DNA from: Pedobacter metabolipauper
GTDB taxonomy: Bacteria > Bacteroidota > Bacteroidia > Sphingobacteriales > Sphingobacteriaceae
Assembly (NCBI RefSeq): GCF_004362715.1
Contig: NZ_SNYC01000008.1
Location: forward strand, 159,044-223,043
DNA: 64,000 nt
Direction: 5' to 3'
A model generated the notes under the pieces. The model was not told the DNA's origin. It worked only from the letters and a program-made list of their open reading frames with translations, and did no database searches. Positions 1-64,000 of this stretch are shown here, piece after piece. Both the position numbers and the translations under genes were made by a program. Numbering within the stretch: position 1 is the stretch's first letter; each line of letters begins with the position of its first letter.

Positions 1-514
1 CCAGTTTCACGGCAATTACCCATTCCTGGAATTTTTGAAGCAGTCTTTTTGCGAAGTTCTTTTGTCTTCCTTCTTCAGAGAACAGGTTTAGGGCCAGCTG
101 TTGGGTAATGGTACTTCCCCCTTGTTTCTTCCCGATCAGGGCATATAGAAATATAGTGAACGTACGTTTAAAATCTATGCCTGAATGTTCTTTAAAACGA
201 ATATCTTCCGTTGCAATCAGGGCATTGATCACATTTGGTGATATTTCCTGGTAGCTTACACTGGAACGGTTTTGTACAAAGTAGGTTCCAAGCACGCGCC
301 CATCATCGGTAACGATCTCTGAAGCCTGGTTGCTCTTAGGGTGTTCTATATCGCGGAATGATGGAAGCTCTCCGAACAATCCGAACCCTATTGAGACGAT
401 GAACAGGGCGAATATGACCATTGCCCCGATCAGTATTTTCCACAATGTAAAATTATACTTTCTAACATCCTGAGGCGAAAGTTGTTTATTCGTTTTAGAA
501 AGTGGTCTATTCAT
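1..514 (-). CDS. Penicillin-binding protein 1A-type transglycosylase/transpeptidase, N-terminal part
   Basis: Bifunctional class A PBP that polymerises lipid II and crosslinks peptidoglycan at the outer face of the inner membrane. Only the first 171 codons are in the window; the gene runs off the left edge. After a short cytoplasmic tail (begins MNRPLSKTNKQLS) there is one membrane segment (about residues 25-48), then the start of a GT51 domain with the catalytic-glutamate motif ATEDIRFKEHSG and the GGSTITQQLALNLF motif. The ATG at 514 lies one base beyond the stop of the upstream TPR lipoprotein gene, so the two are surely co-transcribed and probably translationally coupled. The transpeptidase half is outside the window, so full bifunctionality is inferred from the family. 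Confidence 0.93.
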   Translation of the reverse strand, partial: MNRPLSKTNKQLSPQDVRKYNFTLWKILIGAMVIFALFIVSIGFGLFGELPSFRDIEHPKSNQASEIVTDDGRVLGTYFVQNRSSVSYQEISPNVINALIATEDIRFKEHSGIDFKRTFTIFLYALIGKKQGGSTITQQLALNLFSEEGRQKNFAKRLLQKFQEWVIAVKL

Positions 515-515
515 T

Positions 516-3296
516 TTAATAGTTGTTTTTATAAAATTCCAGGTACATGTTCAGCAATGCCTTACCCGCAACTTTATCAAAATTCTCTTTACTGATGATA
601 AAGCTGGTGTAGATGTTAACGGGAACCTTCATGATTTGTTTTAACTGAGGATCGATTCCTGCAGCGTATGTTTTTGCGTCTTCAAAATTACTAAAGTTCC
701 CCACATAAATGAGCTGATCATTGTCAAATTCTTTTAGCTGGTGTTTTAAGTTGCTCCCCGTATAGTTTCCACGGTTAAACTGGCCAATACCAAACCTGGA
801 GGAGCTTAAGGTTAGCGAAGCATCTGCCACGTGGATCACGTAATAGTATACGGTTGATGTTACCGTACTGAACGGACCATTTACTTTTACCGGGTTTGCC
901 GGTACAGTTGTTTTTTGATCAACAGGTACTTTTACGGTCTGCACAGGTACCTGAACAGCAGGAGGAGGGGCTTGTGTTGTAACGGGCGTATTAACTGGTG
1001 CCTGTGTTTTAGCGAGTGTAGCTGAGGTATTCTTTATTGGTGCAGGAACAAGGAATTCATTTGAATCGGATTCCGGAAGGGCTATTTTACGGTCTTTAAA
1101 CTCTGATAAATGCTGTGTAATAAATGCCAGATGATCTTTTACAAGCGGGGTGACCAGCTTGTCTTCAGGAAATTGAACCGTAATGCTGGTAAATGCCGTA
1201 ATCAGGCTGTCAGCCGTACTGGTTCTGCCGATAGCGATGGCACGTAAATAAGAAAGCTGCGGGGACAAATAACTGCTGCCGCTTGTTTTTAATGATTCAT
1301 CTACCTGCTCAATAACGGCTGGATACGCTTTCTTCTCGTATTGCTGGAAGATCTCGTTATATCTTTTGTTGGCTGCAGTTTCCAGTTCAGATTGTTTGAT
1401 GGAAAATGAGGGGTCGAGGATGGTCTTTGCATAGGCAGAAGATGGAAACTCTTTCAGGATCTTATCTTTAAAATCAGCTGACCGGGCAGGGTTGGATTCC
1501 TTGTTGATCAAGAACAGGCTATAATATATCGCTGCCAGGTGGTTATTTGATGGAAAGCGGTCCAGTAATTTCTGATATACCTGTTCTGCTTCTTCCGTGT
1601 CATTCAGTTCCTGGAGGTAAAAGTTAGCAATGTCATAATACGCATCAATGATCTTTTGATTGGATTTGGCAACGAGTTCCGGAGTAAGGGGAAGGCTTGT
1701 GCTGTATTGTTTAACCAGATCTCCCTGGTCTGCAGTAACTGTGGTACTATCCGGATTGGAAGGTACACCACTGATGTTGGCTGCAATATCCTGTATGGTT
1801 TCCTGTGCAGAAGATTTGATGCTTTGGCGCCAGTTGTTGTCTAATTTCCGGTTTCCCCATTTTTTCCTGAAATCAGAAAAACCAATGCCTACAGCGGCAG
1901 GGTTGCTGAAATAGAATGAACTTTGGCTCACTGCTTTATTGTTTGAATTGGGATTTGCAGCGATCTGACTATAATTAAACGCAGTGCCTGTGGGTGTTGC
2001 CGGCATTTGCACTACCGGGTTTACAAAGGCTTCAATTCTGGCCATCCGGTTGTCTTCCGGCAGCCGGGCAATGAACTGCAGCGTATCTTGCAGAGTTACG
2101 GCCTCATACCTGTCGGTCAGGTATTCTAAGTTTTGGTTCTTTTTAAGGATCAGGTCGTAGCCGGGGTAATTCTTTGGCAAGGTATTCACCGTACTGTCGT
2201 AATAGGATTTTGCCTTCAGGTAGTTCTTGAAATATTTGAAGTTCAGATCTGCCATGCTCAAATAGGAGCGTCCTTTTTGGTAGGCGTTGGTTGTACTTTT
2301 TTGAATGGACAGCAGGTAGTATTTTTCTGCCTGCCGGTAATCACCGTCTGCCGCATAGCTTTCAGCTACCTGATAGTATACCTGGTCGTTATATTCGAGG
2401 TTTTTGTCGTCTTTTAAGAGTGCCAGAAGCTGATCCTGTTTATTGGTTTTGATACCGCTCATGGCAGACTTTATTTTAATGCGGTTGAGGTTGGCATTAA
2501 AATACATCTCAAAGGGGGCATTACTTTTTTCTACCTTTCTATAGTTTGCGAGGGCTTCAGTGTCATTCTTTTGTTTTTCATAAAGCTGGGCCAGGATATA
2601 GGTCCACCTGATCTTGTGCTGGTTTTGGTTGGTTGCTTTAATTGCATCTTTTAGATAAGCAATGGCTGAGGTGATGTCATTTTTATAAATGCTCATCTGG
2701 GCCATTGTTGCCAGTGGTTCTGCCTGATTTTTTGACTTGATCTGGTTAAGCAATGGGCTAAGGCTGTCCAGCGTGCTGCTGGCTTCTGAGATCCTTCTGG
2801 TCTGCATCAGGCTCCGGGCTTTCCAGTTCAATGCTTCTGTATAGCTGTTGAGGTTGCTTTTGTAGTTTGAAGCGGTATAATCGAAATATTCTGAGGCGTT
2901 AAAGTAATTGGCGTTGAAAAAGTTGGCTTTGCCGAGCAGGATGTAGGCGTCGTCAATATAATTGCTATAGCTTTTTTCGAGGATGATGAGCTGGGCCTTT
3001 TTGATGATGTCGTCCATCGACTTGATGTTCAGCGATGCATTTGGCTGGCTATTGTCTGCTTCAGGTGCAATATAAACGGGAAGAACCTGGTCGTAATTAT
3101 CGGCATAGGTTTCTGCAAGTTCCAGCTGGTGGTTATTCAGCATCACTTTTGTATTGTAGATATAGTTGTAGCGTGCGGTTAAATTCTGCATACCCCTGCT
3201 CATGGCGGTATCTTTTTGTGAGCCGCATGAATATAATACGCCAATGCATAAACTAAATAATATTACCTTTAAATTGCGGGTGTTAAAATTTTTCAA
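516..3296 (-). CDS. sprE: SprE/PorW-like TPR-repeat lipoprotein (gliding/type IX secretion)
   Basis: A 926-residue lipoprotein with a lipobox ending at Cys24 (LYSC), a long helical array of TPR-like repeats (roughly residues 50-700), a proline/threonine-rich linker (about 765-810) and a small C-terminal domain (about 815-926) with a SPOR-like look. This architecture and the post-cysteine motif 'RGMQNLTARYNYIYN' match SprE/PorW proteins, lipoproteins required for type IX secretion and, in gliders, motility. The start is TTG at 3296; no ATG is available before the signal peptide. A TAnnTTTG-like box (complement of 3331-3338) could be its -7 element. The PBP1A gene follows after one base. Family assignment rests on architecture and recognisable N-terminal sequence; no search was run. 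Confidence 0.8.
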   Translation of the reverse strand: MKNFNTRNLKVILFSLCIGVLYSCGSQKDTAMSRGMQNLTARYNYIYNTKVMLNNHQLELAETYADNYDQVLPVYIAPEADNSQPNASLNIKSMDDIIKKAQLIILEKSYSNYIDDAYILLGKANFFNANYFNASEYFDYTASNYKSNLNSYTEALNWKARSLMQTRRISEASSTLDSLSPLLNQIKSKNQAEPLATMAQMSIYKNDITSAIAYLKDAIKATNQNQHKIRWTYILAQLYEKQKNDTEALANYRKVEKSNAPFEMYFNANLNRIKIKSAMSGIKTNKQDQLLALLKDDKNLEYNDQVYYQVAESYAADGDYRQAEKYYLLSIQKSTTNAYQKGRSYLSMADLNFKYFKNYLKAKSYYDSTVNTLPKNYPGYDLILKKNQNLEYLTDRYEAVTLQDTLQFIARLPEDNRMARIEAFVNPVVQMPATPTGTAFNYSQIAANPNSNNKAVSQSSFYFSNPAAVGIGFSDFRKKWGNRKLDNNWRQSIKSSAQETIQDIAANISGVPSNPDSTTVTADQGDLVKQYSTSLPLTPELVAKSNQKIIDAYYDIANFYLQELNDTEEAEQVYQKLLDRFPSNNHLAAIYYSLFLINKESNPARSADFKDKILKEFPSSAYAKTILDPSFSIKQSELETAANKRYNEIFQQYEKKAYPAVIEQVDESLKTSGSSYLSPQLSYLRAIAIGRTSTADSLITAFTSITVQFPEDKLVTPLVKDHLAFITQHLSEFKDRKIALPESDSNEFLVPAPIKNTSATLAKTQAPVNTPVTTQAPPPAVQVPVQTVKVPVDQKTTVPANPVKVNGPFSTVTSTVYYYVIHVADASLTLSSSRFGIGQFNRGNYTGSNLKHQLKEFDNDQLIYVGNFSNFEDAKTYAAGIDPQLKQIMKVPVNIYTSFIISKENFDKVAGKALLNMYLEFYKNNY

Positions 3297-3389
3297 AAAA
3301 CAAGGTTAAGTTTAAACAACAAAATATATACAAAAGTATTTTATTCAACTATAACTTCTTAACAAAACGTATTTTATTTAAAGAGGTTG

Positions 3390-3617
3390 ATGATGACCGA
3401 TCCAAAAGAACAAAAAAAGAATGTAAATAGCTTTGCGAAGTACTCCTCAATCAGCTTCCAGATGCTGGCTACCATTGGGTTGTTTGCATTTGCAGGCTAT
3501 AAAATTGATGAATATAAACAGAGCAAGACCCCTATATTTACGGCGATACTGAGTATAGCCGGAGTGGTGATCTCCTTATACCAGGTTGTAAAACAACTTA
3601 ATAAAAATGAAAAGTGA
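3390..3617 (+). CDS. atpZ: AtpZ/AtpI-family ATP synthase accessory membrane protein
   Basis: 75-residue protein with two predicted membrane helices (about residues 21-40 and 48-66) separated by the short loop DEYKQSKTP, the usual AtpZ/AtpI layout. Members sit at the head of F-type ATP synthase operons and are thought to help c-ring assembly or carry divalent cations. Two ATGs (3390, 3393) follow a GAGG at 3383-3386; 3393 has the better spacing, and the exact start is undecided. First gene of the atp cluster. Confidence 0.8.
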   Translation: MMTDPKEQKKNVNSFAKYSSISFQMLATIGLFAFAGYKIDEYKQSKTPIFTAILSIAGVVISLYQVVKQLNKNEK

Positions 3618-3641
3618 TGGTTTAAACTGTGTGTAATTCTA

Positions 3642-3649
3642 TACTTTTG
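3642..3649 (+). promoter_or_regulatory. Candidate -7 promoter element (TACTTTTG)
   Basis: TACTTTTG fits the Bacteroidota primary-sigma -7 consensus TAnnTTTG. It ends 15 bases before the TTG start of the following membrane-protein gene, so a transcript from it would have almost no leader. No good TTTG element lies at the expected upstream distance, so support is weak. Confidence 0.35.
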
Positions 3650-3664
3650 TGAAAAATTATAGAA

Positions 3665-4051
3665 TTGAAATTATCCCGGTTTACGTTGTTTTATTTGATC
3701 TATAGCGGCTTCCTCGCTATTGTGGCTTACCTGCTGTCTGCATTATTTCCTGATGTTACCATTCTGGCCGGTAAATTCTGGTTTGTATTCGCCTTTCTTG
3801 CAGGCATTACCTTTATTGCTTATGTGGTTGCTGATCTGGGTATCAAACGGAATCCTGAAACAGGCATTATGGCCATTATGGGATCAATTGCATTGAAAAT
3901 GATTTTTTCTATGGCTTTTGTGCTGATTTACAGCTTAAACACTAAAGAGAAGGGGATGGTTTTTGTGCTGAATTTTTTTTCTTTATATTTATTGTTCAGC
4001 TTCTTTGAAATATACTGTTTGTTACGTAACTTGCGCCACCAAAATAAATAG
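3665..4051 (+). CDS. Four-helix membrane protein of the ATP synthase cluster, function unknown
   Basis: 128 residues, almost entirely hydrophobic, with four predicted membrane helices (about residues 7-28, 34-56, 70-92 and 96-118) and a basic C-terminus. It occupies the slot between atpZ and atpB where other bacteria carry atpI, so an assembly role for the Fo sector is a reasonable inference, but no family motif was recognised. Translation appears to start at TTG 3665, because no upstream in-frame ATG fits. It is close to atpB (17 bases). Confidence 0.7.
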   Translation: MKLSRFTLFYLIYSGFLAIVAYLLSALFPDVTILAGKFWFVFAFLAGITFIAYVVADLGIKRNPETGIMAIMGSIALKMIFSMAFVLIYSLNTKEKGMVFVLNFFSLYLLFSFFEIYCLLRNLRHQNK

Positions 4052-4068
4052 TAAAAATCTGCGAGTAA

Positions 4069-5199
4069 ATGGATTGTAGCCACGTTTTTGAGTTTAAAGT
4101 TAATAGGTTAATTGTTGTTTTTGCGCTTTTTTTAGCGTTTTTTTCTGTAACACACGCTGCTTTAGCTCAGGCAGACACCTTACATACTCCTGCAAGTTCT
4201 TCTCATGAGGAACCTCAGAAGAAAAAATTTGACATCGGCAAGTTTGCGCTGCACCATATTGGAGATTCGCACAGCTGGCATGTGATTGGTGATACCTATA
4301 TCAGTCTGCCAATCATCCTATATACTTCTAATGGTTTTGTGACCTTCAGTTCTGCTGATTTTCATCATGATGACGAGGCAAAGATCCTTGTGGAAAAAAA
4401 AGGGTTAACGTTTGTAAAGCTTCATGAGAAAATCTATTACGGATCTCCAAAGCCCAATGCGCATGGTCAATTCATTGATCTTGATGAAAAGCACCACGCC
4501 AGCAACGCACGTCCTTTAGACATCTCTTTCACCAAGAACGTTTGTACCTTATTCTTATCTATTGTTATTATCCTTGCAGTTTTCTTAAACGTTGCCAATG
4601 GCTATAAGGTCCGTAAAGGTAAATCACCAAAAGGATTACAGTCCTGGATGGAGCCGATCATTCTTTTTGTTCGTGATGATATTGCAAAACCAAACCTTGG
4701 TCATAAATATGAGCGTTTTATGCCTTATTTATTAACGGTGTTTTTCTTTATCTGGTTTAATAACATGCTGGGTCTTGTTCCTTTCCTTCCGGGAGGGGCC
4801 AACTTAACCGGTAATATCGCGGTTACTTTAGTGCTTGCTGTTTCTACGTTTTGCTTAACTGTATTTAACGGTAACAAATACTACTGGAAGCACATCTTTA
4901 TGCCTGATGTACCATGGTGGATGTATATTGTTATGGTTCCCGTAGAGTTGTTCGGGATCTTTACCAAGCCAATCGCCCTGATGATTCGTCTTTTTGCGAA
5001 CATCACAGCAGGACACATTTTAGTTTTATCTTTGATCTGCCTTGTATTTGTATTCAACAGTCTTTATATCGCACCGATCTCAGTTGCATTTGCAGTGTTC
5101 ATTGGCGCAATAGAATTGCTGGTTGCATTTATACAAGCCTTTATATTTACCATATTGTCTGCCTTGTTTATTGGTATGGCGATAGAAGAACACCATTAA
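4069..5199 (+). CDS. atpB: ATP synthase Fo subunit a
   Basis: Proton-channel stator subunit of F-type ATP synthase. At 376 residues it is longer than the roughly 270 of E. coli because it carries a signal-peptide-like N-terminus (about residues 13-34) and a His-rich periplasmic segment (about 40-150), a common Bacteroidota form. The core has five or six helices; the essential arginine is Arg307 in the motif MIRLFANITAGH, followed by the terminal helix rich in conserved Glu/Gln (GAIELLVAFIQAFIF). It is followed by atpE after 37 bases. Confidence 0.97.
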   Translation: MDCSHVFEFKVNRLIVVFALFLAFFSVTHAALAQADTLHTPASSSHEEPQKKKFDIGKFALHHIGDSHSWHVIGDTYISLPIILYTSNGFVTFSSADFHHDDEAKILVEKKGLTFVKLHEKIYYGSPKPNAHGQFIDLDEKHHASNARPLDISFTKNVCTLFLSIVIILAVFLNVANGYKVRKGKSPKGLQSWMEPIILFVRDDIAKPNLGHKYERFMPYLLTVFFFIWFNNMLGLVPFLPGGANLTGNIAVTLVLAVSTFCLTVFNGNKYYWKHIFMPDVPWWMYIVMVPVELFGIFTKPIALMIRLFANITAGHILVLSLICLVFVFNSLYIAPISVAFAVFIGAIELLVAFIQAFIFTILSALFIGMAIEEHH

Positions 5200-5203
5200 T
5201 TAG

Positions 5204-5449
<246 letters not shown>

Positions 5450-5457
5450 AACTAATT

Positions 5458-5490
5458 TGTACCGGGTGTAATTACCCGGTACATTTTTTT
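5458..5490 (+). terminator. Terminator-like hairpin inside the atp operon, between atpE and atpF
   Basis: A perfect 10-bp inverted repeat (TGTACCGGGT at 5458-5467, ACCCGGTACA at 5474-5483) with a six-base loop is followed by at least seven Ts. It begins nine bases after the atpE stop. It has all the features of an intrinsic terminator, yet five more subunit genes follow in the same direction, so partial termination or 3'-end protection of an atpB-atpE message is likely. Confidence 0.75.
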
Positions 5491-5527
5491 GTTAAAGAAG
5501 AATAAAAAATATTAAAAATATACTTAG

Positions 5528-6022
5528 ATGGAATTATTAGTACCTGAAATTGGCTTGGTTATCCTTCAAACAATAGCATTCTTATTGCTAATGTTTTTAT
5601 TGGCTAAATTTGCATGGAAACCTGTTTTGGCAGCAATTAAAGAGCGTGAGTTATCAATTGATGAAGCCTTAAATAAAGCTGAGCTTGCAAAACAGGAGAT
5701 GACCCGCTTAACAGCTCAGAACGAAGAATTGATGAAAGAAGCGCGTAATGAGCGTGATTTGATCCTTAAAGAAGCGAAAGCACTTAAAGACAGTATTGTT
5801 CATGAAGCTAAAACACAAGCCCATACGGAAGGTGTTAAGTTAATTGAGAAAGCTAAGATTGAAATTGAGAATCAAAAGAAAGCAGCTTTAGCTGAATTAA
5901 AGAACCAGGTTTCTACGTTGTCACTTGATATTGCAGAACGTGTTTTACGCGGACAGCTGGAAGATAAGTCAAAACAGCAGGATTTAGTTGCTAACCTTTT
6001 AAAGGATGTTGAATTAAACTAG
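5528..6022 (+). CDS. atpF: ATP synthase Fo subunit b
   Basis: 164 residues: one N-terminal membrane helix (about residues 7-27) followed by a long charged helix (about 35-160) that forms the peripheral stalk dimer linking Fo to the delta subunit. The sequence ...FAWKPVLAAIKERE after the membrane helix is typical. It follows the hairpin after atpE and is the first gene of the distal part of the cluster; atpH begins 33 bases downstream. Confidence 0.96.
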   Translation: MELLVPEIGLVILQTIAFLLLMFLLAKFAWKPVLAAIKERELSIDEALNKAELAKQEMTRLTAQNEELMKEARNERDLILKEAKALKDSIVHEAKTQAHTEGVKLIEKAKIEIENQKKAALAELKNQVSTLSLDIAERVLRGQLEDKSKQQDLVANLLKDVELN

Positions 6023-6055
6023 TTGTAGTTTGTTTAGCCAGATATAACAAAGAAA

Positions 6056-6604
6056 ATGTCAGAAAATAAAGCAGCATCGAGATACGCCAAATCATTAATT
6101 GATCTTTCCAATGAGCAGAATTCATTTGAGGAAGTGAAGAATGATATGGTTCTTTTAGCTCGGATTATTGATGAGAACCCTGAACTGGAGGCAATCCTTA
6201 AAAATCCAATCGTTCCTTTGGATAAAAAAGCAGGGATCTTAAACGATCTTTTTGGGAGCAAGGTACAATCGCTAACCACTATTTATATGAAGCTTGTGGT
6301 AGCAAAAGGACGTTCAGCGATCTTGTTTGATACGGCTAAAGCTTTTGTTGCCCAATACAATGCGATCAAAGGTATCGTTACTGCAGAAGTTACTTCGGCA
6401 GTTGAACTTACTGCAGCAAACAGGGAAGAGATTGTGGCCATCGTTAAAAGAGAAATGAATGCTAAAGAAGTACTGATCAAAGAGAAGCTTAATGATAAGC
6501 TGATTGGAGGCTTCATTTTAAAAGTTGGTGATAAGCAGTTTGATGCAAGTATTGCCAGCGGTTTAAATAAACTTAAAAAAGAATTTGCTCAGGGCATTGT
6601 TTAA
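6056..6604 (+). CDS. atpH: ATP synthase F1 subunit delta
   Basis: 182-residue OSCP/delta-family protein joining the b-subunit stalk to the top of the alpha/beta hexamer. The N-terminal six-helix domain starts with the typical ASRYAKSLIDLS, and the C-terminal part contains the family motif KLIGGFILKVGDKQFDASI. Length matches the family. It lies between atpF and atpA, 59 bases before atpA. Confidence 0.95.
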   Translation: MSENKAASRYAKSLIDLSNEQNSFEEVKNDMVLLARIIDENPELEAILKNPIVPLDKKAGILNDLFGSKVQSLTTIYMKLVVAKGRSAILFDTAKAFVAQYNAIKGIVTAEVTSAVELTAANREEIVAIVKREMNAKEVLIKEKLNDKLIGGFILKVGDKQFDASIASGLNKLKKEFAQGIV

Positions 6605-6663
6605 CTGGGTTGAAATAATAGATTATCATATATACTGATTTACAAAAGAAATAATATAAAATT

Positions 6664-8238
6664 ATGGTAGAGGTAAGACCAGACGAAGTATCGGCAATTA
6701 TCAGGCAACAATTGGCGGGCTTTAAATCAGAAGCAGAACTTGAAGAAGTTGGTACCGTATTGCAGGTGGGTGATGGTATTGCCCGTGTTTATGGTTTAAC
6801 TAAAGTTCAATCGGGAGAATTAGTTGAATTTGAAACCGGATTGCAAGGTATCGTTTTGAACCTTGAAGAAGATAATGTTGGTGTGGTTCTTTTGGGCCCG
6901 TCTGACAATATCAAAGAAGGTGATACCATTAAACGTACTAAGAAAATTGCCTCTATTAAAGTTGGTGAAGGTATGTTGGGCCGTGTTGTTAATACACTTG
7001 GCGAGGCTATCGATGGTAAAGGACCAATCTTAGGTGAGACGTATGAAATGCCGATCGAGCGTAAAGCTCCCGGTGTAATTTATCGTCAGCCGGTTACTGA
7101 GCCTTTACAAACCGGCATCAAAGCGATTGATGGTATGATTCCAATTGGCCGCGGACAGCGTGAGCTGGTGATCGGTGACCGTCAGATTGGTAAAACTGCG
7201 GTATGTATTGATACCATCATCAATCAAAAAGAATTTTACGAAGCAGGAAATCCTGTATTCTGTATATATGTAGCTTGCGGACAAAAAGCAAGTACGGTAG
7301 CGAACATTGTTCGTACGCTTGAAGAGAATGGTGCAATGCCTTATACGGTTGTTGTTGCTGCTTCTGCTGCTGAACCTGCTCCATTGCAGTTTTATGCTCC
7401 TTTCTCTGGTGCAGCAATTGGTGAGTTCTTCCGTGATACGGGCAGACCAGCTTTAATCGTTTATGATGACTTGTCTAAACAAGCTGTTGCTTACCGTGAG
7501 GTTTCGTTGTTATTACGTCGTCCACCGGGCCGTGAAGCTTATCCTGGTGACGTGTTCTATCTTCACAGCCGTTTGTTAGAGCGTGCTGCTAAGATCAACT
7601 CAAATGATGAGATTGCACAAGCCATGAACGATCTTCCTGAATCTTTAAAAGGTATTGTTAAAGGTGGTGGTTCATTAACCGCACTTCCAATTATCGAAAC
7701 TCAGGCTGGTGACGTTTCAGCGTACATTCCAACCAACGTAATTTCAATTACTGACGGACAGATCTTCCTGGAAAGCAGTTTGTTTAATGCGGGTATCCGT
7801 CCGGCTATTAACGTAGGTATCTCGGTATCCCGTGTAGGTGGTAATGCCCAGATTAAATCCATGAAAAAGGTTGCTGGTACGTTAAAATTAGACCAGGCTC
7901 AATACCGTGAGTTAGAGGCATTCTCTAAATTCGGTTCTGATCTGGATGCGGCTACTAAATCTGTATTGGATAAAGGTGCGCGTAACGTAGAGATCTTAAA
8001 GCAAGGTCAGTTCTCTCCAATGACTGTTGAGAAACAAGTTGCGATCATTTACATCGGTACTAAAAACTTAATGCGTTCTGTTCCTATCAATAAAGTAAGG
8101 GAATTTGAAGCTGAATATTTACAGCAGCTGGAATTGCGTCATCCTGAAACTTTAAAAGCCCTTAAAGCTGGTAAGTTTGATAATGACATTACAGGTGTAT
8201 TAGAAACGGTAGCTAAAGAGCTTTCCAGTAAATACTAA
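6664..8238 (+). CDS. atpA: ATP synthase F1 subunit alpha
   Basis: 524-residue non-catalytic nucleotide-binding subunit of the F1 hexamer. The N-terminal beta-barrel is about residues 25-95; the P-loop GDRQIGKTA begins near residue 171; the family signature with [14 protein letters not shown] lies near 380-392; the C-terminal helical bundle completes the protein. Codon use looks strongly translation-adapted, like the rest of the cluster. The partner beta gene atpD is not in this window. Confidence 0.98.
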
Positions 8239-8264
8239 TTACGCTGAACTGAAGATAAAGAAGA

Positions 8265-9149
8265 ATGGCTAATTTAAAAGAAGTAAGAATTCGTATAGCA
8301 TCGGTACAATCTACCCAGCAGATTACCAAAGCCATGAAAATGGTTTCGGCTGCGAAGTTAAAGCGTGCTACCAATGCCATTGTACAGTTACGTCCTTATG
8401 CGACCAAGCTGAAAGAGATCCTTGGAAATCTATCAGCAAGTTTGGAGGGATCATCATCACCTTTTATTCAGGAGCGTGAGCCCAACAAGGTTTTAATTGT
8501 TGTGGTTTCTTCTAACCGTGGTCTTGCTGGTGCATTTAACATGAATGTAATTAAGGCAACCAACAATCTAATTGCTGATAAATACAGTGAGCAGTATAAG
8601 AACGGGAATGTAAGCATCGTGGCTATTGGTAAGAAATCTCAGGATTTTTACGAGAAACGGAATTACAATACGATCGGAAATAACAACGAGGTATACACGG
8701 CCCTTACTTTTGAAAACGTAACTAAAATTACGGATTCGATCATGGCCGGCTTTGTGAAAGGTGAATTTGATAAAGTAGAACTGGTTTATAACCGCTTTAA
8801 AAATGCTGCCGTTCAAATTGTTACTACGGAACAATTGCTTCCCCTGCCTAAAACTGCTGAAGCAGCAGTGAAGGTTAAAGGATCGAATGTAGATTATATC
8901 TTAGAACCTTCTCAGGAAAACATTGTTGAACAGTTAATTCCTAAGTCGATCAAGATCCAGTTGTATAAAGCCGTATTGGATTCTCATGCTTCAGAGCATG
9001 GTGCCCGTATGACTTCTATGGATAAAGCTACTGAGAATGCAGGCGACCTGATCAAAGCGTTAAAACTATCTTACAACCAGGCAAGACAGGCCGCAATTAC
9101 CACAGAACTTACAGAGATTGTAAGTGGTGCTGCAGCATTGAACGGTTAA
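8265..9149 (+). CDS. atpG: ATP synthase F1 subunit gamma
   Basis: 294-residue rotor shaft of F1. The N-terminal helix (ANLKEVRIRIASVQSTQQIT) and the C-terminal helix (ending SYNQARQAAITTELTEIV) that form the antiparallel coiled coil are both typical, with the Rossmann-like domain between them. It is the last recognisable ATP synthase gene; the next gene is an unrelated small membrane protein with its own candidate promoter, and atpD/atpC do not follow. Confidence 0.97.
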   Translation: MANLKEVRIRIASVQSTQQITKAMKMVSAAKLKRATNAIVQLRPYATKLKEILGNLSASLEGSSSPFIQEREPNKVLIVVVSSNRGLAGAFNMNVIKATNNLIADKYSEQYKNGNVSIVAIGKKSQDFYEKRNYNTIGNNNEVYTALTFENVTKITDSIMAGFVKGEFDKVELVYNRFKNAAVQIVTTEQLLPLPKTAEAAVKVKGSNVDYILEPSQENIVEQLIPKSIKIQLYKAVLDSHASEHGARMTSMDKATENAGDLIKALKLSYNQARQAAITTELTEIVSGAAALNG

Positions 9150-9172
9150 GAAAGAATTTAAATACAGATCTA

Positions 9173-9205
9173 TTTCCGTATTTATTATAAAATATATTAT
9201 TTTTG
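9173..9205 (+). promoter_or_regulatory. Candidate Bacteroidota promoter upstream of small membrane protein
   Basis: TATTTTTG at 9198-9205 matches TAnnTTTG, and TTTC at 9173-9176 stands 21 bases upstream at the place of the TTTG -33 element (three of four match). A start point near 9212 would give a leader of about 16 bases to the ATG at 9228, so this gene may be independent of atpG. Confidence 0.45.
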
Positions 9206-9227
9206 AAACGTAAATAAAAACAATAAC

Positions 9228-9443
9228 ATGGAACAAACACCAAAACATAATACAGAAAGCATGAAAACGGCTAATGAAACAGGAATCTATAAACTGATCA
9301 CTGTAGGTATATTGGTTGCCATGCTGGGCGTTTACCTGCGTTTTGCAGCTGATAATTCCATCTTATCTATTGTATCCTGGGTGATCTTATTTCTCGGTGC
9401 TTTTATCGCTTGTAAAGGTGTATTTAAAATACTGGGCGCATAA
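9228..9443 (+). CDS. Small two-helix membrane protein, function unknown
   Basis: 71 residues: a hydrophilic N-terminus of about 18, then two membrane helices (about residues 21-39 and 44-66) joined by a short loop. A second in-frame ATG at 9261 would remove eleven N-terminal residues; both are possible. No family is recognised. The gene stands between the atp cluster and a strong terminator, so it is expressed either from read-through of atpG or from the candidate promoter just upstream. Confidence 0.65.
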   Translation: MEQTPKHNTESMKTANETGIYKLITVGILVAMLGVYLRFAADNSILSIVSWVILFLGAFIACKGVFKILGA

Positions 9444-9465
9444 TCCATTCTTAAAATATTTTTCT

Positions 9466-9503
9466 AAAAAGTCCTGAACTGCATACGGTTCAGGACTTTT
9501 TTT
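9466..9503 (+). terminator. Intrinsic terminator
   Basis: Perfect 14-bp stem: AAAAAGTCCTGAAC (9466-9479) pairs with GTTCAGGACTTTTT (9488-9501) around an eight-base loop, ending in a run of T. It closes the atp cluster plus the small membrane protein. Confidence 0.9.
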
Positions 9504-9575
9504 GTGATCTGCCCTTTTTTATAGGTTACCTATTACAATATTTTGTATTAAGGTAAAACAATCACAATTACCATC

Positions 9576-10424
9576 ATGAAAAAATATTTAATTTATTGTG
9601 TAATCACGATAGCGGTTTTGGGCTGCAACAGTGAAAAGAAATTTAATAATGAAAGTGCCGATACGGTTTCGTCAAACCTTTTAGCTGAAGATACCACTTT
9701 ATCAGCGAAGATCATTAAAACTGCTGATATGCGCTTTAGGGTTAAAGATGTTCAGCAAACCAAAGAACAATTGAGCAGTGCCGTTAAAACAATGGGTGGC
9801 ACCATTGCTGAATTTTCTATTCAGAGTACGATTGCAGAAACCGATAAGGTTAAATATTCTACAGATTCCCTGCTGGAACTTACTTCTTACCATACTGAGG
9901 GTTTAATTCTGGCTAAGGTACCTTCAGATCAGCTTGATGAGTTTACCAACCGGGTAGCAAAAATGGCGTTGTTTGTAGACAACCAAAGTATGAAGCTGGA
10001 CGATCAGAGTATCTCTTACCTGGAAAACAACCTGAAGAATCAGAACCGGGTTGAGGCTGTTGCCCAGCTGAACAAACATGCTACAAAAAAGAGTAATAAT
10101 GTGGAGACTTCTTTATACATAAAGGATGATTATGTAGATAAAAAGATAGAGAATATGCGAATTAATGATAAGGTTAAGTATAGTAACATTACACTTAATT
10201 TTTACCAGGCCAATACCATTAAAAGCACACTTGTTCTTAACGACAATTTATACGATTACCGTCCTGGATTCTTTAAACGGCTTTGGCTGGGTATTGACAA
10301 CGGCTGGACAATATTTAAAGAGTTTATACTGGCCATCTCCAACTTGTGGATGCTGATTGTGATTGGAATTGCCGGTTATTTAATGTACAGATACTTCCGT
10401 AAGAAGAAATTAGAAGCCGTTTAA
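9576..10424 (+). CDS. DUF4349-type membrane-anchored lipoprotein
   Basis: 282 residues with a lipobox at the N-terminus (VLGC, Cys17), an extracytoplasmic domain of about 220 residues, and a C-terminal membrane helix (about 248-272) followed by a basic tail (RYFRKKKLEAV). The central part, with IIKTADMRFRVKDVQQTKEQ and paired helices around YLENNLKNQNRVEAVAQL, is characteristic of the DUF4349 family, whose biochemical role is not established. The gene is convergent with ruvC, with one base between the two stops. Confidence 0.75.
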   Translation: MKKYLIYCVITIAVLGCNSEKKFNNESADTVSSNLLAEDTTLSAKIIKTADMRFRVKDVQQTKEQLSSAVKTMGGTIAEFSIQSTIAETDKVKYSTDSLLELTSYHTEGLILAKVPSDQLDEFTNRVAKMALFVDNQSMKLDDQSISYLENNLKNQNRVEAVAQLNKHATKKSNNVETSLYIKDDYVDKKIENMRINDKVKYSNITLNFYQANTIKSTLVLNDNLYDYRPGFFKRLWLGIDNGWTIFKEFILAISNLWMLIVIGIAGYLMYRYFRKKKLEAV

Positions 10425-10425
10425 A

Positions 10426-10992
10426 TTATTTAAGTCTTTTCTTATTGTCCTTTGCAAAAGCCTCCCAGCCGGAATAGGATTTACTGCTTCCTCCGCTGGT
10501 ACTGATCCGCTGAAAAGAATGACATACTGCTACCGACAATCCGTCGGTAGCATCTAAAAATTCAGGTGTTTCCTTAAAGTTGAGCAATCTTTGCAGCATT
10601 GCGGCTACCTGTTCTTTACTTGTGTTTCCGTTTCCCGTTATGGATTGTTTAATTTTACGGGGTGCATATTCAACCACCGGGATGTTTCTGGATAAGGCGG
10701 CAGCCATGGCAATTCCCTGGGCCCGTCCGAGTTTCAGCATAACCTGAATGTTCTTTCCATAAAATGGGGCTTCCAGTGCCAGCACATCGGGTTTATATTC
10801 ATCCAGAAGTTTTACTGTTTTTTCAAAGATCCGTTGAAGTTTCAGGAAATGGTCATCCAGATGGTCCATCCTAACAATGCCCATCGTAATCAGTTCAATT
10901 TTACTGCCTTTTTCTAAAATCAATCCATAACCCATAATTGAGGTTCCCGGATCAATTCCCATGATCACCCTTTCCTTTTTTTCAACCAACAT
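10426..10992 (-). CDS. ruvC: Holliday junction endonuclease RuvC
   Basis: 188-residue RNase H-fold nuclease that resolves Holliday junctions with RuvAB. The four acidic catalytic residues are present: Asp14 in GIDPGTSIMGYG, Glu74 in ALEAPFYGKN, and Asp147/Asp150 in LDATDGLSVAVCH. An internal ATG at codon 11 would leave a protein starting right at the active site strand, as in E. coli, and cannot be excluded. It is divergent from the flippase-like gene, with only about 20 bases between the starts. Confidence 0.96.
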   Translation of the reverse strand: MLVEKKERVIMGIDPGTSIMGYGLILEKGSKIELITMGIVRMDHLDDHFLKLQRIFEKTVKLLDEYKPDVLALEAPFYGKNIQVMLKLGRAQGIAMAAALSRNIPVVEYAPRKIKQSITGNGNTSKEQVAAMLQRLLNFKETPEFLDATDGLSVAVCHSFQRISTSGGSSKSYSGWEAFAKDNKKRLK

Positions 10993-11011
10993 AAAACAAT
11001 ATTAAGCATAT

Positions 11012-12013
11012 TTGCAGAGAGTAAAAGTAAAAAAGTTGACAACGAGATATAAAAAGATAGTTTCACTGATACTTAAAACGGCAATTGTTCTGCTTGCATT
11101 TTGGATCATTTATAGCAAACTATCTGCTAATGAGAATTTAGAGGAATTTAATAACCTCCTTAAACAGATTCCGCAAACAGAGATCATCCTGGTTATGACC
11201 TTTGTTTTTCTGCTGATGCTTTTAAACTGGTGTATTGAAGCACTGAAGTGGAAACGTTTAATTGCACAGGTTGAACGGATTAGTGTGTGGCGGGCTATAG
11301 AATCAGTTTTTTGCGGTCTAACCTGGGCCGTTTTTACACCTAACCGGATTGGGGAATATGGCGGACGGGTTTTCTTTCTATCCCCTAAAAGAAGGGTAGT
11401 GGGAGTCGTGGCTATGGCGGTAGGGAATATCGGACAGATGGTGCTGACCAACATTTTCGGGGCCATTGCACTTTTTGTGTTCATGTACCGGTTTGTTGAA
11501 ATTGATTACCGGCTTCTGTATGCCCTGCTGACCTTATCAGTCATGTTTTGCCTCTTCTTTATTATTTTTTATTTTAATATCAAGTGGCTGAATGGAATAT
11601 TACTGTCTATGCGCTTTACGCGCAAGTACAAGAAGTTTTACAGCATTCTTGGCCGGTATGATAAAAAAGAACTGTTCAGGATCTTAATGTTCTGCCTGGC
11701 AAGGTATGCGGTTTTCAGCAGTCAGTATTTCATCTTGTTTTTTTGGCTTATTCCCGAGATACATTACCTGGATATTTTTATGCTGGTGAGTATTCTTTTC
11801 TTTGTTCAGTCTACCTTACCCTCACTGGATCTGTTTGATATTGGTGTTAGAAGTGCCACGGCATCTTATTTTTTTAGTTCGGTTACAGATCAGAATGTTG
11901 CAGTTATTGCATGTACGGCGAGTATTTGGCTAATTAATATTATTATTCCTGCTATATTAGGATCTTATTTCGTCTTTAAACTCAATTTCTTTGGAAATCT
12001 TAAGCGCAATTAG
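11012..12013 (+). CDS. Lysylphosphatidylglycerol synthase/flippase-like (UPF0104) membrane protein
   Basis: About 333 residues with eight or so membrane helices, of the LPG_synthase_TM family (the flippase half of MprF, also YbhN). The motif WAVFTPNRIGEYGGR (about residues 105-120) is the family's best-conserved block. Substrate is unknown; members may translocate lipids or polyprenyl intermediates. TTG 11012 is one candidate start; TTG 11036, eight codons later, is another, and a CATATTTG box that could be the -7 element covers the first one. The last 23 bases overlap the glycosyltransferase gene, so the two are coupled. Confidence 0.85.
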   Translation: MQRVKVKKLTTRYKKIVSLILKTAIVLLAFWIIYSKLSANENLEEFNNLLKQIPQTEIILVMTFVFLLMLLNWCIEALKWKRLIAQVERISVWRAIESVFCGLTWAVFTPNRIGEYGGRVFFLSPKRRVVGVVAMAVGNIGQMVLTNIFGAIALFVFMYRFVEIDYRLLYALLTLSVMFCLFFIIFYFNIKWLNGILLSMRFTRKYKKFYSILGRYDKKELFRILMFCLARYAVFSSQYFILFFWLIPEIHYLDIFMLVSILFFVQSTLPSLDLFDIGVRSATASYFFSSVTDQNVAVIACTASIWLINIIIPAILGSYFVFKLNFFGNLKRN

Positions 12014-13133
12014 CTACATCTCCTTATTTCTGGGTGTTTTTTATATACTGGTCATCATTGCCTTTATCCGGGGATGGTACCGGTTAAGCGATTACACACC
12101 TGCACTTTCTTCCAAACAAGTAAGGACAAAAGTTTCTGTTATTGTTGCGGCCAGGAATGAGGAAATGAACATTGCTAAGACGCTGGATGACCTCGTTGCA
12201 CAGAATTACGATAAGAATCTTTTGGAGATTATCTTTATTGATGACCATTCAACCGATCGAACTTCTGAGATTATCTCTTCTTATGCAGACAGAGGTGTGA
12301 AATTGATTACATTAAATGAATCGAAACCTTTAAATTCCTATAAAAAGAAAGCCATCCAAATTGCCATCGCGCAATCTGAAGGTGATTTGATCGTTACTAC
12401 CGATGCCGATTGCAGAATGGGTGCAAACTGGTTAAAAATGATTGTTTCTTTTTATGAAGAGAAGAAATATAAGATGATCTCATCGCCTGTGGCCTACCAC
12501 CAGGAGCAGGGCTTTTTTGAGCGTGCACAATCTCTTGAATTTTTATATTTAATTGGGTTGGGTGCATCTACCATCGGCAATGATAAGCCATCTACCTGTA
12601 ATGGGGCTAACCTGGCCTATGAAAAGGCTGCTTTTTATGAGGTCGGCGGATTTAAGGGTATTGATGATCTGGCTTCGGGTGATGATGAGTTGCTGCTGCA
12701 TAAAATGGCGGCAAAGTATACAGGCAGGATTGGTTTTTTAAAGAATGATGCTGCTGTTGTTTATACACATGCCAAGGCTACATTGGCTGATTTTATTCAG
12801 CAGCGTAAGCGCTGGGCTTCTAAAAGCACGAGCTATAAAAATAAAGCGATCATTGTATTGGGTGTTTGTATCTGGTTGTTTAATGTGGATATTTTTGTGA
12901 ACCTGATCTCTGGTATCTTTGTTGGTTATTATTTCAAGGTTGCGATTGTTCAGCTACTGATCAAAATGTTCTTCGAATTCTTATTTTTATACGATGTAAC
13001 CAAGTTTGCCAAGCGGCAAAGTTTGCTGGTATTATTTCCGGCTGTTAGCTTGCTGCACATCGTTTATATCGTTTATATTGGCATTGCAGGTAACTCCGGA
13101 AAATACAATTGGAAAGGAAGAATGGTAAAATAA
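11991..13133 (+). CDS. Family 2 glycosyltransferase, membrane-bound
   Basis: 380 residues with an N-terminal membrane helix (about 5-26), a GT-A domain (about 48-280) and three C-terminal helices. Visible GT2 features are VSVIVAARNEE, FIDDHSTDRT (UDP-sugar binding), the DAD metal motif at residues 138-140 in VTTDADC, and QQRKRWASK, the processive-type Q-R-W-like motif. The sugar and acceptor are unknown. TTG 11991 starts inside the preceding flippase-like gene, and its stop overlaps the next gene's ATG (TAATG), so all three form one translationally coupled unit. Confidence 0.9.
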   Translation: MEILSAISYISLFLGVFYILVIIAFIRGWYRLSDYTPALSSKQVRTKVSVIVAARNEEMNIAKTLDDLVAQNYDKNLLEIIFIDDHSTDRTSEIISSYADRGVKLITLNESKPLNSYKKKAIQIAIAQSEGDLIVTTDADCRMGANWLKMIVSFYEEKKYKMISSPVAYHQEQGFFERAQSLEFLYLIGLGASTIGNDKPSTCNGANLAYEKAAFYEVGGFKGIDDLASGDDELLLHKMAAKYTGRIGFLKNDAAVVYTHAKATLADFIQQRKRWASKSTSYKNKAIIVLGVCIWLFNVDIFVNLISGIFVGYYFKVAIVQLLIKMFFEFLFLYDVTKFAKRQSLLVLFPAVSLLHIVYIVYIGIAGNSGKYNWKGRMVK

Positions 13134-14224
13134 TGGAAGCGCATGAAAGCCCGTCGAAAAAGATCTGGAAGCGGTTTAAGAAAAATAAACTTGCTTTTGC
13201 CGGATTGCTATTTATTGGGCTATTGATGGTGATGGGTATTTTAGGATACGTGATTACCCCGGATCAAACGCCATATTCAAATACCATGCATTTGCAGCTT
13301 AGCAATAGAAAGCCGGGCAGAAGTTTTGACTTTTTGATTGTCAGCAAAAACAACCAGGTTCCTAAAGTAAATATTTTTGAAAAGATGCTTAACGGACAGG
13401 AAGCAGATTTTAAAAGTATCCCAATCAGTTCTTATCGAGAGGCGAATGGTAAAGTTTATGCCCGGGAATATATTGGTGACGATGAGCAGTCGGAAGAAAC
13501 CGTTTATCCGTTAATAAAGGGGGAGAACAGGTACAGCCAAACGTTTTGGCTGGGGACTGATATTTATGGCCGGGACTTACTGAGCCGGTTAATCATTGGT
13601 ATCCGGGTGTCTTTATCTGTGGGACTTATCGCTGTACTCATTTCCCTTTTTATTGGGGTTAGTCTCGGGGCACTGGCAGGTTATTTCGGCGGACGTACTG
13701 ATGCGTCGATCAGCTGGTTTATGAATGTGATCTGGTCGCTGCCATCCTTGCTGCTGGTTATTGCGATCTCATTTGCATTAGGGAAGGGCTTCTGGCAGAT
13801 ATTTATTGCTGTAGGTCTTTCTACCTGGGTTGATGTTTCGCGCCTGGTACGCGGGCAGGTGATGGCTTTAAAAGAGGTTGAGTTTGTTGAAGCTTCCAAA
13901 GCACTGGGATATTCCACTTCCAGAACGATCATTAAACACATTCTGCCGAATATTGCAGGACCGGTTTTGGTTGTCGCCTCTGCAAATTTTGCAGCAGCTA
14001 TCTTGCTTGAAACGGGACTGAGCTTTTTAGGTTTTGGTGCCCAGCCGCCTATGCCAAGCTGGGGGGGCATGATCAAGGAACATTATGGCTACATCATCAT
14101 GGATGCCGCGTACCTGGCTATTTTACCCGGACTTGCAATTATGCTCACGGTTTATGCGTTTAATCTTTTAGCCATTGGGCTGAGGGATGCATTTGATGTG
14201 AAGTCTCAAAATATTTCTATTTAA
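13133..14224 (+). CDS. Dipeptide/oligopeptide-type ABC transporter permease (DppC/OppC family)
   Basis: 363 residues from ATG 13133 (an upstream TTG at 13109 would overlap the previous gene and is less likely). An N-terminal OppC_N-type helix (about 20-42) is followed by an unusually long extracytoplasmic stretch (about 45-140) and then the BPD_transp_1 core with five helices and the EAA loop (EASKALGYSTSRTIIKH). Such permeases normally pair with a DppB-like permease, two ATPases and a binding protein; none of these is adjacent. The substrate is unknown. Confidence 0.87.
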   Translation: MEAHESPSKKIWKRFKKNKLAFAGLLFIGLLMVMGILGYVITPDQTPYSNTMHLQLSNRKPGRSFDFLIVSKNNQVPKVNIFEKMLNGQEADFKSIPISSYREANGKVYAREYIGDDEQSEETVYPLIKGENRYSQTFWLGTDIYGRDLLSRLIIGIRVSLSVGLIAVLISLFIGVSLGALAGYFGGRTDASISWFMNVIWSLPSLLLVIAISFALGKGFWQIFIAVGLSTWVDVSRLVRGQVMALKEVEFVEASKALGYSTSRTIIKHILPNIAGPVLVVASANFAAAILLETGLSFLGFGAQPPMPSWGGMIKEHYGYIIMDAAYLAILPGLAIMLTVYAFNLLAIGLRDAFDVKSQNISI

Positions 14225-14250
14225 TCAACGTATCGAAATCGTTAACTTTG
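14220..14250 (+). promoter_or_regulatory. Candidate promoter of rnhB
   Basis: TAACTTTG at 14243-14250 fits TAnnTTTG and TTTA (14220-14223) lies 19 bases upstream in place of TTTG. Transcription would start about 14257, at the ATG at 14258, implying a leaderless or nearly leaderless message and supporting that start over TTG 14252. Confidence 0.45.
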
Positions 14251-14257
14251 TTTGCGT

Positions 14258-14869
14258 ATGCTTTTAAACTGTTATCAGAATGAATTTTTAGAAGCCGGCT
14301 GTGATGAAGCTGGCCGTGGTTGCCTGGCAGGTCCGGTATTTGCTGCCGCTGTAATTTTGCCTCCCGATTTTATTCCTGGCGAATTAACTGATTCTAAGAA
14401 ATTGACCCATAAACAGCGCTGCAGCTTAAGGCTGATCATTGAAAAAGAAGCAATTGCCTGGGCTGTGGCCGAAGTTGATAATTTGGAGATCGATAAGATC
14501 AATATTCTAAATGCTTCTTTTCTCGCAATGCACCGTGCCGTTGAAAAGTTAAGCATTCAACCGCAGTACTTAAGTATTGACGGGAACCGGTTTAAAGCGT
14601 ATCCGGATATCCCGCATACCTGTATTATAAAAGGGGACGGTAAGTACCTGAATATTGCTGCCGCTTCTATTCTGGCCAAAACCCATCGTGATGAGTTCAT
14701 GGATAATTTATCAGGTCAGTATCCGCATTATCAATGGCATCAAAATAAAGGATATCCTACTATTGTTCACCGGACTGCTGCCATTGAGCATGGTTTATCA
14801 CCCTATCACCGTAAAACGTTCACGATTACCAATCCGCAGTTGGATCTGTTTTTAGAAACTGAAAGGTAA
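14258..14869 (+). CDS. rnhB: Ribonuclease HII
   Basis: 203 residues from ATG 14258. Removes RNA from RNA-DNA hybrids, including single ribonucleotides misincorporated in DNA. The metal-binding acidic residues are visible in GCDEAGRG (Asp16, Glu17), with LTDSKKL and SIDGNRF blocks and the later KTHRDEFM region all typical of type 2 RNase H. Length fits the family. The gene is convergent with the TlpA-type gene, separated by 18 bases with no obvious terminator. Confidence 0.96.
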   Translation: MLLNCYQNEFLEAGCDEAGRGCLAGPVFAAAVILPPDFIPGELTDSKKLTHKQRCSLRLIIEKEAIAWAVAEVDNLEIDKINILNASFLAMHRAVEKLSIQPQYLSIDGNRFKAYPDIPHTCIIKGDGKYLNIAAASILAKTHRDEFMDNLSGQYPHYQWHQNKGYPTIVHRTAAIEHGLSPYHRKTFTITNPQLDLFLETER

Positions 14870-14887
14870 TCTAATAGGTATTATTGA

Positions 14888-17176
14888 TTATTCAATATGC
14901 CATTTCATGTATTTGCCAACCAAATCTTTATAATCACTTCTAAGTGGAAGGGGTAAATAAGTGCCATTTGGAAGTATCAGCAGTTTGGTTGGGTAATGAC
15001 TGATTTTGGTTTTTTTCTCTATTATGCCGTCTGACATCAACACTGGAAAAGAATATTGATTGCCTGACATATACTTCTGGATATTTTCCTTCTTATCAAA
15101 ACAAGCGATGGTAATAACCTTTAGATCGGTATTTGCCTGATTTGATTTGAAATAGGCATCAATGTTACCCATCTCAGGCAAACATGCACCGCACCAGGTT
15201 CCCCAGAAATCAATAAAGATAAATTTACCTTTATGGTCCAGTGAGTTAAAGTTTGAACCCAGGTAATCGTCTAGTTTAAAGTCTACCGATGGCAAATATT
15301 TCTTGATTTGACTGTTAAAATACACTTTAAAGTTGCCCTCCGGATGTAATCGCTTATATTCACTTTCCAGGGTTTTATACCGAAGTGGTTCAACAATGCA
15401 CATGGAGGTTAATTCTTCTAAATATGCATCCGGATCTGTATCTTTAGCTGAAGAGAGGTAAAATTCATCAGGCCGATTTGGCAGAAAATCATTTTCTATT
15501 TTAATCTCCAGACCTAGGTCTGCGATTTCTTTTAAATCAGGACGGTACTCACGGGCAAGTTTTTCATAGCTATTTTTAAGTTCAGGGCTACTTTCGCTTT
15601 TTCTGGAATAGGCCTGGCTTAAGTATATTTTGTACAGTAGTCTTAATTTCGGCCGATATCTTTTCCAATAATAGCTATCTGAATTTGTTCCCGCAGCAAG
15701 TGAATCAATAACTTTTATATCTTTTTGAATTCCATTTAAAATGCTGTCTAAATATACCGTGGATACAGAATCTGATATTTTAATTTTTTTAAGGAAATCG
15801 TAGGTCATCAATTTATACCTCCAGGTATATTCAGAAAAAGAGCGTGAGTCCTCAGCCAATAGTTTGAAAATCAGATCAGTATCCTGGGATTTGCTCAACT
15901 CTATATAATCAAAAAGCGTCAGAAATGGAGCCGCTATTCGCTTATTTTTAGCGGTTAAGATTTTTGCGCGAAAATTATCAAAGAATATCCTTTCTTTGGA
16001 ATTGGTTGATGTCAATGCCTTTTTTGCAAACTCAGTATTTATTAACTCATCCAGGTCTTCTGTAAATATATTTATTTCAGTTCCTGCATCATTGGTATTA
16101 TATAATCTGGTAAGCGTAGATAAAAAAGCATCTGCATCTAAATCTTCGAAATTCCTGCTGAGTTTTTCAATAAGAATTAAATAATTAGTCATAAATGTTA
16201 CCGGCACTTTCTCAAGTAAATCATCGAGGTCATCTCCAATATACAAACTTACTTCCAGACGTTTGTTCCAGTATTCATAATCATTTGCAGGCATATGCCG
16301 ATCTATCAGTTCAATCTGCTTTGTATAAAATTCTTCGGAGTTTTCAAGTTTGTTATCTTCATACTTCTTAAGCAGTGCATCCAGCTTCCATACTGCACTT
16401 GGATCGTTATTGATATATCCATTTGGATATAATTCCTGATAGGCCAACTTAAGGGTCTTTGATTCTTTGTCTGCATGATTTAAGCGCGTAATAACCCGTC
16501 TTTCTGAAAAAAGCTTTGTGGAGGATTTGTAGGTTACAGTTGAATCAAAACTATAATTAGCCAGTAATCCATTTACATCATATTTAATATCAGTTTTGTA
16601 AATCAGACGACCTAAATTGTTATTGACTTCTTTAGTTTCGCTTTTTTCGGGTTTAAAAATCTGCCTGCATATGTTCAGAAAACCTGGATTTTTTACAAAG
16701 TTAGCTGCCCCCTTTTCAAACCTTGTCCGATCTGTCATATCAATGTATTTGTATTGTTCTTCCAGGATCTTTTTTTGCAAATTATCCCTGTCCTGAACAT
16801 TCAAGATATTTCCAGAATTATCGATTTGTATATACAGTGGTATGTAACACAGGAGATTATCTTGAATTAGATAGGGTAGTGGATCATATCTTAACTTTGA
16901 ATTGGTATCATATTTACCAAAAAATGGGTTAAATGTAATTGTTCTGGGTTGCTTTACTGATATTAGGTAACCAGCTTTATTTTTTTCCTTTATAGTTAGT
17001 TCGATTTTGAGGTATTTTGTTAACGAGCCATCGCTCATTGGTTCCTTGTGAATTTTAACAATCAAATATTCATAAGAAAATGTTTCACCTTCTAATAATT
17101 TTAGTTCTTGGCTAAATGCGGAACAGGTTAAGAATAGAATAATAATTAAAAGAAGGTTTTTTTTTAAGAATTTCAT
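14888..17176 (-). CDS. Large secreted protein with C-terminal TlpA-type thioredoxin domain
   Basis: 762 residues: signal peptide (cleavage probably after AFSQ, about residue 22), a very long largely helical extracytoplasmic region (about 25-620) with no recognised domain, and a TlpA-like thioredoxin fold (about 630-762) with the redox motif WCGAC (Cys662 and Cys665). TlpA proteins reduce disulfides or serve cytochrome c maturation in the periplasm; in Bacteroidota many are surface or periplasmic proteins of unknown substrate. The N-terminal region is far longer than usual. The gene is clearly AT-richer than the rnhB gene beside it and begins an AT-rich stretch shared with the three small secreted proteins. 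Confidence 0.8.
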   Translation of the reverse strand: MKFLKKNLLLIIILFLTCSAFSQELKLLEGETFSYEYLIVKIHKEPMSDGSLTKYLKIELTIKEKNKAGYLISVKQPRTITFNPFFGKYDTNSKLRYDPLPYLIQDNLLCYIPLYIQIDNSGNILNVQDRDNLQKKILEEQYKYIDMTDRTRFEKGAANFVKNPGFLNICRQIFKPEKSETKEVNNNLGRLIYKTDIKYDVNGLLANYSFDSTVTYKSSTKLFSERRVITRLNHADKESKTLKLAYQELYPNGYINNDPSAVWKLDALLKKYEDNKLENSEEFYTKQIELIDRHMPANDYEYWNKRLEVSLYIGDDLDDLLEKVPVTFMTNYLILIEKLSRNFEDLDADAFLSTLTRLYNTNDAGTEINIFTEDLDELINTEFAKKALTSTNSKERIFFDNFRAKILTAKNKRIAAPFLTLFDYIELSKSQDTDLIFKLLAEDSRSFSEYTWRYKLMTYDFLKKIKISDSVSTVYLDSILNGIQKDIKVIDSLAAGTNSDSYYWKRYRPKLRLLYKIYLSQAYSRKSESSPELKNSYEKLAREYRPDLKEIADLGLEIKIENDFLPNRPDEFYLSSAKDTDPDAYLEELTSMCIVEPLRYKTLESEYKRLHPEGNFKVYFNSQIKKYLPSVDFKLDDYLGSNFNSLDHKGKFIFIDFWGTWCGACLPEMGNIDAYFKSNQANTDLKVITIACFDKKENIQKYMSGNQYSFPVLMSDGIIEKKTKISHYPTKLLILPNGTYLPLPLRSDYKDLVGKYMKWHIE

Positions 17177-17397
17177 GTGAGTGTTAACAATAGTTCTGTA
17201 AGATATATAATTAATTCTGTTACCTTACTTGCGGTTAAAGTATAGCCATGTTAAGATATGTTAAATTTTTATAAACAGTGTTTAATTAATAGGCTAAAGA
17301 AGCACTCATAAAATGAATACAGGGATTTGTTTTTACTTAACAATAAATTGCAGAACTTCCATAATAAGATTATGTTTCTAATAAAAAAGACCTTCGC

Positions 17398-17925
17398 GTG
17401 AAAAAATATATTCTCTTCATAAGTGTCCTAGCTTTCTATTATCTACCTGCTCAATGCCAAGGAATAAAGAAAAAGGATATCCTTGAAGTTCACCAATTGG
17501 TTATTGATTTTCATAAGAAATATAAACTTGGAATCGTTCTCCGTTCAACTACGAATAAGAATATTTTGAAGGAATTCGAGTTTAATGATCTTAATACTAT
17601 TTCTGGTAATTTTAAGAAAAAACTTGAAGAGAATGATTTAATTGACTTTTTAAACGAAATTGACACGTCCAAAATTCGTGATTATAAATTGGAGAGCAAA
17701 GGTGAATTAGTTTTGGATACAACTAAATATCCCCTAACAGAGCACAAACTAACATTTTCTCCAGCCATTATTTCCAACGACTCTAAAAAGGCTATGGTTT
17801 TAGCTAAAATATACATAGTTACTACGTATGGTTCCACCTCGGGGTCAATTATGGCTTGGTTTTTTGAAAAAATAGATCATAAATGGGTAATGAAAATCGT
17901 AGAAACATTAATGTATTTGGATTAA
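17398..17925 (+). CDS. Small secreted protein, tandem paralogue 1 of 3, unknown family
   Basis: 175 residues from a GTG start, with a signal peptide (about 1-20, ending PAQCQ). The mature part shares with the two following proteins the blocks HQLVIDFHKKY, FEFNDLNT, DTSKIRDYKLESKG, FSPAIIS and a C-terminal aromatic motif (WFFEKIDHKWVMK ... YLD). No known domain is recognised. No neighbour explains its role. Low GC and runs of A/T distinguish it from flanking housekeeping genes. Confidence 0.7.
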   Translation: MKKYILFISVLAFYYLPAQCQGIKKKDILEVHQLVIDFHKKYKLGIVLRSTTNKNILKEFEFNDLNTISGNFKKKLEENDLIDFLNEIDTSKIRDYKLESKGELVLDTTKYPLTEHKLTFSPAIISNDSKKAMVLAKIYIVTTYGSTSGSIMAWFFEKIDHKWVMKIVETLMYLD

Positions 17926-17975
17926 TGGGATTAAGCCATAACGTATCCTCAATTCTACAACAAACGGATGTTAGT

Positions 17976-18494
17976 ATGAAAAGATACTTAACTGTTTGTT
18001 TAATTTTCATGTTTTCATCATGCAACATTTTGCATGGTCAAAGAACAGAGCAGAATGAATCTTTTAATATTTATAATCTTGTAATAAAGAATTTAAAGAA
18101 AGCCGATAAGTTAACTGTTCGTGAAAAAACAGAAAAAAGTTATTTGAAAGATTTTGATTTTAAAAACCCAATATTTGGTTATGACGTTAATGGATCATTT
18201 AATCAGAAAGACTGGATCTTATTTTTGAATGATGTAGATACCGGCACTATTAAAGATTATAAATTACAAACAAAGGGAGATAAGTGGTTTAAGGATAATT
18301 TGGAAAATAATCCATCATATGAAATAATATTTGCGCCAGTTATTTTCTCAAATAACTTAGATAAAGCAATAAGCATTTTTGGCTTATACTCCACATTAAG
18401 TAAGTCTTCTGGAGGAACAACGGTATTCTTTTTTGAGAGACAAAAAAATGAGTGGATGTTAAAATCATATGTAACCGTTCTATATTTTGATTAA
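17976..18494 (+). CDS. Small secreted protein, tandem paralogue 2 of 3, unknown family
   Basis: 172 residues from ATG 17976, chosen because it starts the signal peptide MKRYLTVCLIFMFSSCNILHGQ; a longer frame from 17883 would overlap paralogue 1 and bury the signal. A cysteine inside SSCNI could make it a lipoprotein. Shared blocks: YNLVIKNLKK, FDFKNP, DTGTIKDYKLQTKGDKWFKD, FAPVIFS and FFFERQKNEWMLK ... YFD. It starts 50 bases after paralogue 1. Function unknown. Confidence 0.68.
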   Translation: MKRYLTVCLIFMFSSCNILHGQRTEQNESFNIYNLVIKNLKKADKLTVREKTEKSYLKDFDFKNPIFGYDVNGSFNQKDWILFLNDVDTGTIKDYKLQTKGDKWFKDNLENNPSYEIIFAPVIFSNNLDKAISIFGLYSTLSKSSGGTTVFFFERQKNEWMLKSYVTVLYFD

Positions 18495-18522
18495 TTTATA
18501 GGCCAATAAACAGAAAGTCAAT

Positions 18523-19062
18523 TTGAGAAGATATTTAAATAGGACCCTGCTGTTTTGTGCTCTTCTGCTAACTGTAAGTAAGACTTCTTATGCTCAGAAA
18601 TTAAGACGAAGTGACACTATATCAATTCATAATCTTGTTGTTGACCGATTAAAAATCCACAAAAATCAGATAACAATAAATCTACAAACAGACAGGAGTG
18701 ATTATCTAAGGTATTTCGATTTCAAAGATTTAAATACTGTAGGAGGTGATACGAAAAGGTTTCTGGAACAAAAAGAATGGCGTACTTTTTTAAGTAACGT
18801 AGACACCTCAAAAATTGCAGATTATAAATTGGAAACCAAAGGCAAGAGATGGTTTAAGGACATTGAAGGTATACTGCCAGCGGAGCGACTTATATTCTCT
18901 CCAGTTATTTTCTCGAAAGAATCAAATAAAGCTATAGTAATGTTTACTTTGTTGTCTTTCTCTGGATCAAACCTTTCAGGTTCAAAAACGGCATGGTTTT
19001 ATGAAAACCTTAAAGGTAAATGGCTTTTGAAAACAGGCCAAGTTATCGTGTATATAGATTAA
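18523..19062 (+). CDS. Small secreted protein, tandem paralogue 3 of 3, unknown family
   Basis: 179 residues from TTG 18523 (no ATG available before the signal peptide), with a signal peptide of about 24 residues ending TSYAQ. It carries the same blocks: HNLVVDRLKIHK, FDFKDLNTVGG, DTSKIADYKLETKGKRWFKD, FSPVIFSKES and WFYENLKGKWLLK ... YID. It is closest in its central block to paralogue 2 and in FxDLNT to paralogue 1. The three genes read as a product of local duplication followed by strong divergence. Function unknown. Confidence 0.68.
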   Translation: MRRYLNRTLLFCALLLTVSKTSYAQKLRRSDTISIHNLVVDRLKIHKNQITINLQTDRSDYLRYFDFKDLNTVGGDTKRFLEQKEWRTFLSNVDTSKIADYKLETKGKRWFKDIEGILPAERLIFSPVIFSKESNKAIVMFTLLSFSGSNLSGSKTAWFYENLKGKWLLKTGQVIVYID

Positions 19063-19102
19063 TTGATGATTTTTTTGCAGATAATGTGTATTTTCACATG
19101 AT

Positions 19103-20305
19103 TTGAAAACTCTGATCCTCACAAACCGCGTCCCCTTTCCGCCAAACAGCGGATATCCGATTGTAGTTTACAACACGATCAAGGGATTGCTGCGTTTGGG
19201 GGTCGACATTACGCTTTTTAGCATCAATACCAATAAACACCGCGTAGATACAGACGACATCTACGATCCTGTATTTGAAAACATCAATTTTCATTCATTT
19301 AACCTGGATACTGAAGTAAATGTTTGGGGTGCACTCTTTAACATCTTCTCCAACGAATCTTACAACGTTTCCCGGTATTTTGATGATGATGCGGCTAAGC
19401 TGCTCGAAGATATTTTAAAGGAAAAGCAGTTTGATGTCATTCAATTTGAGGGGCTGTTCGTGGTTCCTTACCTGGATATTGTTAAAGCAAACAGTTCTGC
19501 CAAAATAATATACAGGGCACACAACATTGAGTTTGATGTATGGGAGCGCATTGCAATTACCGAACGGTTTACGCCAAGGAGGAAGTATCTCCAATTCCTT
19601 GCCCGCCGTTTAAAGATCTATGAAACCGAACAGATCAACCGTTTTCACCAGGTCTTTGCCATTAGTGAGCAGGACAGGCATGCCATCCTTCGGTTTGGCT
19701 GTGAGGTAGGAATTGAAGTATTCCCTGTAGCATTAGATTTTGAAAGATATGTTATAAATACAGCGAAACCCAGTTTCCCGACCTTATTTCACATTGGTTC
19801 GATGGACTGGCGCCCTAATAAAGAAGGATTGGAATGGTTTCTGGATGAGATCTGGCCAGATATTGAAAAGCTAAACAGTGAACTTCGTTTCTATATTGCC
19901 GGTAAGAACATGCAGCGGGAATTCTTCGAATACGACTCCGACAACCTCGTTGTGGAAGGTGAGGTTTTTGATGCCGTAGAATTTATCAACTCTAAATCGA
20001 TCATGATCGTTCCTCTATTATCAGGCAGTGGTATGCGCGTTAAGATCATTGAGGGGATGGCCATGAAAAAATGTGTGATTGCTACCAGTATGGCTGCCGA
20101 AGGGATCAGGTGTGAGCCCGGAAAAGACATCATGATTGCCGATACTGCCGATGAATTTTACCGGTCTATCCTTCAATGCATCACCAATCCCAATAAATGG
20201 CACGAAATCGGTGAAAATGCCCGTAAAACCGTGGAGCGGGACCATGATATTTCTACTATATCTGAAAGAATGTTGAATATCTATCAAAAATTAGTTAGTG
20301 CTTAA
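19103..20305 (+). CDS. Glycosyltransferase family 4 (GT-B fold)
   Basis: 400 residues from TTG 19103. The N-terminal domain begins with KTLILTNRVPFPPNSGYPI, and the C-terminal nucleotide-sugar domain has FHIGSMDWRPNKEG and the glutamate/glycine motif PLLSGSGMRVKIIEGMAMK followed by IATSMAAEGI, all typical of GT4/GT1 retaining transferases acting on cell-surface glycans. A block IIYRAHNIEFDVW lies in the middle. The sugar and acceptor are unknown. The gene stands alone, 40 bases after the AT-rich trio and 40 bases before gcvT. Confidence 0.9.
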   Translation: MKTLILTNRVPFPPNSGYPIVVYNTIKGLLRLGVDITLFSINTNKHRVDTDDIYDPVFENINFHSFNLDTEVNVWGALFNIFSNESYNVSRYFDDDAAKLLEDILKEKQFDVIQFEGLFVVPYLDIVKANSSAKIIYRAHNIEFDVWERIAITERFTPRRKYLQFLARRLKIYETEQINRFHQVFAISEQDRHAILRFGCEVGIEVFPVALDFERYVINTAKPSFPTLFHIGSMDWRPNKEGLEWFLDEIWPDIEKLNSELRFYIAGKNMQREFFEYDSDNLVVEGEVFDAVEFINSKSIMIVPLLSGSGMRVKIIEGMAMKKCVIATSMAAEGIRCEPGKDIMIADTADEFYRSILQCITNPNKWHEIGENARKTVERDHDISTISERMLNIYQKLVSA

Positions 20306-20321
20306 ATTTTATGTACTTTTG
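20291..20321 (+). promoter_or_regulatory. Candidate promoter of gcvT
   Basis: TACTTTTG at 20314-20321 matches TAnnTTTG, with TTAG (20291-20294) 19 bases upstream in place of TTTG. The implied start near 20328 leaves a leader of about 18 bases. The upstream element lies within the end of the glycosyltransferase gene. Confidence 0.5.
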
Positions 20322-20345
20322 CCCACGTTTTTACAGATATAAAAT

Positions 20346-21425
20346 ATGAATAATACCGCATTAACAGACAAACACATTTCTTTAGGGGCTAAAATGGTAC
20401 CATTTGCAGGGTACAATATGCCGGTACAATATGAAGGCATCAATGCAGAGCATGCTGTAGTTCGAAACGGTGTTGGCGTTTTTGACGTTAGTCACATGGG
20501 TGAATTTATTTTAAAGGGAGAAAATGCCCTTGATTTGATCCAACGCGTTACCAGTAACGATGCTTCAAAACTTTATGATGGTAAAGTTCAATACTCTTGT
20601 CTTCCAAATGAAGATGGCGGTATTGTTGACGATCTATTGGTTTATCGTATTGACGAAAAAACATACATGCTGGTTGTTAACGCTTCCAATATTGAGAAAG
20701 ACTGGAACTGGATCCAGAAATACAACGATAAGGATGTAGAAATGCATAACATTTCTGATCAAACATCTTTGCTTGCTATCCAGGGCCCAAAAGCTGCAGA
20801 AGCATTGCAGAGCTTAACTGAGGTTGACCTCGCTTCTATGGAATATTACAACTTCGTAAAAGGCCGCTTTGCCGGGATCGATAATGTGGTAATTTCTGCA
20901 ACTGGTTATACTGGTGCCGGTGGTTTTGAGATCTATTTCGAAAACGAACATGCTGACCAGATCTGGGATGCTATTTTCAAAGCTGGCGAGTCTTTAAACA
21001 TCAAACCAATTGGTTTGGGTGCAAGAGATACCCTACGTCTGGAAATGGGATTCTGCCTTTATGGAAACGACATTGATGATACTACTTCGCCGATTGAAGC
21101 TGGTTTAGGATGGATCACTAAGTTCACTAAAAAGTTCACCAATTCTGAAGCTTTACTGGCTCAAAAGGAAGCTGGCATTACCCGTAAACTTGTTGGATTT
21201 GAAATGATCGACAGAGGTATTCCCCGTCACGATTATGAGATTGTTGATGCTGAAGGTAATGTAATTGGTAAAGTGACTTCAGGTACCCAGGCCCCATCTT
21301 TACAAAAAGCAATTGGAATGGGTTACCTTAACAAAGGTTTTGACAAAGAAGGAACGGAAATATTTATCAATATCCGTAACAGCAAGATCAAAGCTAAAGT
21401 GGTTAAGTTCCCATTTTATAAATAA
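20346..21425 (+). CDS. gcvT: Glycine cleavage system aminomethyltransferase (T protein)
   Basis: 359 residues. Transfers the aminomethyl carbon of glycine from the lipoylated H protein to tetrahydrofolate, releasing ammonia. Typical blocks are the N-terminal [37 protein letters not shown] and [20 protein letters not shown]. Length matches the family. Genes for H and P proteins are not in the window. comB follows after 26 bases and may be co-transcribed. Confidence 0.97.
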
Positions 21426-21451
21426 TTCCTGTACCGTATCCCCAATTTCAG

Positions 21452-22171
21452 ATGCAAAGAAGAATAGAAGTTTGTTTAACCCCGGCACTGCTTAATCTAT
21501 ATACCATCGATAGTAGTATCGTGGTTGTTATTGATGTGCTCAGGGCAACTTCGTCCATTGTATATGGCATAAATAATGGTGCAGAAGCCATTATTCCCGT
21601 TGCCAATGTAGAGGATTGTTTGACGTATGCTGATCAGGGGTTTTTATTGGCCGCAGAGCGGAATGGAGAAGTGGTTGAAGGATATGACTTCGGCAATTCT
21701 CCATTCTCTTATACTAAGGAAAAAGTTGGCGGTAAAACAGTTGTTTTAACCACCACCAATGGTACCAAAGCCTTGCATATGGCGAGTACAACTGCACACC
21801 AGGTGGTAATCGGTTCCTTTCTAAACCTGAAGTCCCTCTGTAACTGGCTTAAAGTACAGGATAAAGATGTGCTGTTACTTTGTGCCGGATGGAAAGATAA
21901 TTTTAACCTGGAAGACACCCTGTTTGCTGGTGCTGTTGTTGCTGAACTGCGTAAGGACTTTACCCATTTTGATGATTCTTGTGTTGCTGCCGAAGATTTG
22001 TATCAGCTTGCAAAAGACGACCTCAGGGCTTATCTTCACAAGTCTTCCCATAGTCACCGCTTAGCGGCGCTTAACATCGAAGAAGACGTTAAATTCTGTC
22101 TGCAGTTGGATATTTGTGAAGCGATACCTGTATTGCAGGGAGACAGCCTTGTGCTCCTTAAAACTACGTAA
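21452..22171 (+). CDS. comB: ComB-family 2-phosphosulfolactate phosphatase
   Basis: 239 residues. ComB hydrolyses (R)-2-phospho-3-sulfolactate, a step of archaeal coenzyme M synthesis; bacterial homologues occur widely and their physiological substrate is often unclear. Recognisable features are VVVIDVLRATSSIVYGINNGA near the N-terminus, GGKTVVLTTTNGTKAL, and a late acidic block around FDDSCVAAEDL. Its end overlaps the end of the convergent patatin gene by eight bases. No other sulfolactate or coenzyme M genes are nearby. Confidence 0.9.
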   Translation: MQRRIEVCLTPALLNLYTIDSSIVVVIDVLRATSSIVYGINNGAEAIIPVANVEDCLTYADQGFLLAAERNGEVVEGYDFGNSPFSYTKEKVGGKTVVLTTTNGTKALHMASTTAHQVVIGSFLNLKSLCNWLKVQDKDVLLLCAGWKDNFNLEDTLFAGAVVAELRKDFTHFDDSCVAAEDLYQLAKDDLRAYLHKSSHSHRLAALNIEEDVKFCLQLDICEAIPVLQGDSLVLLKTT

Positions 22172-22952
22172 CTTTCTGTACGGGTTTTTTGATTAATTCC
22201 GACAAGCTATCGCTGTTCTTAATGGTTTTAAGTGTTTCTTCATAGGCCAGCCAATAGATCGTCTCTGCCTTTTTCATATCAAACGTACTGATCTCACCCA
22301 TTCCTTTTGGCTCAATCAATACATTACAGAACTTTACCTTTTCTTCCATATCCTTATTGATGGACATGATGCCGGCCCTGGTCATTAACGAGGTAATGTT
22401 GGTGATCTTATCTACCTTCTTTAAATGGTTGCAGGATGAACCGATGATAAAGTCGCAGGTCTTCAATAACGGTTCAACCGGGAAGTTATTTAGAATCCCG
22501 CCATCTACATACATCTGCCCATCAATCATGATCGGCTTAAAGATACCGGGAATACAGCTGGATGCCTGTATCGCCCTGATCAATGGTCCCTTATTGAAAT
22601 AAACCAATTCGCCTTCGCTAAAGTTCGTTGCCGCAATGGTAAGCGGGATCTTCAGGTTTTCTATTTTATCGTCCGGAAAATATTCTTTCAGCAGATCTGC
22701 GGTATGCTCAATATTGATTAGTCCCAATGAGCCTACAGCTGGCCTTATAAACCTTAGTAATTTTGTTTTGATAAATATATTAAGTCCTTCTTCCGGATCA
22801 ATCCCTGCGGCGTAGAATGCACCGGCAATAGAGCCTGCACTGGTTCCGCTAATGTGGCTAAATTTTATTCCGGCATTGATAAAGGCTTTTAAAACACCTA
22901 AATGTGCAATGCCCCTGATTCCACCACCAGATAATACGATTCCAACTTTCAT
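22164..22952 (-). CDS. Patatin-like phospholipase (RssA/NTE type)
   Basis: 262-residue cytoplasmic serine acyl-hydrolase. The Ser-Asp dyad and oxyanion loop are complete: GGGIRG at 9-14, nucleophile Ser38 in GTSAGS, and Asp150 in VDGGILNN. No signal peptide or beta-barrel, so it is the short soluble RssA-like form rather than a PlpD autotransporter. Substrate is unknown; a role in phospholipid turnover is inferred from the family. It follows gldB on the same strand after seven bases, so the two are probably co-transcribed. Confidence 0.92.
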   Translation of the reverse strand: MKVGIVLSGGGIRGIAHLGVLKAFINAGIKFSHISGTSAGSIAGAFYAAGIDPEEGLNIFIKTKLLRFIRPAVGSLGLINIEHTADLLKEYFPDDKIENLKIPLTIAATNFSEGELVYFNKGPLIRAIQASSCIPGIFKPIMIDGQMYVDGGILNNFPVEPLLKTCDFIIGSSCNHLKKVDKITNITSLMTRAGIMSINKDMEEKVKFCNVLIEPKGMGEISTFDMKKAETIYWLAYEETLKTIKNSDSLSELIKKPVQKVT

Positions 22953-22959
22953 GTTCGGG

Positions 22960-24075
22960 CTATTTAGGTTTATATCTTGATAAGTTTAAGATCTTTTGTG
23001 TATCCTGTTCTTTCATCAGCTGCTGCAGGGTAATGTCTTTATTCTCTTGCATGTACTTTCTTACAATTTGCCAGCCAACCCATACACCCAACTTAGGTGC
23101 AGATTCTCTTTTTTCTCCGAGTCCAGGTGTAAATGGCCCCTCGCTCAAATAAACCTGGATCTTTTGATAGTCCGTTTCAAACAGCAGGTTATTCTCCAGG
23201 AAAAATCCCCAGATGTCTGGTTCAAATGTTTTACACCATTCCAGCTGGTTCATGGTATAGCCAATTTTAACCGAATCGGGTACTTGCCCCGATAATACCT
23301 GGTCCATAAAATACAGGATCTTTCCATTCTGGATCATCCTGGATATTAATGTCCGGTCTTCATCACGTGCCGGGAACAGTTCTTCACGGGAATAGGTTTC
23401 TGTAAGGCGCGGTACGATGTATTCCGGGCTAAAACGTCTGGAAAGATAGGTGGGTACGCTGGTTACAATGGCGCCATAAAATTTACTGTTCTTGCCTAAA
23501 AACATATCCAGGCCAATGCCCATGTAATTGTCGCCGATTGGCGTTTGCACGGCAAAGCCTGAGATAAAGGAAATGAACCTGGGTGTGCGCGATTTCGGAT
23601 AATAATATTTGATGTATTTAAAGGCTTCCGTAAGTTCTTGCTCAATGGGCTTTAAATCTTTAAAAACACTGTCTGTTTCGGTATACAGATCTGTAAATGC
23701 CTGATCCTTATATAGGGTGCTTAATATTTCTGGATTGGTATAACTCGGATTACCAATGATCCGCTGCATAAAGTCATCATAAAAGAAACCGTATTTTTTC
23801 TTTAGCGTTTGATCGGTACTGCTGATGTCCTTCGTTTTTCCGGCATAGAGGTCCTGGTCAAAACGTTCAATTTTTACATCCAGATGTATAGCAGAAATAT
23901 CAGGTTTTGTACTTTGCGTGCAGGATGCTGTTAACAGTAAACCACCTAAAAGAAAGCCTGAATAAACAGCCCGGAGCTTTGTAAAGCCGAATGCGCGGGA
24001 ACTTGCGGATGAAAAAAATGCAGGTACAAATAGAAAAATTAGATAGCTTTGGGCGAGTTTTACGTTATATATCAT
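22960..24075 (-). CDS. gldB: Gliding motility lipoprotein GldB
   Basis: 371-residue lipoprotein whose mature part (IHLDVKIERFDQDLY, KKKYGFFYDDFMQRIIG, ISGFAVQTPIGDNYMGIGLDMFLG, and the C-terminal GVWVGWQIVRKYM) matches GldB, needed for gliding in flavobacteria and present in many non-gliding Bacteroidota. The lipid-acceptor Cys52 (LLTASC) is unusually far from the only available start: there is no ATG, GTG or TTG between codon 1 and the lipobox, and two hydrophobic segments precede the cysteine. The start is only 18 bases from the oppositely directed start of the next gene. Adjacent nadE also occurs next to gldB in other Bacteroidota (recalled, not checked). Confidence 0.88.
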   Translation of the reverse strand: MIYNVKLAQSYLIFLFVPAFFSSASSRAFGFTKLRAVYSGFLLGGLLLTASCTQSTKPDISAIHLDVKIERFDQDLYAGKTKDISSTDQTLKKKYGFFYDDFMQRIIGNPSYTNPEILSTLYKDQAFTDLYTETDSVFKDLKPIEQELTEAFKYIKYYYPKSRTPRFISFISGFAVQTPIGDNYMGIGLDMFLGKNSKFYGAIVTSVPTYLSRRFSPEYIVPRLTETYSREELFPARDEDRTLISRMIQNGKILYFMDQVLSGQVPDSVKIGYTMNQLEWCKTFEPDIWGFFLENNLLFETDYQKIQVYLSEGPFTPGLGEKRESAPKLGVWVGWQIVRKYMQENKDITLQQLMKEQDTQKILNLSRYKPK

Positions 24076-24093
24076 CGTAACAAATATAATAAT

Positions 24094-24762
24094 ATGAAAA
24101 GAACATTTATCGCTTTGCTGTTATTGATATTAACAGGTCATGCATTTGCGCAAGAATCTCCGGTATATGATTATGGTTTTAGACTCGGCTTAACGGCACA
24201 TCCTACTATTGGATGGGTAAAGCCAGAGGTGGGTAAGAGCAACAGCGTATCGCCTGGCTTTTCTTACGGGTTGCTGGCAGACTTTGATTTTGCCCGGAAT
24301 TACAGCTTTGCTACCGGTCTTACAATAACCACTATTAATGGTAAAAGTCAGGAAGTGTTTACGTCTAATGCGTCTCCTGCTATGCCTCCTTCACAAACCC
24401 TTTATGATTTAAAATATAAGCTCCAGTACATTGAAATTCCGCTTACCTTAAAGCTCAAAACAGGAATGATCAATAATGTGCGCTGGTATGGACAGTTTGG
24501 TCTTTCTAACGACATTAATATCGGTGCGCATCAGGATGCCGATGCAACAGGTGTTAAGATCAGGGACGAAAACATCTCAGAATCGATTAAATTCTATCGT
24601 GCCGGACTGATCATTGGTGCCGGTGCTGAGTTTGATATCCGTGGCAATACGGCCATTACCGGAGGTTTAACGTTTAACAATGGTTTTACTGACATTACCA
24701 GTGATAAGAATAGCAGTGTAAAAAATCATTATGTAGGCATCAATTTTGGTGTATTCTTTTAA
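24094..24762 (+). CDS. Outer-membrane beta-barrel protein (porin/PorT-like family)
   Basis: 222 residues from ATG 24094, which begins the signal peptide (cleaved after AFAQ, about residue 19); a longer frame from 24049 lacks support. The mature part shows alternating hydrophobic strands with glycine and aromatic girdle residues (FRLGLTAHPTIGW, YSFATGLTITT, YIEIPLTLKLK, GLIIGAGAEFDI) and ends in ...HYVGINFGVFF, as in eight- to ten-stranded Bacteroidota barrels of the OMP_b-brl_2 type. PorT of the type IX system belongs to this fold, but nothing here identifies it specifically. It is divergent from gldB and followed by nadE. Confidence 0.82.
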   Translation: MKRTFIALLLLILTGHAFAQESPVYDYGFRLGLTAHPTIGWVKPEVGKSNSVSPGFSYGLLADFDFARNYSFATGLTITTINGKSQEVFTSNASPAMPPSQTLYDLKYKLQYIEIPLTLKLKTGMINNVRWYGQFGLSNDINIGAHQDADATGVKIRDENISESIKFYRAGLIIGAGAEFDIRGNTAITGGLTFNNGFTDITSDKNSSVKNHYVGINFGVFF

Positions 24763-24799
24763 ATATCCGCAGTTCAAAAAAGGTTAACCTAGTAATACA

Positions 24800-26440
24800 A
24801 TGAAGATAGCATTAGCGCAGTTAAATTACCACATCGGAAATTTTGAAGACAATACCAGTAAGATTATCGATAGTATCCAGTCTGCCAAAGATCAGGGCGC
24901 TGATCTGGTTGTATTTGCAGAACTTGCGGTATGCGGCTATCCTCCACGGGATTTTCTTGAATTTGATGAGTTCATTGAACTCTGTGAAAATGCAGCACAA
25001 CAAATTGCCGCCCATTGCAAGGATATTGCCTGTATCATTGGCTTACCCATTAAAAATACATCCCCTGCGGGTAAAGACCTGCATAACGCGGCTTACTTTA
25101 TTGCAGATGGCGAGGTGAAATCAGTTGTTAAAAAAGCATTGCTGCCTACCTATGATGTGTTTGATGAATACCGCTATTTTGAACCCGGAATGCATTTTGA
25201 ATGTATCGAATTTAAAGGACGTAAGATTGCCCTGACCATTTGTGAAGATCTTTGGAACATCAATGACAATCCTTTGTATGTTTCTAATCCGATGGATGTA
25301 CTGATTGAGCAAGATCCGGACCTTATGATCAACATTGCGGCATCTCCATTCTCTTATTCGCATGACGATGAGCGGATGATCGTACTTGCCGACAATGCAA
25401 AAAAATATAACCTGCCGCTGCTTTATGTAAACCAGGTAGGTGCGCAAACAGAACTCATTTTTGACGGGGGCTCGCTTGCGTTTAATAAAGAGGGTTTGTT
25501 ACTGGATGAAATGCCATATTTTGAAGAGGCCTTGCGCATTTATACAATTGAGGGAGATGAGATTCAGGGATATGCTCCTAAAAGCCATCAGCCTTCATCT
25601 GATATTGAACAAATATACCAGGCGTTAATTCTGGGGATTAAAGATTATTTCGCAAAATCTGGCTTTAAGAAAGCGGTTCTTGGACTTTCTGGCGGGATAG
25701 ACTCGGCCATTGTCTGTGCTTTGGCTTGCCGGGCTTTAGGGCCGGAAAATGTAATGGCAGTATTGATGCCTTCCAAATATTCGTCGGACCATTCTATTGA
25801 TGATGCGCTGGACCTGGTAAGGAACTTTGGCTGTAAGCATGAGGTCATTCCTATTAAAGAAGCTGCTGATGCTTTTGATGGTATGATGGCTGCCGCATTT
25901 GATGGACTCCCATTTAACCTCGCAGAAGAGAATATCCAGGCCAGGTGCCGGGGCATTGTGGTGATGGCCATGTCTAATAAGTTTGGTTACATCTTATTAA
26001 ATACCTCTAATAAAAGCGAGTGTGCAGTAGGCTACGGAACACTATATGGCGACATGTGCGGTGCCATTGGTGTAATTGGCGATGTTTATAAAACACAGGT
26101 TTATGAACTTGCCCAGTACATCAATAAAGATGGTATGATGATCCCGGAGAACTCTATAGTTAAACCACCTTCTGCAGAACTTAGACCCGGTCAGAAAGAT
26201 TCTGATTCGCTGCCCGACTACGATACACTGGATAAAATACTGTTCCAGTATATTGAATTGAAGAAAAGCTCTGCTGCAATTATTGGACAGGGATACGATG
26301 AAGCACTGGTTCGCAGAATCATTAAAATGGTAAATACGGCAGAATTTAAACGCTATCAAACTCCGCCAATCTTAAGGGTTTCTCCAAAGGCATTCGGTAT
26401 GGGACGGCGGATGCCTATTGTAGGTAAATACCTATCTTAA
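24800..26440 (+). CDS. nadE: Glutamine-hydrolysing NAD+ synthetase
   Basis: 546 residues, two domains. The N-terminal nitrilase-type glutaminase has the Glu41-Lys112-Cys148 triad (FAEL, KKALLPTYDVFDE, TICEDLW). The C-terminal synthetase has the pyrophosphate loop LGLSGGIDSA near residue 297 and the NTSNKSECAVGYGT block. It makes NAD+ from deamido-NAD+, using ammonia channelled from glutamine. Length matches the two-domain form. Its end overlaps the end of the convergent lnt gene by nine bases. Confidence 0.96.
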   Translation: MKIALAQLNYHIGNFEDNTSKIIDSIQSAKDQGADLVVFAELAVCGYPPRDFLEFDEFIELCENAAQQIAAHCKDIACIIGLPIKNTSPAGKDLHNAAYFIADGEVKSVVKKALLPTYDVFDEYRYFEPGMHFECIEFKGRKIALTICEDLWNINDNPLYVSNPMDVLIEQDPDLMINIAASPFSYSHDDERMIVLADNAKKYNLPLLYVNQVGAQTELIFDGGSLAFNKEGLLLDEMPYFEEALRIYTIEGDEIQGYAPKSHQPSSDIEQIYQALILGIKDYFAKSGFKKAVLGLSGGIDSAIVCALACRALGPENVMAVLMPSKYSSDHSIDDALDLVRNFGCKHEVIPIKEAADAFDGMMAAAFDGLPFNLAEENIQARCRGIVVMAMSNKFGYILLNTSNKSECAVGYGTLYGDMCGAIGVIGDVYKTQVYELAQYINKDGMMIPENSIVKPPSAELRPGQKDSDSLPDYDTLDKILFQYIELKKSSAAIIGQGYDEALVRRIIKMVNTAEFKRYQTPPILRVSPKAFGMGRRMPIVGKYLS

Positions 26441-28138
26441 TTTCCTGATCCACTTCCGGTATGGAATGATCAAGGCCAGTAAAATTGCAGTGATGCAAAA
26501 GAACCGGGCAATAAGGTCGCCATTCTTTACATAAAAGGTGAGGTCGCTGTTCAGGTTGATCTCTGCTTTTAGCGCGGTTCTGGTCCACCATGCAGATTGC
26601 GAAACAATATCTCCTTTTTGGTCGATAAATCCCGAAATCCCGGTATTGGCGGATCTTGCTATCCAGCGCCTGGTTTCGATAGCCCTTAATTTTGCATATA
26701 AGAAGTGCTGGTCCTTACCTGAGGTATTGCCCCACCATCCATCATTTGTGATGATAGCGATGAACTGAGCGCCATCCTTTACTGCTTTACCTACCCACTC
26801 TCCCCAGATGGATTCATAACAGATCACAGGTGTAACACCCACGCCTCCGTATGAATAAAAAACAGCAGGATGATCCTGCCATCCCCAGCCGCCTACAGAG
26901 CCGCCAAGTTCTGCAAATACTGGCTTTAAAAAGGCCAGCGCTGTTGGAAAAGGCATCTTCTCTACGCCGGGAACCAATTTTGATTTGTGATAGAACTGTA
27001 CATCTGCAGAGTTTTCGATCTGAACGGCTGCATTAAAATTATCGTAATACTGGTTGCTGTTTGCGTCAAACTTCGCACTGACTGTTTCTGCGGTAGGATA
27101 TGTCTTTACGCTTTCTATGCCAGATATGACGGTTCCATTTTTATACTTTGATAAAAATTCCTGAATACGCATATAGTCCATATTCGTACGGATGCCATAC
27201 TCATTGGCGAAATTAGGTATGGCAGTTTCCGGCCATATAAAATATTCTGTATTGGTTTGTCCGATAGAATCAGATAGCCGCGTAAGGGTACTGACCTGTT
27301 CATAAGCAGAGATGCTGCCATATTTTAAGTAAGGATCTATATTGGGCTGCACCACAACTACATTTACCGGAACGCTTTTCTCTTCATAACTGGTGTATTT
27401 AGAAAGAGAAAGTGTAATGGGGATAACGATAACCACAGACAGCACAATAGATAGCTTGTACCTTTCTAATCCGTTTTTTGTTTTATAGGAACGGTAGGCT
27501 TCAAAACCTATAATGTTGCTAACCAGCACCCACAGTGTACCGCCATATACGCCAGTATATTCATACCATTGTATCAGCTGGTGCATTTTGGCAAAGCCGT
27601 TACCCAGGTTCATCCATGGAAAGGCCAGGTCCCAGCTTTGGTGCAGGTATTCCATGGCAATCCAGAAGCTGACCAATCCCAGGTAAGCAATCCATTTTGA
27701 AGTATAAATGCTTAGCCGGTAATACAGCCAGAAGGCGAAGGTCATGAGCAATGCCCCCAATCCATAGGGGATCAAAGAGATCAGTAATGATGTAAATGCA
27801 TCATTAAAGGAGTGAATGGAATTGTATACCCAATAGATGCAGACGGTGTTCCAAACCAAAAAGCTAAGTCCTGCAGTTAAAAAAATACGCTTGCCTTTTT
27901 TAAGCCTGTCATCTTCTTTAATTGCCGATAATGCAACTAAAAGCGGAACAAGGCCTATAAGTAATAGTGGCGCTGTATAATTAACTGGCGGCCATGCCAG
28001 CCACATTAAGAATGAGCTTAATAAAGCGAGCACAAGCTTTTGACCAGGTTTAAGTACGTTTAAAGGTGCATTCGGAGCTTTTGGAATCTTTAAAGGAGCG
28101 TCTGCAGGATCGGGCTGAACCGGGTTTTTGGTATTCAT
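26432..28138 (-). CDS. lnt: Apolipoprotein N-acyltransferase
   Basis: 568-residue inner-membrane enzyme adding the third acyl chain to the N-terminal cysteine of lipoproteins. Six or so membrane helices (about residues 35-215) precede a nitrilase domain (about 255-515) whose triad is visible in FIWPETAIP (Glu), HKSKLVPGVEKMP (Lys) and TPVICYESIWG (Cys), with a final membrane helix near the C-terminus. A proline-rich cytoplasmic N-terminus (about 30 residues) is unusual but without clear meaning. It is the last gene of a rsmI-PH/SHOCT-lnt run on the minus strand. Confidence 0.95.
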   Translation of the reverse strand: MNTKNPVQPDPADAPLKIPKAPNAPLNVLKPGQKLVLALLSSFLMWLAWPPVNYTAPLLLIGLVPLLVALSAIKEDDRLKKGKRIFLTAGLSFLVWNTVCIYWVYNSIHSFNDAFTSLLISLIPYGLGALLMTFAFWLYYRLSIYTSKWIAYLGLVSFWIAMEYLHQSWDLAFPWMNLGNGFAKMHQLIQWYEYTGVYGGTLWVLVSNIIGFEAYRSYKTKNGLERYKLSIVLSVVIVIPITLSLSKYTSYEEKSVPVNVVVVQPNIDPYLKYGSISAYEQVSTLTRLSDSIGQTNTEYFIWPETAIPNFANEYGIRTNMDYMRIQEFLSKYKNGTVISGIESVKTYPTAETVSAKFDANSNQYYDNFNAAVQIENSADVQFYHKSKLVPGVEKMPFPTALAFLKPVFAELGGSVGGWGWQDHPAVFYSYGGVGVTPVICYESIWGEWVGKAVKDGAQFIAIITNDGWWGNTSGKDQHFLYAKLRAIETRRWIARSANTGISGFIDQKGDIVSQSAWWTRTALKAEINLNSDLTFYVKNGDLIARFFCITAILLALIIPYRKWIRKLR

Positions 28139-28157
28139 CTAAAGGTGTACGTTGTTG

Positions 28158-28814
28158 TTATAAACTAGCTAAGATGTCTGCTTTTTTAGCGTCATACTCA
28201 TCCTGTGTAATCAGGTGCTTATCGTAAAGTGTTTTTAACTTTCTAAGTTTTAAAGTGGTCTCATCTTCTGCTTCTTCTACTGGTGCCGGAGCAGGAGGGA
28301 TATATGCCGGGGGCGTGTAAGCAGGCGGCTCATTAATTACAGCAGGTTCTTCAGCCACCGCATTGACCGTGACCGGTGATGCCGATGAGCGTCTTTCTTC
28401 CATTTCATTCAGCCTTTGTTGTTCCCTAAAGCTTTCCAGCTGCTCATAAGCGGCCTGGTATAGTTTGCGTGCCTGTACTTTGGGGATGTATTCTGTAATT
28501 ATATTTTCACCATGCTGCGGTACACAAATAAATTTCGAACCGAAGAACTCTTCTTTAAATGAGACTTCTTTAATGCTTTTCCATGAAATGTCCTTGAAGT
28601 TCATGGTGATGCCGAAATTAACCGGTTCACAGTAAAAGATCCGTTTGTTGCTTACTGCAATACAATCCGGTAAAAGGTTTACTGCCGGTTTTTTCTGAAC
28701 CGCCATATAGATCAGCTCCTCATTGGTGCTGAGCATGTCATTCAATTTACCTAATACCCGTTCTACTGCTTTTGGGTCTTGTTCGTCACTTAAAAATCTA
28801 TCTATTAATATCAT
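28158..28814 (-). CDS. PH-domain and SHOCT-domain protein
   Basis: 218 residues in three parts: a bacterial PH-like domain (about 20-125, with PDCIAVSNKRIFYCEP and the KDISWKSIKEVSFKE strand pair), a proline-rich linker (about 155-185, PPAYTPPAYIPPAPAP), and a C-terminal SHOCT motif (about 188-216, LRKLKTLYDKHLITQDEYDAKKADIL). SHOCT segments are short helical pairs often found at protein ends and thought to mediate oligomerisation. No signal peptide; cytoplasmic. Specific function unknown. It lies between rsmI and lnt with small gaps, likely one transcript. Confidence 0.85.
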   Translation of the reverse strand: MILIDRFLSDEQDPKAVERVLGKLNDMLSTNEELIYMAVQKKPAVNLLPDCIAVSNKRIFYCEPVNFGITMNFKDISWKSIKEVSFKEEFFGSKFICVPQHGENIITEYIPKVQARKLYQAAYEQLESFREQQRLNEMEERRSSASPVTVNAVAEEPAVINEPPAYTPPAYIPPAPAPVEEAEDETTLKLRKLKTLYDKHLITQDEYDAKKADILASL

Positions 28815-28849
28815 GTGCTTTGTTTAAATAATGAAATCAAAAATTGAAC

Positions 28850-29557
28850 CTAATTCCCGCGTTCGTATTTGGCTTTCTTAACTTCTTCCTTACCGGCAAT
28901 ACAAATTACGAATTCTCCTTTTAATATATTGTTTTCAAAATGTGATTTAATTTCTACTAATGTACCCCTAACGGTCTCTTCGTAAAGTTTGGTAAGTTCC
29001 CTGCTTACCGAAGCCTGCCGGTCTCCGCCAAAATAGGTGGCAAACTCTTCCAGGGTTTTTAACAGGCGATGCGGACTTTCATAAAGAATGATGGTGCGGT
29101 CTTCTTCAGCGAGTTTCTTAAAACGGGTTTGTCTGCCTTTTTTAACGGGTAAAAATCCTTCAAAAACAAATGAATCGGCAGGCAGTCCTGAATTTACCAG
29201 TGCAGGTACAAAGGCTGTAGCTCCTGGCAGGCATTCTACCTGCAAATCATTCTTGATGGCTTCCCGCACTAAAAAGAAACCAGGGTCTGATATGGCGGGT
29301 GTGCCTGCATCAGAGATCAGCGCTACATTCTTACCTTCTTTAAGAAACTTAATGATCTCTGAGGTAGCCTGGTGTTCATTGTGCTGATGGTGTGAATATG
29401 CTTTTTTATCAATGCCAAAATGCTTAAGCAGTGGTGCGCTGGTCCGGGTGTCTTCGGCCAGGATCACATCGGCTTCCTTTAATATCCGGATTGCCCTGAA
29501 GGTCATGTCTTCAAGATTTCCGATTGGTGTGGGCACAAGAAATAGTTTACCTTCCAT
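28850..29557 (-). CDS. rsmI: 16S rRNA 2'-O-ribose C1402 methyltransferase
   Basis: 235 residues from ATG 29557, chosen because RsmI proteins start just before the first strand (MEGKLFLVPTPIGNLEDMTF); the frame is open a further 13 codons upstream. The tetrapyrrole-methylase fold is shown by LAEDTRTSAPLLKHF, ALISDAGTPAISDPG and the FEGFLPVKKGRQ block. It methylates the ribose of C1402 in the ribosomal P site, using S-adenosylmethionine. Divergent from serS. Confidence 0.95.
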   Translation of the reverse strand: MEGKLFLVPTPIGNLEDMTFRAIRILKEADVILAEDTRTSAPLLKHFGIDKKAYSHHQHNEHQATSEIIKFLKEGKNVALISDAGTPAISDPGFFLVREAIKNDLQVECLPGATAFVPALVNSGLPADSFVFEGFLPVKKGRQTRFKKLAEEDRTIILYESPHRLLKTLEEFATYFGGDRQASVSRELTKLYEETVRGTLVEIKSHFENNILKGEFVICIAGKEEVKKAKYERGN

Positions 29558-29585
29558 ATAATCAGTTCCGGATTGTAACGCGGCG

Positions 29586-29616
29586 TTCGCAATCACGAGT
29601 TAAGTTATTATCTTTG
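29586..29616 (+). promoter_or_regulatory. Candidate promoter of serS
   Basis: TATCTTTG at 29609-29616 matches TAnnTTTG and TTCG (29586-29589) lies 19 bases upstream in place of TTTG. The predicted start near 29623 leaves a leader of about ten bases. No T-box or other leader structure is seen. Confidence 0.5.
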
Positions 29617-29632
29617 CTTAAAATATAAAATA

Positions 29633-30904
29633 ATGCTGCAAGTTAACTATATCCGCGAAAATAGAGAGAAAGTTTTAGAAGGACTGAGTACACGTAATTT
29701 TAAACAGCCTGAACTGGTTGATGAAATTATTAAAATTGATGAAGAACGAAGACAAGTTCAAACCTCGCTGGATAACCTTTCTGCTATTGCCAATGCCAGT
29801 GCCAAACAAATTGGTGAGCTGATGCGTAACGGAAAAAAAGAAGAGGCAGAAGTGCTTAAAGCAGAAACGGCTGCTAATAAAGATCAGCATAAAAAATTAT
29901 CTGATCAGCTGACAGATGCCGAAACCAAATTGCACAATTTAATTGTACAGTTACCCAACTTGCCGCATCATCTGGTAAAGGCCGGGAGTACTGCTGAAGA
30001 TAACGAGATCGTTTATGAGCATGGCCAACCTGCTGAACTGCCTTCAAATGCGCTTCCGCACTGGGAACTGACATCAAAATATGACATCATTGATTTTGAA
30101 CTGGGTACTAAAATTGCCGGAGCAGGATTTCCTGTGTATAAAGGTAAGGGTGCCCGTTTGCAAAGGGCTTTAATTAATTTCTTTCTGGATCATGCCACTG
30201 CACAGGGTTACCGGGAAATGCAGGTTCCTCATCTAGTGAATGAGGCTTCCGGATTTGGTACCGGGCAGCTGCCGGATAAAGAGGGGCAGATGTACCATGC
30301 TGGTGTTGATAATTTATACCTGATCCCTACGGCTGAGGTTCCTGTTACCAATCTTTACCGGGATGTGATCTTAAAAGAGGAAGAACTTCCTGTTAAGAAC
30401 ACCGCTTATACACCATGTTTCCGTCGCGAAGCAGGATCATACGGTGCACATGTACGCGGCTTAAACCGCCTTCATCAATTTGATAAGGTGGAAGTCGTTC
30501 AGGTTGTCCACCCGGATAGATCGTACGAGGTTCTGGAAGAAATGAGCAGCTATGTACAATCCTTATTACAGGAACTGGGATTGCATTACCGCGTATTGCG
30601 CCTTTGTGGCGGCGATATGGGCTTTACTTCTGCAATGACCTATGACATGGAAGTGTGGAGTGCTGCACAACAGCGCTGGCTGGAGGTTTCTTCTGTTTCC
30701 AACTTTGAGACCTATCAGAGTAACCGTTTAAAGTTAAGGTTTAAAGGAGCAACTGGTAAAACGCAGTTTGCACATACCTTGAATGGTAGTGCTTTGGCCC
30801 TGCCGCGTATTGTGGCTTCTATTCTGGAAAATAACCAGACGGAGAAAGGGATTAAGATTCCGGAAGCTTTGGTTAAATATACCGGCTTTGAATACATTGA
30901 TTAA
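29633..30904 (+). CDS. serS: Seryl-tRNA synthetase
   Basis: 423 residues. The N-terminal coiled-coil arm (about 28-105) that grips the long variable arm of tRNA-Ser is followed by the class II catalytic domain: motif 2 in CFRREAGSYGAHVRGL with HQFDKVE, and motif 3 near the C-terminus in NGSALALPRIVASILEN. Length and layout are those of ordinary bacterial SerRS. It stands alone and is closed by a terminator at about 31015. Confidence 0.97.
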   Translation: MLQVNYIRENREKVLEGLSTRNFKQPELVDEIIKIDEERRQVQTSLDNLSAIANASAKQIGELMRNGKKEEAEVLKAETAANKDQHKKLSDQLTDAETKLHNLIVQLPNLPHHLVKAGSTAEDNEIVYEHGQPAELPSNALPHWELTSKYDIIDFELGTKIAGAGFPVYKGKGARLQRALINFFLDHATAQGYREMQVPHLVNEASGFGTGQLPDKEGQMYHAGVDNLYLIPTAEVPVTNLYRDVILKEEELPVKNTAYTPCFRREAGSYGAHVRGLNRLHQFDKVEVVQVVHPDRSYEVLEEMSSYVQSLLQELGLHYRVLRLCGGDMGFTSAMTYDMEVWSAAQQRWLEVSSVSNFETYQSNRLKLRFKGATGKTQFAHTLNGSALALPRIVASILENNQTEKGIKIPEALVKYTGFEYID

Positions 30905-31014
30905 TGTATTGGAGTAGTTGACGTTAGGCTGATCCGCTGGCTGCATTGCACCTCCGGGTAATTCTAATCAAGAGGATACAATTAATAAGGATTAACTTAC
31001 AAATCATATCAAAT

Positions 31015-31046
31015 AAAAAAAGCTTCCCGTAAAGGAAGCTTTTTTT
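31015..31046. terminator. Bidirectional intrinsic terminator
   Basis: Perfect 13-bp stem (31015-31027 with 31034-31046) around the loop CGTAAA, with an A run on the left and a T run on the right. It can therefore terminate both serS and the small membrane-protein gene approaching from the other side. Confidence 0.9.
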
Positions 31047-31064
31047 ATAGGTAGATGTTGAGTA

Positions 31065-31379
31065 TTAAAGAATAAGGATCAACAATAAGATGATGATGAT
31101 GATCGCTCCAACAGAAAGATAAACACCACCGCCCATTGCGTTAGCTTCTTTTTTCAATCCTTTCAATTCATTACGCAGTTCTTTTCTTTCCGCTTTAGTT
31201 AAATCAGATTTATCCATAGATCTGATCTCTTCTACACGGTTAGTAATGCGCTTAAGTTCGAATTGCTGCTCAGCAGTCAGTTCAGTTTTAACTTTATCAG
31301 TTTTGTCTGCAGCAGAAACTGTGTTGACGCTAATTGACAATGTAAAAATCAGCGCTAAAGAGTAAATTAATCTTTTCAT
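31065..31379 (-). CDS. Small exported protein with C-terminal membrane anchor
   Basis: 104 residues: signal peptide (about 1-23, ending VSA), a charged helical segment (about 30-78, containing the lysine/glutamate-rich run ELKRITNRVEEIRSMDKS), a glycine hinge GGG (84-86) and a very hydrophobic C-terminal helix rich in isoleucine and leucine. It should be anchored in the inner membrane with its helix in the periplasm. Proteins of this type seem common in Pedobacter-like genomes; no function is known. Flanked by terminators on both sides, so it is a single-gene unit. Confidence 0.72.
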   Translation of the reverse strand: MKRLIYSLALIFTLSISVNTVSAADKTDKVKTELTAEQQFELKRITNRVEEIRSMDKSDLTKAERKELRNELKGLKKEANAMGGGVYLSVGAIIIIILLLILIL

Positions 31380-31417
31380 AATGATTTGAGTTTAGTGTAT
31401 GTGATTTCTTAAATAAC

Positions 31418-31452
31418 AAAAAACCTACCAAATGTGATTTGATAGGTTTTTT
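31418..31452 (-). terminator. Intrinsic terminator of the SIMPL-domain gene
   Basis: A stem of 15 pairs with one mismatch: 31418-31433 pairs with 31437-31452 around a three-base loop, A run at left and T run at right. It lies 45 bases past the stop of the SIMPL gene on the minus strand and could also insulate the promoter of the small gene at 31379. Confidence 0.85.
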
Positions 31453-31496
31453 AAGGTTATTTTATTAAAACTGTCTACTCTTTTAGTCAATCGCTA

Positions 31497-32201
31497 TTAT
31501 TTTATTTCAAAAACTGTATTCATTATGTAGTTCAGTTTTATTTTTTTGAAATCAATATCTGCGGGGGCTGCACCCATGGCATCTGCACTTTCTGCTCTTA
31601 CCATCATGGTATTGCGGTACATTGGCTGAGGATATTGCTCATTGTTTACTTCCTGTATGTCGATCACACTACCTAATTTATCGCCAAGTGCTTCTACCAG
31701 GTAAGATGCTTTCGCTTTTGCGGCCTGAAGTGCTTTGATCTTCAGCTCTTTTTTTACGGTTTCGATTTTAGAATAATCGTAGCTGTCAATATTGGTGTAG
31801 GCAATACCTTTTACATCAACTGCGCCAATGATGTCATTGAATTTATTCAGGTCAGAAACTTTTAAGCGATACTGTTTGCTTGCCAGAAAATCAGGGTTTT
31901 TCTTTTTCTCAGTAGCAATGGCATAGCTGGATAAGTTATTGATCGTAAGATTTTCTTTATCGATACCTGCTTTTTGTACGGCAGCAAACAATTGGTTTTC
32001 TAAGGTAGTGATCTCTACTTTCTTTTTACTGTTGTTGTCTTTTAAGTATTCTTTTAAAGAGATGCTGATGTAAATAATGTCTGGGGTAACTTCCATTTCG
32101 GCAGAACCGCTTACACTTATTTTCTTTCTAAGGTCTGCTTGCTGAGCCATGGCACTTACACTAAAGAAGGCGGCAATGGCAAGGATAAATAACTTTTTCA
32201 T
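31497..32201 (-). CDS. SIMPL-domain (DUF541) periplasmic protein
   Basis: 234 residues from ATG 32201, which begins the signal peptide MKKLFILAIAAFFSVSAMAQ; the frame stays open 20 codons upstream but those residues do not fit a signal peptide. The mature protein is one SIMPL/DUF541 domain: ISVSGSAEMEVTPDIIYISI near the start, AKAKASYLVEALGDKLGSVIDI centrally, and a final VFEI strand. Relatives include YggE, linked with oxidative-stress tolerance in E. coli, and BP26 of Brucella, which forms ring-shaped oligomers. Precise function unknown. Confidence 0.9.
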   Translation of the reverse strand: MKKLFILAIAAFFSVSAMAQQADLRKKISVSGSAEMEVTPDIIYISISLKEYLKDNNSKKKVEITTLENQLFAAVQKAGIDKENLTINNLSSYAIATEKKKNPDFLASKQYRLKVSDLNKFNDIIGAVDVKGIAYTNIDSYDYSKIETVKKELKIKALQAAKAKASYLVEALGDKLGSVIDIQEVNNEQYPQPMYRNTMMVRAESADAMGAAPADIDFKKIKLNYIMNTVFEIK

Positions 32202-32283
32202 AGTATTAAATTTTATTTGTGTGTTTGATAGATAGATGTAAATACCCTGCCAATTCCACACAAAAATTTAATTAAATTTATAA

Positions 32284-32886
32284 TTACTCTTCAACCACCT
32301 CATTATTAGGGCCTATTTCTTCTTTTATTTCTTCTTTGAAATAAGTTTTTTGGAAGATCAGGATAATAATTACGCCAACAGAGATCGCTGCATCTGCAAT
32401 ATTAAATACAGGTCTGAAAAAGACAAAATCTTCTCCTCCCCAGATTGGGACCCAGGATGGAAAGTTACCCTGCAGGATCGGAAAATAGAACATATCTACT
32501 ACACGTCCGTGAAAGAGACCTGCATAACCGTAGATCTTTCCATAAAGCACCGAGTCTATAATATTACCTAAAGCACCTGAAAAGATCAGCGCAACGTTTA
32601 ATATCAATCCCCTGTGGTATTTGTGTTTGATCAGGTAATGCAGACCATAACCAATACCTGCAACGGCAAAGATGCGGAATAGTGAAAGGGCAAGTTTTCC
32701 AAACTCACCGCCAAACTCAAGGCCAAAGGCCATTCCATTATTTTCAGTGAAGTGAATAATGAACCAGTTTCCTATGATCTTAAACTCCTGACCAATGTAC
32801 ATATTGGTCTTGATCCAGGTCTTTAAGACCTGGTCTGCAAGTAAAACCAGGAAAATGATCAGTAAAGGTTTCGTATATCCTTTCAT
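32284..32886 (-). CDS. lspA: Lipoprotein signal peptidase (signal peptidase II)
   Basis: 200-residue inner-membrane aspartic protease that cleaves prolipoproteins before the lipidated cysteine. Four membrane helices, with catalytic Asp111 in GALGNIIDSVLYG and Asp165 in FNIADAAIS. It is longer than the E. coli enzyme because of an inserted loop (about 113-155) and a charged tail, both frequent in Bacteroidota. Its ATG overlaps the stop of the dksA-like gene by one base (TAATG), giving an ileS-dksA-lspA operon; an ileS-lspA link is common in bacteria. The window encodes many lipoproteins that need this enzyme. Confidence 0.96.
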   Translation of the reverse strand: MKGYTKPLLIIFLVLLADQVLKTWIKTNMYIGQEFKIIGNWFIIHFTENNGMAFGLEFGGEFGKLALSLFRIFAVAGIGYGLHYLIKHKYHRGLILNVALIFSGALGNIIDSVLYGKIYGYAGLFHGRVVDMFYFPILQGNFPSWVPIWGGEDFVFFRPVFNIADAAISVGVIIILIFQKTYFKEEIKEEIGPNNEVVEE

Positions 32887-33269
32887 TAAGACTGCTTCAG
32901 TTTAGCTTCCATACTTAATGTAGCGTGAGGTACTGCACGTAAACGTTCCTTTTGGATCAGCTTACCAGTTTCTCTGCAAATACCGTAAGTTTTATTTTCA
33001 ATACGAACTAAAGCAGCTTCCAGGTTGTCAATGAATTTTTTCTGACGGGCAGCCAATTGATTCAATTGTTCTTTTTCCATAGTTGCAGAACCATCTTCAA
33101 GTGTTTTGTACGCACCGGAAGTATCTTCTGTCCCGTTAGAATTTGGACTGCTCAATGAGTTGGTAAGGTCAAGAAATTCTTCTCTTGCCATACGAAGTTT
33201 ATCCTGGATCAATTCTTTAAACTCTTTAAGTTCACTATCAGAATACCTTGTTTTTATAGCTTTTTCCAT
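32886..33269 (-). CDS. DksA/TraR-family transcription factor with reduced zinc finger
   Basis: 127 residues. An N-terminal coiled coil (about 8-85) is followed by the globular C-terminal region ENKTYGICRETGKLIQKERLRAVPHATL. DksA enters the RNA polymerase secondary channel and modulates initiation with ppGpp. The four-cysteine zinc site of classical DksA is reduced to one cysteine (ICRETG), which appears normal for Bacteroidota members, so fold stability must not depend on zinc. The acidic coiled-coil tip (EDTSGAYKTLEDGS) is retained in modified form. Five bases separate it from ileS. Confidence 0.88.
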   Translation of the reverse strand: MEKAIKTRYSDSELKEFKELIQDKLRMAREEFLDLTNSLSSPNSNGTEDTSGAYKTLEDGSATMEKEQLNQLAARQKKFIDNLEAALVRIENKTYGICRETGKLIQKERLRAVPHATLSMEAKLKQS

Positions 33270-33274
33270 GTTAA

Positions 33275-36200
33275 TTATAGTTTTGTAATCAAAATTTGTA
33301 GTTCAACATCATCGATTACTATTTTGTTTCCCTTGTCTATGCTTTCTGTTAATTTAACCTGATCCGCTAAAATTTCGGAGCAAATGTATGTTTTATTCTG
33401 TGCTACTGCGTCTGCAATCAGGTTATGATTCTGTAAAGTAACCGTTATCCTGTCTGTAACTTCAAAGTTCAGCTCTTTCCTTAAATTCTGAATCCGGTTG
33501 ATCAGCTCACGCGATAAACCTTCCTGTTTCAGCTCTGGTGTAATGGTTACATCCAGGGCAACCGTTAAATTACCCATATTGGTAACCTGCCAGCCCGGAA
33601 TGTCCTCAGCCATGATCTCCACATCGCTTAAATCAATACTGTAATCTGTTCCTGAAACCAGGTAAACTCCCGCGGCCTCAAATTGGCTTAACTCTTCCTG
33701 GCTTAGGTTATTGATAACTTCAGCAACAAGTTTCATGTCTTTGCCAACTTTTGGACCTAAAGCCTTAAAATTAGGTTTTATTTTCTTAGTAATAAAGCCC
33801 GCCGTATCAGTAATATATTCAATATCCTTAATATTGGTTTCAGAAAGGATTAATTCTTTAACCAATTCCACTCTTTCGGCAAATTTATTGTCCAGTACAG
33901 GGATCAATATTTTTGCTAAAGGCTGGCGTACATTGATACTTGTCTTCTTGCGAAGGGACAATACCATCGATGAAATGTCTTGTGCCAGGTGCATCCGCTC
34001 ATTCAGCTCGATATCCATCAATACCGGATCAGCTTCTTTAAGGTAGGTTAAATGCACCGATTCAAATTCATTGCTGGCATCACCTGCGGTTAAATTCAGG
34101 AATAGCCAGTCTGCAAAGAATGGTGCTATTGGCGCCATCAATTGCGAAATGCTCATCAAACAGGTATATAAGGTCTCATAAGCAGCTTTCTTATCTGCGG
34201 TCATCTCACCTTTCCAGAAACGGCGGCGTGATAAGCGGATATACCAGTTGCTTAAATGCTCATCTACAAAAGATTGAATGGCCCTTGCAGCCTTTGTTGG
34301 CTCGTAGGTATTGTAGCTTTCATCAACTTCAGCAATCAGCGTTTGAAGGAGTGACAAGATCCAGCGGTCCAGTTCACTGCGTTCAGAAACGGGTGTCTGG
34401 TTGTCGTGATCAATCACAAACTTGTCTATATTGGCATATAGGGCAAAGAAGGCATAGGTGTTGTAAAGTGTGCCAAAGAACTTTCTGCGCACTTCATCCA
34501 GGCCTTCCATGTTAAACTTCAGGTTATCCCATGGGGATGCATTACTGATCATGTACCAGCGTGTAGCATCGGCACTGTAGGTATCTATGGTGGAGAAAGG
34601 ATCAACGCCATTGCCTAAGCGCTTAGACATTTTATTGCCGTTCTTGTCCAGCACCAGTCCATTGGATACTACATTCTTGTAGGCTACCCCTTTATTACCA
34701 ACACGTGCATTAACAGCTTTGATCTCGTCGCTGGTCTCGCTCAGCATCACCGCAATGGCATGCAGGGTAAAGAACCATCCGCGGGTTTGATCTACCCCTT
34801 CTGCAATAAAATCTGCAGGATAGGCATTTTCAAATTCATCGGCATTCTCAAAAGGGAAGTGCCATTGTGCATAAGGCATGGCGCCGCTATCAAACCAAAC
34901 ATCGATCAGGTCGAGTTCGCGTACCATCTTTTCACCTTTGGAAGAGGTTAAGATCACATCATCCACATACGGACGGTGCATATCCTTTAGTTCAAATCCG
35001 GCTTCCATGAACCCGGCATCAACTGATTTTTGGATCTCCGCATTCAGTTCTGCAATAGATCCGATACATTTTTCTTCCAGTCCATCGGCAGTACGCCAGA
35101 TGGGCAGGGGTGTTCCCCAATAGCGGGAGCGTGAAAGGTTCCAGTCAACCAGGTTTTCGAGCCAGTTTCCAAAACGGCCTGTTCCGGTTGCTTCCGGTTT
35201 CCAGTTGATGGATTTATTCAGTTCAACCATCTTCTCTTTAACGGCAGTTGTTCTGATAAACCAGCTGTCTAGAGGATAGTATAAAATAGGCTTGTCCGTT
35301 CTCCAGCAGTGCGGATAACTGTGTTCGTATTTTTTAACATCGAAAGCCTTGTTGTCTTCTTTTAATTTAATGGCAATCAGAACATCAGTCGTTTTAAAGT
35401 CTGCTTGTTGGCGTACTTCATCGCTGTAATATTCTTCTTTCACATAGCGGCCTGCAAAGTCGGTTACCTCGTCTACAAACTTACCTTGTTTATTTACCAG
35501 CGGCAGTTCATTTCCCTGGTCGTCTTTGATCATAACTGCCGGTACGCCGCTCTCTTTGGCAACCCGGAAATCGTCTGCACCAAATACGGATGCAATGTGT
35601 ACGATGCCTGTACCATCTTCAGTGGTTACATAATCTGCAGGGATTACACGGAATGCTTTTTCTTCCAGCTCCGGATTGGTTACATAGTCCATCAGCTGGT
35701 GATAACGTAAGCCCACCAGGTCTTTCCCTGTAAATTCAGCAACGATGGTCCAGGGGATTAGTTTATCACCTCCTTTAAAATCATCAAAAGAAAGGTCTTT
35801 TGCATCACTTTTAAAGTGTTTGCCCACCAGGTCTTTTGCCAGTATCACATTTACCGGAAGAAAAGTGTATTGGTTAAACGTTTTCACCTTTACATAACTG
35901 ATCTTTTCCCCTACCGCTAAAGCCCCGTTAGATGGAAGTGTCCATGGGGTAGTTGTCCAGGCAATGATTGCAGTTTCTTCATGGTCGTTAAACAAGATGC
36001 TGCTTAACGGATGCTGCTGGTCTTTTTTAAGAAAGAACTGTGCAGTGATCGATGTATCTTTCAGCATCTTATACGTGCCTGGCTGGTTTAGCTCATGAGA
36101 GCTTAAGCCGGTTCCGGCAGCAGGAGAATACGGTTGTACCGTATATCCTTTATAAAGCAGGCCTTTATCATAAAATGATTTTAAGATCCACCATAGTGTT

Positions 36201-36667
36201 TCAATGTATTCGTTTTCGTAGGTGATGTATGGGTTTTCAAGATCAACCCAATAACCCATTTTTTCAGTAAGGTCGTTCCATACGTCAGTATAGCGCATCA
36301 CCTCTTCCTTACAAGCGGTATTGTATTCTTCAACGGAGATCTTCTTACCGATATCTTCTTTGGTGATGCCCAGTTTTTTCTCTACAGCAAGCTCAATAGG
36401 CAATCCATGGGTATCCCATCCGCCTTTGCGCTTAACCTGGTAACCTTTAAGGGTTTTGTAACGGCAAAAAATGTCTTTAATGGCACGGGCCATTACATGG
36501 TGAATACCAGGCATACCATTAGCAGAAGGCGGGCCTTCATAAAAGGTAAAAGGGTTTGACTTCGGGCGGCTTGAAATACTTTTTTCAAAGATGTTCTGCG
36601 CTTTCCAAAATTCAAGTATGTCTTTTCCTATTTTCGCTAGTTCCAGCTGTTTAAATTCCCTATACAT
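33275..36667 (-). CDS. ileS: Isoleucyl-tRNA synthetase
   Basis: 1130 residues from ATG 36667 (a TTG one codon earlier is also open). Class I enzyme: HIGH-like motif in PSANGMPGIHHV, editing domain (CP1) with the TTPWTLPSN block, WFDSGAMPYAQW, and KMSKR in GNKMSKRLGNG. The C-terminus (QEGLSRELINRIQNLRKELNFEVTDRI) is the eukaryote-like type 2 tail, and the cysteine zinc ribbon of type 1 bacterial enzymes is missing. First gene of the ileS-dksA-lspA operon. Type 2 enzymes are often poorly inhibited by mupirocin (family knowledge). Confidence 0.96.
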   Translation of the reverse strand: MYREFKQLELAKIGKDILEFWKAQNIFEKSISSRPKSNPFTFYEGPPSANGMPGIHHVMARAIKDIFCRYKTLKGYQVKRKGGWDTHGLPIELAVEKKLGITKEDIGKKISVEEYNTACKEEVMRYTDVWNDLTEKMGYWVDLENPYITYENEYIETLWWILKSFYDKGLLYKGYTVQPYSPAAGTGLSSHELNQPGTYKMLKDTSITAQFFLKKDQQHPLSSILFNDHEETAIIAWTTTPWTLPSNGALAVGEKISYVKVKTFNQYTFLPVNVILAKDLVGKHFKSDAKDLSFDDFKGGDKLIPWTIVAEFTGKDLVGLRYHQLMDYVTNPELEEKAFRVIPADYVTTEDGTGIVHIASVFGADDFRVAKESGVPAVMIKDDQGNELPLVNKQGKFVDEVTDFAGRYVKEEYYSDEVRQQADFKTTDVLIAIKLKEDNKAFDVKKYEHSYPHCWRTDKPILYYPLDSWFIRTTAVKEKMVELNKSINWKPEATGTGRFGNWLENLVDWNLSRSRYWGTPLPIWRTADGLEEKCIGSIAELNAEIQKSVDAGFMEAGFELKDMHRPYVDDVILTSSKGEKMVRELDLIDVWFDSGAMPYAQWHFPFENADEFENAYPADFIAEGVDQTRGWFFTLHAIAVMLSETSDEIKAVNARVGNKGVAYKNVVSNGLVLDKNGNKMSKRLGNGVDPFSTIDTYSADATRWYMISNASPWDNLKFNMEGLDEVRRKFFGTLYNTYAFFALYANIDKFVIDHDNQTPVSERSELDRWILSLLQTLIAEVDESYNTYEPTKAARAIQSFVDEHLSNWYIRLSRRRFWKGEMTADKKAAYETLYTCLMSISQLMAPIAPFFADWLFLNLTAGDASNEFESVHLTYLKEADPVLMDIELNERMHLAQDISSMVLSLRKKTSINVRQPLAKILIPVLDNKFAERVELVKELILSETNIKDIEYITDTAGFITKKIKPNFKALGPKVGKDMKLVAEVINNLSQEELSQFEAAGVYLVSGTDYSIDLSDVEIMAEDIPGWQVTNMGNLTVALDVTITPELKQEGLSRELINRIQNLRKELNFEVTDRITVTLQNHNLIADAVAQNKTYICSEILADQVKLTESIDKGNKIVIDDVELQILITKL

Positions 36668-36906
36668 CAATCAAGTATCTCCAAAAAATTAAGGATGCAA
36701 AGTTAAGCTATTTGAATGAGAAATTGAAGTGTTGTTTTAAGTTGGTCGGGTTTGAATCCATAACTCCAGCATACATAAAATTAGAATAGTCCGTTTTTAA
36801 AGAATAAAAGACAAGTTTAAGCGGCATTAGATTCCAAATGATAAACCTGCGTCATTTTTCTTATCTTGTGTCGGTGTAATGGTCGCTTTGGCGAATAAGG
36901 AAAAGA

Positions 36907-37545
36907 ATGAGAAAGAAATTATCTGCTTTACTGGTTTTAATTATAGTTTTTATACACGTTAAAGCGCAGACAAATGAAGTTAAAGGCGTGGTTAAGGCCT
37001 TCGAAGATTATAAATATGCGATCCTGAATGATAAAGGCGCAGAGGCTGCAGATCTGATAGACAGCCACACGATCAACTATTACCAGGAAATGATCGACCT
37101 CGTTAAAAAAGGAGATTCATCTACGGTAGACAGGTTACCTGTGATCGATAAAATGACTGTGTTTTATTTGCGGCACATTACAAAAAAGGAAGATCTGCTT
37201 AAGATGGATGGTAAAAGACTGTTCATCTATTCCATTGATCTGGGTATGATCAGTAAAAGCAGTGTAGCAGGTACTACCATTGGTAAAGTTACCGTTGAAA
37301 AGGATTTCGCCAAAGGCATGTTTTTATTTGACGGAAAGGAATCCCCTTATTATTCTCATTTTTATAAAGAAAAAGGCATGTGGAAAGTAAACCTTACGGC
37401 CATGTACCCCTTCTCTAATGAAGAGATGAAAAAGGCGATTGTGGAGAGCGGCATAGCTGAAAATGAATACTTGTTTAAGGTACTGGAGTCCATGAGCGGT
37501 AAGAAACCAGGCAAAGAGATTTGGGAAAAGCTGCTGCAGGAATAG
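36907..37545 (+). CDS. Secreted protein of unknown function
   Basis: 212 residues with a signal peptide (about 1-20, ending VKA). The mature part is alpha/beta, with a helix-rich first half (VKAFEDYKYAILNDKGAEAADLIDSHTI) resembling a generic NTF2/SnoaL-like cone, a lysine-rich middle and the final MYPFSNEEMKKAIVESG. The SnoaL-like guess is tentative. It is divergent from ileS, 239 bases away, and followed by a 346-base gene-free stretch. Confidence 0.65.
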   Translation: MRKKLSALLVLIIVFIHVKAQTNEVKGVVKAFEDYKYAILNDKGAEAADLIDSHTINYYQEMIDLVKKGDSSTVDRLPVIDKMTVFYLRHITKKEDLLKMDGKRLFIYSIDLGMISKSSVAGTTIGKVTVEKDFAKGMFLFDGKESPYYSHFYKEKGMWKVNLTAMYPFSNEEMKKAIVESGIAENEYLFKVLESMSGKKPGKEIWEKLLQE

Positions 37546-37560
37546 TCTTTAATTAGTTTA

Positions 37561-37739
37561 TCCTGCACAGCGAAGTTATCATGTCTGACATGCCGGGGGG
37601 TATAATGTGAGTTCGTTTCTTAAAGAATAATAACTCGCATGCATTTGCGTATTATGTTACGAGGCGGATTGATAAGCAGTCATTTTATCGATGCAGTAAC
37701 AAACATGACATTGTACATTACTTCGTATTGTGGGCAGGA
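37561..37739. repeat. Imperfect inverted repeat in a 346-base gap without a recognised gene
   Basis: The gap 37546-37891 between a secreted protein and hflK holds no convincing gene. Arms at 37561-37576 and 37720-37739 are complementary in three blocks (TCCTGC/GCAGGA, ACA/TGT, CGAAGT/ACTTCG), with weaker complementarity continuing inward. A separate pair, GCATTTG (37641-37647) and CAAATGC (37777-37783), crosses it. A 72-codon frame at 37639-37857 exists but has no signal peptide, family resemblance or clear start signal. It could be a decayed mobile element or a structured RNA; neither is shown. Confidence 0.35.
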
Positions 37740-37891
37740 TAAGCTAATGAACCTTCATTTTGCGGATTACGCTATACAAATGCAGAAAATCCGTGTTTTA
37801 ACGTGTAATTTCTACTTAACGGGTTGGTTTTTAACTGTAAAATCATTATATTACTAAATTCAGTAATTAATATGCACGATAACCAATTTTT

Positions 37892-38890
37892 ATGAACGGA
37901 AATTTTACAGATCAATTTAGAGAATCATCAATTTGGAGTAAGATCAGGGAAAACCTGAAAACGATACTCCTCGCACTCGCGGGTTTTATTATTTTATGGA
38001 ATTCCTTTTTTCAGATCAGCACTGAAGAGGTAGGTGTCATTACCCGGCTTGGCAAATACACCCGCACCGTTGAACCGGGATTAAATTTAAAGGTCCCTTT
38101 TGGCGAAAAGCTGTATAAAGTACCTGTAGAACGGCAGCAGAAACTGGAGTTTGGTTTCAGAAGCACATCGGAGGGTGGTTCGCAGTCGGAATTCAGTAAA
38201 GATGGTACCAATGACGAGTCTTTGATGCTTACAGGAGATTTAAACCTCGCTGATGTGGAGTGGGTGGTTCAGTACCGCATCAATAATGCCTATAACTATT
38301 TATTTAAGGTCCGTGATCCCGAGAGTACGCTGCGGAACATTTCTGAAGCCGCCACACGCCAGATTGTGGGTGACCGTACCGTTAACGAGGTGCTTACGAT
38401 TGGCCGTACAGAAATTACCATAAAACTTCAGGGCCTGATCCAGGAGATCTGCAATGAATATACCATGGGCATCAAGATTGAGCAGGTGGTACTTCAGGAT
38501 GTGAATCCGCCAGACCCGGTAAAGGCGGCATTCAATGCCGTGAATGAGGCACAGCAGGAAAAAGAGACCCTGATTAACCAGGCCAAGTCAGAATACAACA
38601 AGGTGATTCCAAAAGCCAGCGGCGAGGCCAAGGCCACCATTCAGAAAGCAGAAGGATATGCCATTGAGCGGATCAATAATGCGCAGGGCGAGGCTACCCG
38701 TTTTAATGACTTATATACGCAATACATTAAGGCACCGGAAGTAACCAAGAAAAGGATCTATTTAGAGAACATGGCTACCATTTTATCTAAGCTGGGCAAT
38801 GTGATCATTACCGATCAAAACGGGGCAAATGTATTGCCGCTGCTCCAAATGCAATTGAATAAGGAAACCGTTAAGGCCGATAAGAAATAA
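37892..38890 (+). CDS. hflK: FtsH protease modulator HflK
   Basis: 332 residues: one membrane anchor (about 27-45) and a periplasmic SPFH/band 7 domain (begins STEEVGVITRLGKYTRTVEPGLNLKVPF) followed by a long helical segment. HflK and HflC form a cage around FtsH in the inner membrane and limit its access to membrane substrates. It lacks the glycine-rich N-terminus of the E. coli protein. hflC overlaps its stop by one base (TAATGA). Confidence 0.95.
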   Translation: MNGNFTDQFRESSIWSKIRENLKTILLALAGFIILWNSFFQISTEEVGVITRLGKYTRTVEPGLNLKVPFGEKLYKVPVERQQKLEFGFRSTSEGGSQSEFSKDGTNDESLMLTGDLNLADVEWVVQYRINNAYNYLFKVRDPESTLRNISEAATRQIVGDRTVNEVLTIGRTEITIKLQGLIQEICNEYTMGIKIEQVVLQDVNPPDPVKAAFNAVNEAQQEKETLINQAKSEYNKVIPKASGEAKATIQKAEGYAIERINNAQGEATRFNDLYTQYIKAPEVTKKRIYLENMATILSKLGNVIITDQNGANVLPLLQMQLNKETVKADKK

Positions 38891-39825
38891 TGAGAAAAGA
38901 GATATTTATAGCCATTGCGGCCTTTTTTATAGTACTGTGTCTGATGCTGAGCACTTTCACGGTCAAAGAACATGAACAAGTGGTACTTACCCAGTTTGGC
39001 AAGCCGGTAGGCAGCGCAATCACCACACCGGGCATTAACTTTAAGCTACCCTTTGTGCAAACGGCAAACGTTTTTGAGAAACGTTTTATGGAATGGAACG
39101 GCGACCCGAACCAGGTGCCTACCAAAGACAAGAAATTTATTTTTGTAGATACCTATGCCCGCTGGCAGATTACAGATCCGCTGCAGTTCTTTAAACGCCT
39201 GACCAATGAGCGTGGTGCCCAGTCGCGGCTTGACGATATTTTAGATGGTGAGACCAGGAATGTGGTTGCCAAAAATAACATTGAAGAACTGGTGCGCAGC
39301 AGTAACCGCAAGCCCGAGCTGGATTCTATCGGAGAGGTATTGGGAGATTCTTTGGCCATTGTATTTGTGGGCCGTGATAAGATGCAGAATATGATCCTCG
39401 AATCTGCCAATAAACAAGCCAAGGAACTGGGCATCAAAATTCTTGATTTCCGTTTTAAACGGATCAACTATGTGCAGGAAGTCCAGACCCAGGTTTATGA
39501 AAGGATGAAAAGCGAGCGGTTTAGGATTGCAGATAAGTTCCGGTCAGAAGGCCAGGGCGAAGCCTCGAGGATCAATGGAGAGAAAGACAGGGAATTAAAG
39601 AACATCCAGTCGGCGGCGTTTAAAAAGGCCGAAGAGATCAAAGGTAAGGCAGATGCCAATGCAGCTTCTGTTTACACGGCTGTCTATAACCAGTCGGCAC
39701 AGTCTAAAAGCTTATACGGGTTTCTTAAATCTATGGAAACGCTCGACAAGACATTTAGTGAGAAAACATCTGTGGTATTGTCAACCAACAGCGAACTTTA
39801 TAGGTATCTGAAAAAGGCAGAGTAA
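38890..39825 (+). CDS. hflC: FtsH protease modulator HflC
   Basis: 311 residues, partner of HflK. A membrane helix (about 5-22) is followed by the SPFH domain (VKEHEQVVLTQFGKPVGSAITTPGINFKLPF), the HflC-typical DTYARWQITDPLQFF, and a helical segment with RSEGQGEASRINGEKD. Its ATG overlaps the hflK stop, so the two are translated in step and probably at equal levels. Confidence 0.95.
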   Translation: MRKEIFIAIAAFFIVLCLMLSTFTVKEHEQVVLTQFGKPVGSAITTPGINFKLPFVQTANVFEKRFMEWNGDPNQVPTKDKKFIFVDTYARWQITDPLQFFKRLTNERGAQSRLDDILDGETRNVVAKNNIEELVRSSNRKPELDSIGEVLGDSLAIVFVGRDKMQNMILESANKQAKELGIKILDFRFKRINYVQEVQTQVYERMKSERFRIADKFRSEGQGEASRINGEKDRELKNIQSAAFKKAEEIKGKADANAASVYTAVYNQSAQSKSLYGFLKSMETLDKTFSEKTSVVLSTNSELYRYLKKAE

Positions 39826-39904
39826 TTTTTGTACACTGGCAGGAGGCTGCAGATTGGTTTGATTTTTGTACCTTTAAAACAAGTCGATCTAACAATCTCC
39901 TGTC

Positions 39905-40177
39905 ATGATAAAAATTTTAAAACTACAGAAAGCTGTGATTGCCTTTATACTGGGTGTATTGGCATTGATTGCGTATAAGATAATGATGGCAAACAAGATC
40001 GAGTCAAGCAACTATGTGTTGTCTTTATCAGGACTTCTGTTTATGGCCGGAGCGCTCATGTTCATCTACCCCATACTTTTTGCGAAAAAGGTTAAAGAGG
40101 GCCAGGTAGAACTGGAGCCGGACAAACAAGAAGATCTGGACACTGAGAAGGTAGCCGAAACGCCTGCTGAGGGTTAG
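39905..40177 (+). CDS. Small two-helix membrane protein, function unknown
   Basis: 90 residues: two predicted membrane helices (about 8-26 and 36-59) and a charged acidic C-terminal tail (about 62-90, EGQVELEPDKQEDLDTEK). No family recognised. It lies 79 bases after hflC in the same direction, so it may share that transcript, and it converges on the ebo operon. Confidence 0.65.
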   Translation: MIKILKLQKAVIAFILGVLALIAYKIMMANKIESSNYVLSLSGLLFMAGALMFIYPILFAKKVKEGQVELEPDKQEDLDTEKVAETPAEG

Positions 40178-40214
40178 TTCCTTTTAAATGCTGATCTTTT
40201 AAAGTCCGTATTTC

Positions 40215-41573
40215 TTAACCTTTTTCTGTGAGTGAATTCCAGATCAGCTGGTAAACATCAGTAGCCTTAACATTCTTGCTGTTTAAACCTTTATCCGTAA
40301 TCAACACCGGGTGGTACTCTTTGGGTGTATCGATACTTCCATGAGACCCTTTAATTAAAGTGGCATCCAAGGGGATCACATCCATTACATAGCGAAAACC
40401 GGCTTTCTTTCTCAATAATTTATAGGCTGCACGGGGCTTTGACGACATGAACATTTCTACCGGATCGTAACCTGGTTTCTTGTGGATGTCTACACAACGC
40501 GCATAATCGGGGGCTTTGGCATCGTCTAACCAGAAATAGTAGGTAAACCAACTTTCCGGTTTTGCAACCAACACAAAATCGCCCGCCCGTTCATGATCCA
40601 TGCCATGTTCTTTTTTACCCTGATCATCGAGGATTAGCGCAATGCCTGGTATTTTTTCCAAAATGGCCTTTACCTGTGCCGTAACAGCAGCATCATTGAT
40701 GTAAACATGGGCAATCTGATGGTCGGCTACTACAAATGCTTTAGAGGCTCCCGCATCCAATAACTCCAAACCACGTTCTACACGGATCTGCAGCAGTCCG
40801 TTTTCCCTGAATATGCGGTTTAAATGAACAGGTTTGCTTACCGGGGTGATGCCATATTCTGAAAGAATGATCACATTGGCATTCTTGTTTTCATAAAAGG
40901 TAACGAGGTCTTTGATCACAGCATCCACCTCCGTCAGTTCTTTGCTGGTATTGCTCAGGTCAGATCCGAATTTTTGAAGGCAATAATCCAGGTGTGGTAA
41001 ATAGATGAGGGTTAATGTAGGGTCATGCAGATCGTCTGTGAGCATGGCGGCATCGGCAATCCACCGGGTAGATTTGATGTTGGCCCCTGGTCCCCAGAAT
41101 TGAAACAATGGAAACTCTCCGAGTTTATCCTTCAGCACATCACGCAGTTCAGCAGGCTGGGAATAAAAATCGGGAAGTTTACGGCCATCTGCCAGATAAT
41201 TTGGGCGTGGCGTGGCCGAGTAGTCTGCATTGGAGTACATATTGTACCACCAGAACATGTTGGAGCAGGTAAAATCAGGGTTCTCCTTTTTTGCACGGTC
41301 CCAGATCTTGTCAGACAGCACCAGTTTATTGGACTGCTTCCAGAATTTGATCTCTGCATCCATTTCATCGTACCATCCATTTCCAACAATGCCATGTTCT
41401 GAAGGCAATTTTCCGGTTAGATAGGTAGACTGTACTGCCGTAGTTACAGCGGGTAACATGGGCGCAATACTGGCCAGGTTTTTATCTTTACTGTACTTTT
41501 CAAGAAAAGGAGTATGTTTGCCAATCAGGTTTGCCGATAATCCAACAACATCAATAACTACGGTTTTCTTCAT
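40215..41573 (-). CDS. eboF: EboF-type alkaline phosphatase superfamily phosphodiesterase
   Basis: 452 residues of the type I phosphodiesterase/nucleotide pyrophosphatase family, with no signal peptide, so cytoplasmic. The N-terminal metal site starts at VVIDVVGLSANL; the probable nucleophile threonine is in AVTTAVQSTYLTGKLPSEHG; later metal ligands lie around LSEYGI and GSHGS. In ebo clusters this is the terminal phosphatase, presumably removing or transferring a phosphate group on the trafficked metabolite; the reaction has not been shown. It starts one base after the eboE stop and is the last gene of the operon. Confidence 0.85.
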   Translation of the reverse strand: MKKTVVIDVVGLSANLIGKHTPFLEKYSKDKNLASIAPMLPAVTTAVQSTYLTGKLPSEHGIVGNGWYDEMDAEIKFWKQSNKLVLSDKIWDRAKKENPDFTCSNMFWWYNMYSNADYSATPRPNYLADGRKLPDFYSQPAELRDVLKDKLGEFPLFQFWGPGANIKSTRWIADAAMLTDDLHDPTLTLIYLPHLDYCLQKFGSDLSNTSKELTEVDAVIKDLVTFYENKNANVIILSEYGITPVSKPVHLNRIFRENGLLQIRVERGLELLDAGASKAFVVADHQIAHVYINDAAVTAQVKAILEKIPGIALILDDQGKKEHGMDHERAGDFVLVAKPESWFTYYFWLDDAKAPDYARCVDIHKKPGYDPVEMFMSSKPRAAYKLLRKKAGFRYVMDVIPLDATLIKGSHGSIDTPKEYHPVLITDKGLNSKNVKATDVYQLIWNSLTEKG

Positions 41574-41574
41574 G

Positions 41575-42783
41575 TTATGCTAATTTATTGATCACCCAGT
41601 TCAGCTCATTGCTTATGGATTGGGTAATGGGTAATTTTAATTGTTCGGGCAGAACTTCCCAGGTATAGGTTTCAACCTCCATATGGCTGGTAAAAGGGTT
41701 GCTTTTCTGCAAATCCAGTACTTCAGAAATATCATCCTGTGTGGATGATAAAAGGCCAATTTCTTTAATGGAGATCGGAACATGGAAATGGGCCCTCCAC
41801 TGTTTTGCATCTGGATTGTTAAAGTCATCAAGTGCTTGAGGAAGATCGGGATAACGCAGCAGTTCACCGTTTTTTTTAAGGGCGACTACCTGATGCAGGT
41901 AAGTAGGCTCATTAAAGGTTTTAAAGGTCTCTTTAATGGTTTCCATTTCATCAGCTGGCCTGTTTAAGTTTGCCTTTAAGGCTGCACTGATCTGGATCTT
42001 GCCCACCTGAATGTGCTTTTCTTTAAGTTCGGCCAGTACAGCGGCATGATTTTCATAACCAATTGCAAAATGACAAACGTCATAACACAAACAAAGGTGC
42101 TTTTTGATCGATGCTTCAGCTTGTTCTGCCGGCATGCCAAAAGTTTTTTCAAACTCCGGGATCGCCAATACCAGCAGGTCGTTTTCAAACCAGTCTATAA
42201 ATTCGCGGCCAGTTTCCAAAATGCCGTCCGGTTCTGGTTCTACATCCAGGTGAAGTACTTTGCCTGTTTCCTGGTATACCGATGCCAGCTCAAGAATTAC
42301 CTCAATCATATTCCTTGTGGCAGTTTCTTTGGCCTGCTTTAATGTTTCTGTAGTTTTAAACCAATGCCGGTAACTCAGCGGAGAGGTAGAAATACCACCG
42401 TCCATACCTTCTGGTAAAATGGATAACAGGATCTTAAACAACCTTAACGTATATTCTTTACGATCGTTGGTCGTCCAGTCTGGTGTGTGTACATCTTCCT
42501 TAACCACGGTATGGTGAAATTCTCCATAGGGGAAACCATTCATGGTAAACACATAGGCGTCGTTTTCAGTAAGCCATTGTTTAAACTTTGCAAACGGTTC
42601 TGCATGCATAAGTTCCAGGCTTGCTTCATTAGAAAGCCTTAGGCCCAGACCAAAAGACTGATCTGCTGAAACTGATCTCTTGATTACCGGGAAGTTTAGC
42701 TTCAGGGCCTCAAAATCTTCAGACCAGTTTTTACCGGCATGAATATTTGTACAATAGGTTAAATGTCCGGTGTTAACTTTCAT
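41575..42783 (-). CDS. eboE: EboE metabolite traffic protein (xylose isomerase-like TIM barrel)
   Basis: 402 residues with an AP-endonuclease-2/xylose-isomerase-type TIM barrel. Likely metal and active-site residues are in MNGFPYGEFHH, VLHLDVEPEPDG, LCYDVCHFAIGYE and WRAHFHVPI, a spread of Glu/Asp/His typical of the fold. EboE's substrate is unknown. The gene starts inside the end of eboD (11-base overlap) and ends one base before eboF, so it is tightly coupled. Confidence 0.88.
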   Translation of the reverse strand: MKVNTGHLTYCTNIHAGKNWSEDFEALKLNFPVIKRSVSADQSFGLGLRLSNEASLELMHAEPFAKFKQWLTENDAYVFTMNGFPYGEFHHTVVKEDVHTPDWTTNDRKEYTLRLFKILLSILPEGMDGGISTSPLSYRHWFKTTETLKQAKETATRNMIEVILELASVYQETGKVLHLDVEPEPDGILETGREFIDWFENDLLVLAIPEFEKTFGMPAEQAEASIKKHLCLCYDVCHFAIGYENHAAVLAELKEKHIQVGKIQISAALKANLNRPADEMETIKETFKTFNEPTYLHQVVALKKNGELLRYPDLPQALDDFNNPDAKQWRAHFHVPISIKEIGLLSSTQDDISEVLDLQKSNPFTSHMEVETYTWEVLPEQLKLPITQSISNELNWVINKLA

Positions 42784-43984
42784 TTGTAAAATTGGTCACA
42801 TAAGTACTCGCATCGATCAATAGCTGATGATCCATTTCATTTACTTCTTTACCGGTACCCAGATCAGTAAGCAGGGTAATGGTTAATCGCCCTCCAAGGT
42901 GTTCCTGGAATTCGGCAAGGCCTTTTAAGATGGGTGATTCCATATCCCTGATCTGGATAAAGGGGTTCGAGATATCAAAGGCAAGAACAAGCAATACCTT
43001 TAAAATGCGGTGTAATTTCTCTTCGGTCAGCATTCCTTTTAGAAAGGAGTAGGTGCTGTCCAGCGCAATTCCCATCGCTACTGCTTCACCATGCAATACG
43101 CTGAAATTACTTAGCTGTTCTAATTTATGTGCGCTCCAGTGACCAAAATCTAAAGGTCTGGCAGATCCTGTTTCAAAGGGATCATCACCAGCAATATGGT
43201 TTAGGTGAAGCTGTGCACAACGCTTAATCAGGTAGTTCATAGTATCCAGATCTCTGGAAACCAGTTTTGCTGCATGTTCTTCTATCCAGTAAAAGAATTC
43301 AGGATCTTTGATCAGTGCAACTTTTATCGCTTCAGAAATTCCGGAACGGTAATCCCTGTCAGATAAGGTGGCCAGGAAATTGTCGTCATTGAATACGGCA
43401 ACGGGCGGTGCAAAAGTACCCAGAAAGTTCTTTTTACCCTGGTAATTGATTCCGTTCTTAACGCCGATACCGGAGTCATTCTGAGAAAGTACGGTGGTCG
43501 GGATCCGGATGTGTTTAATGCCCCGGTGAGAAACCGCAGCAGCATATCCTACAAGATCTAATACGGCACCGCCACCAATGGCAGCGATGTAAGAGTGCCT
43601 GTCAATTTTATGCACATTCACCGCATCAACCAGCTGGTCAAATAATTTAGTATCATTTTTAGCGGCTTCGCCACCCGGTATGATCAAAATCTCGCTGATC
43701 AGCTGGGTTTCATTGTGCTGCTTAAAATAAGTTCTGATCTCATTTTCCAGGTTGGGATGAGTCGCCGCAACACCATCATCAATGACGAAGCATATTTTGC
43801 GCAAGGGTTCAGAAGAATACACCTGGTGTGGTATTCCAGAAGTTCCGGGTTCCTGATGCTGCGGAGATTCCAGACGTTCTCTGAAAAAGGTTGACAGTGT
43901 TGTATTATTGGGATCGAAAAGTGAGGTGGTAAAGAATATTTTATATTCAAATTTTACACTGAACGACTGTTCTAAATAACTCAT
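42773..43984 (-). CDS. eboD: EboD, 3-dehydroquinate synthase-like sugar-phosphate cyclase
   Basis: 403 residues from ATG 43984 (a TTG at 44014 would overlap eboC and is less likely). The NAD-binding block AIGGGAVLDLVGYAA and the metal ligands in RPLDFGHWSAHKLEQ and HGEAVAMGIALD show a complete dehydroquinate-synthase fold. The active-site block reads NDSGIGVKNGINYQGKKNFLG, where true AroB enzymes usually have VDSSVGGKTGVN, so the substrate is probably not DAHP. The protein also has a long N-terminal extension (about 75 residues). It belongs to the ebo-type branch of the cyclases. The product is unknown. Confidence 0.87.
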   Translation of the reverse strand: MSYLEQSFSVKFEYKIFFTTSLFDPNNTTLSTFFRERLESPQHQEPGTSGIPHQVYSSEPLRKICFVIDDGVAATHPNLENEIRTYFKQHNETQLISEILIIPGGEAAKNDTKLFDQLVDAVNVHKIDRHSYIAAIGGGAVLDLVGYAAAVSHRGIKHIRIPTTVLSQNDSGIGVKNGINYQGKKNFLGTFAPPVAVFNDDNFLATLSDRDYRSGISEAIKVALIKDPEFFYWIEEHAAKLVSRDLDTMNYLIKRCAQLHLNHIAGDDPFETGSARPLDFGHWSAHKLEQLSNFSVLHGEAVAMGIALDSTYSFLKGMLTEEKLHRILKVLLVLAFDISNPFIQIRDMESPILKGLAEFQEHLGGRLTITLLTDLGTGKEVNEMDHQLLIDASTYVTNFTNES

Positions 43985-44000
43985 AATTGAAATTTCCTGG

Positions 44001-44888
44001 TTAAGTAACGGCAAAGGCCTTACTTAGCCCTAATGATAATGGTAATAAAATAACAATAATTATGGCCAGCTGCCAGGCGCCAAAAGAAGCTGCCCAGGCT
44101 GCGTTTAACAAGATCAACGCAATTACCCCGGCCTTTACGGCTTTACCAATATTCCGTCCTTCCGGATTTTGTATGGCCTTAAATAAAGGCATAAAGATCA
44201 TAACGGAAAAGGGTACTAAAAAGGCAATGGTTAATGGCAGTTGAGTGTTGATTGCCGCAAAGGCGATTACACTGCCAATAACAAGGAGATAGAGTAAGGC
44301 TGCAAAGTAAAGCGTTTTTTTACTTCCGCCATGTACTTCCCCGCGACTGATCATCGTAATTGCCGCAATATATACAATTGGTATCATGGCCAGGTACCAC
44401 CAAACTTGTACAAATTCTGGAATGATGCTCACGCCGAGCAAAAGGTTTAATCCCCTGCATAACCCCATGTTTAAAGGCCCAAATATGGCACTATGCTTTA
44501 AGAAACGGTTGTAGATCAGACAGGCAATCATGATGGCCACGGCAACATGCTGTGAGATCGGATTATAGATTGCTGCGGCAACAACGCCGATAAAGAAAAA
44601 TACGGCACCAAAAATGGATGCTTCCCGTTTAGAGATCAGTCCGCTGGGAATGGCGCGTTCCGGGCGTTCTTTCTTATCCAGTTCGGCATCAAAAACATCA
44701 TTAAAGATAATGCCGCCACTGTAAAGACCAATCGTGGAGATGCAGAGCAGAATGATTGGCAGCAACTGCAAGTTGCCGCTGTGCATCAATACGTAGCCTG
44801 AAATTGCGATACCCGCAAGCACATCGGCTACAGAGGTAACCACATTTGCCGGGCGCATTAACTGAATATAACCTATAAATTTTTTCAA
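44001..44888 (-). CDS. eboC: EboC, UbiA-like prenyltransferase
   Basis: 295 residues with about eight membrane helices. It starts like UbiA enzymes (FIGYIQLMRPANVVTSVADVLAG) and has the first aspartate-rich motif NDVFDAELDKKERPERAIPSG, which binds the prenyl diphosphate through magnesium. The second aspartate-rich motif is not evident: the equivalent place reads MISRGEVHGGSKKTL, similar to other EboC proteins as far as I can recall. The acceptor is unknown. It sits between eboB (5 bases) and eboD (16 bases). Confidence 0.87.
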   Translation of the reverse strand: MKKFIGYIQLMRPANVVTSVADVLAGIAISGYVLMHSGNLQLLPIILLCISTIGLYSGGIIFNDVFDAELDKKERPERAIPSGLISKREASIFGAVFFFIGVVAAAIYNPISQHVAVAIMIACLIYNRFLKHSAIFGPLNMGLCRGLNLLLGVSIIPEFVQVWWYLAMIPIVYIAAITMISRGEVHGGSKKTLYFAALLYLLVIGSVIAFAAINTQLPLTIAFLVPFSVMIFMPLFKAIQNPEGRNIGKAVKAGVIALILLNAAWAASFGAWQLAIIIVILLPLSLGLSKAFAVT

Positions 44889-44893
44889 TGTAT

Positions 44894-45880
44894 TTAAGAG
44901 ATTATGATCGAGTTCTTATCCACTCTTGGCTGTTGTCCGCCGCGAAGGATAGAATTGCTTTCAAATTTCTGGCTTTGGTCAACGTTCTTAACAGACATAA
45001 AATCGTTCACGTCAATCTGTCCGCTCTGACCAAATGCGGTAATGGCATTGCCATAAGTAACCAGTTCAATATCTTTCATGCTAATTCCGGATTGCTTCAT
45101 CAGGTAAGCTGTTTTAGGAACTGCAAGCGGATCACTGATTCCCCAATCGGCTGCAGAGTTGATCATGATCCGTTCAGAACCATATTGTTTAACAACTTCA
45201 ACCATCCGCTCATTACCCATTTTGGTAAAAGGATAAATGGTAAATGCTGCCCAGAAACCTCTGTCAAGTACTTCCTTCACCGTTTCCTCATTGTTATGGT
45301 CTATGATTACGGAATAGGGCGAGAGGCCGTGTTCTATGGCAATATCCATGCTGCGCTGTGTTCCTTTTTTCTTATCGCGGTGCGGGGTATGGACCTGAAC
45401 AGGTAAGGCTGCTTCTTTGGCCAGTTCTAATTGCAGGCGGTAGTATTTATCTTCTGCAGCGGTCTGGTCGTCAAAACCGATCTCACCAATACCAACAACA
45501 CCTTCTTTAAACATAAAATGCGGAAGGATCTCCATTACCTGTTCGGCAAGTTTTTCATTGTTTGCCTCGCGGGAGTTTAATCCGATGGTACAGTAGTGCT
45601 TAATCCCAAACTGTGATGATCTGAATCTTTCCCAACCAATCAGGGTGCTGTAATAATCTGTAAAGCTATCAGCACCGGTGCGTGGCTGACCAAGCCAAAA
45701 GGAAGGCTCAATTAAGGCTACAATGCCTGCATCGGCCATTGCCTGGTAATCATCCGTAGTACGGGATGTCATGTGTACATGCGGATCGAAGAACTTCATC
45801 CCACTAATCTCATTCAGATCAAGGGTTGTTTGGATCTTTTCTCCTTCATTTCTTTCCTTGAAATTTTCATTACAGCACAT
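44894..45880 (-). CDS. eboB: EboB, TatD-family metal-dependent hydrolase
   Basis: 328 residues of the amidohydrolase/TatD type. The metal site starts with the HxH of MKFFDPHVHMTSRTTDDY; further ligands are in VGIGEIGFDD (Glu), PVQVHTPHRDKK (His), SVIIDHNNEETV (His) and NSAADWGISDPL (Asp). In ebo clusters it is annotated as EboB; its substrate is unknown. About 27 residues precede the barrel, and ATG codon 28 (MKFFDPHVHM) is an alternative start. It follows eboA after 19 bases. Confidence 0.85.
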   Translation of the reverse strand: MCCNENFKERNEGEKIQTTLDLNEISGMKFFDPHVHMTSRTTDDYQAMADAGIVALIEPSFWLGQPRTGADSFTDYYSTLIGWERFRSSQFGIKHYCTIGLNSREANNEKLAEQVMEILPHFMFKEGVVGIGEIGFDDQTAAEDKYYRLQLELAKEAALPVQVHTPHRDKKKGTQRSMDIAIEHGLSPYSVIIDHNNEETVKEVLDRGFWAAFTIYPFTKMGNERMVEVVKQYGSERIMINSAADWGISDPLAVPKTAYLMKQSGISMKDIELVTYGNAITAFGQSGQIDVNDFMSVKNVDQSQKFESNSILRGGQQPRVDKNSIIIS

Positions 45881-45899
45881 AATTCAACGCGTTATATTT

Positions 45900-46601
45900 T
45901 TAATTGGTTAGTTCTATTAATTTATAAATTTCAGGATGCACAGACCGTTGTGCCGCTAAGCGTTCCTGAACATAATCTTGCAGTGTAGCCGTTAGTGCAG
46001 CATTGGCCCTTTCTTTGAAACCTATAATTTTATTAACGTCTTTTTCAGTAAAAAATGCTTTTAATACCAATTGGTTCCAGGATGGCTGCGGCAGGTAAGC
46101 TGCAGGGTACGGATTGTGGTACATGATGGCTTCCAATACGGTTCCGATATTGCTGCGGATGCCGTCTTCACAACGTGCAATCCACTCCTGCGGATAGCTT
46201 AAAAGCGGCAATGCCGAATATAATGCAACTTGCTCATTCATTTCAGCAGCCGCAAAAAGACCATTGATCTTTTTAAGATAATTTACAGGGTCAGTATCAG
46301 GCACCTGCATCAGTATCCATACCCGGCATAGTTTGTCGGTAGTCCAGCCGGTAATAGAAAAACCAGGCAACAACTGATCGATCTGTTCGTTTTCAGCGGT
46401 TTCAACCGATACCGGTTTCTTTGCTGCAAGCCTGGGCAAGTGTGCAAATGTAAGACTTAGCTGCATGGAACCTTCTTCGGCTTTAACCAGTCCGGCTTTA
46501 GTTTCAAGCCAGGCGAACGCTTCAGGTGTCAGGTTTCGTTGAATGATCTGTAAAAAAAGACCACGTAAGCTTTCTATTTCTTTGGTGTCTGTTAAGGTCA
46601 T
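45900..46601 (-). CDS. eboA: EboA-domain protein
   Basis: 233-residue soluble helical protein without known catalytic motifs, containing the pattern of the EboA family: FLQIIQRNLTPEAFAWLETK near the start, FSITGWTTDKLCRVWIL centrally, ALYSALPLLSYPQEWIARCEDGIRSN and EAIMYHNPYPAAYLPQPSWNQLVLKAFF near the end. EboA is the first core gene of ebo clusters. It is thought to act in moving a precursor metabolite to the periplasm, from cyanobacterial scytonemin work; mechanism unknown. It starts six bases after the TMEM220 gene. Confidence 0.88.
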   Translation of the reverse strand: MTLTDTKEIESLRGLFLQIIQRNLTPEAFAWLETKAGLVKAEEGSMQLSLTFAHLPRLAAKKPVSVETAENEQIDQLLPGFSITGWTTDKLCRVWILMQVPDTDPVNYLKKINGLFAAAEMNEQVALYSALPLLSYPQEWIARCEDGIRSNIGTVLEAIMYHNPYPAAYLPQPSWNQLVLKAFFTEKDVNKIIGFKERANAALTATLQDYVQERLAAQRSVHPEIYKLIELTN

Positions 46602-46607
46602 GGTCTT

Positions 46608-46979
46608 CTAGTTAACCGCAATAAAATAGTTCATGGCCAGGGCGGCACTGATGATCAACAGACCAAAAAACTCCCTTGTTTTCTCTATATAAGGCTTTGT
46701 AGCCTGCATGCTTTCTACAATACTGGGCCTTTTATATTTGAAGATCCAGTCTCGTACGCCATCTTTACCAAAAAACAGAATAACCGCATAAACCAGGTAA
46801 AACGCAATTGCTCCCAGGTACACATTCGGATAGTAATAATTAAATGCGGCAAGACCACAGCCAATGGCAGCAACCATATAAATTGGTACCCATAACCACG
46901 GATCTATGTCGTTTAGGTTTACATAAGCAAACAGGATGAATGCAATGCAAAAAAATGCGTTTAAGATGCTTAATAGCAT
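46608..46979 (-). CDS. TMEM220-family small membrane protein, leading gene of the ebo operon
   Basis: 123 residues, four predicted membrane helices (about 5-22, 29-47, 53-70 and 100-119). The block FAYVNLNDIDPWLWVPIYMVAAIGCGLAAF matches TMEM220, a family found in bacteria and animals without known function. Being six bases upstream of eboA and first in a seven-gene run, it may be a membrane partner of the ebo proteins; this is inference from position. A 10-bp palindrome TTTGTACAAA (47013-47022) lies 34 bases upstream and may be part of its control region. Confidence 0.82.
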   Translation of the reverse strand: MLLSILNAFFCIAFILFAYVNLNDIDPWLWVPIYMVAAIGCGLAAFNYYYPNVYLGAIAFYLVYAVILFFGKDGVRDWIFKYKRPSIVESMQATKPYIEKTREFFGLLIISAALAMNYFIAVN

Positions 46980-47177
46980 GTCAATAAGGTTTAAATGTGT
47001 GTGTTAATTTTATTTGTACAAAGAAACAGATAATTAACCCGATTTAGCAATAGCCTAATGTAAAAATACGATGTACAAAAGCAGTGTATAACAATACTAT
47101 GACAAAGTATTTAATCTGGTATGGAATAGCACAATTTGGTGTGAAAGTTGTATTTTCAGGATAGTAAATAAAATCTC

Positions 47178-48653
47178 ATGATTAAAAAATCAGGTGCCCT
47201 TGTAATCGTCGTTTCAATCGTTGCTGTTTGTTTAAGTTTTGAAAATGCAACGCACATTGTTCCTTCTAAAAAGACGGCTGGCCATTCTAAAAACTCAGCA
47301 GAAAACACCACACTTTTGGCAGATGCAGCGGTTAATTATAAAAATTACTGTGCAGGTTGCCATGGTGAAAAGATGGATATGTTTGTAGACCGTAACTGGA
47401 AACACGGCAATAAGAAGGAAGATCTTTTTAAGACCATTAAGTTTGGGGTCGCGAATGATGGTATGCCTTCATTTGGAGAGAGCCTGAGTGATGCCGCGGT
47501 AAATGCACTTGCAGATTATATCTTAACCGGAATAAAAAATGTAGCTAAGTATACAGCGAAAGAGAGACCAACATCAGACGTGTTTAAAACACAGGCCATG
47601 ACCATTAAACTGGAAATGGTAGCCAAAGGTTTCAACGTGCCCTGGGGTATTGCCTTTTTGCCAGGCGGCGAGATGCTGGTTACGGATCGGGGCGGTAAAT
47701 TTTACCTGGTAAAAAAAGACCAGAGTTTGGTTGAGGTCAGCGGTGCGCCACAAGTGCTGGCTAAAGGGCAGGGAGGCTTGATGGATGTGGCACTTGATCC
47801 TGACTTTGCCACCAATAGATACATCTACCTTTCCTATTCTAAATTTAAGGAAGGAGGGGGAGCGGTGCTGGCTACTACCGCCATTATGAAAGCCAAATTT
47901 GAAGGGAACCAGCTTACCGAACAGAAAGATATTTTTGTTGCTGAACCTTATCAGCCAACACAGCATCATTACGGCTCAAGAATGCAGTTTGGCAAAGATG
48001 GTTACTTGTACTTTTCTGTTGGCGAACGGGGTAATGAGAGGGTGAACCCGCAAGAGATTAAAGGAAACGATCTCGGTAAGATCCACCGGATTAAGCGCGA
48101 TGGAAGCATTCCGGCTGATAATCCTTTTGTGAAAACAGCAGGAGCTGAAGCATCTATTTATTCTTACGGCCACCGTAATCCGCAGGGACTAACAATGAAT
48201 CCTGAAACGGGTAAGATCTGGGAAAATGAGCATGGTCCAAGAGGCGGCGATGAGATCAACATTGTTGAGCCCGGTAAAAACTACGGCTGGCCGGTTATTA
48301 CCTATGGTATAAATTACAATGGAAAGCCAATGAGTAACCTTACTGCAAAGGCAGGTATGGAGCAGCCGGTCCATTACTGGATCCCGTCTATTGGGCCTAG
48401 CGGACTGGCCTTTGTAACGGGAACTAAATATAAAGGATGGGAAGGTAATTTACTTTCTGGTTCTTTACGGTTTGAGTTTCTTCAAAGAACAGTGCTAAAA
48501 GCAAGTAAGGTTGTTAAAGAAGAGCTGATGTTTAAAAATATAGGCCGGGTAAGGGATGTAAGAATGGCACCTGATGGCTTCATTTACATGGCTGTAGAAT
48601 CTCCTGGAAGAATTTATAAGCTGGTTCCCATTACTGAAAATATGCGAAATTAG
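47178..48653 (+). CDS. Cytochrome c-fused PQQ-dependent sugar dehydrogenase (GSDH type)
   Basis: 491 residues: signal peptide (about 1-20), a class I cytochrome c domain (about 48-118; heme site CAGCH with Cys58, Cys61, His62 and axial Met in DGMPSF), then a six-bladed soluble aldose dehydrogenase propeller (about 133-485) with VPWGIAFLPGGEMLVTDRGG, HHYGSRMQFGKDGYL, YGHRNPQGL and NEHGPRGGDEIN, the usual quinone/calcium pocket residues. The fusion would let the heme take electrons from PQQH2 directly. Substrate unknown. PQQ synthesis genes are not in the window. It is divergent from the ebo operon. Confidence 0.92.
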   Translation: MIKKSGALVIVVSIVAVCLSFENATHIVPSKKTAGHSKNSAENTTLLADAAVNYKNYCAGCHGEKMDMFVDRNWKHGNKKEDLFKTIKFGVANDGMPSFGESLSDAAVNALADYILTGIKNVAKYTAKERPTSDVFKTQAMTIKLEMVAKGFNVPWGIAFLPGGEMLVTDRGGKFYLVKKDQSLVEVSGAPQVLAKGQGGLMDVALDPDFATNRYIYLSYSKFKEGGGAVLATTAIMKAKFEGNQLTEQKDIFVAEPYQPTQHHYGSRMQFGKDGYLYFSVGERGNERVNPQEIKGNDLGKIHRIKRDGSIPADNPFVKTAGAEASIYSYGHRNPQGLTMNPETGKIWENEHGPRGGDEINIVEPGKNYGWPVITYGINYNGKPMSNLTAKAGMEQPVHYWIPSIGPSGLAFVTGTKYKGWEGNLLSGSLRFEFLQRTVLKASKVVKEELMFKNIGRVRDVRMAPDGFIYMAVESPGRIYKLVPITENMRN

Positions 48654-48782
48654 AATGTTACATCAATTTTTTTATCAATTCAAAACTATTTAGTATCATT
48701 ACTTTCTCATAGGGAGAATTTACTTTTGCCGTTTATAGAGCTGAGATTATGATGATTATTGCGCACGCGTTAAGGGCTTTAA

Positions 48783-50126
48783 ATGGCTAAGATTGATTAC
48801 TATAATTTATTTGAGCTCTCACCATTGCCCATGTGGGTTTTTGATGTGGGTACCCTTCAGTTTCTTTCCGTTAACCTTGCAGCCATCAGGCAGTATGGCT
48901 TTAACATGGGAGAATTCTTATCCATGACCATAAATGACATCAGGCCTTCTGAAGATGCGGCCTTAATTGAGGCAATTGTTGAGAAAAATGCGATTAACGG
49001 CGGCCTTCATAAAGATACTTATACGCATATTAAAAAAAGTGGTGAATACATTACGGTAAACATAGAAAGCAGTCCTGTTGATTTTGAAGGCCGTAATGCC
49101 CGGCTGGTCATTGCCATAGATATTACCGAGCAAATTCAGAATGAGGTTCAGATCAGGGACAGCATAGAACGGTACAATATTGTTTCAAAGGCAACAAGTG
49201 ATACCATTTGGGATATGTCCCTAACTGCCAATACCATTGTCTGGAACAAAGGGATCAGGGGCATTTTTAAACATAAAAAGGTAGACACTACAACAAGTAT
49301 CGCATGGTGGGAAGATCACATCCATCCGGAGGACAGGGAACGGGTATTGTCAAAAATGGCCCATCACATTAAAGACCATATTTCCAGATGGAGCGATGAA
49401 TACCGCTTTGTTTGTGGAGATGGTACTTATAAACATGTGTTTGACCGCGGTTTTCTCATGTTTGATTCCAATGGTAAACCCTACCGGATGATTGGCGCAA
49501 TGGAGGACATTACCAAGCGTAAAGACGAAGAACATTGGTCAAAATTACTGGAGTCTGTGGTAATTAATACCAGCGACGGCGTATTGATCATCAATTCAGA
49601 CCGTGATCCCGGACCATTCATCATCTATGTAAATGATGCTTTCATTAAAATGAGCGGTTTTTCTGAAGCCGAGTTGCTTGGCTCAGAAACGAATGTCTTT
49701 TTTGGTGGCGATACCAGCCAAATAGGCCTTCAGCAAATGAACTATGCCGTTCAAAATGGACTTGCATGTAATATAGATCTTATAAATTATACAAAATCAG
49801 GCCATGAATACCATGTCAATATAGATCTTTCCCCGGTAACTGACAGTACCGGCATGATCAGCCATTGGGTATCGATACACCGGGATATCACAGAGAACAA
49901 AAAGTATATCAAGGCCATAGAAGAACAGAATAAAACACTCAAAGAAATTGGCTGGATGCAGTCACATACCGTAAGGGCACCGCTTACAAGAATCATGGCA
50001 CTGGTAGATTTGCTTCAGAATCAGGCTGAAGGTGATGATTCACAAGAACTGTTAACCTATTTGTCAAGTTCTGCAAAAGAACTGGATGGCATTATCATAG
50101 ACATCGCTAAAAATACCAGTATCTAG
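48783..50126 (+). CDS. Triple-PAS sensor protein with histidine-kinase H-box but no ATPase domain
   Basis: 447 residues with no membrane helix: PAS domains at about 3-115, 120-245 (PAC end GAMEDITKRK) and 255-380 (PAC end SIHRDITENK), followed by a DHp-like helix whose H-box is MQSHTVRAPLTRIMALVDLL (His395). Only 52 residues follow the histidine, so the ATPase domain is missing; the stop is clean, with no kinase sequence beyond it in any frame up to the next gene. It may act as a phospho-acceptor, a dimeric sensor or a decoy. A TACTTTTG box at 48721-48728 could be its -7 element. Confidence 0.85.
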   Translation: MAKIDYYNLFELSPLPMWVFDVGTLQFLSVNLAAIRQYGFNMGEFLSMTINDIRPSEDAALIEAIVEKNAINGGLHKDTYTHIKKSGEYITVNIESSPVDFEGRNARLVIAIDITEQIQNEVQIRDSIERYNIVSKATSDTIWDMSLTANTIVWNKGIRGIFKHKKVDTTTSIAWWEDHIHPEDRERVLSKMAHHIKDHISRWSDEYRFVCGDGTYKHVFDRGFLMFDSNGKPYRMIGAMEDITKRKDEEHWSKLLESVVINTSDGVLIINSDRDPGPFIIYVNDAFIKMSGFSEAELLGSETNVFFGGDTSQIGLQQMNYAVQNGLACNIDLINYTKSGHEYHVNIDLSPVTDSTGMISHWVSIHRDITENKKYIKAIEEQNKTLKEIGWMQSHTVRAPLTRIMALVDLLQNQAEGDDSQELLTYLSSSAKELDGIIIDIAKNTSI

Positions 50127-50200
50127 TATCCTCAACGGGCTGATAAACAATCTCGCAGCAGCGTTGTTGTTATTAAATCAGCACGATTAGCAGCATACAT

Positions 50201-50431
50201 ATGGAACAGTTTAGAATCGAAGTAGCCAGTGAAGGCCAGGGCTATTTTTTTAATGTGAAGCCAATTGGTGGTCACCGTTACGAAATTTATAAAGAAGAAG
50301 ATAAAATTGGAACCATACAGCTGGATGGTCAGGATCATGAGCATTGTACAACGATTGATTGCAAGGTTGATCTTCCCTTATTAAATGCAATACGGGAAGG
50401 GATCCTGACACATGAAAGCAGTCCATTGTAG
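50201..50431 (+). CDS. Small cytoplasmic protein, function unknown
   Basis: 76 residues, no signal peptide or membrane segment, predominantly beta in the first half (RIEVASEGQGYFFNVKPIGGHRYEIYKEEDKIGTI), helical at the end (PLLNAIREGIL). No family recognised. It lies between two PAS-domain genes, all on the plus strand, 74 bases from the first and 52 from the second, so it may belong to a shared signalling group. Confidence 0.68.
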   Translation: MEQFRIEVASEGQGYFFNVKPIGGHRYEIYKEEDKIGTIQLDGQDHEHCTTIDCKVDLPLLNAIREGILTHESSPL

Positions 50432-50483
50432 ATCAGTTGTTACATTTGATTTGGTCAAATTTTGTTACCTTTAGTAAAGAGAT

Positions 50484-51140
50484 ATGGAAAATTACCTGAA
50501 TTTATTTCATAATGCCCCAATTGCAACTTCTATTTTGAAGGCTGAAGGTTTCAACGTAGAAATGGCCAATCCCGAGATGTTAAATTTGTGGAGACGGGAT
50601 AAAACGGCCATCGGATTAAATTTGTTGGAAGTAATGCCCGAGATAGTTGGTCAGCCTTATGTAGAACTGATCCGAAGCGTGTTTAAAACCGGGCAGCCCC
50701 ATACAGAAACTGGTGCAAAGGTTTTGCTTAATAGTAATGGTAAGATGGAAACCATATTTATGGACTACAGTTATACGCCTATTTTTGGCAAAATGCAGCG
50801 GCCTACCGCTCTTTTAATTATGGGTACCGATATTTCTGAAAGAGAGATCAACAAGCAGGCCATTCAGCAGTCAGACCGGAACCTGCGAAATTTGATCATG
50901 TCCTCTCCGGTACCCATGTGTGTATTTAGGGGAGAAAATCTAAGAATAGATGCCGTAAATGACAGCATGATGGAATTGTGGCTTAGCCAGAGGATGTTGA
51001 GAATAAAAGAGGTACGTCATGTTTTAAATACCGGAGTTACCTACAAAGCACAGATTGATAAGATTGACTATACCTTTGCCCCAATAAGAGATGGACTTGG
51101 AAAGGTGTCTGGTATTGTGGTAACAGGAAGCAAGGCCTGA
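50484..51140 (+). CDS. PAS-domain protein without output domain
   Basis: 218 residues: a complete PAS domain (about 1-120, NLFHNAPIATSILKAEGFNVEMANPEML, PAC end LIMGTDISERE) and a second, shortened one (about 125-218, MSSPVPMCVFRGENLRIDAVNDSMMELW ... FAPIRDGLGKVSGIVVTGS). No kinase, GGDEF or DNA-binding domain is present. It resembles the sensor half of a Bacteroidota hybrid kinase and may work with the H-box protein upstream. No signal peptide; cytoplasmic. Confidence 0.78.
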   Translation: MENYLNLFHNAPIATSILKAEGFNVEMANPEMLNLWRRDKTAIGLNLLEVMPEIVGQPYVELIRSVFKTGQPHTETGAKVLLNSNGKMETIFMDYSYTPIFGKMQRPTALLIMGTDISEREINKQAIQQSDRNLRNLIMSSPVPMCVFRGENLRIDAVNDSMMELWLSQRMLRIKEVRHVLNTGVTYKAQIDKIDYTFAPIRDGLGKVSGIVVTGSKA

Positions 51141-51245
51141 TTAATGGAATAATAATTTCATGTTAAATCATGGATAAGTAAACCAGCCATAGCATATTCA
51201 ACTGATTAAAAGGGTATTTTTACAACCAATATATCCACATCGCAT

Positions 51246-51509
51246 ATGCAGCAAATTATCATAACAAGTATCGGATGGCTTGGCGTAGCCCTATGCACCC
51301 TGGGCTACTTACTGTTAACCATGAGAAAGATCGATGCAGAATCTTTAAGCTTTCAGCTGCTCAACATTATTGGCGGTCTTTGCCTGGTTGCTACTGCAGT
51401 TGATAGTAACGACATTCCAAATGCGGCTGCAAATATACTATGGATGTTTATTGGTGTGTATGCAGTTGCACGTCAATCAAGAACCCGCAATGCCGGTGGT
51501 AAGCGCTAA
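51246..51509 (+). CDS. CBU_0592-family small membrane protein
   Basis: 87 residues with three predicted membrane helices (about 5-24, 33-51 and 58-75); the block IGWLGVALCTLGYLLLTMRKIDAESLSFQLLNIIGG and the end IPNAAANILWMFIGVYAV fit the CBU_0592 family, which has no known function. Its last 33 bases overlap the 3' end of the convergent TetR gene. Confidence 0.78.
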   Translation: MQQIIITSIGWLGVALCTLGYLLLTMRKIDAESLSFQLLNIIGGLCLVATAVDSNDIPNAAANILWMFIGVYAVARQSRTRNAGGKR

Positions 51510-52103
51510 TGCTTTAATGCCCAAAATCTGATAAGCCTGGTCTTTATAAAAATCCAACCGCTCTCCATATGCTTTATTGTCACTTTCCAGGGATAAATAA
51601 AAATAAGCACCATCTACCAGCACAAAGATAAAGTCGGCAGTAGTTTGCGGATCTTTAACCTCAGTTATGTGCTTCACATTACATTGTTCAATCATGGAAG
51701 CCAGCGCAAGGCGAAGAGAATCCAGTATGGCCTTATATTTTACTTTGATCTTTTTTTCCCGAAAGGCCAATGCATAGAACGTATAAAAAAGACCATCGTC
51801 AAAAAGCAGGTTCCACTTTTTAGAGAAAAGCATCTCAACTGTTTTCTGAAGATCGGAGAGGGTAACCCCATCCTTATTTTTTATGGTATAGATCAGCAGG
51901 TACCGCTCCAGTATATAGTCAATCAGCGCATAGGTTAAGTCTTCTCTAGTCTCAAAGTAATGAATAATTAAACTGGGGTTAATATCCATAACCTTCGCGA
52001 TTTTAGCGATTGATGTATTTTCGTAACCTTCTTTTTTAGCAACCTTATAAAATACTTTAACGATCTCTTGCTGCCTTACTTCTTTTAGACTTTTTCTGCC
52101 CAT
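51477..52103 (-). CDS. TetR/AcrR-family transcriptional regulator
   Basis: 208 residues from ATG 52103 (the frame is open ten codons further but typical members start at MGRKS). The DNA-binding domain (about 8-58) contains NTSIAKIAKVMDINPSLIIHYFETREDL, a standard TetR helix-turn-helix. The ligand domain has no recognisable specificity. The gene is divergent from the SusC/SusD operon, and two palindromes lie in the shared control region, suggesting that it represses itself and perhaps that operon. Confidence 0.92.
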   Translation of the reverse strand: MGRKSLKEVRQQEIVKVFYKVAKKEGYENTSIAKIAKVMDINPSLIIHYFETREDLTYALIDYILERYLLIYTIKNKDGVTLSDLQKTVEMLFSKKWNLLFDDGLFYTFYALAFREKKIKVKYKAILDSLRLALASMIEQCNVKHITEVKDPQTTADFIFVLVDGAYFYLSLESDNKAYGERLDFYKDQAYQILGIKALALTTGIAGS

Positions 52104-52149
52104 TGTTAAATTCTGAGGCGCCAAACTACTCAAAAAAAATCAATTTGCA

Positions 52150-52187
52150 ATTCTGAATTATCAGAATAGATTGAATGTACGTTCAAT
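52150..52187. promoter_or_regulatory. Two palindromes, candidate TetR operator
   Basis: ATTGAATGTACGTTCAAT (52170-52187) is an 18-bp palindrome with a single mismatched pair and the TGTACG/CGTNCA-like core seen in many TetR-family operators. Directly left of it, ATTCTGA and TCAGAAT (52150-52156, 52161-52167) form a perfect 7-bp inverted repeat with a 4-bp gap. Both lie between the tetR start (52103) and the susC start (52288). Confidence 0.6.
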
Positions 52188-52287
52188 TAATCTTTTAATT
52201 TGATCTTAACTTGGTGTTAATATTATAAGGAGACTTTAGCCCCGTCAAAAAGTATTTCTAAATCAAATTTTAATATTAACAATCATT

Positions 52288-55200
52288 ATGAAAAAAAAGC
52301 TACTCTTATGGATGTTCTGTATGGTACTGCTCAGCACCGGCAGCATCGCGCAAACCGTTACCGTAACCGGTAAGGTGCTGGATGCTGAAACCAATGGGCC
52401 GGTACCATCTGTAACCATCAACGTAAAGGGCACTACGTTTCGCACCGCTACCGATGCAAATGGTACCTATACATTTACCAACATCAGTTCAAAAGCAATC
52501 CTGGTATTTTCCTATATCGGTTACAAGCAGGAAGAAGTTGCTGTTGATGGAAAAACAGTGGTCAATGTAAGCCTGGCTTCTGACTATGGAAAACTGGACG
52601 AGGTTGTTGTGGTTGGTTTTGGAACCAAGAAAAAGATCAACATTGCGGGTGCAATTGACCAGATCTCAGGTGATCAGCTCAAATCAAGACCAATTGCCAA
52701 TGTGCTGCAGGGATTACAGGGAATTAGCCCCGGATTAAACATCACCTATGGTGGCGGACAGCCTGGAGCTGTACCTACAATTAACATCAGGGGGTATACT
52801 TCAATTAACGGAGGATCGCCGCTTGTGGTTATTGATGGAATTCCAGCAACAAGTACGGATGATATGCTGCGGTTAAACCCGTCAGATATTTCTTCGTTCA
52901 CGGTATTGAGAGACGCGGCATCTGCAGCGATCTATGGTGCAAGAGCTGCATTTGGTGTAATTTTAATCACTACCAAACAAGGAACGGCAGGTACACAGAC
53001 CATCACTTACAATACATTTACCTCTTTTGGCAAGCCAACGGTATTGCCTAAGCCGGTTACCGATCCTTACATCTATTCAAGGGTATTGGAAACCTCTACA
53101 GACAATACCCCATGGGATTATGTAAATTATTCAGATGAGCATTATCGCTGGGCAAAAGAAAGATCTGAAAATCCTTCTATTGCTGATACACGAATAGACC
53201 CTACAGATCCAACCAAATGGGCATATATGGGAAGTAATGACTGGTATAAATATTTCTTTAATGATGCCAGCCAATCTGTAAGCCATGCCTTATCACTTTC
53301 AGGTGGGGTAAATGTAAACAATACACCAGTTACCTATTATCTGTCTGCAGATTATGCAAAAGATAATGGCCTTAATAAATTAACAGATGATTACTGGGAT
53401 CGCTACGGTCTGCGTTCAAGAGTTGGTTTTAATCCGTTAAGCTGGCTTAGGGTAGATAATAACTTAAATATCTATGAAACCAAAAGAGCCCTGCCAAATA
53501 CCAGTATTACAGATCTGTATTACCTGCAGCCAACTGATGTTGCTCAAAATCCAGACGGTACATGGGCAAATACAGCTGCCGGAAGGTTAGCAGCAAGACT
53601 GGTTGATGGCGGCAATAACAGCCAGAACATGTTTGGTTTCCATAATATAACCAGTGCAACTGCAACTGCTTTAAAAGGTGACCTGACCATTAATGGTGAT
53701 GCATCATTTAAAAGAGAATTGTGGAAAACACATGTGGATTCTAAAAAGTTCTCTATCGGTTTTGGTCCGAATGATGTGCGTCAGGAAGGCGGAAACGGGT
53801 ATGTAAGAGAAAATAATGGCTACCTGTACAATAACGCCTATAACTTCTATACCAACTATAAAAAGACACTTGGTGATCACTATTTTGGTGCTACCCTTGG
53901 TTATAACCAGGAAGATTATACTTACTCAACCGTAAATGCACAAAGAGATGTTTTGATCTCTTCTTCATTACCTTATTTAAGCTTAACCAGCGGAACTGCA
54001 ACCGCAAGTGCAGCATACAGTGCGTATGCAACCAAAAGTGTATTCAGCAGGTTAAACTATACCTTTAAAGAGAAGTATATATTAGAAGCAACCGGCAGAT
54101 ATGATGGTTCATCCCGTTTCCCTACTGCTAAAAGATGGGGATTCTTCCCGTCTGCCTCTGCAGCATGGATTGTAAGTTCAGAGCAATTTATGGAGCCCGT
54201 ATCTAATGTACTTTCTACCTTTAAACTTCGTACTTCTTATGGTGACCTTGGTAACCAGAATGTGGGCGATTTTAACTACCTGCAAACCCTGCCAACCGGA
54301 TTGTCAAGTTATTTGATCAACGGTGCGCAGCAACAAGTAATTACCAATTCACCACAGTTAACCATTAATCCTCAGAATTATACCTGGGAGCGTGTTTCTA
54401 CGCTGAATGCAGGTACTGATATCGGGCTATTAAAAGATAAGTTCCTAATCACATTTGATTACTTTATCCGCGATACCAAAGGAATGCTGGTAGCAGGCCA
54501 GGAATTGCCAGGTGTATTGGGTACTTCTGTACCAAGACAGAATGCGGCAGACCTAAGAACAAAAGGATGGGAGCTTTCTGTAACCTATCGTGACCGCTTT
54601 GATGTGGGCTCTAAACCATTCAATTTTGATGCGAAATTGTTTATCTCAGATTCCCGTTCAAAGATTACCAGCTTTAAAAATGATCAGAACCTGTTTTCAA
54701 GCTATCGTGTAGGTCAGGACATCGGAGAGATCTGGGGACTGGAGAACGACGGTGTTTTTAGAAACCAGGCCGAGATCGATGCACTTGATGAATCTGCAAT
54801 CATACCATGGGGAGCCCTGGAGATTGTGGAAGGATGGCCAAAATATAAAGACCTTGACGGCAATAAGAAAATTGAAAGAGGTTTAAGTGCTAATGATCCA
54901 AAAGATCTTAAGATCATTGGAAATAGTTCAGACCGGTATTCTGTAGGTGCTAACCTGAATATGAACTGGGGTGGTTTTGATGTCTCCATGTTCCTTCAGG
55001 GTGTATTGAAAAAAGATTTCTACCCACACCACTATTTGTTCTGGGGTCCTTATCAGCAGCCATATGCTAATATCTATCCATGGAACCTTGATTTTTATCG
55101 CGGTGCTGCAGATTCTCCGGAACAAATGGCAAAACACTCTGCCTCTTATATTGCAGCAGGACTGGCCAATGCCAACCCGGATTCTGAATACCCGGTACTA

Positions 55201-55497
55201 CAATCATGGCTTGCAGATGCCAATTACGGAACTGGTTTGGACATTCCTCAAACTAAGTACCTGTTAAACGGTGCCTATTTAAGGGTTAAGAATATCGCCG
55301 TTGGTTATACCCTGCCAGCAAAATTAACCAAGCGTGTTAACATTAGCCGCTTAAGGATATTCGTTTCCGGAGAGAATCTGTATGAATTCTCATCCATCAA
55401 GAAATATGTTGATCCGGAAGCCATTAATCAAAGTACAAGTGCCTGGGCATACCCGTATCAACGGAGATATGCGGTTGGTTTAAATCTTGATTTTTAA
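52288..55497 (+). CDS. SusC/RagA-family TonB-linked outer-membrane protein
   Basis: 1069 residues: signal peptide (ending SIAQ, about 22), a carboxypeptidase-regulatory-like domain (about 25-105, VTVTGKVLDAETNGPVPSV), the SusC-typical KLDEVVVVGFGTKKK stretch, a plug domain (about 120-235, NIRGYTSINGG, DISSFTVLRDAASAAIYGARA) and a C-terminal barrel ending in LNLDF with terminal Phe. These proteins import ligands captured by SusD using TonB energy. The substrate cannot be told from sequence. It is followed after 34 bases by susD. Confidence 0.96.
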   Translation: MKKKLLLWMFCMVLLSTGSIAQTVTVTGKVLDAETNGPVPSVTINVKGTTFRTATDANGTYTFTNISSKAILVFSYIGYKQEEVAVDGKTVVNVSLASDYGKLDEVVVVGFGTKKKINIAGAIDQISGDQLKSRPIANVLQGLQGISPGLNITYGGGQPGAVPTINIRGYTSINGGSPLVVIDGIPATSTDDMLRLNPSDISSFTVLRDAASAAIYGARAAFGVILITTKQGTAGTQTITYNTFTSFGKPTVLPKPVTDPYIYSRVLETSTDNTPWDYVNYSDEHYRWAKERSENPSIADTRIDPTDPTKWAYMGSNDWYKYFFNDASQSVSHALSLSGGVNVNNTPVTYYLSADYAKDNGLNKLTDDYWDRYGLRSRVGFNPLSWLRVDNNLNIYETKRALPNTSITDLYYLQPTDVAQNPDGTWANTAAGRLAARLVDGGNNSQNMFGFHNITSATATALKGDLTINGDASFKRELWKTHVDSKKFSIGFGPNDVRQEGGNGYVRENNGYLYNNAYNFYTNYKKTLGDHYFGATLGYNQEDYTYSTVNAQRDVLISSSLPYLSLTSGTATASAAYSAYATKSVFSRLNYTFKEKYILEATGRYDGSSRFPTAKRWGFFPSASAAWIVSSEQFMEPVSNVLSTFKLRTSYGDLGNQNVGDFNYLQTLPTGLSSYLINGAQQQVITNSPQLTINPQNYTWERVSTLNAGTDIGLLKDKFLITFDYFIRDTKGMLVAGQELPGVLGTSVPRQNAADLRTKGWELSVTYRDRFDVGSKPFNFDAKLFISDSRSKITSFKNDQNLFSSYRVGQDIGEIWGLENDGVFRNQAEIDALDESAIIPWGALEIVEGWPKYKDLDGNKKIERGLSANDPKDLKIIGNSSDRYSVGANLNMNWGGFDVSMFLQGVLKKDFYPHHYLFWGPYQQPYANIYPWNLDFYRGAADSPEQMAKHSASYIAAGLANANPDSEYPVLQSWLADANYGTGLDIPQTKYLLNGAYLRVKNIAVGYTLPAKLTKRVNISRLRIFVSGENLYEFSSIKKYVDPEAINQSTSAWAYPYQRRYAVGLNLDF

Positions 55498-55531
55498 CAT
55501 TTAGGGTATCACAAGTATTAAAAAATTAGCC

Positions 55532-57322
55532 ATGAAGAAGAGCATATATATCGCATTCGCACTACTAGCCGTTACATTTACGGCCTGTAAAAAAGGAGAC
55601 CTGGACCGGTTTCCCCAAACCTCCATTGCACCCGAACTATTTTTCAATTCTGAAGAAGACCTCATTTTGTATGTAAATGGATTGTTGTCATTGCCAGACA
55701 GAAATACCTACCTGAACGATCAGAGTAGTGATAACGTAGCAACAACCGCTGCCGTTGAAGTAAAAAATGTGATGGCCGGTAATACCAATGCCCAAAACAT
55801 TACTTCGGGATGGAGCTGGACCCGCTTAAGGAACATCAACTATTTCCTGGAAAACTATAAAAAAGCCAAAGTAAGCAACGATGTAAAAAACCACTATGCC
55901 GGATTGGCAAGATATTACCGTGCAGAATTTTATATGGAGAAAGTAAAACGGTTCTCTGATGTACCATGGTATTCCGGAACCTTAAATCCAGAAGATGCGC
56001 AGTTATTTAAACCTAGCGATCCAAGGGCTTTAGTAGTAGACAGTATCATGGCCGATCTTGACTTTGCCTATAAGAATGTGAGAGAAAGTGTGCCTACAGG
56101 AACTCCCGGAAAATGGGCTGCGGCTACATTGTATGCCAGGGTTGCACTTTATGAGGGAACATACCGTAAATATCATTCGGAACTAAACCTTGCCAGCTCA
56201 GCAAATGCATTTCTTCAGACAGCTGCCAGGGTAGCCGGAGAGATCATCTCTTCTAAAAAGTTTACCATATACAATACGGCAAAGCCTGCACAGGATTATG
56301 CGGCCTTATTTTCCAGTCAGGATCTAACCAGCAATACAGAAGTTATATTGGTTAACGTATTCGATCTTAATAAAAGCAAAAGCCAGAATGTAAATTCAGT
56401 TGTATTTGGTGATTATGAGCAGGCTCCTGCAAGAGACCTGATCCAAACCTACCTGATGAAAGACGGAAGCCGCTTTACCGATCAGCCGAATTACAATCAG
56501 CTTGGTTTTGTTAAGGAGTTTGAAAATCGCGATCCAAGGTTGTCTCAGACCATGGTTTATCCGGGATGGGTTCGTGTGCCTGATGCACAGCCGTACATTC
56601 AGCGTTTAAATAAAAACTTTACAGGTTATCACCAGATCAAGGGATATGTAAACAGTACAGACAACGTAACCTTAAACAGTGTTGATTTTCCAGTTTACCG
56701 GTATGCAGAAGCGTTACTGATCTATTCAGAGGCAATTGCCGAACTGGGTACATTGACGCAGCAAAACCTGGATGAATCATTAAACCTGCTTAGAAGAAGA
56801 GCTGGCCTGCCAGACCTTAATTTGGCACAGGCAACTGCGGCACCAGACCAATTGCTATTACAGCAGTTTAGCAACGTTACCGCAAATGCAGGTGTGATTA
56901 TGGAGATCCGCAGGGAGCGCAGGGTTGAGTTTGCATTTGAAAATTCAAGATATGATGACCTGATGCGCTGGAAGGCTGGAAAGTTGCTGGCTAAAAGTCC
57001 GGAAGGAATGTACTTTGCCGGATTGGGTAAATACGATATGACCGGTGATGGGATTGAGGATATTGCCTTGATAGACCGTACACAAACCATTCCTGCAGAA
57101 GCTCAAAAAGAAAAAAATTCATTGGGCGTTACCCTGGTTTACTATCGTACAGGTGCAATTGGTACAGATGCTACAGTATTCTTAAAAAATGGAACCGCAG
57201 GCGGGGCAATTGTAACAGAAGCAGTAACCCGTAATTTTGAAGAACCTAAATATTATTATCGTCCAATTCCGCAACAACAGGTAATTTTGAATCCAAACCT
57301 GAAACAAGTATTTGGCTGGTAA
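55532..57322 (+). CDS. SusD/RagB-family nutrient-binding lipoprotein
   Basis: 596 residues; lipobox with Cys19 (FTACKK), then the helical TPR-bearing SusD fold: FPQTSIAPELFFNSEEDLILYVNG near the start, YRAEFYMEKVKRFSDVPWY, and near the end RRAGLPDLN and IRRERRVEFAFENSRYDDLMRWK, which are hallmark SusD blocks. It forms the lid over the SusC barrel. It ends 15 bases before the phosphodiesterase gene, so the three form one operon. Confidence 0.96.
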   Translation: MKKSIYIAFALLAVTFTACKKGDLDRFPQTSIAPELFFNSEEDLILYVNGLLSLPDRNTYLNDQSSDNVATTAAVEVKNVMAGNTNAQNITSGWSWTRLRNINYFLENYKKAKVSNDVKNHYAGLARYYRAEFYMEKVKRFSDVPWYSGTLNPEDAQLFKPSDPRALVVDSIMADLDFAYKNVRESVPTGTPGKWAAATLYARVALYEGTYRKYHSELNLASSANAFLQTAARVAGEIISSKKFTIYNTAKPAQDYAALFSSQDLTSNTEVILVNVFDLNKSKSQNVNSVVFGDYEQAPARDLIQTYLMKDGSRFTDQPNYNQLGFVKEFENRDPRLSQTMVYPGWVRVPDAQPYIQRLNKNFTGYHQIKGYVNSTDNVTLNSVDFPVYRYAEALLIYSEAIAELGTLTQQNLDESLNLLRRRAGLPDLNLAQATAAPDQLLLQQFSNVTANAGVIMEIRRERRVEFAFENSRYDDLMRWKAGKLLAKSPEGMYFAGLGKYDMTGDGIEDIALIDRTQTIPAEAQKEKNSLGVTLVYYRTGAIGTDATVFLKNGTAGGAIVTEAVTRNFEEPKYYYRPIPQQQVILNPNLKQVFGW

Positions 57323-57337
57323 TTAAAATTAATTTCG

Positions 57338-58564
57338 ATGTATAAAAATATAGCACTTTTTGCAATGATGGTCTTAGCCCATCATTGCTTTGCCCAGAAA
57401 ACAAAGAAAACAGTCTATGTAATCGCAGATGGGATCTCTGCAGACAAGATTGAGAATATGGACCTGCCAAACATCAACAGGATCATTAAAGCAGGTAGTT
57501 ATACCCGTATGTATGTAGGTGGCGGCAAAGGTACTTATAGCCAAACCCCAACCATCTCTGCAGTTGGTTACAACAGCTTACTTACCGGAACCTGGGTAAA
57601 TAAGCATAATGTTCCTGACAATGACATCAAGGCTCCTAATTACAAGTATCAAAATATCTTCAGGTTATTAAAAGATCAGTATCCGCAAAAAAAGACGGCT
57701 ATCTTTTCCAGCTGGCTGGATAACCGCACCAAACTGCTTGGCCATAATTTACCTGAAGCAGGCAACCTAAAGGTTGATCAATATTTTGATGGTTACGAAT
57801 TGGATACGGTAAACTTTAAGCACGATAAAAAGCGTGATTTTATGAACCGAATCGATGAAAAGGTGGTTGAAGAAGCAAGTAATACCATTAAGAAAGATGC
57901 ACCAGACCTGTCATGGGTTTACCTGGAATACACTGATGATATGGGCCACATGTATGGTGACAGTCCGCAATTTGACGAAGCGATAAAAAAACTGGATGTA
58001 CAGCTTGGAAAAATCTATGATGCCATTGCCTACCGGGAAAAAAACTTCAATGAGGAGTGGCTGTTGATGGTGACTACAGATCATGGCCGTGACGAGAAAA
58101 CCGGTAAGGGTCATGGCGGACAATCAGACCGTCAGCGTTCTACCTGGATGGTATCTAATTACAATCAGCTAAACACCTATTCTAAGGTTTATAATCCAGG
58201 GATTGTAGACATTATGCCTTCTATAGCACGGTTTATGAACATTAATATCCCTGCAGAAGTAAGACAGGAAATTGATGGCACCCCTTTAATTGGTCCGATC
58301 TCCATTGCAGAGGTAAAAGCCAATTTTGTTCATGGCAGCATGGATCTTAGCTGGAAATCATTGGAAGAAAAAGGCAACGTTAAAATATGGTTAACCACAA
58401 CCAATAACTTTAAAACTGGAGGTAAAGACAATTATGTATTGGTAGCTGAAGTTCCGGTAAGTAAGCGGCATGCATTTATAAATCTGGAAAAATACCCTGC
58501 TGAGTTTTATAAGATGGTGTTGGAAGCACCAAATAATACAACAAATATCTGGGTAACCCCATAA
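57338..58564 (+). CDS. Secreted alkaline phosphatase-superfamily phosphodiesterase
   Basis: 408 residues with a signal peptide (ending CFAQ, about 20). The type I phosphodiesterase/nucleotide pyrophosphatase core (about 25-320) begins KTVYVIADGISADKI, has the probable nucleophile threonine in SQTPTISAVGYNSLLTGT, and later metal ligands in LEYTDDMGHMYG and VTTDHGRDEKTGKGHGG. A C-terminal beta-rich part (about 325-408) has no assigned family. It probably releases phosphate or a phospho-moiety at the surface or in the periplasm for the SusC/D system. Third gene of that operon. Confidence 0.88.
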   Translation: MYKNIALFAMMVLAHHCFAQKTKKTVYVIADGISADKIENMDLPNINRIIKAGSYTRMYVGGGKGTYSQTPTISAVGYNSLLTGTWVNKHNVPDNDIKAPNYKYQNIFRLLKDQYPQKKTAIFSSWLDNRTKLLGHNLPEAGNLKVDQYFDGYELDTVNFKHDKKRDFMNRIDEKVVEEASNTIKKDAPDLSWVYLEYTDDMGHMYGDSPQFDEAIKKLDVQLGKIYDAIAYREKNFNEEWLLMVTTDHGRDEKTGKGHGGQSDRQRSTWMVSNYNQLNTYSKVYNPGIVDIMPSIARFMNINIPAEVRQEIDGTPLIGPISIAEVKANFVHGSMDLSWKSLEEKGNVKIWLTTTNNFKTGGKDNYVLVAEVPVSKRHAFINLEKYPAEFYKMVLEAPNNTTNIWVTP

Positions 58565-58586
58565 AGCGGTAAATCCTTTGTTGGTT

Positions 58587-58640
58587 AAAACCTGCATCGT
58601 TCATGCTCCTGCTCAAAGGGTATAGATGGTGCAGGTTTTT
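58587..58640. terminator. Candidate bidirectional terminator
   Basis: AAAACCTGCA (58587-58596) pairs perfectly with TGCAGGTTTT (58630-58639); the 33-base loop can pair further near the stem (CATC with GATG). It lies between the convergent ends of the phosphodiesterase and S41 peptidase genes, with A and T runs suited to both directions. Confidence 0.6.
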
Positions 58641-58657
58641 AGTTTAAAAGGCAGGGG

Positions 58658-59953
58658 TTATGGCTTTAACTTTTGCCGGTGCTCAATTAATCCTAAGGTT
58701 TTGACCGGATCCTGACCTGTAGCAATTAACCCGGTGTTTTGATTTACTGCACTTATTTTCTTATCTGCCGTTGGCGTGCTGGTCATGGTAACTGGTATTC
58801 CGTTAATTAAATCGAGTACTTTACTTAAGCAGCCCTCGTTTGGGTCTCCGAGGGTAGGATTGCTTTCGCCTTTAACAAAAACATCTGGTGTTATCCCATC
58901 AAAATAATCAGCTTTCCCTTGTGCATTAAGAATTAGAAAGCTGGGTAAATAAACGCTGTATTTATCAATATTGATCCCGAAAAAACCCACTGGCTTGCCA
59001 TAGGTTTTCTCTCCAATCAACCTGACATTGAAGTAGGGTTTAAGGCTGTTGATGAGCAGCTCGCTGGCAGAGGCAGTTTTTGGAGAAACAATAAAGTAGA
59101 TGTTTTTAATTGTTTCCAGGTTCCCTTTTTTATTAAATTTAAACGTGTTGCCCGCCTCTGTATAATCTACATCGGCCATGGTGGTATTTCTTCCTTTATA
59201 AATTATCGGTTTGCCGGCATTGTCAAGATAGGGCTGGTATTTTAATATGGTTGCCTTTCCACCTTGCATTAATGCATTAAACTGCTCGGTAAACATTACC
59301 TTTCCGGTTAATGCAGATGGGGCGGTCAAGTCGGCTATGTATTCTGCAGTCTCCACATAACCACCGGCATTAGACCGGAGGTCAATAATCAGGTTCTGGG
59401 GACTGGCTGCTGCAAATTCTGAAAAGACCCTATCCAGATCAGGTTTAACGGTACTTAGTAAAGGAAAGGAACCAAGGGCGATATATGCCGCAGAATTGGC
59501 TCCGGGATTAACCATTAAACTTTTAAGGATAACAGAACCAGTTGCAGGGCCGGCTTCGGCGCTGCTGCCGGGTATACTCCTGCCGGTCAGCAAATTGGAG
59601 TATTTTGGGTTCCCTGCGGTTACCGGAAGTTCAAAAGGCAGGCCCGTAGCGGTATTTAGCTTTAGCTGCGAAATATCGAACAGTTCTTTCTTGAACGCGG
59701 ATAGATCTGAGGCCATCCCGTCATATTTAACCCGCGGATTAAATGTGTTGTAATCTGGAAGGACCTCATTCCACAAGTAAATTTGCCGGGCATACAGAAA
59801 AATAGAATCCAGGGTAAACTGCATGCGGGTACCTGTAGCTGGCGAAATAACAGGATCGGTATCATCAGATATATGTGCATCTTTTTTACAGGAACCAAGG
59901 GCGCCTATCATAAGAATGCTGATGATCAGTTGATATATATTCCGGTTATTCAT
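58658..59953 (-). CDS. S41-family (tail-specific protease-like) lipoprotein peptidase
   Basis: 431 residues from ATG 59953 (three codons after an open TTG). Lipobox MIGALGSCKK. After an N-terminal helical part (about 45-80) comes the S41 core: LIDLRSNAGGYVETAEYIADL (oxyanion/structural block) and FIVSPKTASASELLINSLKPY with the nucleophile serine, and further on VRLIGEKTYGKPVGF (lysine region). No convincing PDZ domain is seen, so it is the short Bacteroidota C-terminal-processing-peptidase form. Substrate unknown. It is the last gene of a run of four lipoprotein genes. Confidence 0.85.
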   Translation of the reverse strand: MNNRNIYQLIISILMIGALGSCKKDAHISDDTDPVISPATGTRMQFTLDSIFLYARQIYLWNEVLPDYNTFNPRVKYDGMASDLSAFKKELFDISQLKLNTATGLPFELPVTAGNPKYSNLLTGRSIPGSSAEAGPATGSVILKSLMVNPGANSAAYIALGSFPLLSTVKPDLDRVFSEFAAASPQNLIIDLRSNAGGYVETAEYIADLTAPSALTGKVMFTEQFNALMQGGKATILKYQPYLDNAGKPIIYKGRNTTMADVDYTEAGNTFKFNKKGNLETIKNIYFIVSPKTASASELLINSLKPYFNVRLIGEKTYGKPVGFFGINIDKYSVYLPSFLILNAQGKADYFDGITPDVFVKGESNPTLGDPNEGCLSKVLDLINGIPVTMTSTPTADKKISAVNQNTGLIATGQDPVKTLGLIEHRQKLKP

Positions 59954-59972
59954 GTAGTACAACGAATGTTTA

Positions 59973-60938
59973 TTAATCTGTTATAGTTATTGGGGCAGTT
60001 GCATGGTACCATTGTCCCAGCACTGTATTATTCGAATTAAAAAATTGCATGGAGTTGCTGGAGGTTATTGGGAAAACAGATGGGATCGTCACAGAAATGG
60101 CTGTGCTGGTTTGCTGCACATTGGTAATGGTAATAGAATTGGTAAACGAACCAGGGTAATATATTTTTACGTAGCTAACCGGATTATATTTACCAATTAC
60201 AGGATTAACCGGAATGGTTAACACATTTCCTCTTTTAACTATAGTGCCGGCAGGAATGGTTACTTTAAGCGCAGGTTTTGCAACATGATACGGCCCCCTG
60301 GTTACCTGCCGCAACCCGGTAACCAATTTAAAACTATAATATCCGGTATCAATGGCACTGGTTATGGCTATTGGAAGCTGGATTTGTGAATGCGTGAACA
60401 ATAAAAAAGTTGAGCCGTAAAGCTGAATTTCTTTTTTATCCTTGTCAACTAAGTATAACCTGGTTTTGGTTGTATCTGTAATGATATTTTCTCCGGTTAA
60501 AGCCATCGTTTCTCCAATAGTTATACCGGTATTATTGATTATTTCAAAAGCCGGTAATGGCTGATTGATGGAAGGGGATAAGATATATTTTTTAACGCTT
60601 CCGTCTTGCGCGGTAACGGTGTATACTGTAGTTTCATTAAATGCTACTTTTTTCCCGCTTTCCGGACTTATTTTGGCGCGGTCGGATACTAATATATTGG
60701 GAGTAATAGAGTCTGGAATAGTTTGTAAGGGCGGCCAGTAAATAATGATCTTGTCATCTATAATACTTGCTTTTATTTCTGCCTTAGCATTGTCTGCAAT
60801 GACAAATTTTTCAATGGAGTTGTATGGGAAATCAACGTATTCTTTTTTACAGGATACAATAAAAGACACTGTGAATAACAGTATTAGGCTGGTAAAAATG
60901 CGGGTCAATGAAATTCTTTTTAAGGTTAGACGAAACAT
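59973..60938 (-). CDS. Ig-like surface lipoprotein, paralogue of the 61804-62757 gene
   Basis: 321 residues with lipobox VSCKKEY (Cys near residue 30). First domain (about 35-130) ends in the motif TVYTVTAQDGSVKKYIL, as in cadherin-like/DUF5018-type modules, a second (about 135-225) looks IPT/TIG-like (NNTGITIGETMALTGENI), and a third (about 230-321) is beta-rich. The same order is seen in the 317-residue protein encoded upstream. Likely an extracellular binding lipoprotein; ligand unknown. It follows a hairpin after the 189-residue lipoprotein gene and precedes the S41 gene. Confidence 0.75.
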   Translation of the reverse strand: MFRLTLKRISLTRIFTSLILLFTVSFIVSCKKEYVDFPYNSIEKFVIADNAKAEIKASIIDDKIIIYWPPLQTIPDSITPNILVSDRAKISPESGKKVAFNETTVYTVTAQDGSVKKYILSPSINQPLPAFEIINNTGITIGETMALTGENIITDTTKTRLYLVDKDKKEIQLYGSTFLLFTHSQIQLPIAITSAIDTGYYSFKLVTGLRQVTRGPYHVAKPALKVTIPAGTIVKRGNVLTIPVNPVIGKYNPVSYVKIYYPGSFTNSITITNVQQTSTAISVTIPSVFPITSSNSMQFFNSNNTVLGQWYHATAPITITD

Positions 60939-60966
60939 GAATATATAATTTTATAAAATTAAATAA

Positions 60967-60998
60967 GGTACGGACCGGGTTGTAGCCTGATCCGTACC
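60967..60998 (-). terminator. Hairpin, candidate terminator on the minus strand
   Basis: GGTACGGA (60967-60974) and TCCGTACC (60991-60998) form a perfect 8-bp stem with a 16-base loop. On the minus strand the stem is followed by TTATTTAATTTT. It lies after the 189-residue lipoprotein gene and before the 321-residue one. Confidence 0.5.
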
Positions 60999-61027
60999 CT
61001 GGAATAGATCCTTTTAAATATTAGGAT

Positions 61028-61597
61028 TTAATTAACGACACCGTATTCTACATCGATGATCGCGCGGTCGAGAGCTCCACTTTGTTGAGGTGTAACATCC
61101 ACTACTTTAATGACATAGGTTACTAAGGTTAAAGGATTAGTAATGAAAATATATACATAATCAATAATGGTGATACCTCCTGGTGGAATGTAGTCATACC
61201 ATCCGTTTGGTGTACCACCGCCCGTATTGTAACCAACGCCAGCAGCAGAAGCTGTAGTTGCCAGGGCATACTGCGCTGTTCCAATGCTTGCCGTGCTGGA
61301 AATGGTAGTGTATAGATATTTTACGGTATATCCTGCAGGAGCAGTAATGTATGAATTATCCCTGTTGGTAAACAATGCCGTATCACCTGCTGCCAATGGT
61401 AATTTAATGGTGCCATAAGATACTGATCCAGAACCCCAGTTACCAGTAATGGTAGCGGTATTTACAGGGCTTACTACTGCTTTCGCATTGTTTAAACTTA
61501 GAGGTTCGTCTCCATTTTCCTTTTTGCAGGAAGAAGCGAATAAAACAAGGGCAAATAAGCCTACAGCTAATTTAGAGATATGATTTTTTGAATTCAT
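61028..61597 (-). CDS. Small surface lipoprotein, unknown family
   Basis: 189 residues, lipobox FASSCKK with Cys24. The mature part is beta-rich, poor in charge, rich in Thr, Ser, Gly, Tyr, and contains a glycine-proline segment (GGGTPNGWYDYIPPGG); it looks like a single jelly-roll or Ig-like domain. No family recognised. It lies between the two Ig-like paralogues and is bounded by hairpins on both sides, so it may be expressed differently from them. Confidence 0.68.
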   Translation of the reverse strand: MNSKNHISKLAVGLFALVLFASSCKKENGDEPLSLNNAKAVVSPVNTATITGNWGSGSVSYGTIKLPLAAGDTALFTNRDNSYITAPAGYTVKYLYTTISSTASIGTAQYALATTASAAGVGYNTGGGTPNGWYDYIPPGGITIIDYVYIFITNPLTLVTYVIKVVDVTPQQSGALDRAIIDVEYGVVN

Positions 61598-61666
61598 GAT
61601 TTTTAATTTAAATTATTGTTTAAGTCAACTAATTACAGTGCCTCTTATGAGATCACTGCCGCCTCT

Positions 61667-61794
61667 TTCGGGTAATTCTCGAATTACCGGCCGAAGCATT
61701 TTCTGAGAAGGTGTTAATTGTTCGTTTTAGTACCATAGGCATTCTTTAGGGTGATTAATGGTTAATTTAGCACCCGTTCCTGCGCATGAACGGG
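61667..61794 (-). terminator. Two hairpins between lipoprotein genes
   Basis: CCCGTTC (61773-61779) and GAACGGG (61788-61794) form a perfect 7-bp stem 10 bases after the stop of the 317-residue lipoprotein gene; the T-run on the minus strand is weak. Farther on, GGTAATT (61671-61677) and AATTACC (61682-61688) close a CTCG tetraloop, extended by TTC/GAA at the base (61667-61695). They may terminate or attenuate the transcript before the 189-residue gene. Confidence 0.45.
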
Positions 61795-61803
61795 AAACTT
61801 TCT

Positions 61804-62757
61804 TTATTTAGCGGTAACAGTAAGGTTCCCGCTTTTAGTGAGTGTGGTCCAGCCCTCAAATTCAAATTTGAAAGGGATTTGCCAAACTCCAATAGGGAAG
61901 TCGTCAGGAATTCTAAGTTCTAATGAGAGGGGCGAATAAGTAACAACAGGCAATTCATACACGACAGTGTTTACCGTAACGCTTACCTTTTTTACATTGA
62001 TGAATATGCTGTTAAATGGTACATATATAATACTGCCCCCTTGTTTAGCGGCTTGTGTGGGCATCAATAGATTGGGTTGTCTATGTCTGATGCGGAGTAC
62101 CTCTGGCAGATCCATCTTTGTACCCAGCGTATTGATTGATACAGTATAAGATCCGGTATCCAGGGTTGCAGGCAAAGGCATATTAATTAAAGCATAGTTG
62201 AGCGTTTCTGCCCTGATTGCCGTGCTCGCGTTTAATACCAGGGTGGTTGCTTTTTTAGATACCCGTTCTGACACAACTACTTCTACCAATGCAGGATTTC
62301 TTTGCATGAAATCCCCCAGCATTATTGGTAAAACTGCACCTGGATAGGCTATTGGATTTGCGGTGTTCCAACGGAAGCTAAGGTTCGTCGGGTTTTGCTG
62401 AATAAGTTTAAGGGTATAGATCTTTTTACTCCCATCGTTCCCGGTTACACCGTATGTTTTCGTATCTGTTACGTTAACCGGTAAGATTTCTTCATCAAGT
62501 TTAGACCCTGAGGCGACTGTAATTTCGGGATCAATTATAGATAGGCCGTAATAGTAAGGTAGATAGACAGTTATTGTACCTTCAAGATCATCAACGGCTC
62601 CATAGATCACAGTATCGGGTATGTTGGTTACTTTATAAGTTAATATTTTAGCTTGAGGTAATGGTTCTAAATCAATGGTCTTTTTGCAGGATGCTAAAAC
62701 CATAAAGGTTATTGGAATTAAAAGTAAGGGGGTAATTTGTTTGTAGAGTAATTTCAT
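61804..62757 (-). CDS. Ig-like surface lipoprotein, paralogue of the 59973-60938 gene
   Basis: 317 residues with lipobox VLASCKK, Cys24. First domain ends in KTYGVTGNDGSKKIYTLKL, the same cadherin-like/DUF5018-type motif as in the paralogue; the middle domain (about 140-220, GAVLPIMLGDFMQRNPALVEV) corresponds to its IPT-like part, and the last ends in SGNLTVTAK. First gene of the minus-strand lipoprotein run. Function unknown, probably extracellular ligand binding. Confidence 0.75.
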   Translation of the reverse strand: MKLLYKQITPLLLIPITFMVLASCKKTIDLEPLPQAKILTYKVTNIPDTVIYGAVDDLEGTITVYLPYYYGLSIIDPEITVASGSKLDEEILPVNVTDTKTYGVTGNDGSKKIYTLKLIQQNPTNLSFRWNTANPIAYPGAVLPIMLGDFMQRNPALVEVVVSERVSKKATTLVLNASTAIRAETLNYALINMPLPATLDTGSYTVSINTLGTKMDLPEVLRIRHRQPNLLMPTQAAKQGGSIIYVPFNSIFINVKKVSVTVNTVVYELPVVTYSPLSLELRIPDDFPIGVWQIPFKFEFEGWTTLTKSGNLTVTAK

Positions 62758-63130
62758 TTTTAAATTTAATTAGCAGTCTTTTTCATATTTGTTTGATAGA
62801 TAAGATATTGTAGGCAGGGTACTGTTGATATCCCCATTGAATTAACCTTATTGTTGTTTTTAATCATTCTAAATAAGAATACTGCAAATGTTTAAATAGT
62901 TTTCTATATATGGTGTTTGCAAATCGGTTTATCACGTATTCGATCCGATTTATTTTGTATTCAAAATGGTCAAAATGTCATTGGTTGCTTGATTTAGAAT
63001 CGTGAGACTAAATCCAACTATTGTCCGAAGAAAAGCTAACCCGGTTTTAGTATTTTATTTAGAAAGATTATAAATAATAAAAGCTATATTTGTTTTATCA
63101 GTTAAAGACTCTCAAAACAAACCAGGTATA
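62758..63130. other. 373-base divergent intergenic region with palindromes
   Basis: No gene is seen here. It separates the lipoprotein run from the AraC-type gene. Two inverted repeats stand out: AAATCGG/CCGATTT (62921-62927 and 62945-62951, 17-base spacing) and ATTCT/AGAAT around 62866-62880. TATATTTG at 63085-63092 fits the -7 consensus TAnnTTTG and lies 39 bases before the AraC ATG, but no TTTG is at the usual upstream distance. The first repeat could be a regulator site. Confidence 0.4.
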
Positions 63131-64000
63131 ATGGTCGTAAAAAGCAAGATAGAAGGACTAAACGAATGGCTCTTTATGGAAAATATTCCGGATGCATTTT
63201 TTTCAGGTAACACGATCACAGAAAAAAATGTAATCATAGAGCGCTCGCCGGCAAACATAGTAAGCTATCAATTGAGCAGTGCCGGGTTGTTTCTAACATA
63301 TTCTGAAATGAAGTTTACCAAACCAACACGCATTTATAGCAGTGTTGAAGGAGAAGCCATCACCAGCGAGTTTATGTTCTGCTACCCTTCAGGTTCCAGA
63401 AAAATAGGAGCATTTGGTAACAGTCATCATAACCTGCGTTTTGTTGCTCCTATAAACACGATGCATGAATTAAAGCCTGGTGTCGATTACACATTTTTTC
63501 AAATGATACTTTCCAAAGCATATTATTACCGGCTTATGGATCGTCATTCTTCCCTACATGGAAATTTTGTTCAGCATATAGAGAAGGCCCTGTCCGTTTC
63601 CAATACCCCGCAAAATAAGATGGTAACGTCAGATATGCAGCGGATCATCTCTGAAATTAGAGAAGGAAAGAAAACGGGAGAACTCAGACGATTGCATACT
63701 GAGGCTAAAGTGTTGGCGTTGCTGATTTACCAAATTGAACAATTAAACAAAGAGCAGTTTGAAGATAAAAAGGTGCTTAAAGATGCTGATGTTGATAAGC
63801 TGGAGTGTGCACGTGCCATATTAGAGGTACGTTTTATAAATCCGCCCACACAAAGGGAGCTTGCCCTGGAGGTTATGCTGAACGAGACTAAGTTACGGCG
63901 TGGTTTTAAGGAATGTTTTGCCATTACCATCTATGATTACATTACCAGGCTGCGGATGGAACTGGCAAAAAGCTTGCTGTTGGAAGAGCAGAAAACCATT
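63131..64000 (+). CDS. AraC-family transcriptional regulator, 3' end beyond window
   Basis: 290 codons from ATG 63131, open to the right edge. The N-terminal part (about 1-210) is an effector domain of unclear family, with FFSGNTITEKN and SSAGLFLTYSEM. The C-terminal part (about 228 onward) holds the first helix-turn-helix (PTQRELALEVMLNETKLRRGFKECFAI followed by YDYITRLRMELAKSLL), the standard AraC pattern, similar to PchR-type regulators common in Bacteroidota. Divergent from the lipoprotein run. The last helix-turn-helix lies outside the window. Confidence 0.88.
   Translation, partial: MVVKSKIEGLNEWLFMENIPDAFFSGNTITEKNVIIERSPANIVSYQLSSAGLFLTYSEMKFTKPTRIYSSVEGEAITSEFMFCYPSGSRKIGAFGNSHHNLRFVAPINTMHELKPGVDYTFFQMILSKAYYYRLMDRHSSLHGNFVQHIEKALSVSNTPQNKMVTSDMQRIISEIREGKKTGELRRLHTEAKVLALLIYQIEQLNKEQFEDKKVLKDADVDKLECARAILEVRFINPPTQRELALEVMLNETKLRRGFKECFAITIYDYITRLRMELAKSLLLEEQKTI

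Follow-up and report, generated by a model that had tools for sequence, protein, structure and literature searches.

A SusC/SusD operon of Pedobacter metabolipauper with a predicted phosphoesterase as a candidate uptake module for an organic phosphorus ester

As a rule, SusC/SusD pairs are interpreted as importers of sugars. We analyzed a 64,000-nucleotide stretch of the Pedobacter metabolipauper genome (the window) in which such a pair is followed by a gene for a phosphodiesterase-type enzyme, raising the question of what this pair imports. The locus probably represents a dedicated outer-membrane module for the uptake and hydrolysis of a small organic phosphorus ester, switched by its ligand, and we favor with fair confidence a phosphorus ester over a plain glycan as its cargo. 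The features of the locus are given in Table 1.

Table 1. Features of the operon and its surroundings, in window coordinates.
Feature	Position	Strand or placement	Basis
SusC-type TonB-dependent outer-membrane transporter, 1069 aa	52288..55497	+	ORF and profile search
SusD-type surface lipoprotein, 596 aa	55532..57322	+	ORF and profile search
Alkaline-phosphatase-superfamily phosphoesterase (PF01663), predicted to be exported, 408 aa	57338..58564	+	ORF, Pfam, alignment, model
TetR-family repressor (TetR_N + TetR_C_37), divergent from susC	51477..52103	-	Pfam; start kept in relatives
Probable TetR operator GATTGAATGTACGTTCAATT, 20-bp near-palindrome	52169..52188	.	TetR-SusC gap in window and relatives
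S41 peptidase, downstream of the enzyme gene	58658-59962	opposite strand to operon	ORF and Pfam
GSDH-type (glucose/sorbosone dehydrogenase) gene	47178-48653	beyond the divergent TetR gene	Pfam

The original prediction of a SusC-SusD-phosphodiesterase-type operon with no glycosidase was confirmed. The three open reading frames have exactly the predicted coordinates and lie tightly spaced on one strand, with gaps of 34 bp between SusC and SusD and 15 bp between SusD and the enzyme gene. SusC matched TIGR04056 at 779.5 bits (cut-off 368.25); a profile search found its Plug and CarbopepD_reg_2 domains and no N-terminal STN domain. SusD matched SusD_RagB at 165.2 bits and carries a lipobox-like motif (FTACKK) as judged by eye, and the enzyme matched PF01663 at 71.6 bits (cut-off 23). 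Pfam analysis of nine proteins between 47178 and 62757, comprising the three of the operon and six flanking ones, with the two open reading frames at 48783-51140 lying outside the scan, detected no glycosidase; the carbohydrate-degrading enzyme (glycoside hydrolase, lyase or similar) that marks a polysaccharide utilization locus (PUL) was missing from the nine. Scans for sigma-70 promoters (10 matches against a shuffle mean of 19.2) and for terminators (7 against 6.3) did no better than shuffled sequences.

The arrangement recurs among relatives. We surveyed 80 relatives of the enzyme, scoring the run of co-directional genes just upstream of each. Since a SusD-type gene was found in this run in 52 of the 80, the association of SusD with the enzyme goes beyond chance; four of the other 28 loci are cut by contig ends. 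The SusD partners belong to at least two SusD families, and two types of regulator are found, either TetR or an ECF sigma factor with FecR. The N-terminus of SusC tracks the regulator, the longer form accompanying ECF sigma/FecR. The SusCD pair, and in some relatives the ECF sigma/FecR regulators with the longer SusC N-terminus, are features shared with PULs, from which the module differs in the proteins scanned being free of glycosidases and in the TetR regulator of the window. The family offers a compact comparative case in which SusCD is linked with the chemistry of phosphoesters while regulators and transporters can be exchanged.

We examined the enzyme by alignment and structure prediction. 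Its N-terminus resembles a signal peptide by eye. The predicted structure (pLDDT 87.9, pTM 0.88) has the AP-superfamily fold, which, like the PF01663 match, is among the features expected of an NPP. With the model as query, VIA-align comparisons scored alike (Z approximately 24–25) for iPGM, SPAP, PafA, Xac NPP and ENPP1/7, with an rmsd of 2.8–3.4 over 254–278 aligned residues. Foldseek placed sulfatases in its top ranks, so that a phosphoester substrate is not proven by the fold alone; we did not accept these ranks as indicating the function of the enzyme. The presumed metal ligands (D31, D200, H204, D248, H249 and H259) were invariant in 25 sequences, as were the presumed nucleophile S74, the alternative T72, and N95. 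S74 aligned with the nucleophile threonine of NPP enzymes in one comparison with 5veo (titled as a T72A mutant) and snake venom PDE and in another with 5vem and 5ven, and one pairwise alignment, with 5ven, placed T72 at this position instead. From fold and alignments, the enzyme is a predicted phosphoesterase with a putative two-metal site, and its nucleophile is probably S74. It is like NPP (XacNPP, ENPP5-7) and PafA/SPAP in fold and in the presumed metal-ligand positions, but it is only approximately 17–22% identical to the proteins compared, probably has a serine at the nucleophile position, and is short, with a strand-rich C-terminal region (residues approximately 320–408). The earlier label of phosphodiesterase holds as a Pfam family name, a name that also takes in PafA-type phosphomonoesterases (PMC8812569).

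Regulation was considered from the divergent tetR gene and the gap that separates it from susC. The repressor matched TetR_C_37 at 154 bits and TetR_N at 28.1 bits (cut-off 24); the open reading frame list starts it at a TTG (52133), whereas relatives keep the ATG at 52103 (MGRKSLKE). The probable operator is self-complementary at 16 of 20 positions and has one mismatch to the consensus. Between TetR and SusC, such a site occurs both in the window and in all 24 TetR-type relatives (weakly in L074), a count made in the same gaps from which the consensus had been derived. In the 5.25-Mb genome it is the only exact match to the pattern, and four distinct sites are found when one mismatch is allowed; the backward pattern, used as a control, gave one match. 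Two of the four sites are neither at this locus nor at the phosphoesterase gene described below, one (C3) lying within a 208-aa open reading frame and the other (C1) within a 108-aa TTG frame of doubtful reality. These two and the backward match indicate that one-mismatch matches arise by chance. A scan of the genus that took no account of proteins yielded 62 exact sites in 145 genomes, compared with 23 for the backward pattern. Of 30 sites fetched, 18, our own locus included, lay between TetR and SusC, and 12 had no adjoining TetR-SusC pair. The recurring switches are local: a TetR accompanied by its conserved site or, where SusC has the longer N-terminus, ECF sigma/FecR. They suggest induction by the ligand or its product, and none of our observations speaks for control by phosphate limitation. 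The operator sequence is open to direct testing.

A second phosphoesterase accompanies many of these operons. This calcineurin-like protein, here called MPE, belongs to the operon itself in 19 of 24 TetR-type relatives, and is encoded between SusD and the enzyme in 18 of the 20 that have the window's kind of SusD; over the whole survey it was found in the upstream run in 23 of 80 relatives. It was absent from the run in 24 of 25 SusD2-type loci, and one genome (G170, that of L067) holds just a C-terminal MPE remnant and a distant homologue; from this gene content, MPE is dispensable for the module. In the window's own genome the MPE gene lies elsewhere, outside the operon; its product has an N-terminus of the twin-arginine type and shares 81% identity with the MPE encoded in the L024 operon. 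One of the four near-matches in the genome is located approximately 117 bp upstream of this relocated gene, and it is less self-complementary than the site in the TetR-SusC gap (12 of 20 versus 16 of 20 positions). The rough chance that one of three stray sites would fall within 300 bp upstream of the MPE gene is 2e-4 by our own post hoc arithmetic. A split MPE gene with an operator-like site would represent a regulon that has outlived its operon. The enzyme had been described as the only one of the operon, which is correct locally but incomplete, as the regulator and a probable second enzyme lie outside the stretch then considered. The further proposal of a phosphorus ester as ligand is strengthened by MPE in the TetR-type operons, by the operator-like site at the MPE gene, and by phosphonate-degradation-type genes, which 8 of 80 relatives have close to the enzyme; these observations favor none of the candidates then named (teichoic acid, phosphoglycan, inositol phosphate and nucleotide sugar) over the others.

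The closest known counterpart is found in Flavobacterium. PMEs, PDEs and phosphonate-degrading enzymes are reported to adjoin the PusCD pairs of Flavobacterium phosphate utilization systems (PUS), and PUSI has two predicted periplasmic diesterases, one of them listed with pf00149 (PMC8115612). At the level of gene content, the module is like the PUS of Flavobacterium johnsoniae and its relatives described there in joining SusCD to one or two exported phosphoesterases (PMC8115612); the window has the SusC/SusD pair and, alongside it, an enzyme with predicted phosphoesterase activity (PF01663) in place of carbohydrate enzymes. The differences lie in the PF01663 family of the enzyme, in the divergent TetR regulator with its own conserved site, and in the MPE gene outside the operon. 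By this analogy the module looks more like a PUS than a sugar uptake system. Only the PUS paper came close among those listed in our literature search on TetR-controlled SusCD, on SusCD with phosphonates or glycerophosphodiesters, and on SusD with phosphodiesterase and anti-sigma factor, a search whose scope left out most subscription papers and which does not prove absence.

We propose the following sequence of events. The conserved site and gene arrangement suggest that TetR would bind the near-palindrome between tetR and susC, silencing both genes until ligand or product is present. Capture and import of ligands are the known roles of the SusCD family, and here SusD and SusC would catch the ligand and bring it in by TonB-driven transport. 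The PF01663 enzyme, predicted by eye to leave the cytoplasm through a Sec-type signal without a lipobox, would cleave the ester in the periplasm at its two-metal site, and MPE may perform a second hydrolysis, for example of a monoester to phosphate. As to the substrate, headgroup-type esters such as glycerophosphodiesters are our guess, and a tentative one.

A different view of the chemistry is that the enzyme, despite its Pfam name, is a PafA-type phosphomonoesterase and the ligand a phosphomonoester, for example a sugar phosphate. PafA and SPAP are on a par with NPP in the structural comparison, and S74 and N95 are spaced 21 residues apart, like T79 and N100 of PafA. The basic pair R130/K132 is invariant in 25 of 25 sequences and may correspond to K162/R164 of PafA, the Lys/Arg pair that touches the phosphoryl group. 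We nevertheless consider this view rather unlikely, since NPP-family proteins and iPGM lead the sequence matches, with PafA behind, and the second phosphoesterase alongside in many relatives suggests a division of labor.

Two other alternatives concern the purpose of the locus. It could serve glycan uptake, with the enzyme trimming phosphate, phosphoethanolamine or a similar group from an imported oligosaccharide whose later breakdown would fall to enzymes of other loci. Glycans are the typical cargo of SusCD, the nearest solved SusD (BF1063) was deposited as a SusD-like carbohydrate-binding protein, and two relatives have suggestive neighbors: GH30 and carboxylesterase genes some kilobases upstream of a broken 44% relative in L028, and, by eye, amino-sugar-catabolism-like genes near the enzyme, with SusC after it, in L048. 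The flanking proteins scanned in the window nevertheless include no glycosidase, and the two largest groups that clustering gave among the otherwise unassigned neighbors over the 80 loci are ECF-like and FecR-like (35 and 34 members), making glycan uptake distinctly improbable to us. It is also unlikely that the locus is a PUS in the strict sense, a scavenging locus of the PHO regulon with low phosphate rather than the ligand as main signal. Its parts are of the same kind as those described for the Flavobacterium PUS, SusCD with phosphoesterases replacing carbohydrate enzymes (PMC8115612), but it is TetR or ECF sigma/FecR that recurs as the regulator, and the SusC N-terminus follows the regulator type.

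Returning to the proposed ester-uptake module, some relatives may yield an aminoethylphosphonate-type compound as the product. A more specific version, which we hold to be a long shot, would place the enzyme among SusCD-coupled esterases acting on zwitterionic headgroup esters, those of aminoethylphosphonate-type phosphonates included. The monoester would then pass to a Tat-exported phosphatase in Pedobacter and the phosphonate to TIGR03276-, TIGR03351- and TIGR03364-type enzymes in Mucilaginibacter, while TetR, distantly BetI-like, would sense the amino-alcohol product. This version, if true, would give phosphonate esters a route of import across the outer membrane; more generally, a lipid-headgroup or phosphonate ester as ligand would partly fill a gap concerning how soil Bacteroidota import organic phosphorus through the outer membrane. 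Phosphonate catabolism in the window's own genome is unsupported, with no match to TIGR03276 and none above cut-off to TIGR03364. In a quick tree, the window enzyme and that of L039 fell outside a clade of 21 rows, mostly from Pedobacter. We do not claim that the enzyme was swapped in from an ECF-type operon, as an AU test did not reject its grouping with that clade (p 0.31).

The SusC, SusD and PF01663 genes were found where the original prediction had placed them, with gaps of 34 bp between SusC and SusD and 15 bp between SusD and the enzyme. The next gene, on the opposite strand, encodes an S41 peptidase. The claim that no glycosidase is present was likewise borne out: Pfam detected none among the nine window proteins scanned (operon and flanks, with ORFs 48783-51140 outside the scan). 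The best account of the module is a ligand-switched importer with two predicted exported phosphoesterases, which would have a small organophosphorus ester as its cargo. The second of these is a calcineurin-like phosphoesterase (MPE) encoded in many relatives' operons. The minus strand of the window at 58658-62757 carries the S41 peptidase gene and then three genes for lipoprotein-like products; one of these products matches DUF5018 below threshold, and the other two have no Pfam match. The window's own genome (G000; 5.25 Mb, 11 contigs) gave 53 SusD_RagB matches, two of them split pieces of others, hence about 51 SusD genes.

Features of the module in the window and elsewhere in its genome (G000)
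Feature	Position	Strand	Basis or remark
SusC	window 52288-55497	+	ORF, family match
SusD	window 55532-57322	+	SusD_RagB family (Pfam)
PF01663 enzyme	window 57338-58564	+	Pfam
GSDH-type (glucose/sorbosone dehydrogenase) protein	window 47178-48653		Beyond divergent TetR; Pfam, one of nine scanned
MPE copy	C7 152340-153236		81% identity with the copy in the operon of relative L024
Operator-like site	window 52169-52188		Scan with ≤1 mismatch
Operator-like site	C7, ~117 bp upstream of MPE gene		Scan with ≤1 mismatch
Operator-like site	C3		Scan with ≤1 mismatch
Operator-like site	C1		Scan with ≤1 mismatch

A contig scan of genomes yielded 523 relatives of the enzyme, of which the best 80 were retained, a choice biased toward close ones. 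Mechanical ORF calling followed by BLAST served to classify all 80 loci; contig ends cut some of them (L038, L087, L107, L109 and L115), and the enzyme tree is a quick tree with many weak forks. Among these best 80 of 523, a SusD-type gene lay in the co-directional run directly upstream of the enzyme in 52, and the upstream run held an MPE gene in 23. A window-like TetR gene was nearby in 24 (20 with the window's SusD type, 4 with another type). ECF- or FecR-like genes were upstream in 24 at a 30% identity cut, with matches at 27-30% in three further loci (L085, L108 and L117); Pfam confirmed both in one example per transporter type (L041 and L096). The SusD partners belong to different families, SusD_RagB in the window and SusD-like_2 in L023, and a third type, approximately 32-35% identical to the second, occurs in the phosphonate-linked loci whose SusD was shown.

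MPE, assigned as calcineurin-like by Pfam in examples and with a twin-arginine N-terminus by eye, has its gene flanked by those for SusD and the PF01663 enzyme in 18 of 20 TetR loci that share the window's SusD type and in one of the four that have the other type. No trace of it was found in the window's 15-bp SusD-enzyme gap. The genome has a copy on contig C7 and a second, 43% identical, on C4; we read the C7 copy as an operon member that probably moved while remaining under the same repressor. In L067 the SusD-enzyme gap retains a 26-residue C-terminal MPE remnant (8855-8977, 69% identical), a deletion scar distinct from the clean gap of the window. This remnant, together with the lack of any other close MPE copy in the genomes of L067, L063 and L042, counts against an essential role for MPE.

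The TetR-SusC gaps of the window and 24 relatives each contain a site like GATTGAATGWAYGTTCAATT, the consensus being derived from the same gaps in which the sites were counted. For 24 of the 25 gaps, at most one of 200 mononucleotide shuffles attained the operator score; the exception, L074 (21 of 200), has a TetR only 41% identical. A protein-blind scan of 145 genomes of the genus found 62 exact sites in 54 genomes, compared to 23 for a backward control. Thirty were fetched as loci: 18, the window's own included, lay between TetR and SusC, and the remaining 12 may reflect chance or other regulators. Within the window's genome four distinct sites were found, and one with the backward control. 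The site near the C7 MPE gene keeps most conserved positions, with 12 of 20 self-complementary compared to 16 of 20 for the window site; the C3 site falls within an ORF of 208 aa, and the one on C1 within a doubtful ORF of 108 aa.

SusC was compared in 48 proteins, each longer than 900 aa and more than 50% identical to either of two queries, with split and more divergent SusC left out. Beside TetR, SusC measured 1063-1099 aa (23 proteins); the other 25 have ECF/FecR-like genes upstream, and 24 of these measured 1137-1180 aa, L049 alone being shorter at 1085 aa. In the L096 SusC Pfam found an STN domain, at the position where the L041 protein has a FecR_C match just below threshold; it found neither domain in the TetR-type SusC of L063, L050 or the window, and no STN in that of L049, an ECF-type locus. 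Because the length difference is present in both SusC families, switch type and SusC N-terminus seem to have changed together.

By sequence, the enzyme weakly matched the solved structures of ENPP5, iPGM, snake venom PDE and ENPP1. Its AlphaFold model (25 homologues; pLDDT 87.9, pTM 0.88) gave tied VIA-align Z-scores of about 24-25 to iPGM, SPAP, PafA, Xac NPP and ENPP1/7, and Foldseek placed sulfatases in the first rank. The modeled fold is that of the alkaline-phosphatase superfamily and leaves the subfamily undecided. Eleven residues are invariant across the 25 sequences (D31, T72, S74, N95, R130, K132, D200, H204, D248, H249 and H259), their roles being assigned from NPP alignments and general knowledge of the superfamily; the NPP nucleophile aligns with S74 in most alignments and with T72 in one (5ven). 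The label 'phosphodiesterase' in Pfam does not by itself decide between diesters and monoesters as substrates. A PNAS paper on PafA (PMC8812569) states that pfam01663 is also present in two PafA homologues from Chitinophaga pinensis. Large proteins of 567-578 aa matching the enzyme occur at L158:579-2282, L160:583-2286 and L159:504-2240; the metal-ligand motifs seem by eye to be lost in L158 and L160 (SDGG for DHGG), possibly pseudoenzymes, and kept in L159.

Flavobacterium phosphate utilisation system (PUS) clusters (PMC8115612) combine SusCD pairs with diesterases, monoesterases and phosphonate-degrading enzymes, and the proposed module would work alike in coupling SusCD to phosphoesterases. 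However, a PUS in the strict sense is phosphate-induced; since the recurring regulators point elsewhere, we do not file the module, known here from sequence, as one. Nor is it a polysaccharide utilisation locus by the criterion of carbohydrate-degrading enzymes, none of which turned up among the nine proteins scanned. Neighbouring genes in two relatives do speak against a phosphorus ester: a broken, 44% identical enzyme relative in L028, with MPE and PhoA-type genes, has GH30 and carboxylesterase genes a few kb away, and L048:10385-18719, past the enzyme, holds look-alikes (by eye) of sugar dehydrogenase, sugar transporter and amino-sugar catabolism genes, then SusC. For the small organophosphorus ester, our first guess is lipid-headgroup glycerophosphodiesters, because their cleavage would supply MPE with a monoester and because phosphonate analogues of them exist. 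TetR also weakly resembles BetI (48 bits; cut-off 118), which is only a hint to the substrate.

Among the best 80 of 523 relatives, a TIGR03364-like gene lay within 8 ORFs of the enzyme in eight; L065 has only a PhnX-like gene. Seven Mucilaginibacter loci (L081, L091, L092, L100, L102, L106 and L114) have TIGR03276- and TIGR03364-like genes near the enzyme, four of them with a TIGR03351-like gene called, and L115 has TIGR03364- and TIGR03351-like genes. NCBIfam models were applied to L081, L102 and L115. TIGR03364 exceeded its cut-off of 285.1 where tried (424.8 in L102, 354.3 in L115), TIGR03276 passed in L081 (225.2 against 214.6) and fell just below in L102 (210.2), and TIGR03351 was below cut-off in all three (183-200 against 218.9). 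The window's own genome gave no TIGR03276 match and no TIGR03364 match over cut-off, so we do not propose phosphonate use by this route in this strain. The seven Mucilaginibacter clusters (L081:1-10209 and its counterparts) are of phosphonate-degradation type, with an HD oxygenase, an FAD oxidoreductase, a PhnX-like gene in some, and MFS-like and XRE-like genes by eye. Those whose SusC/SusD were shown have the third SusCD type; L081 reads HD-domain gene, SusC, SusD and, directly after, the PF01663 enzyme.

In Pedobacter frigidisoli, L044:13434-19216, a few kb from the module, carries on one strand MPE-like and PhoA-like genes, three further ORFs (one endonuclease/exonuclease/phosphatase-like by eye) and a SusD-like gene, and looks like a PUS-type cluster.
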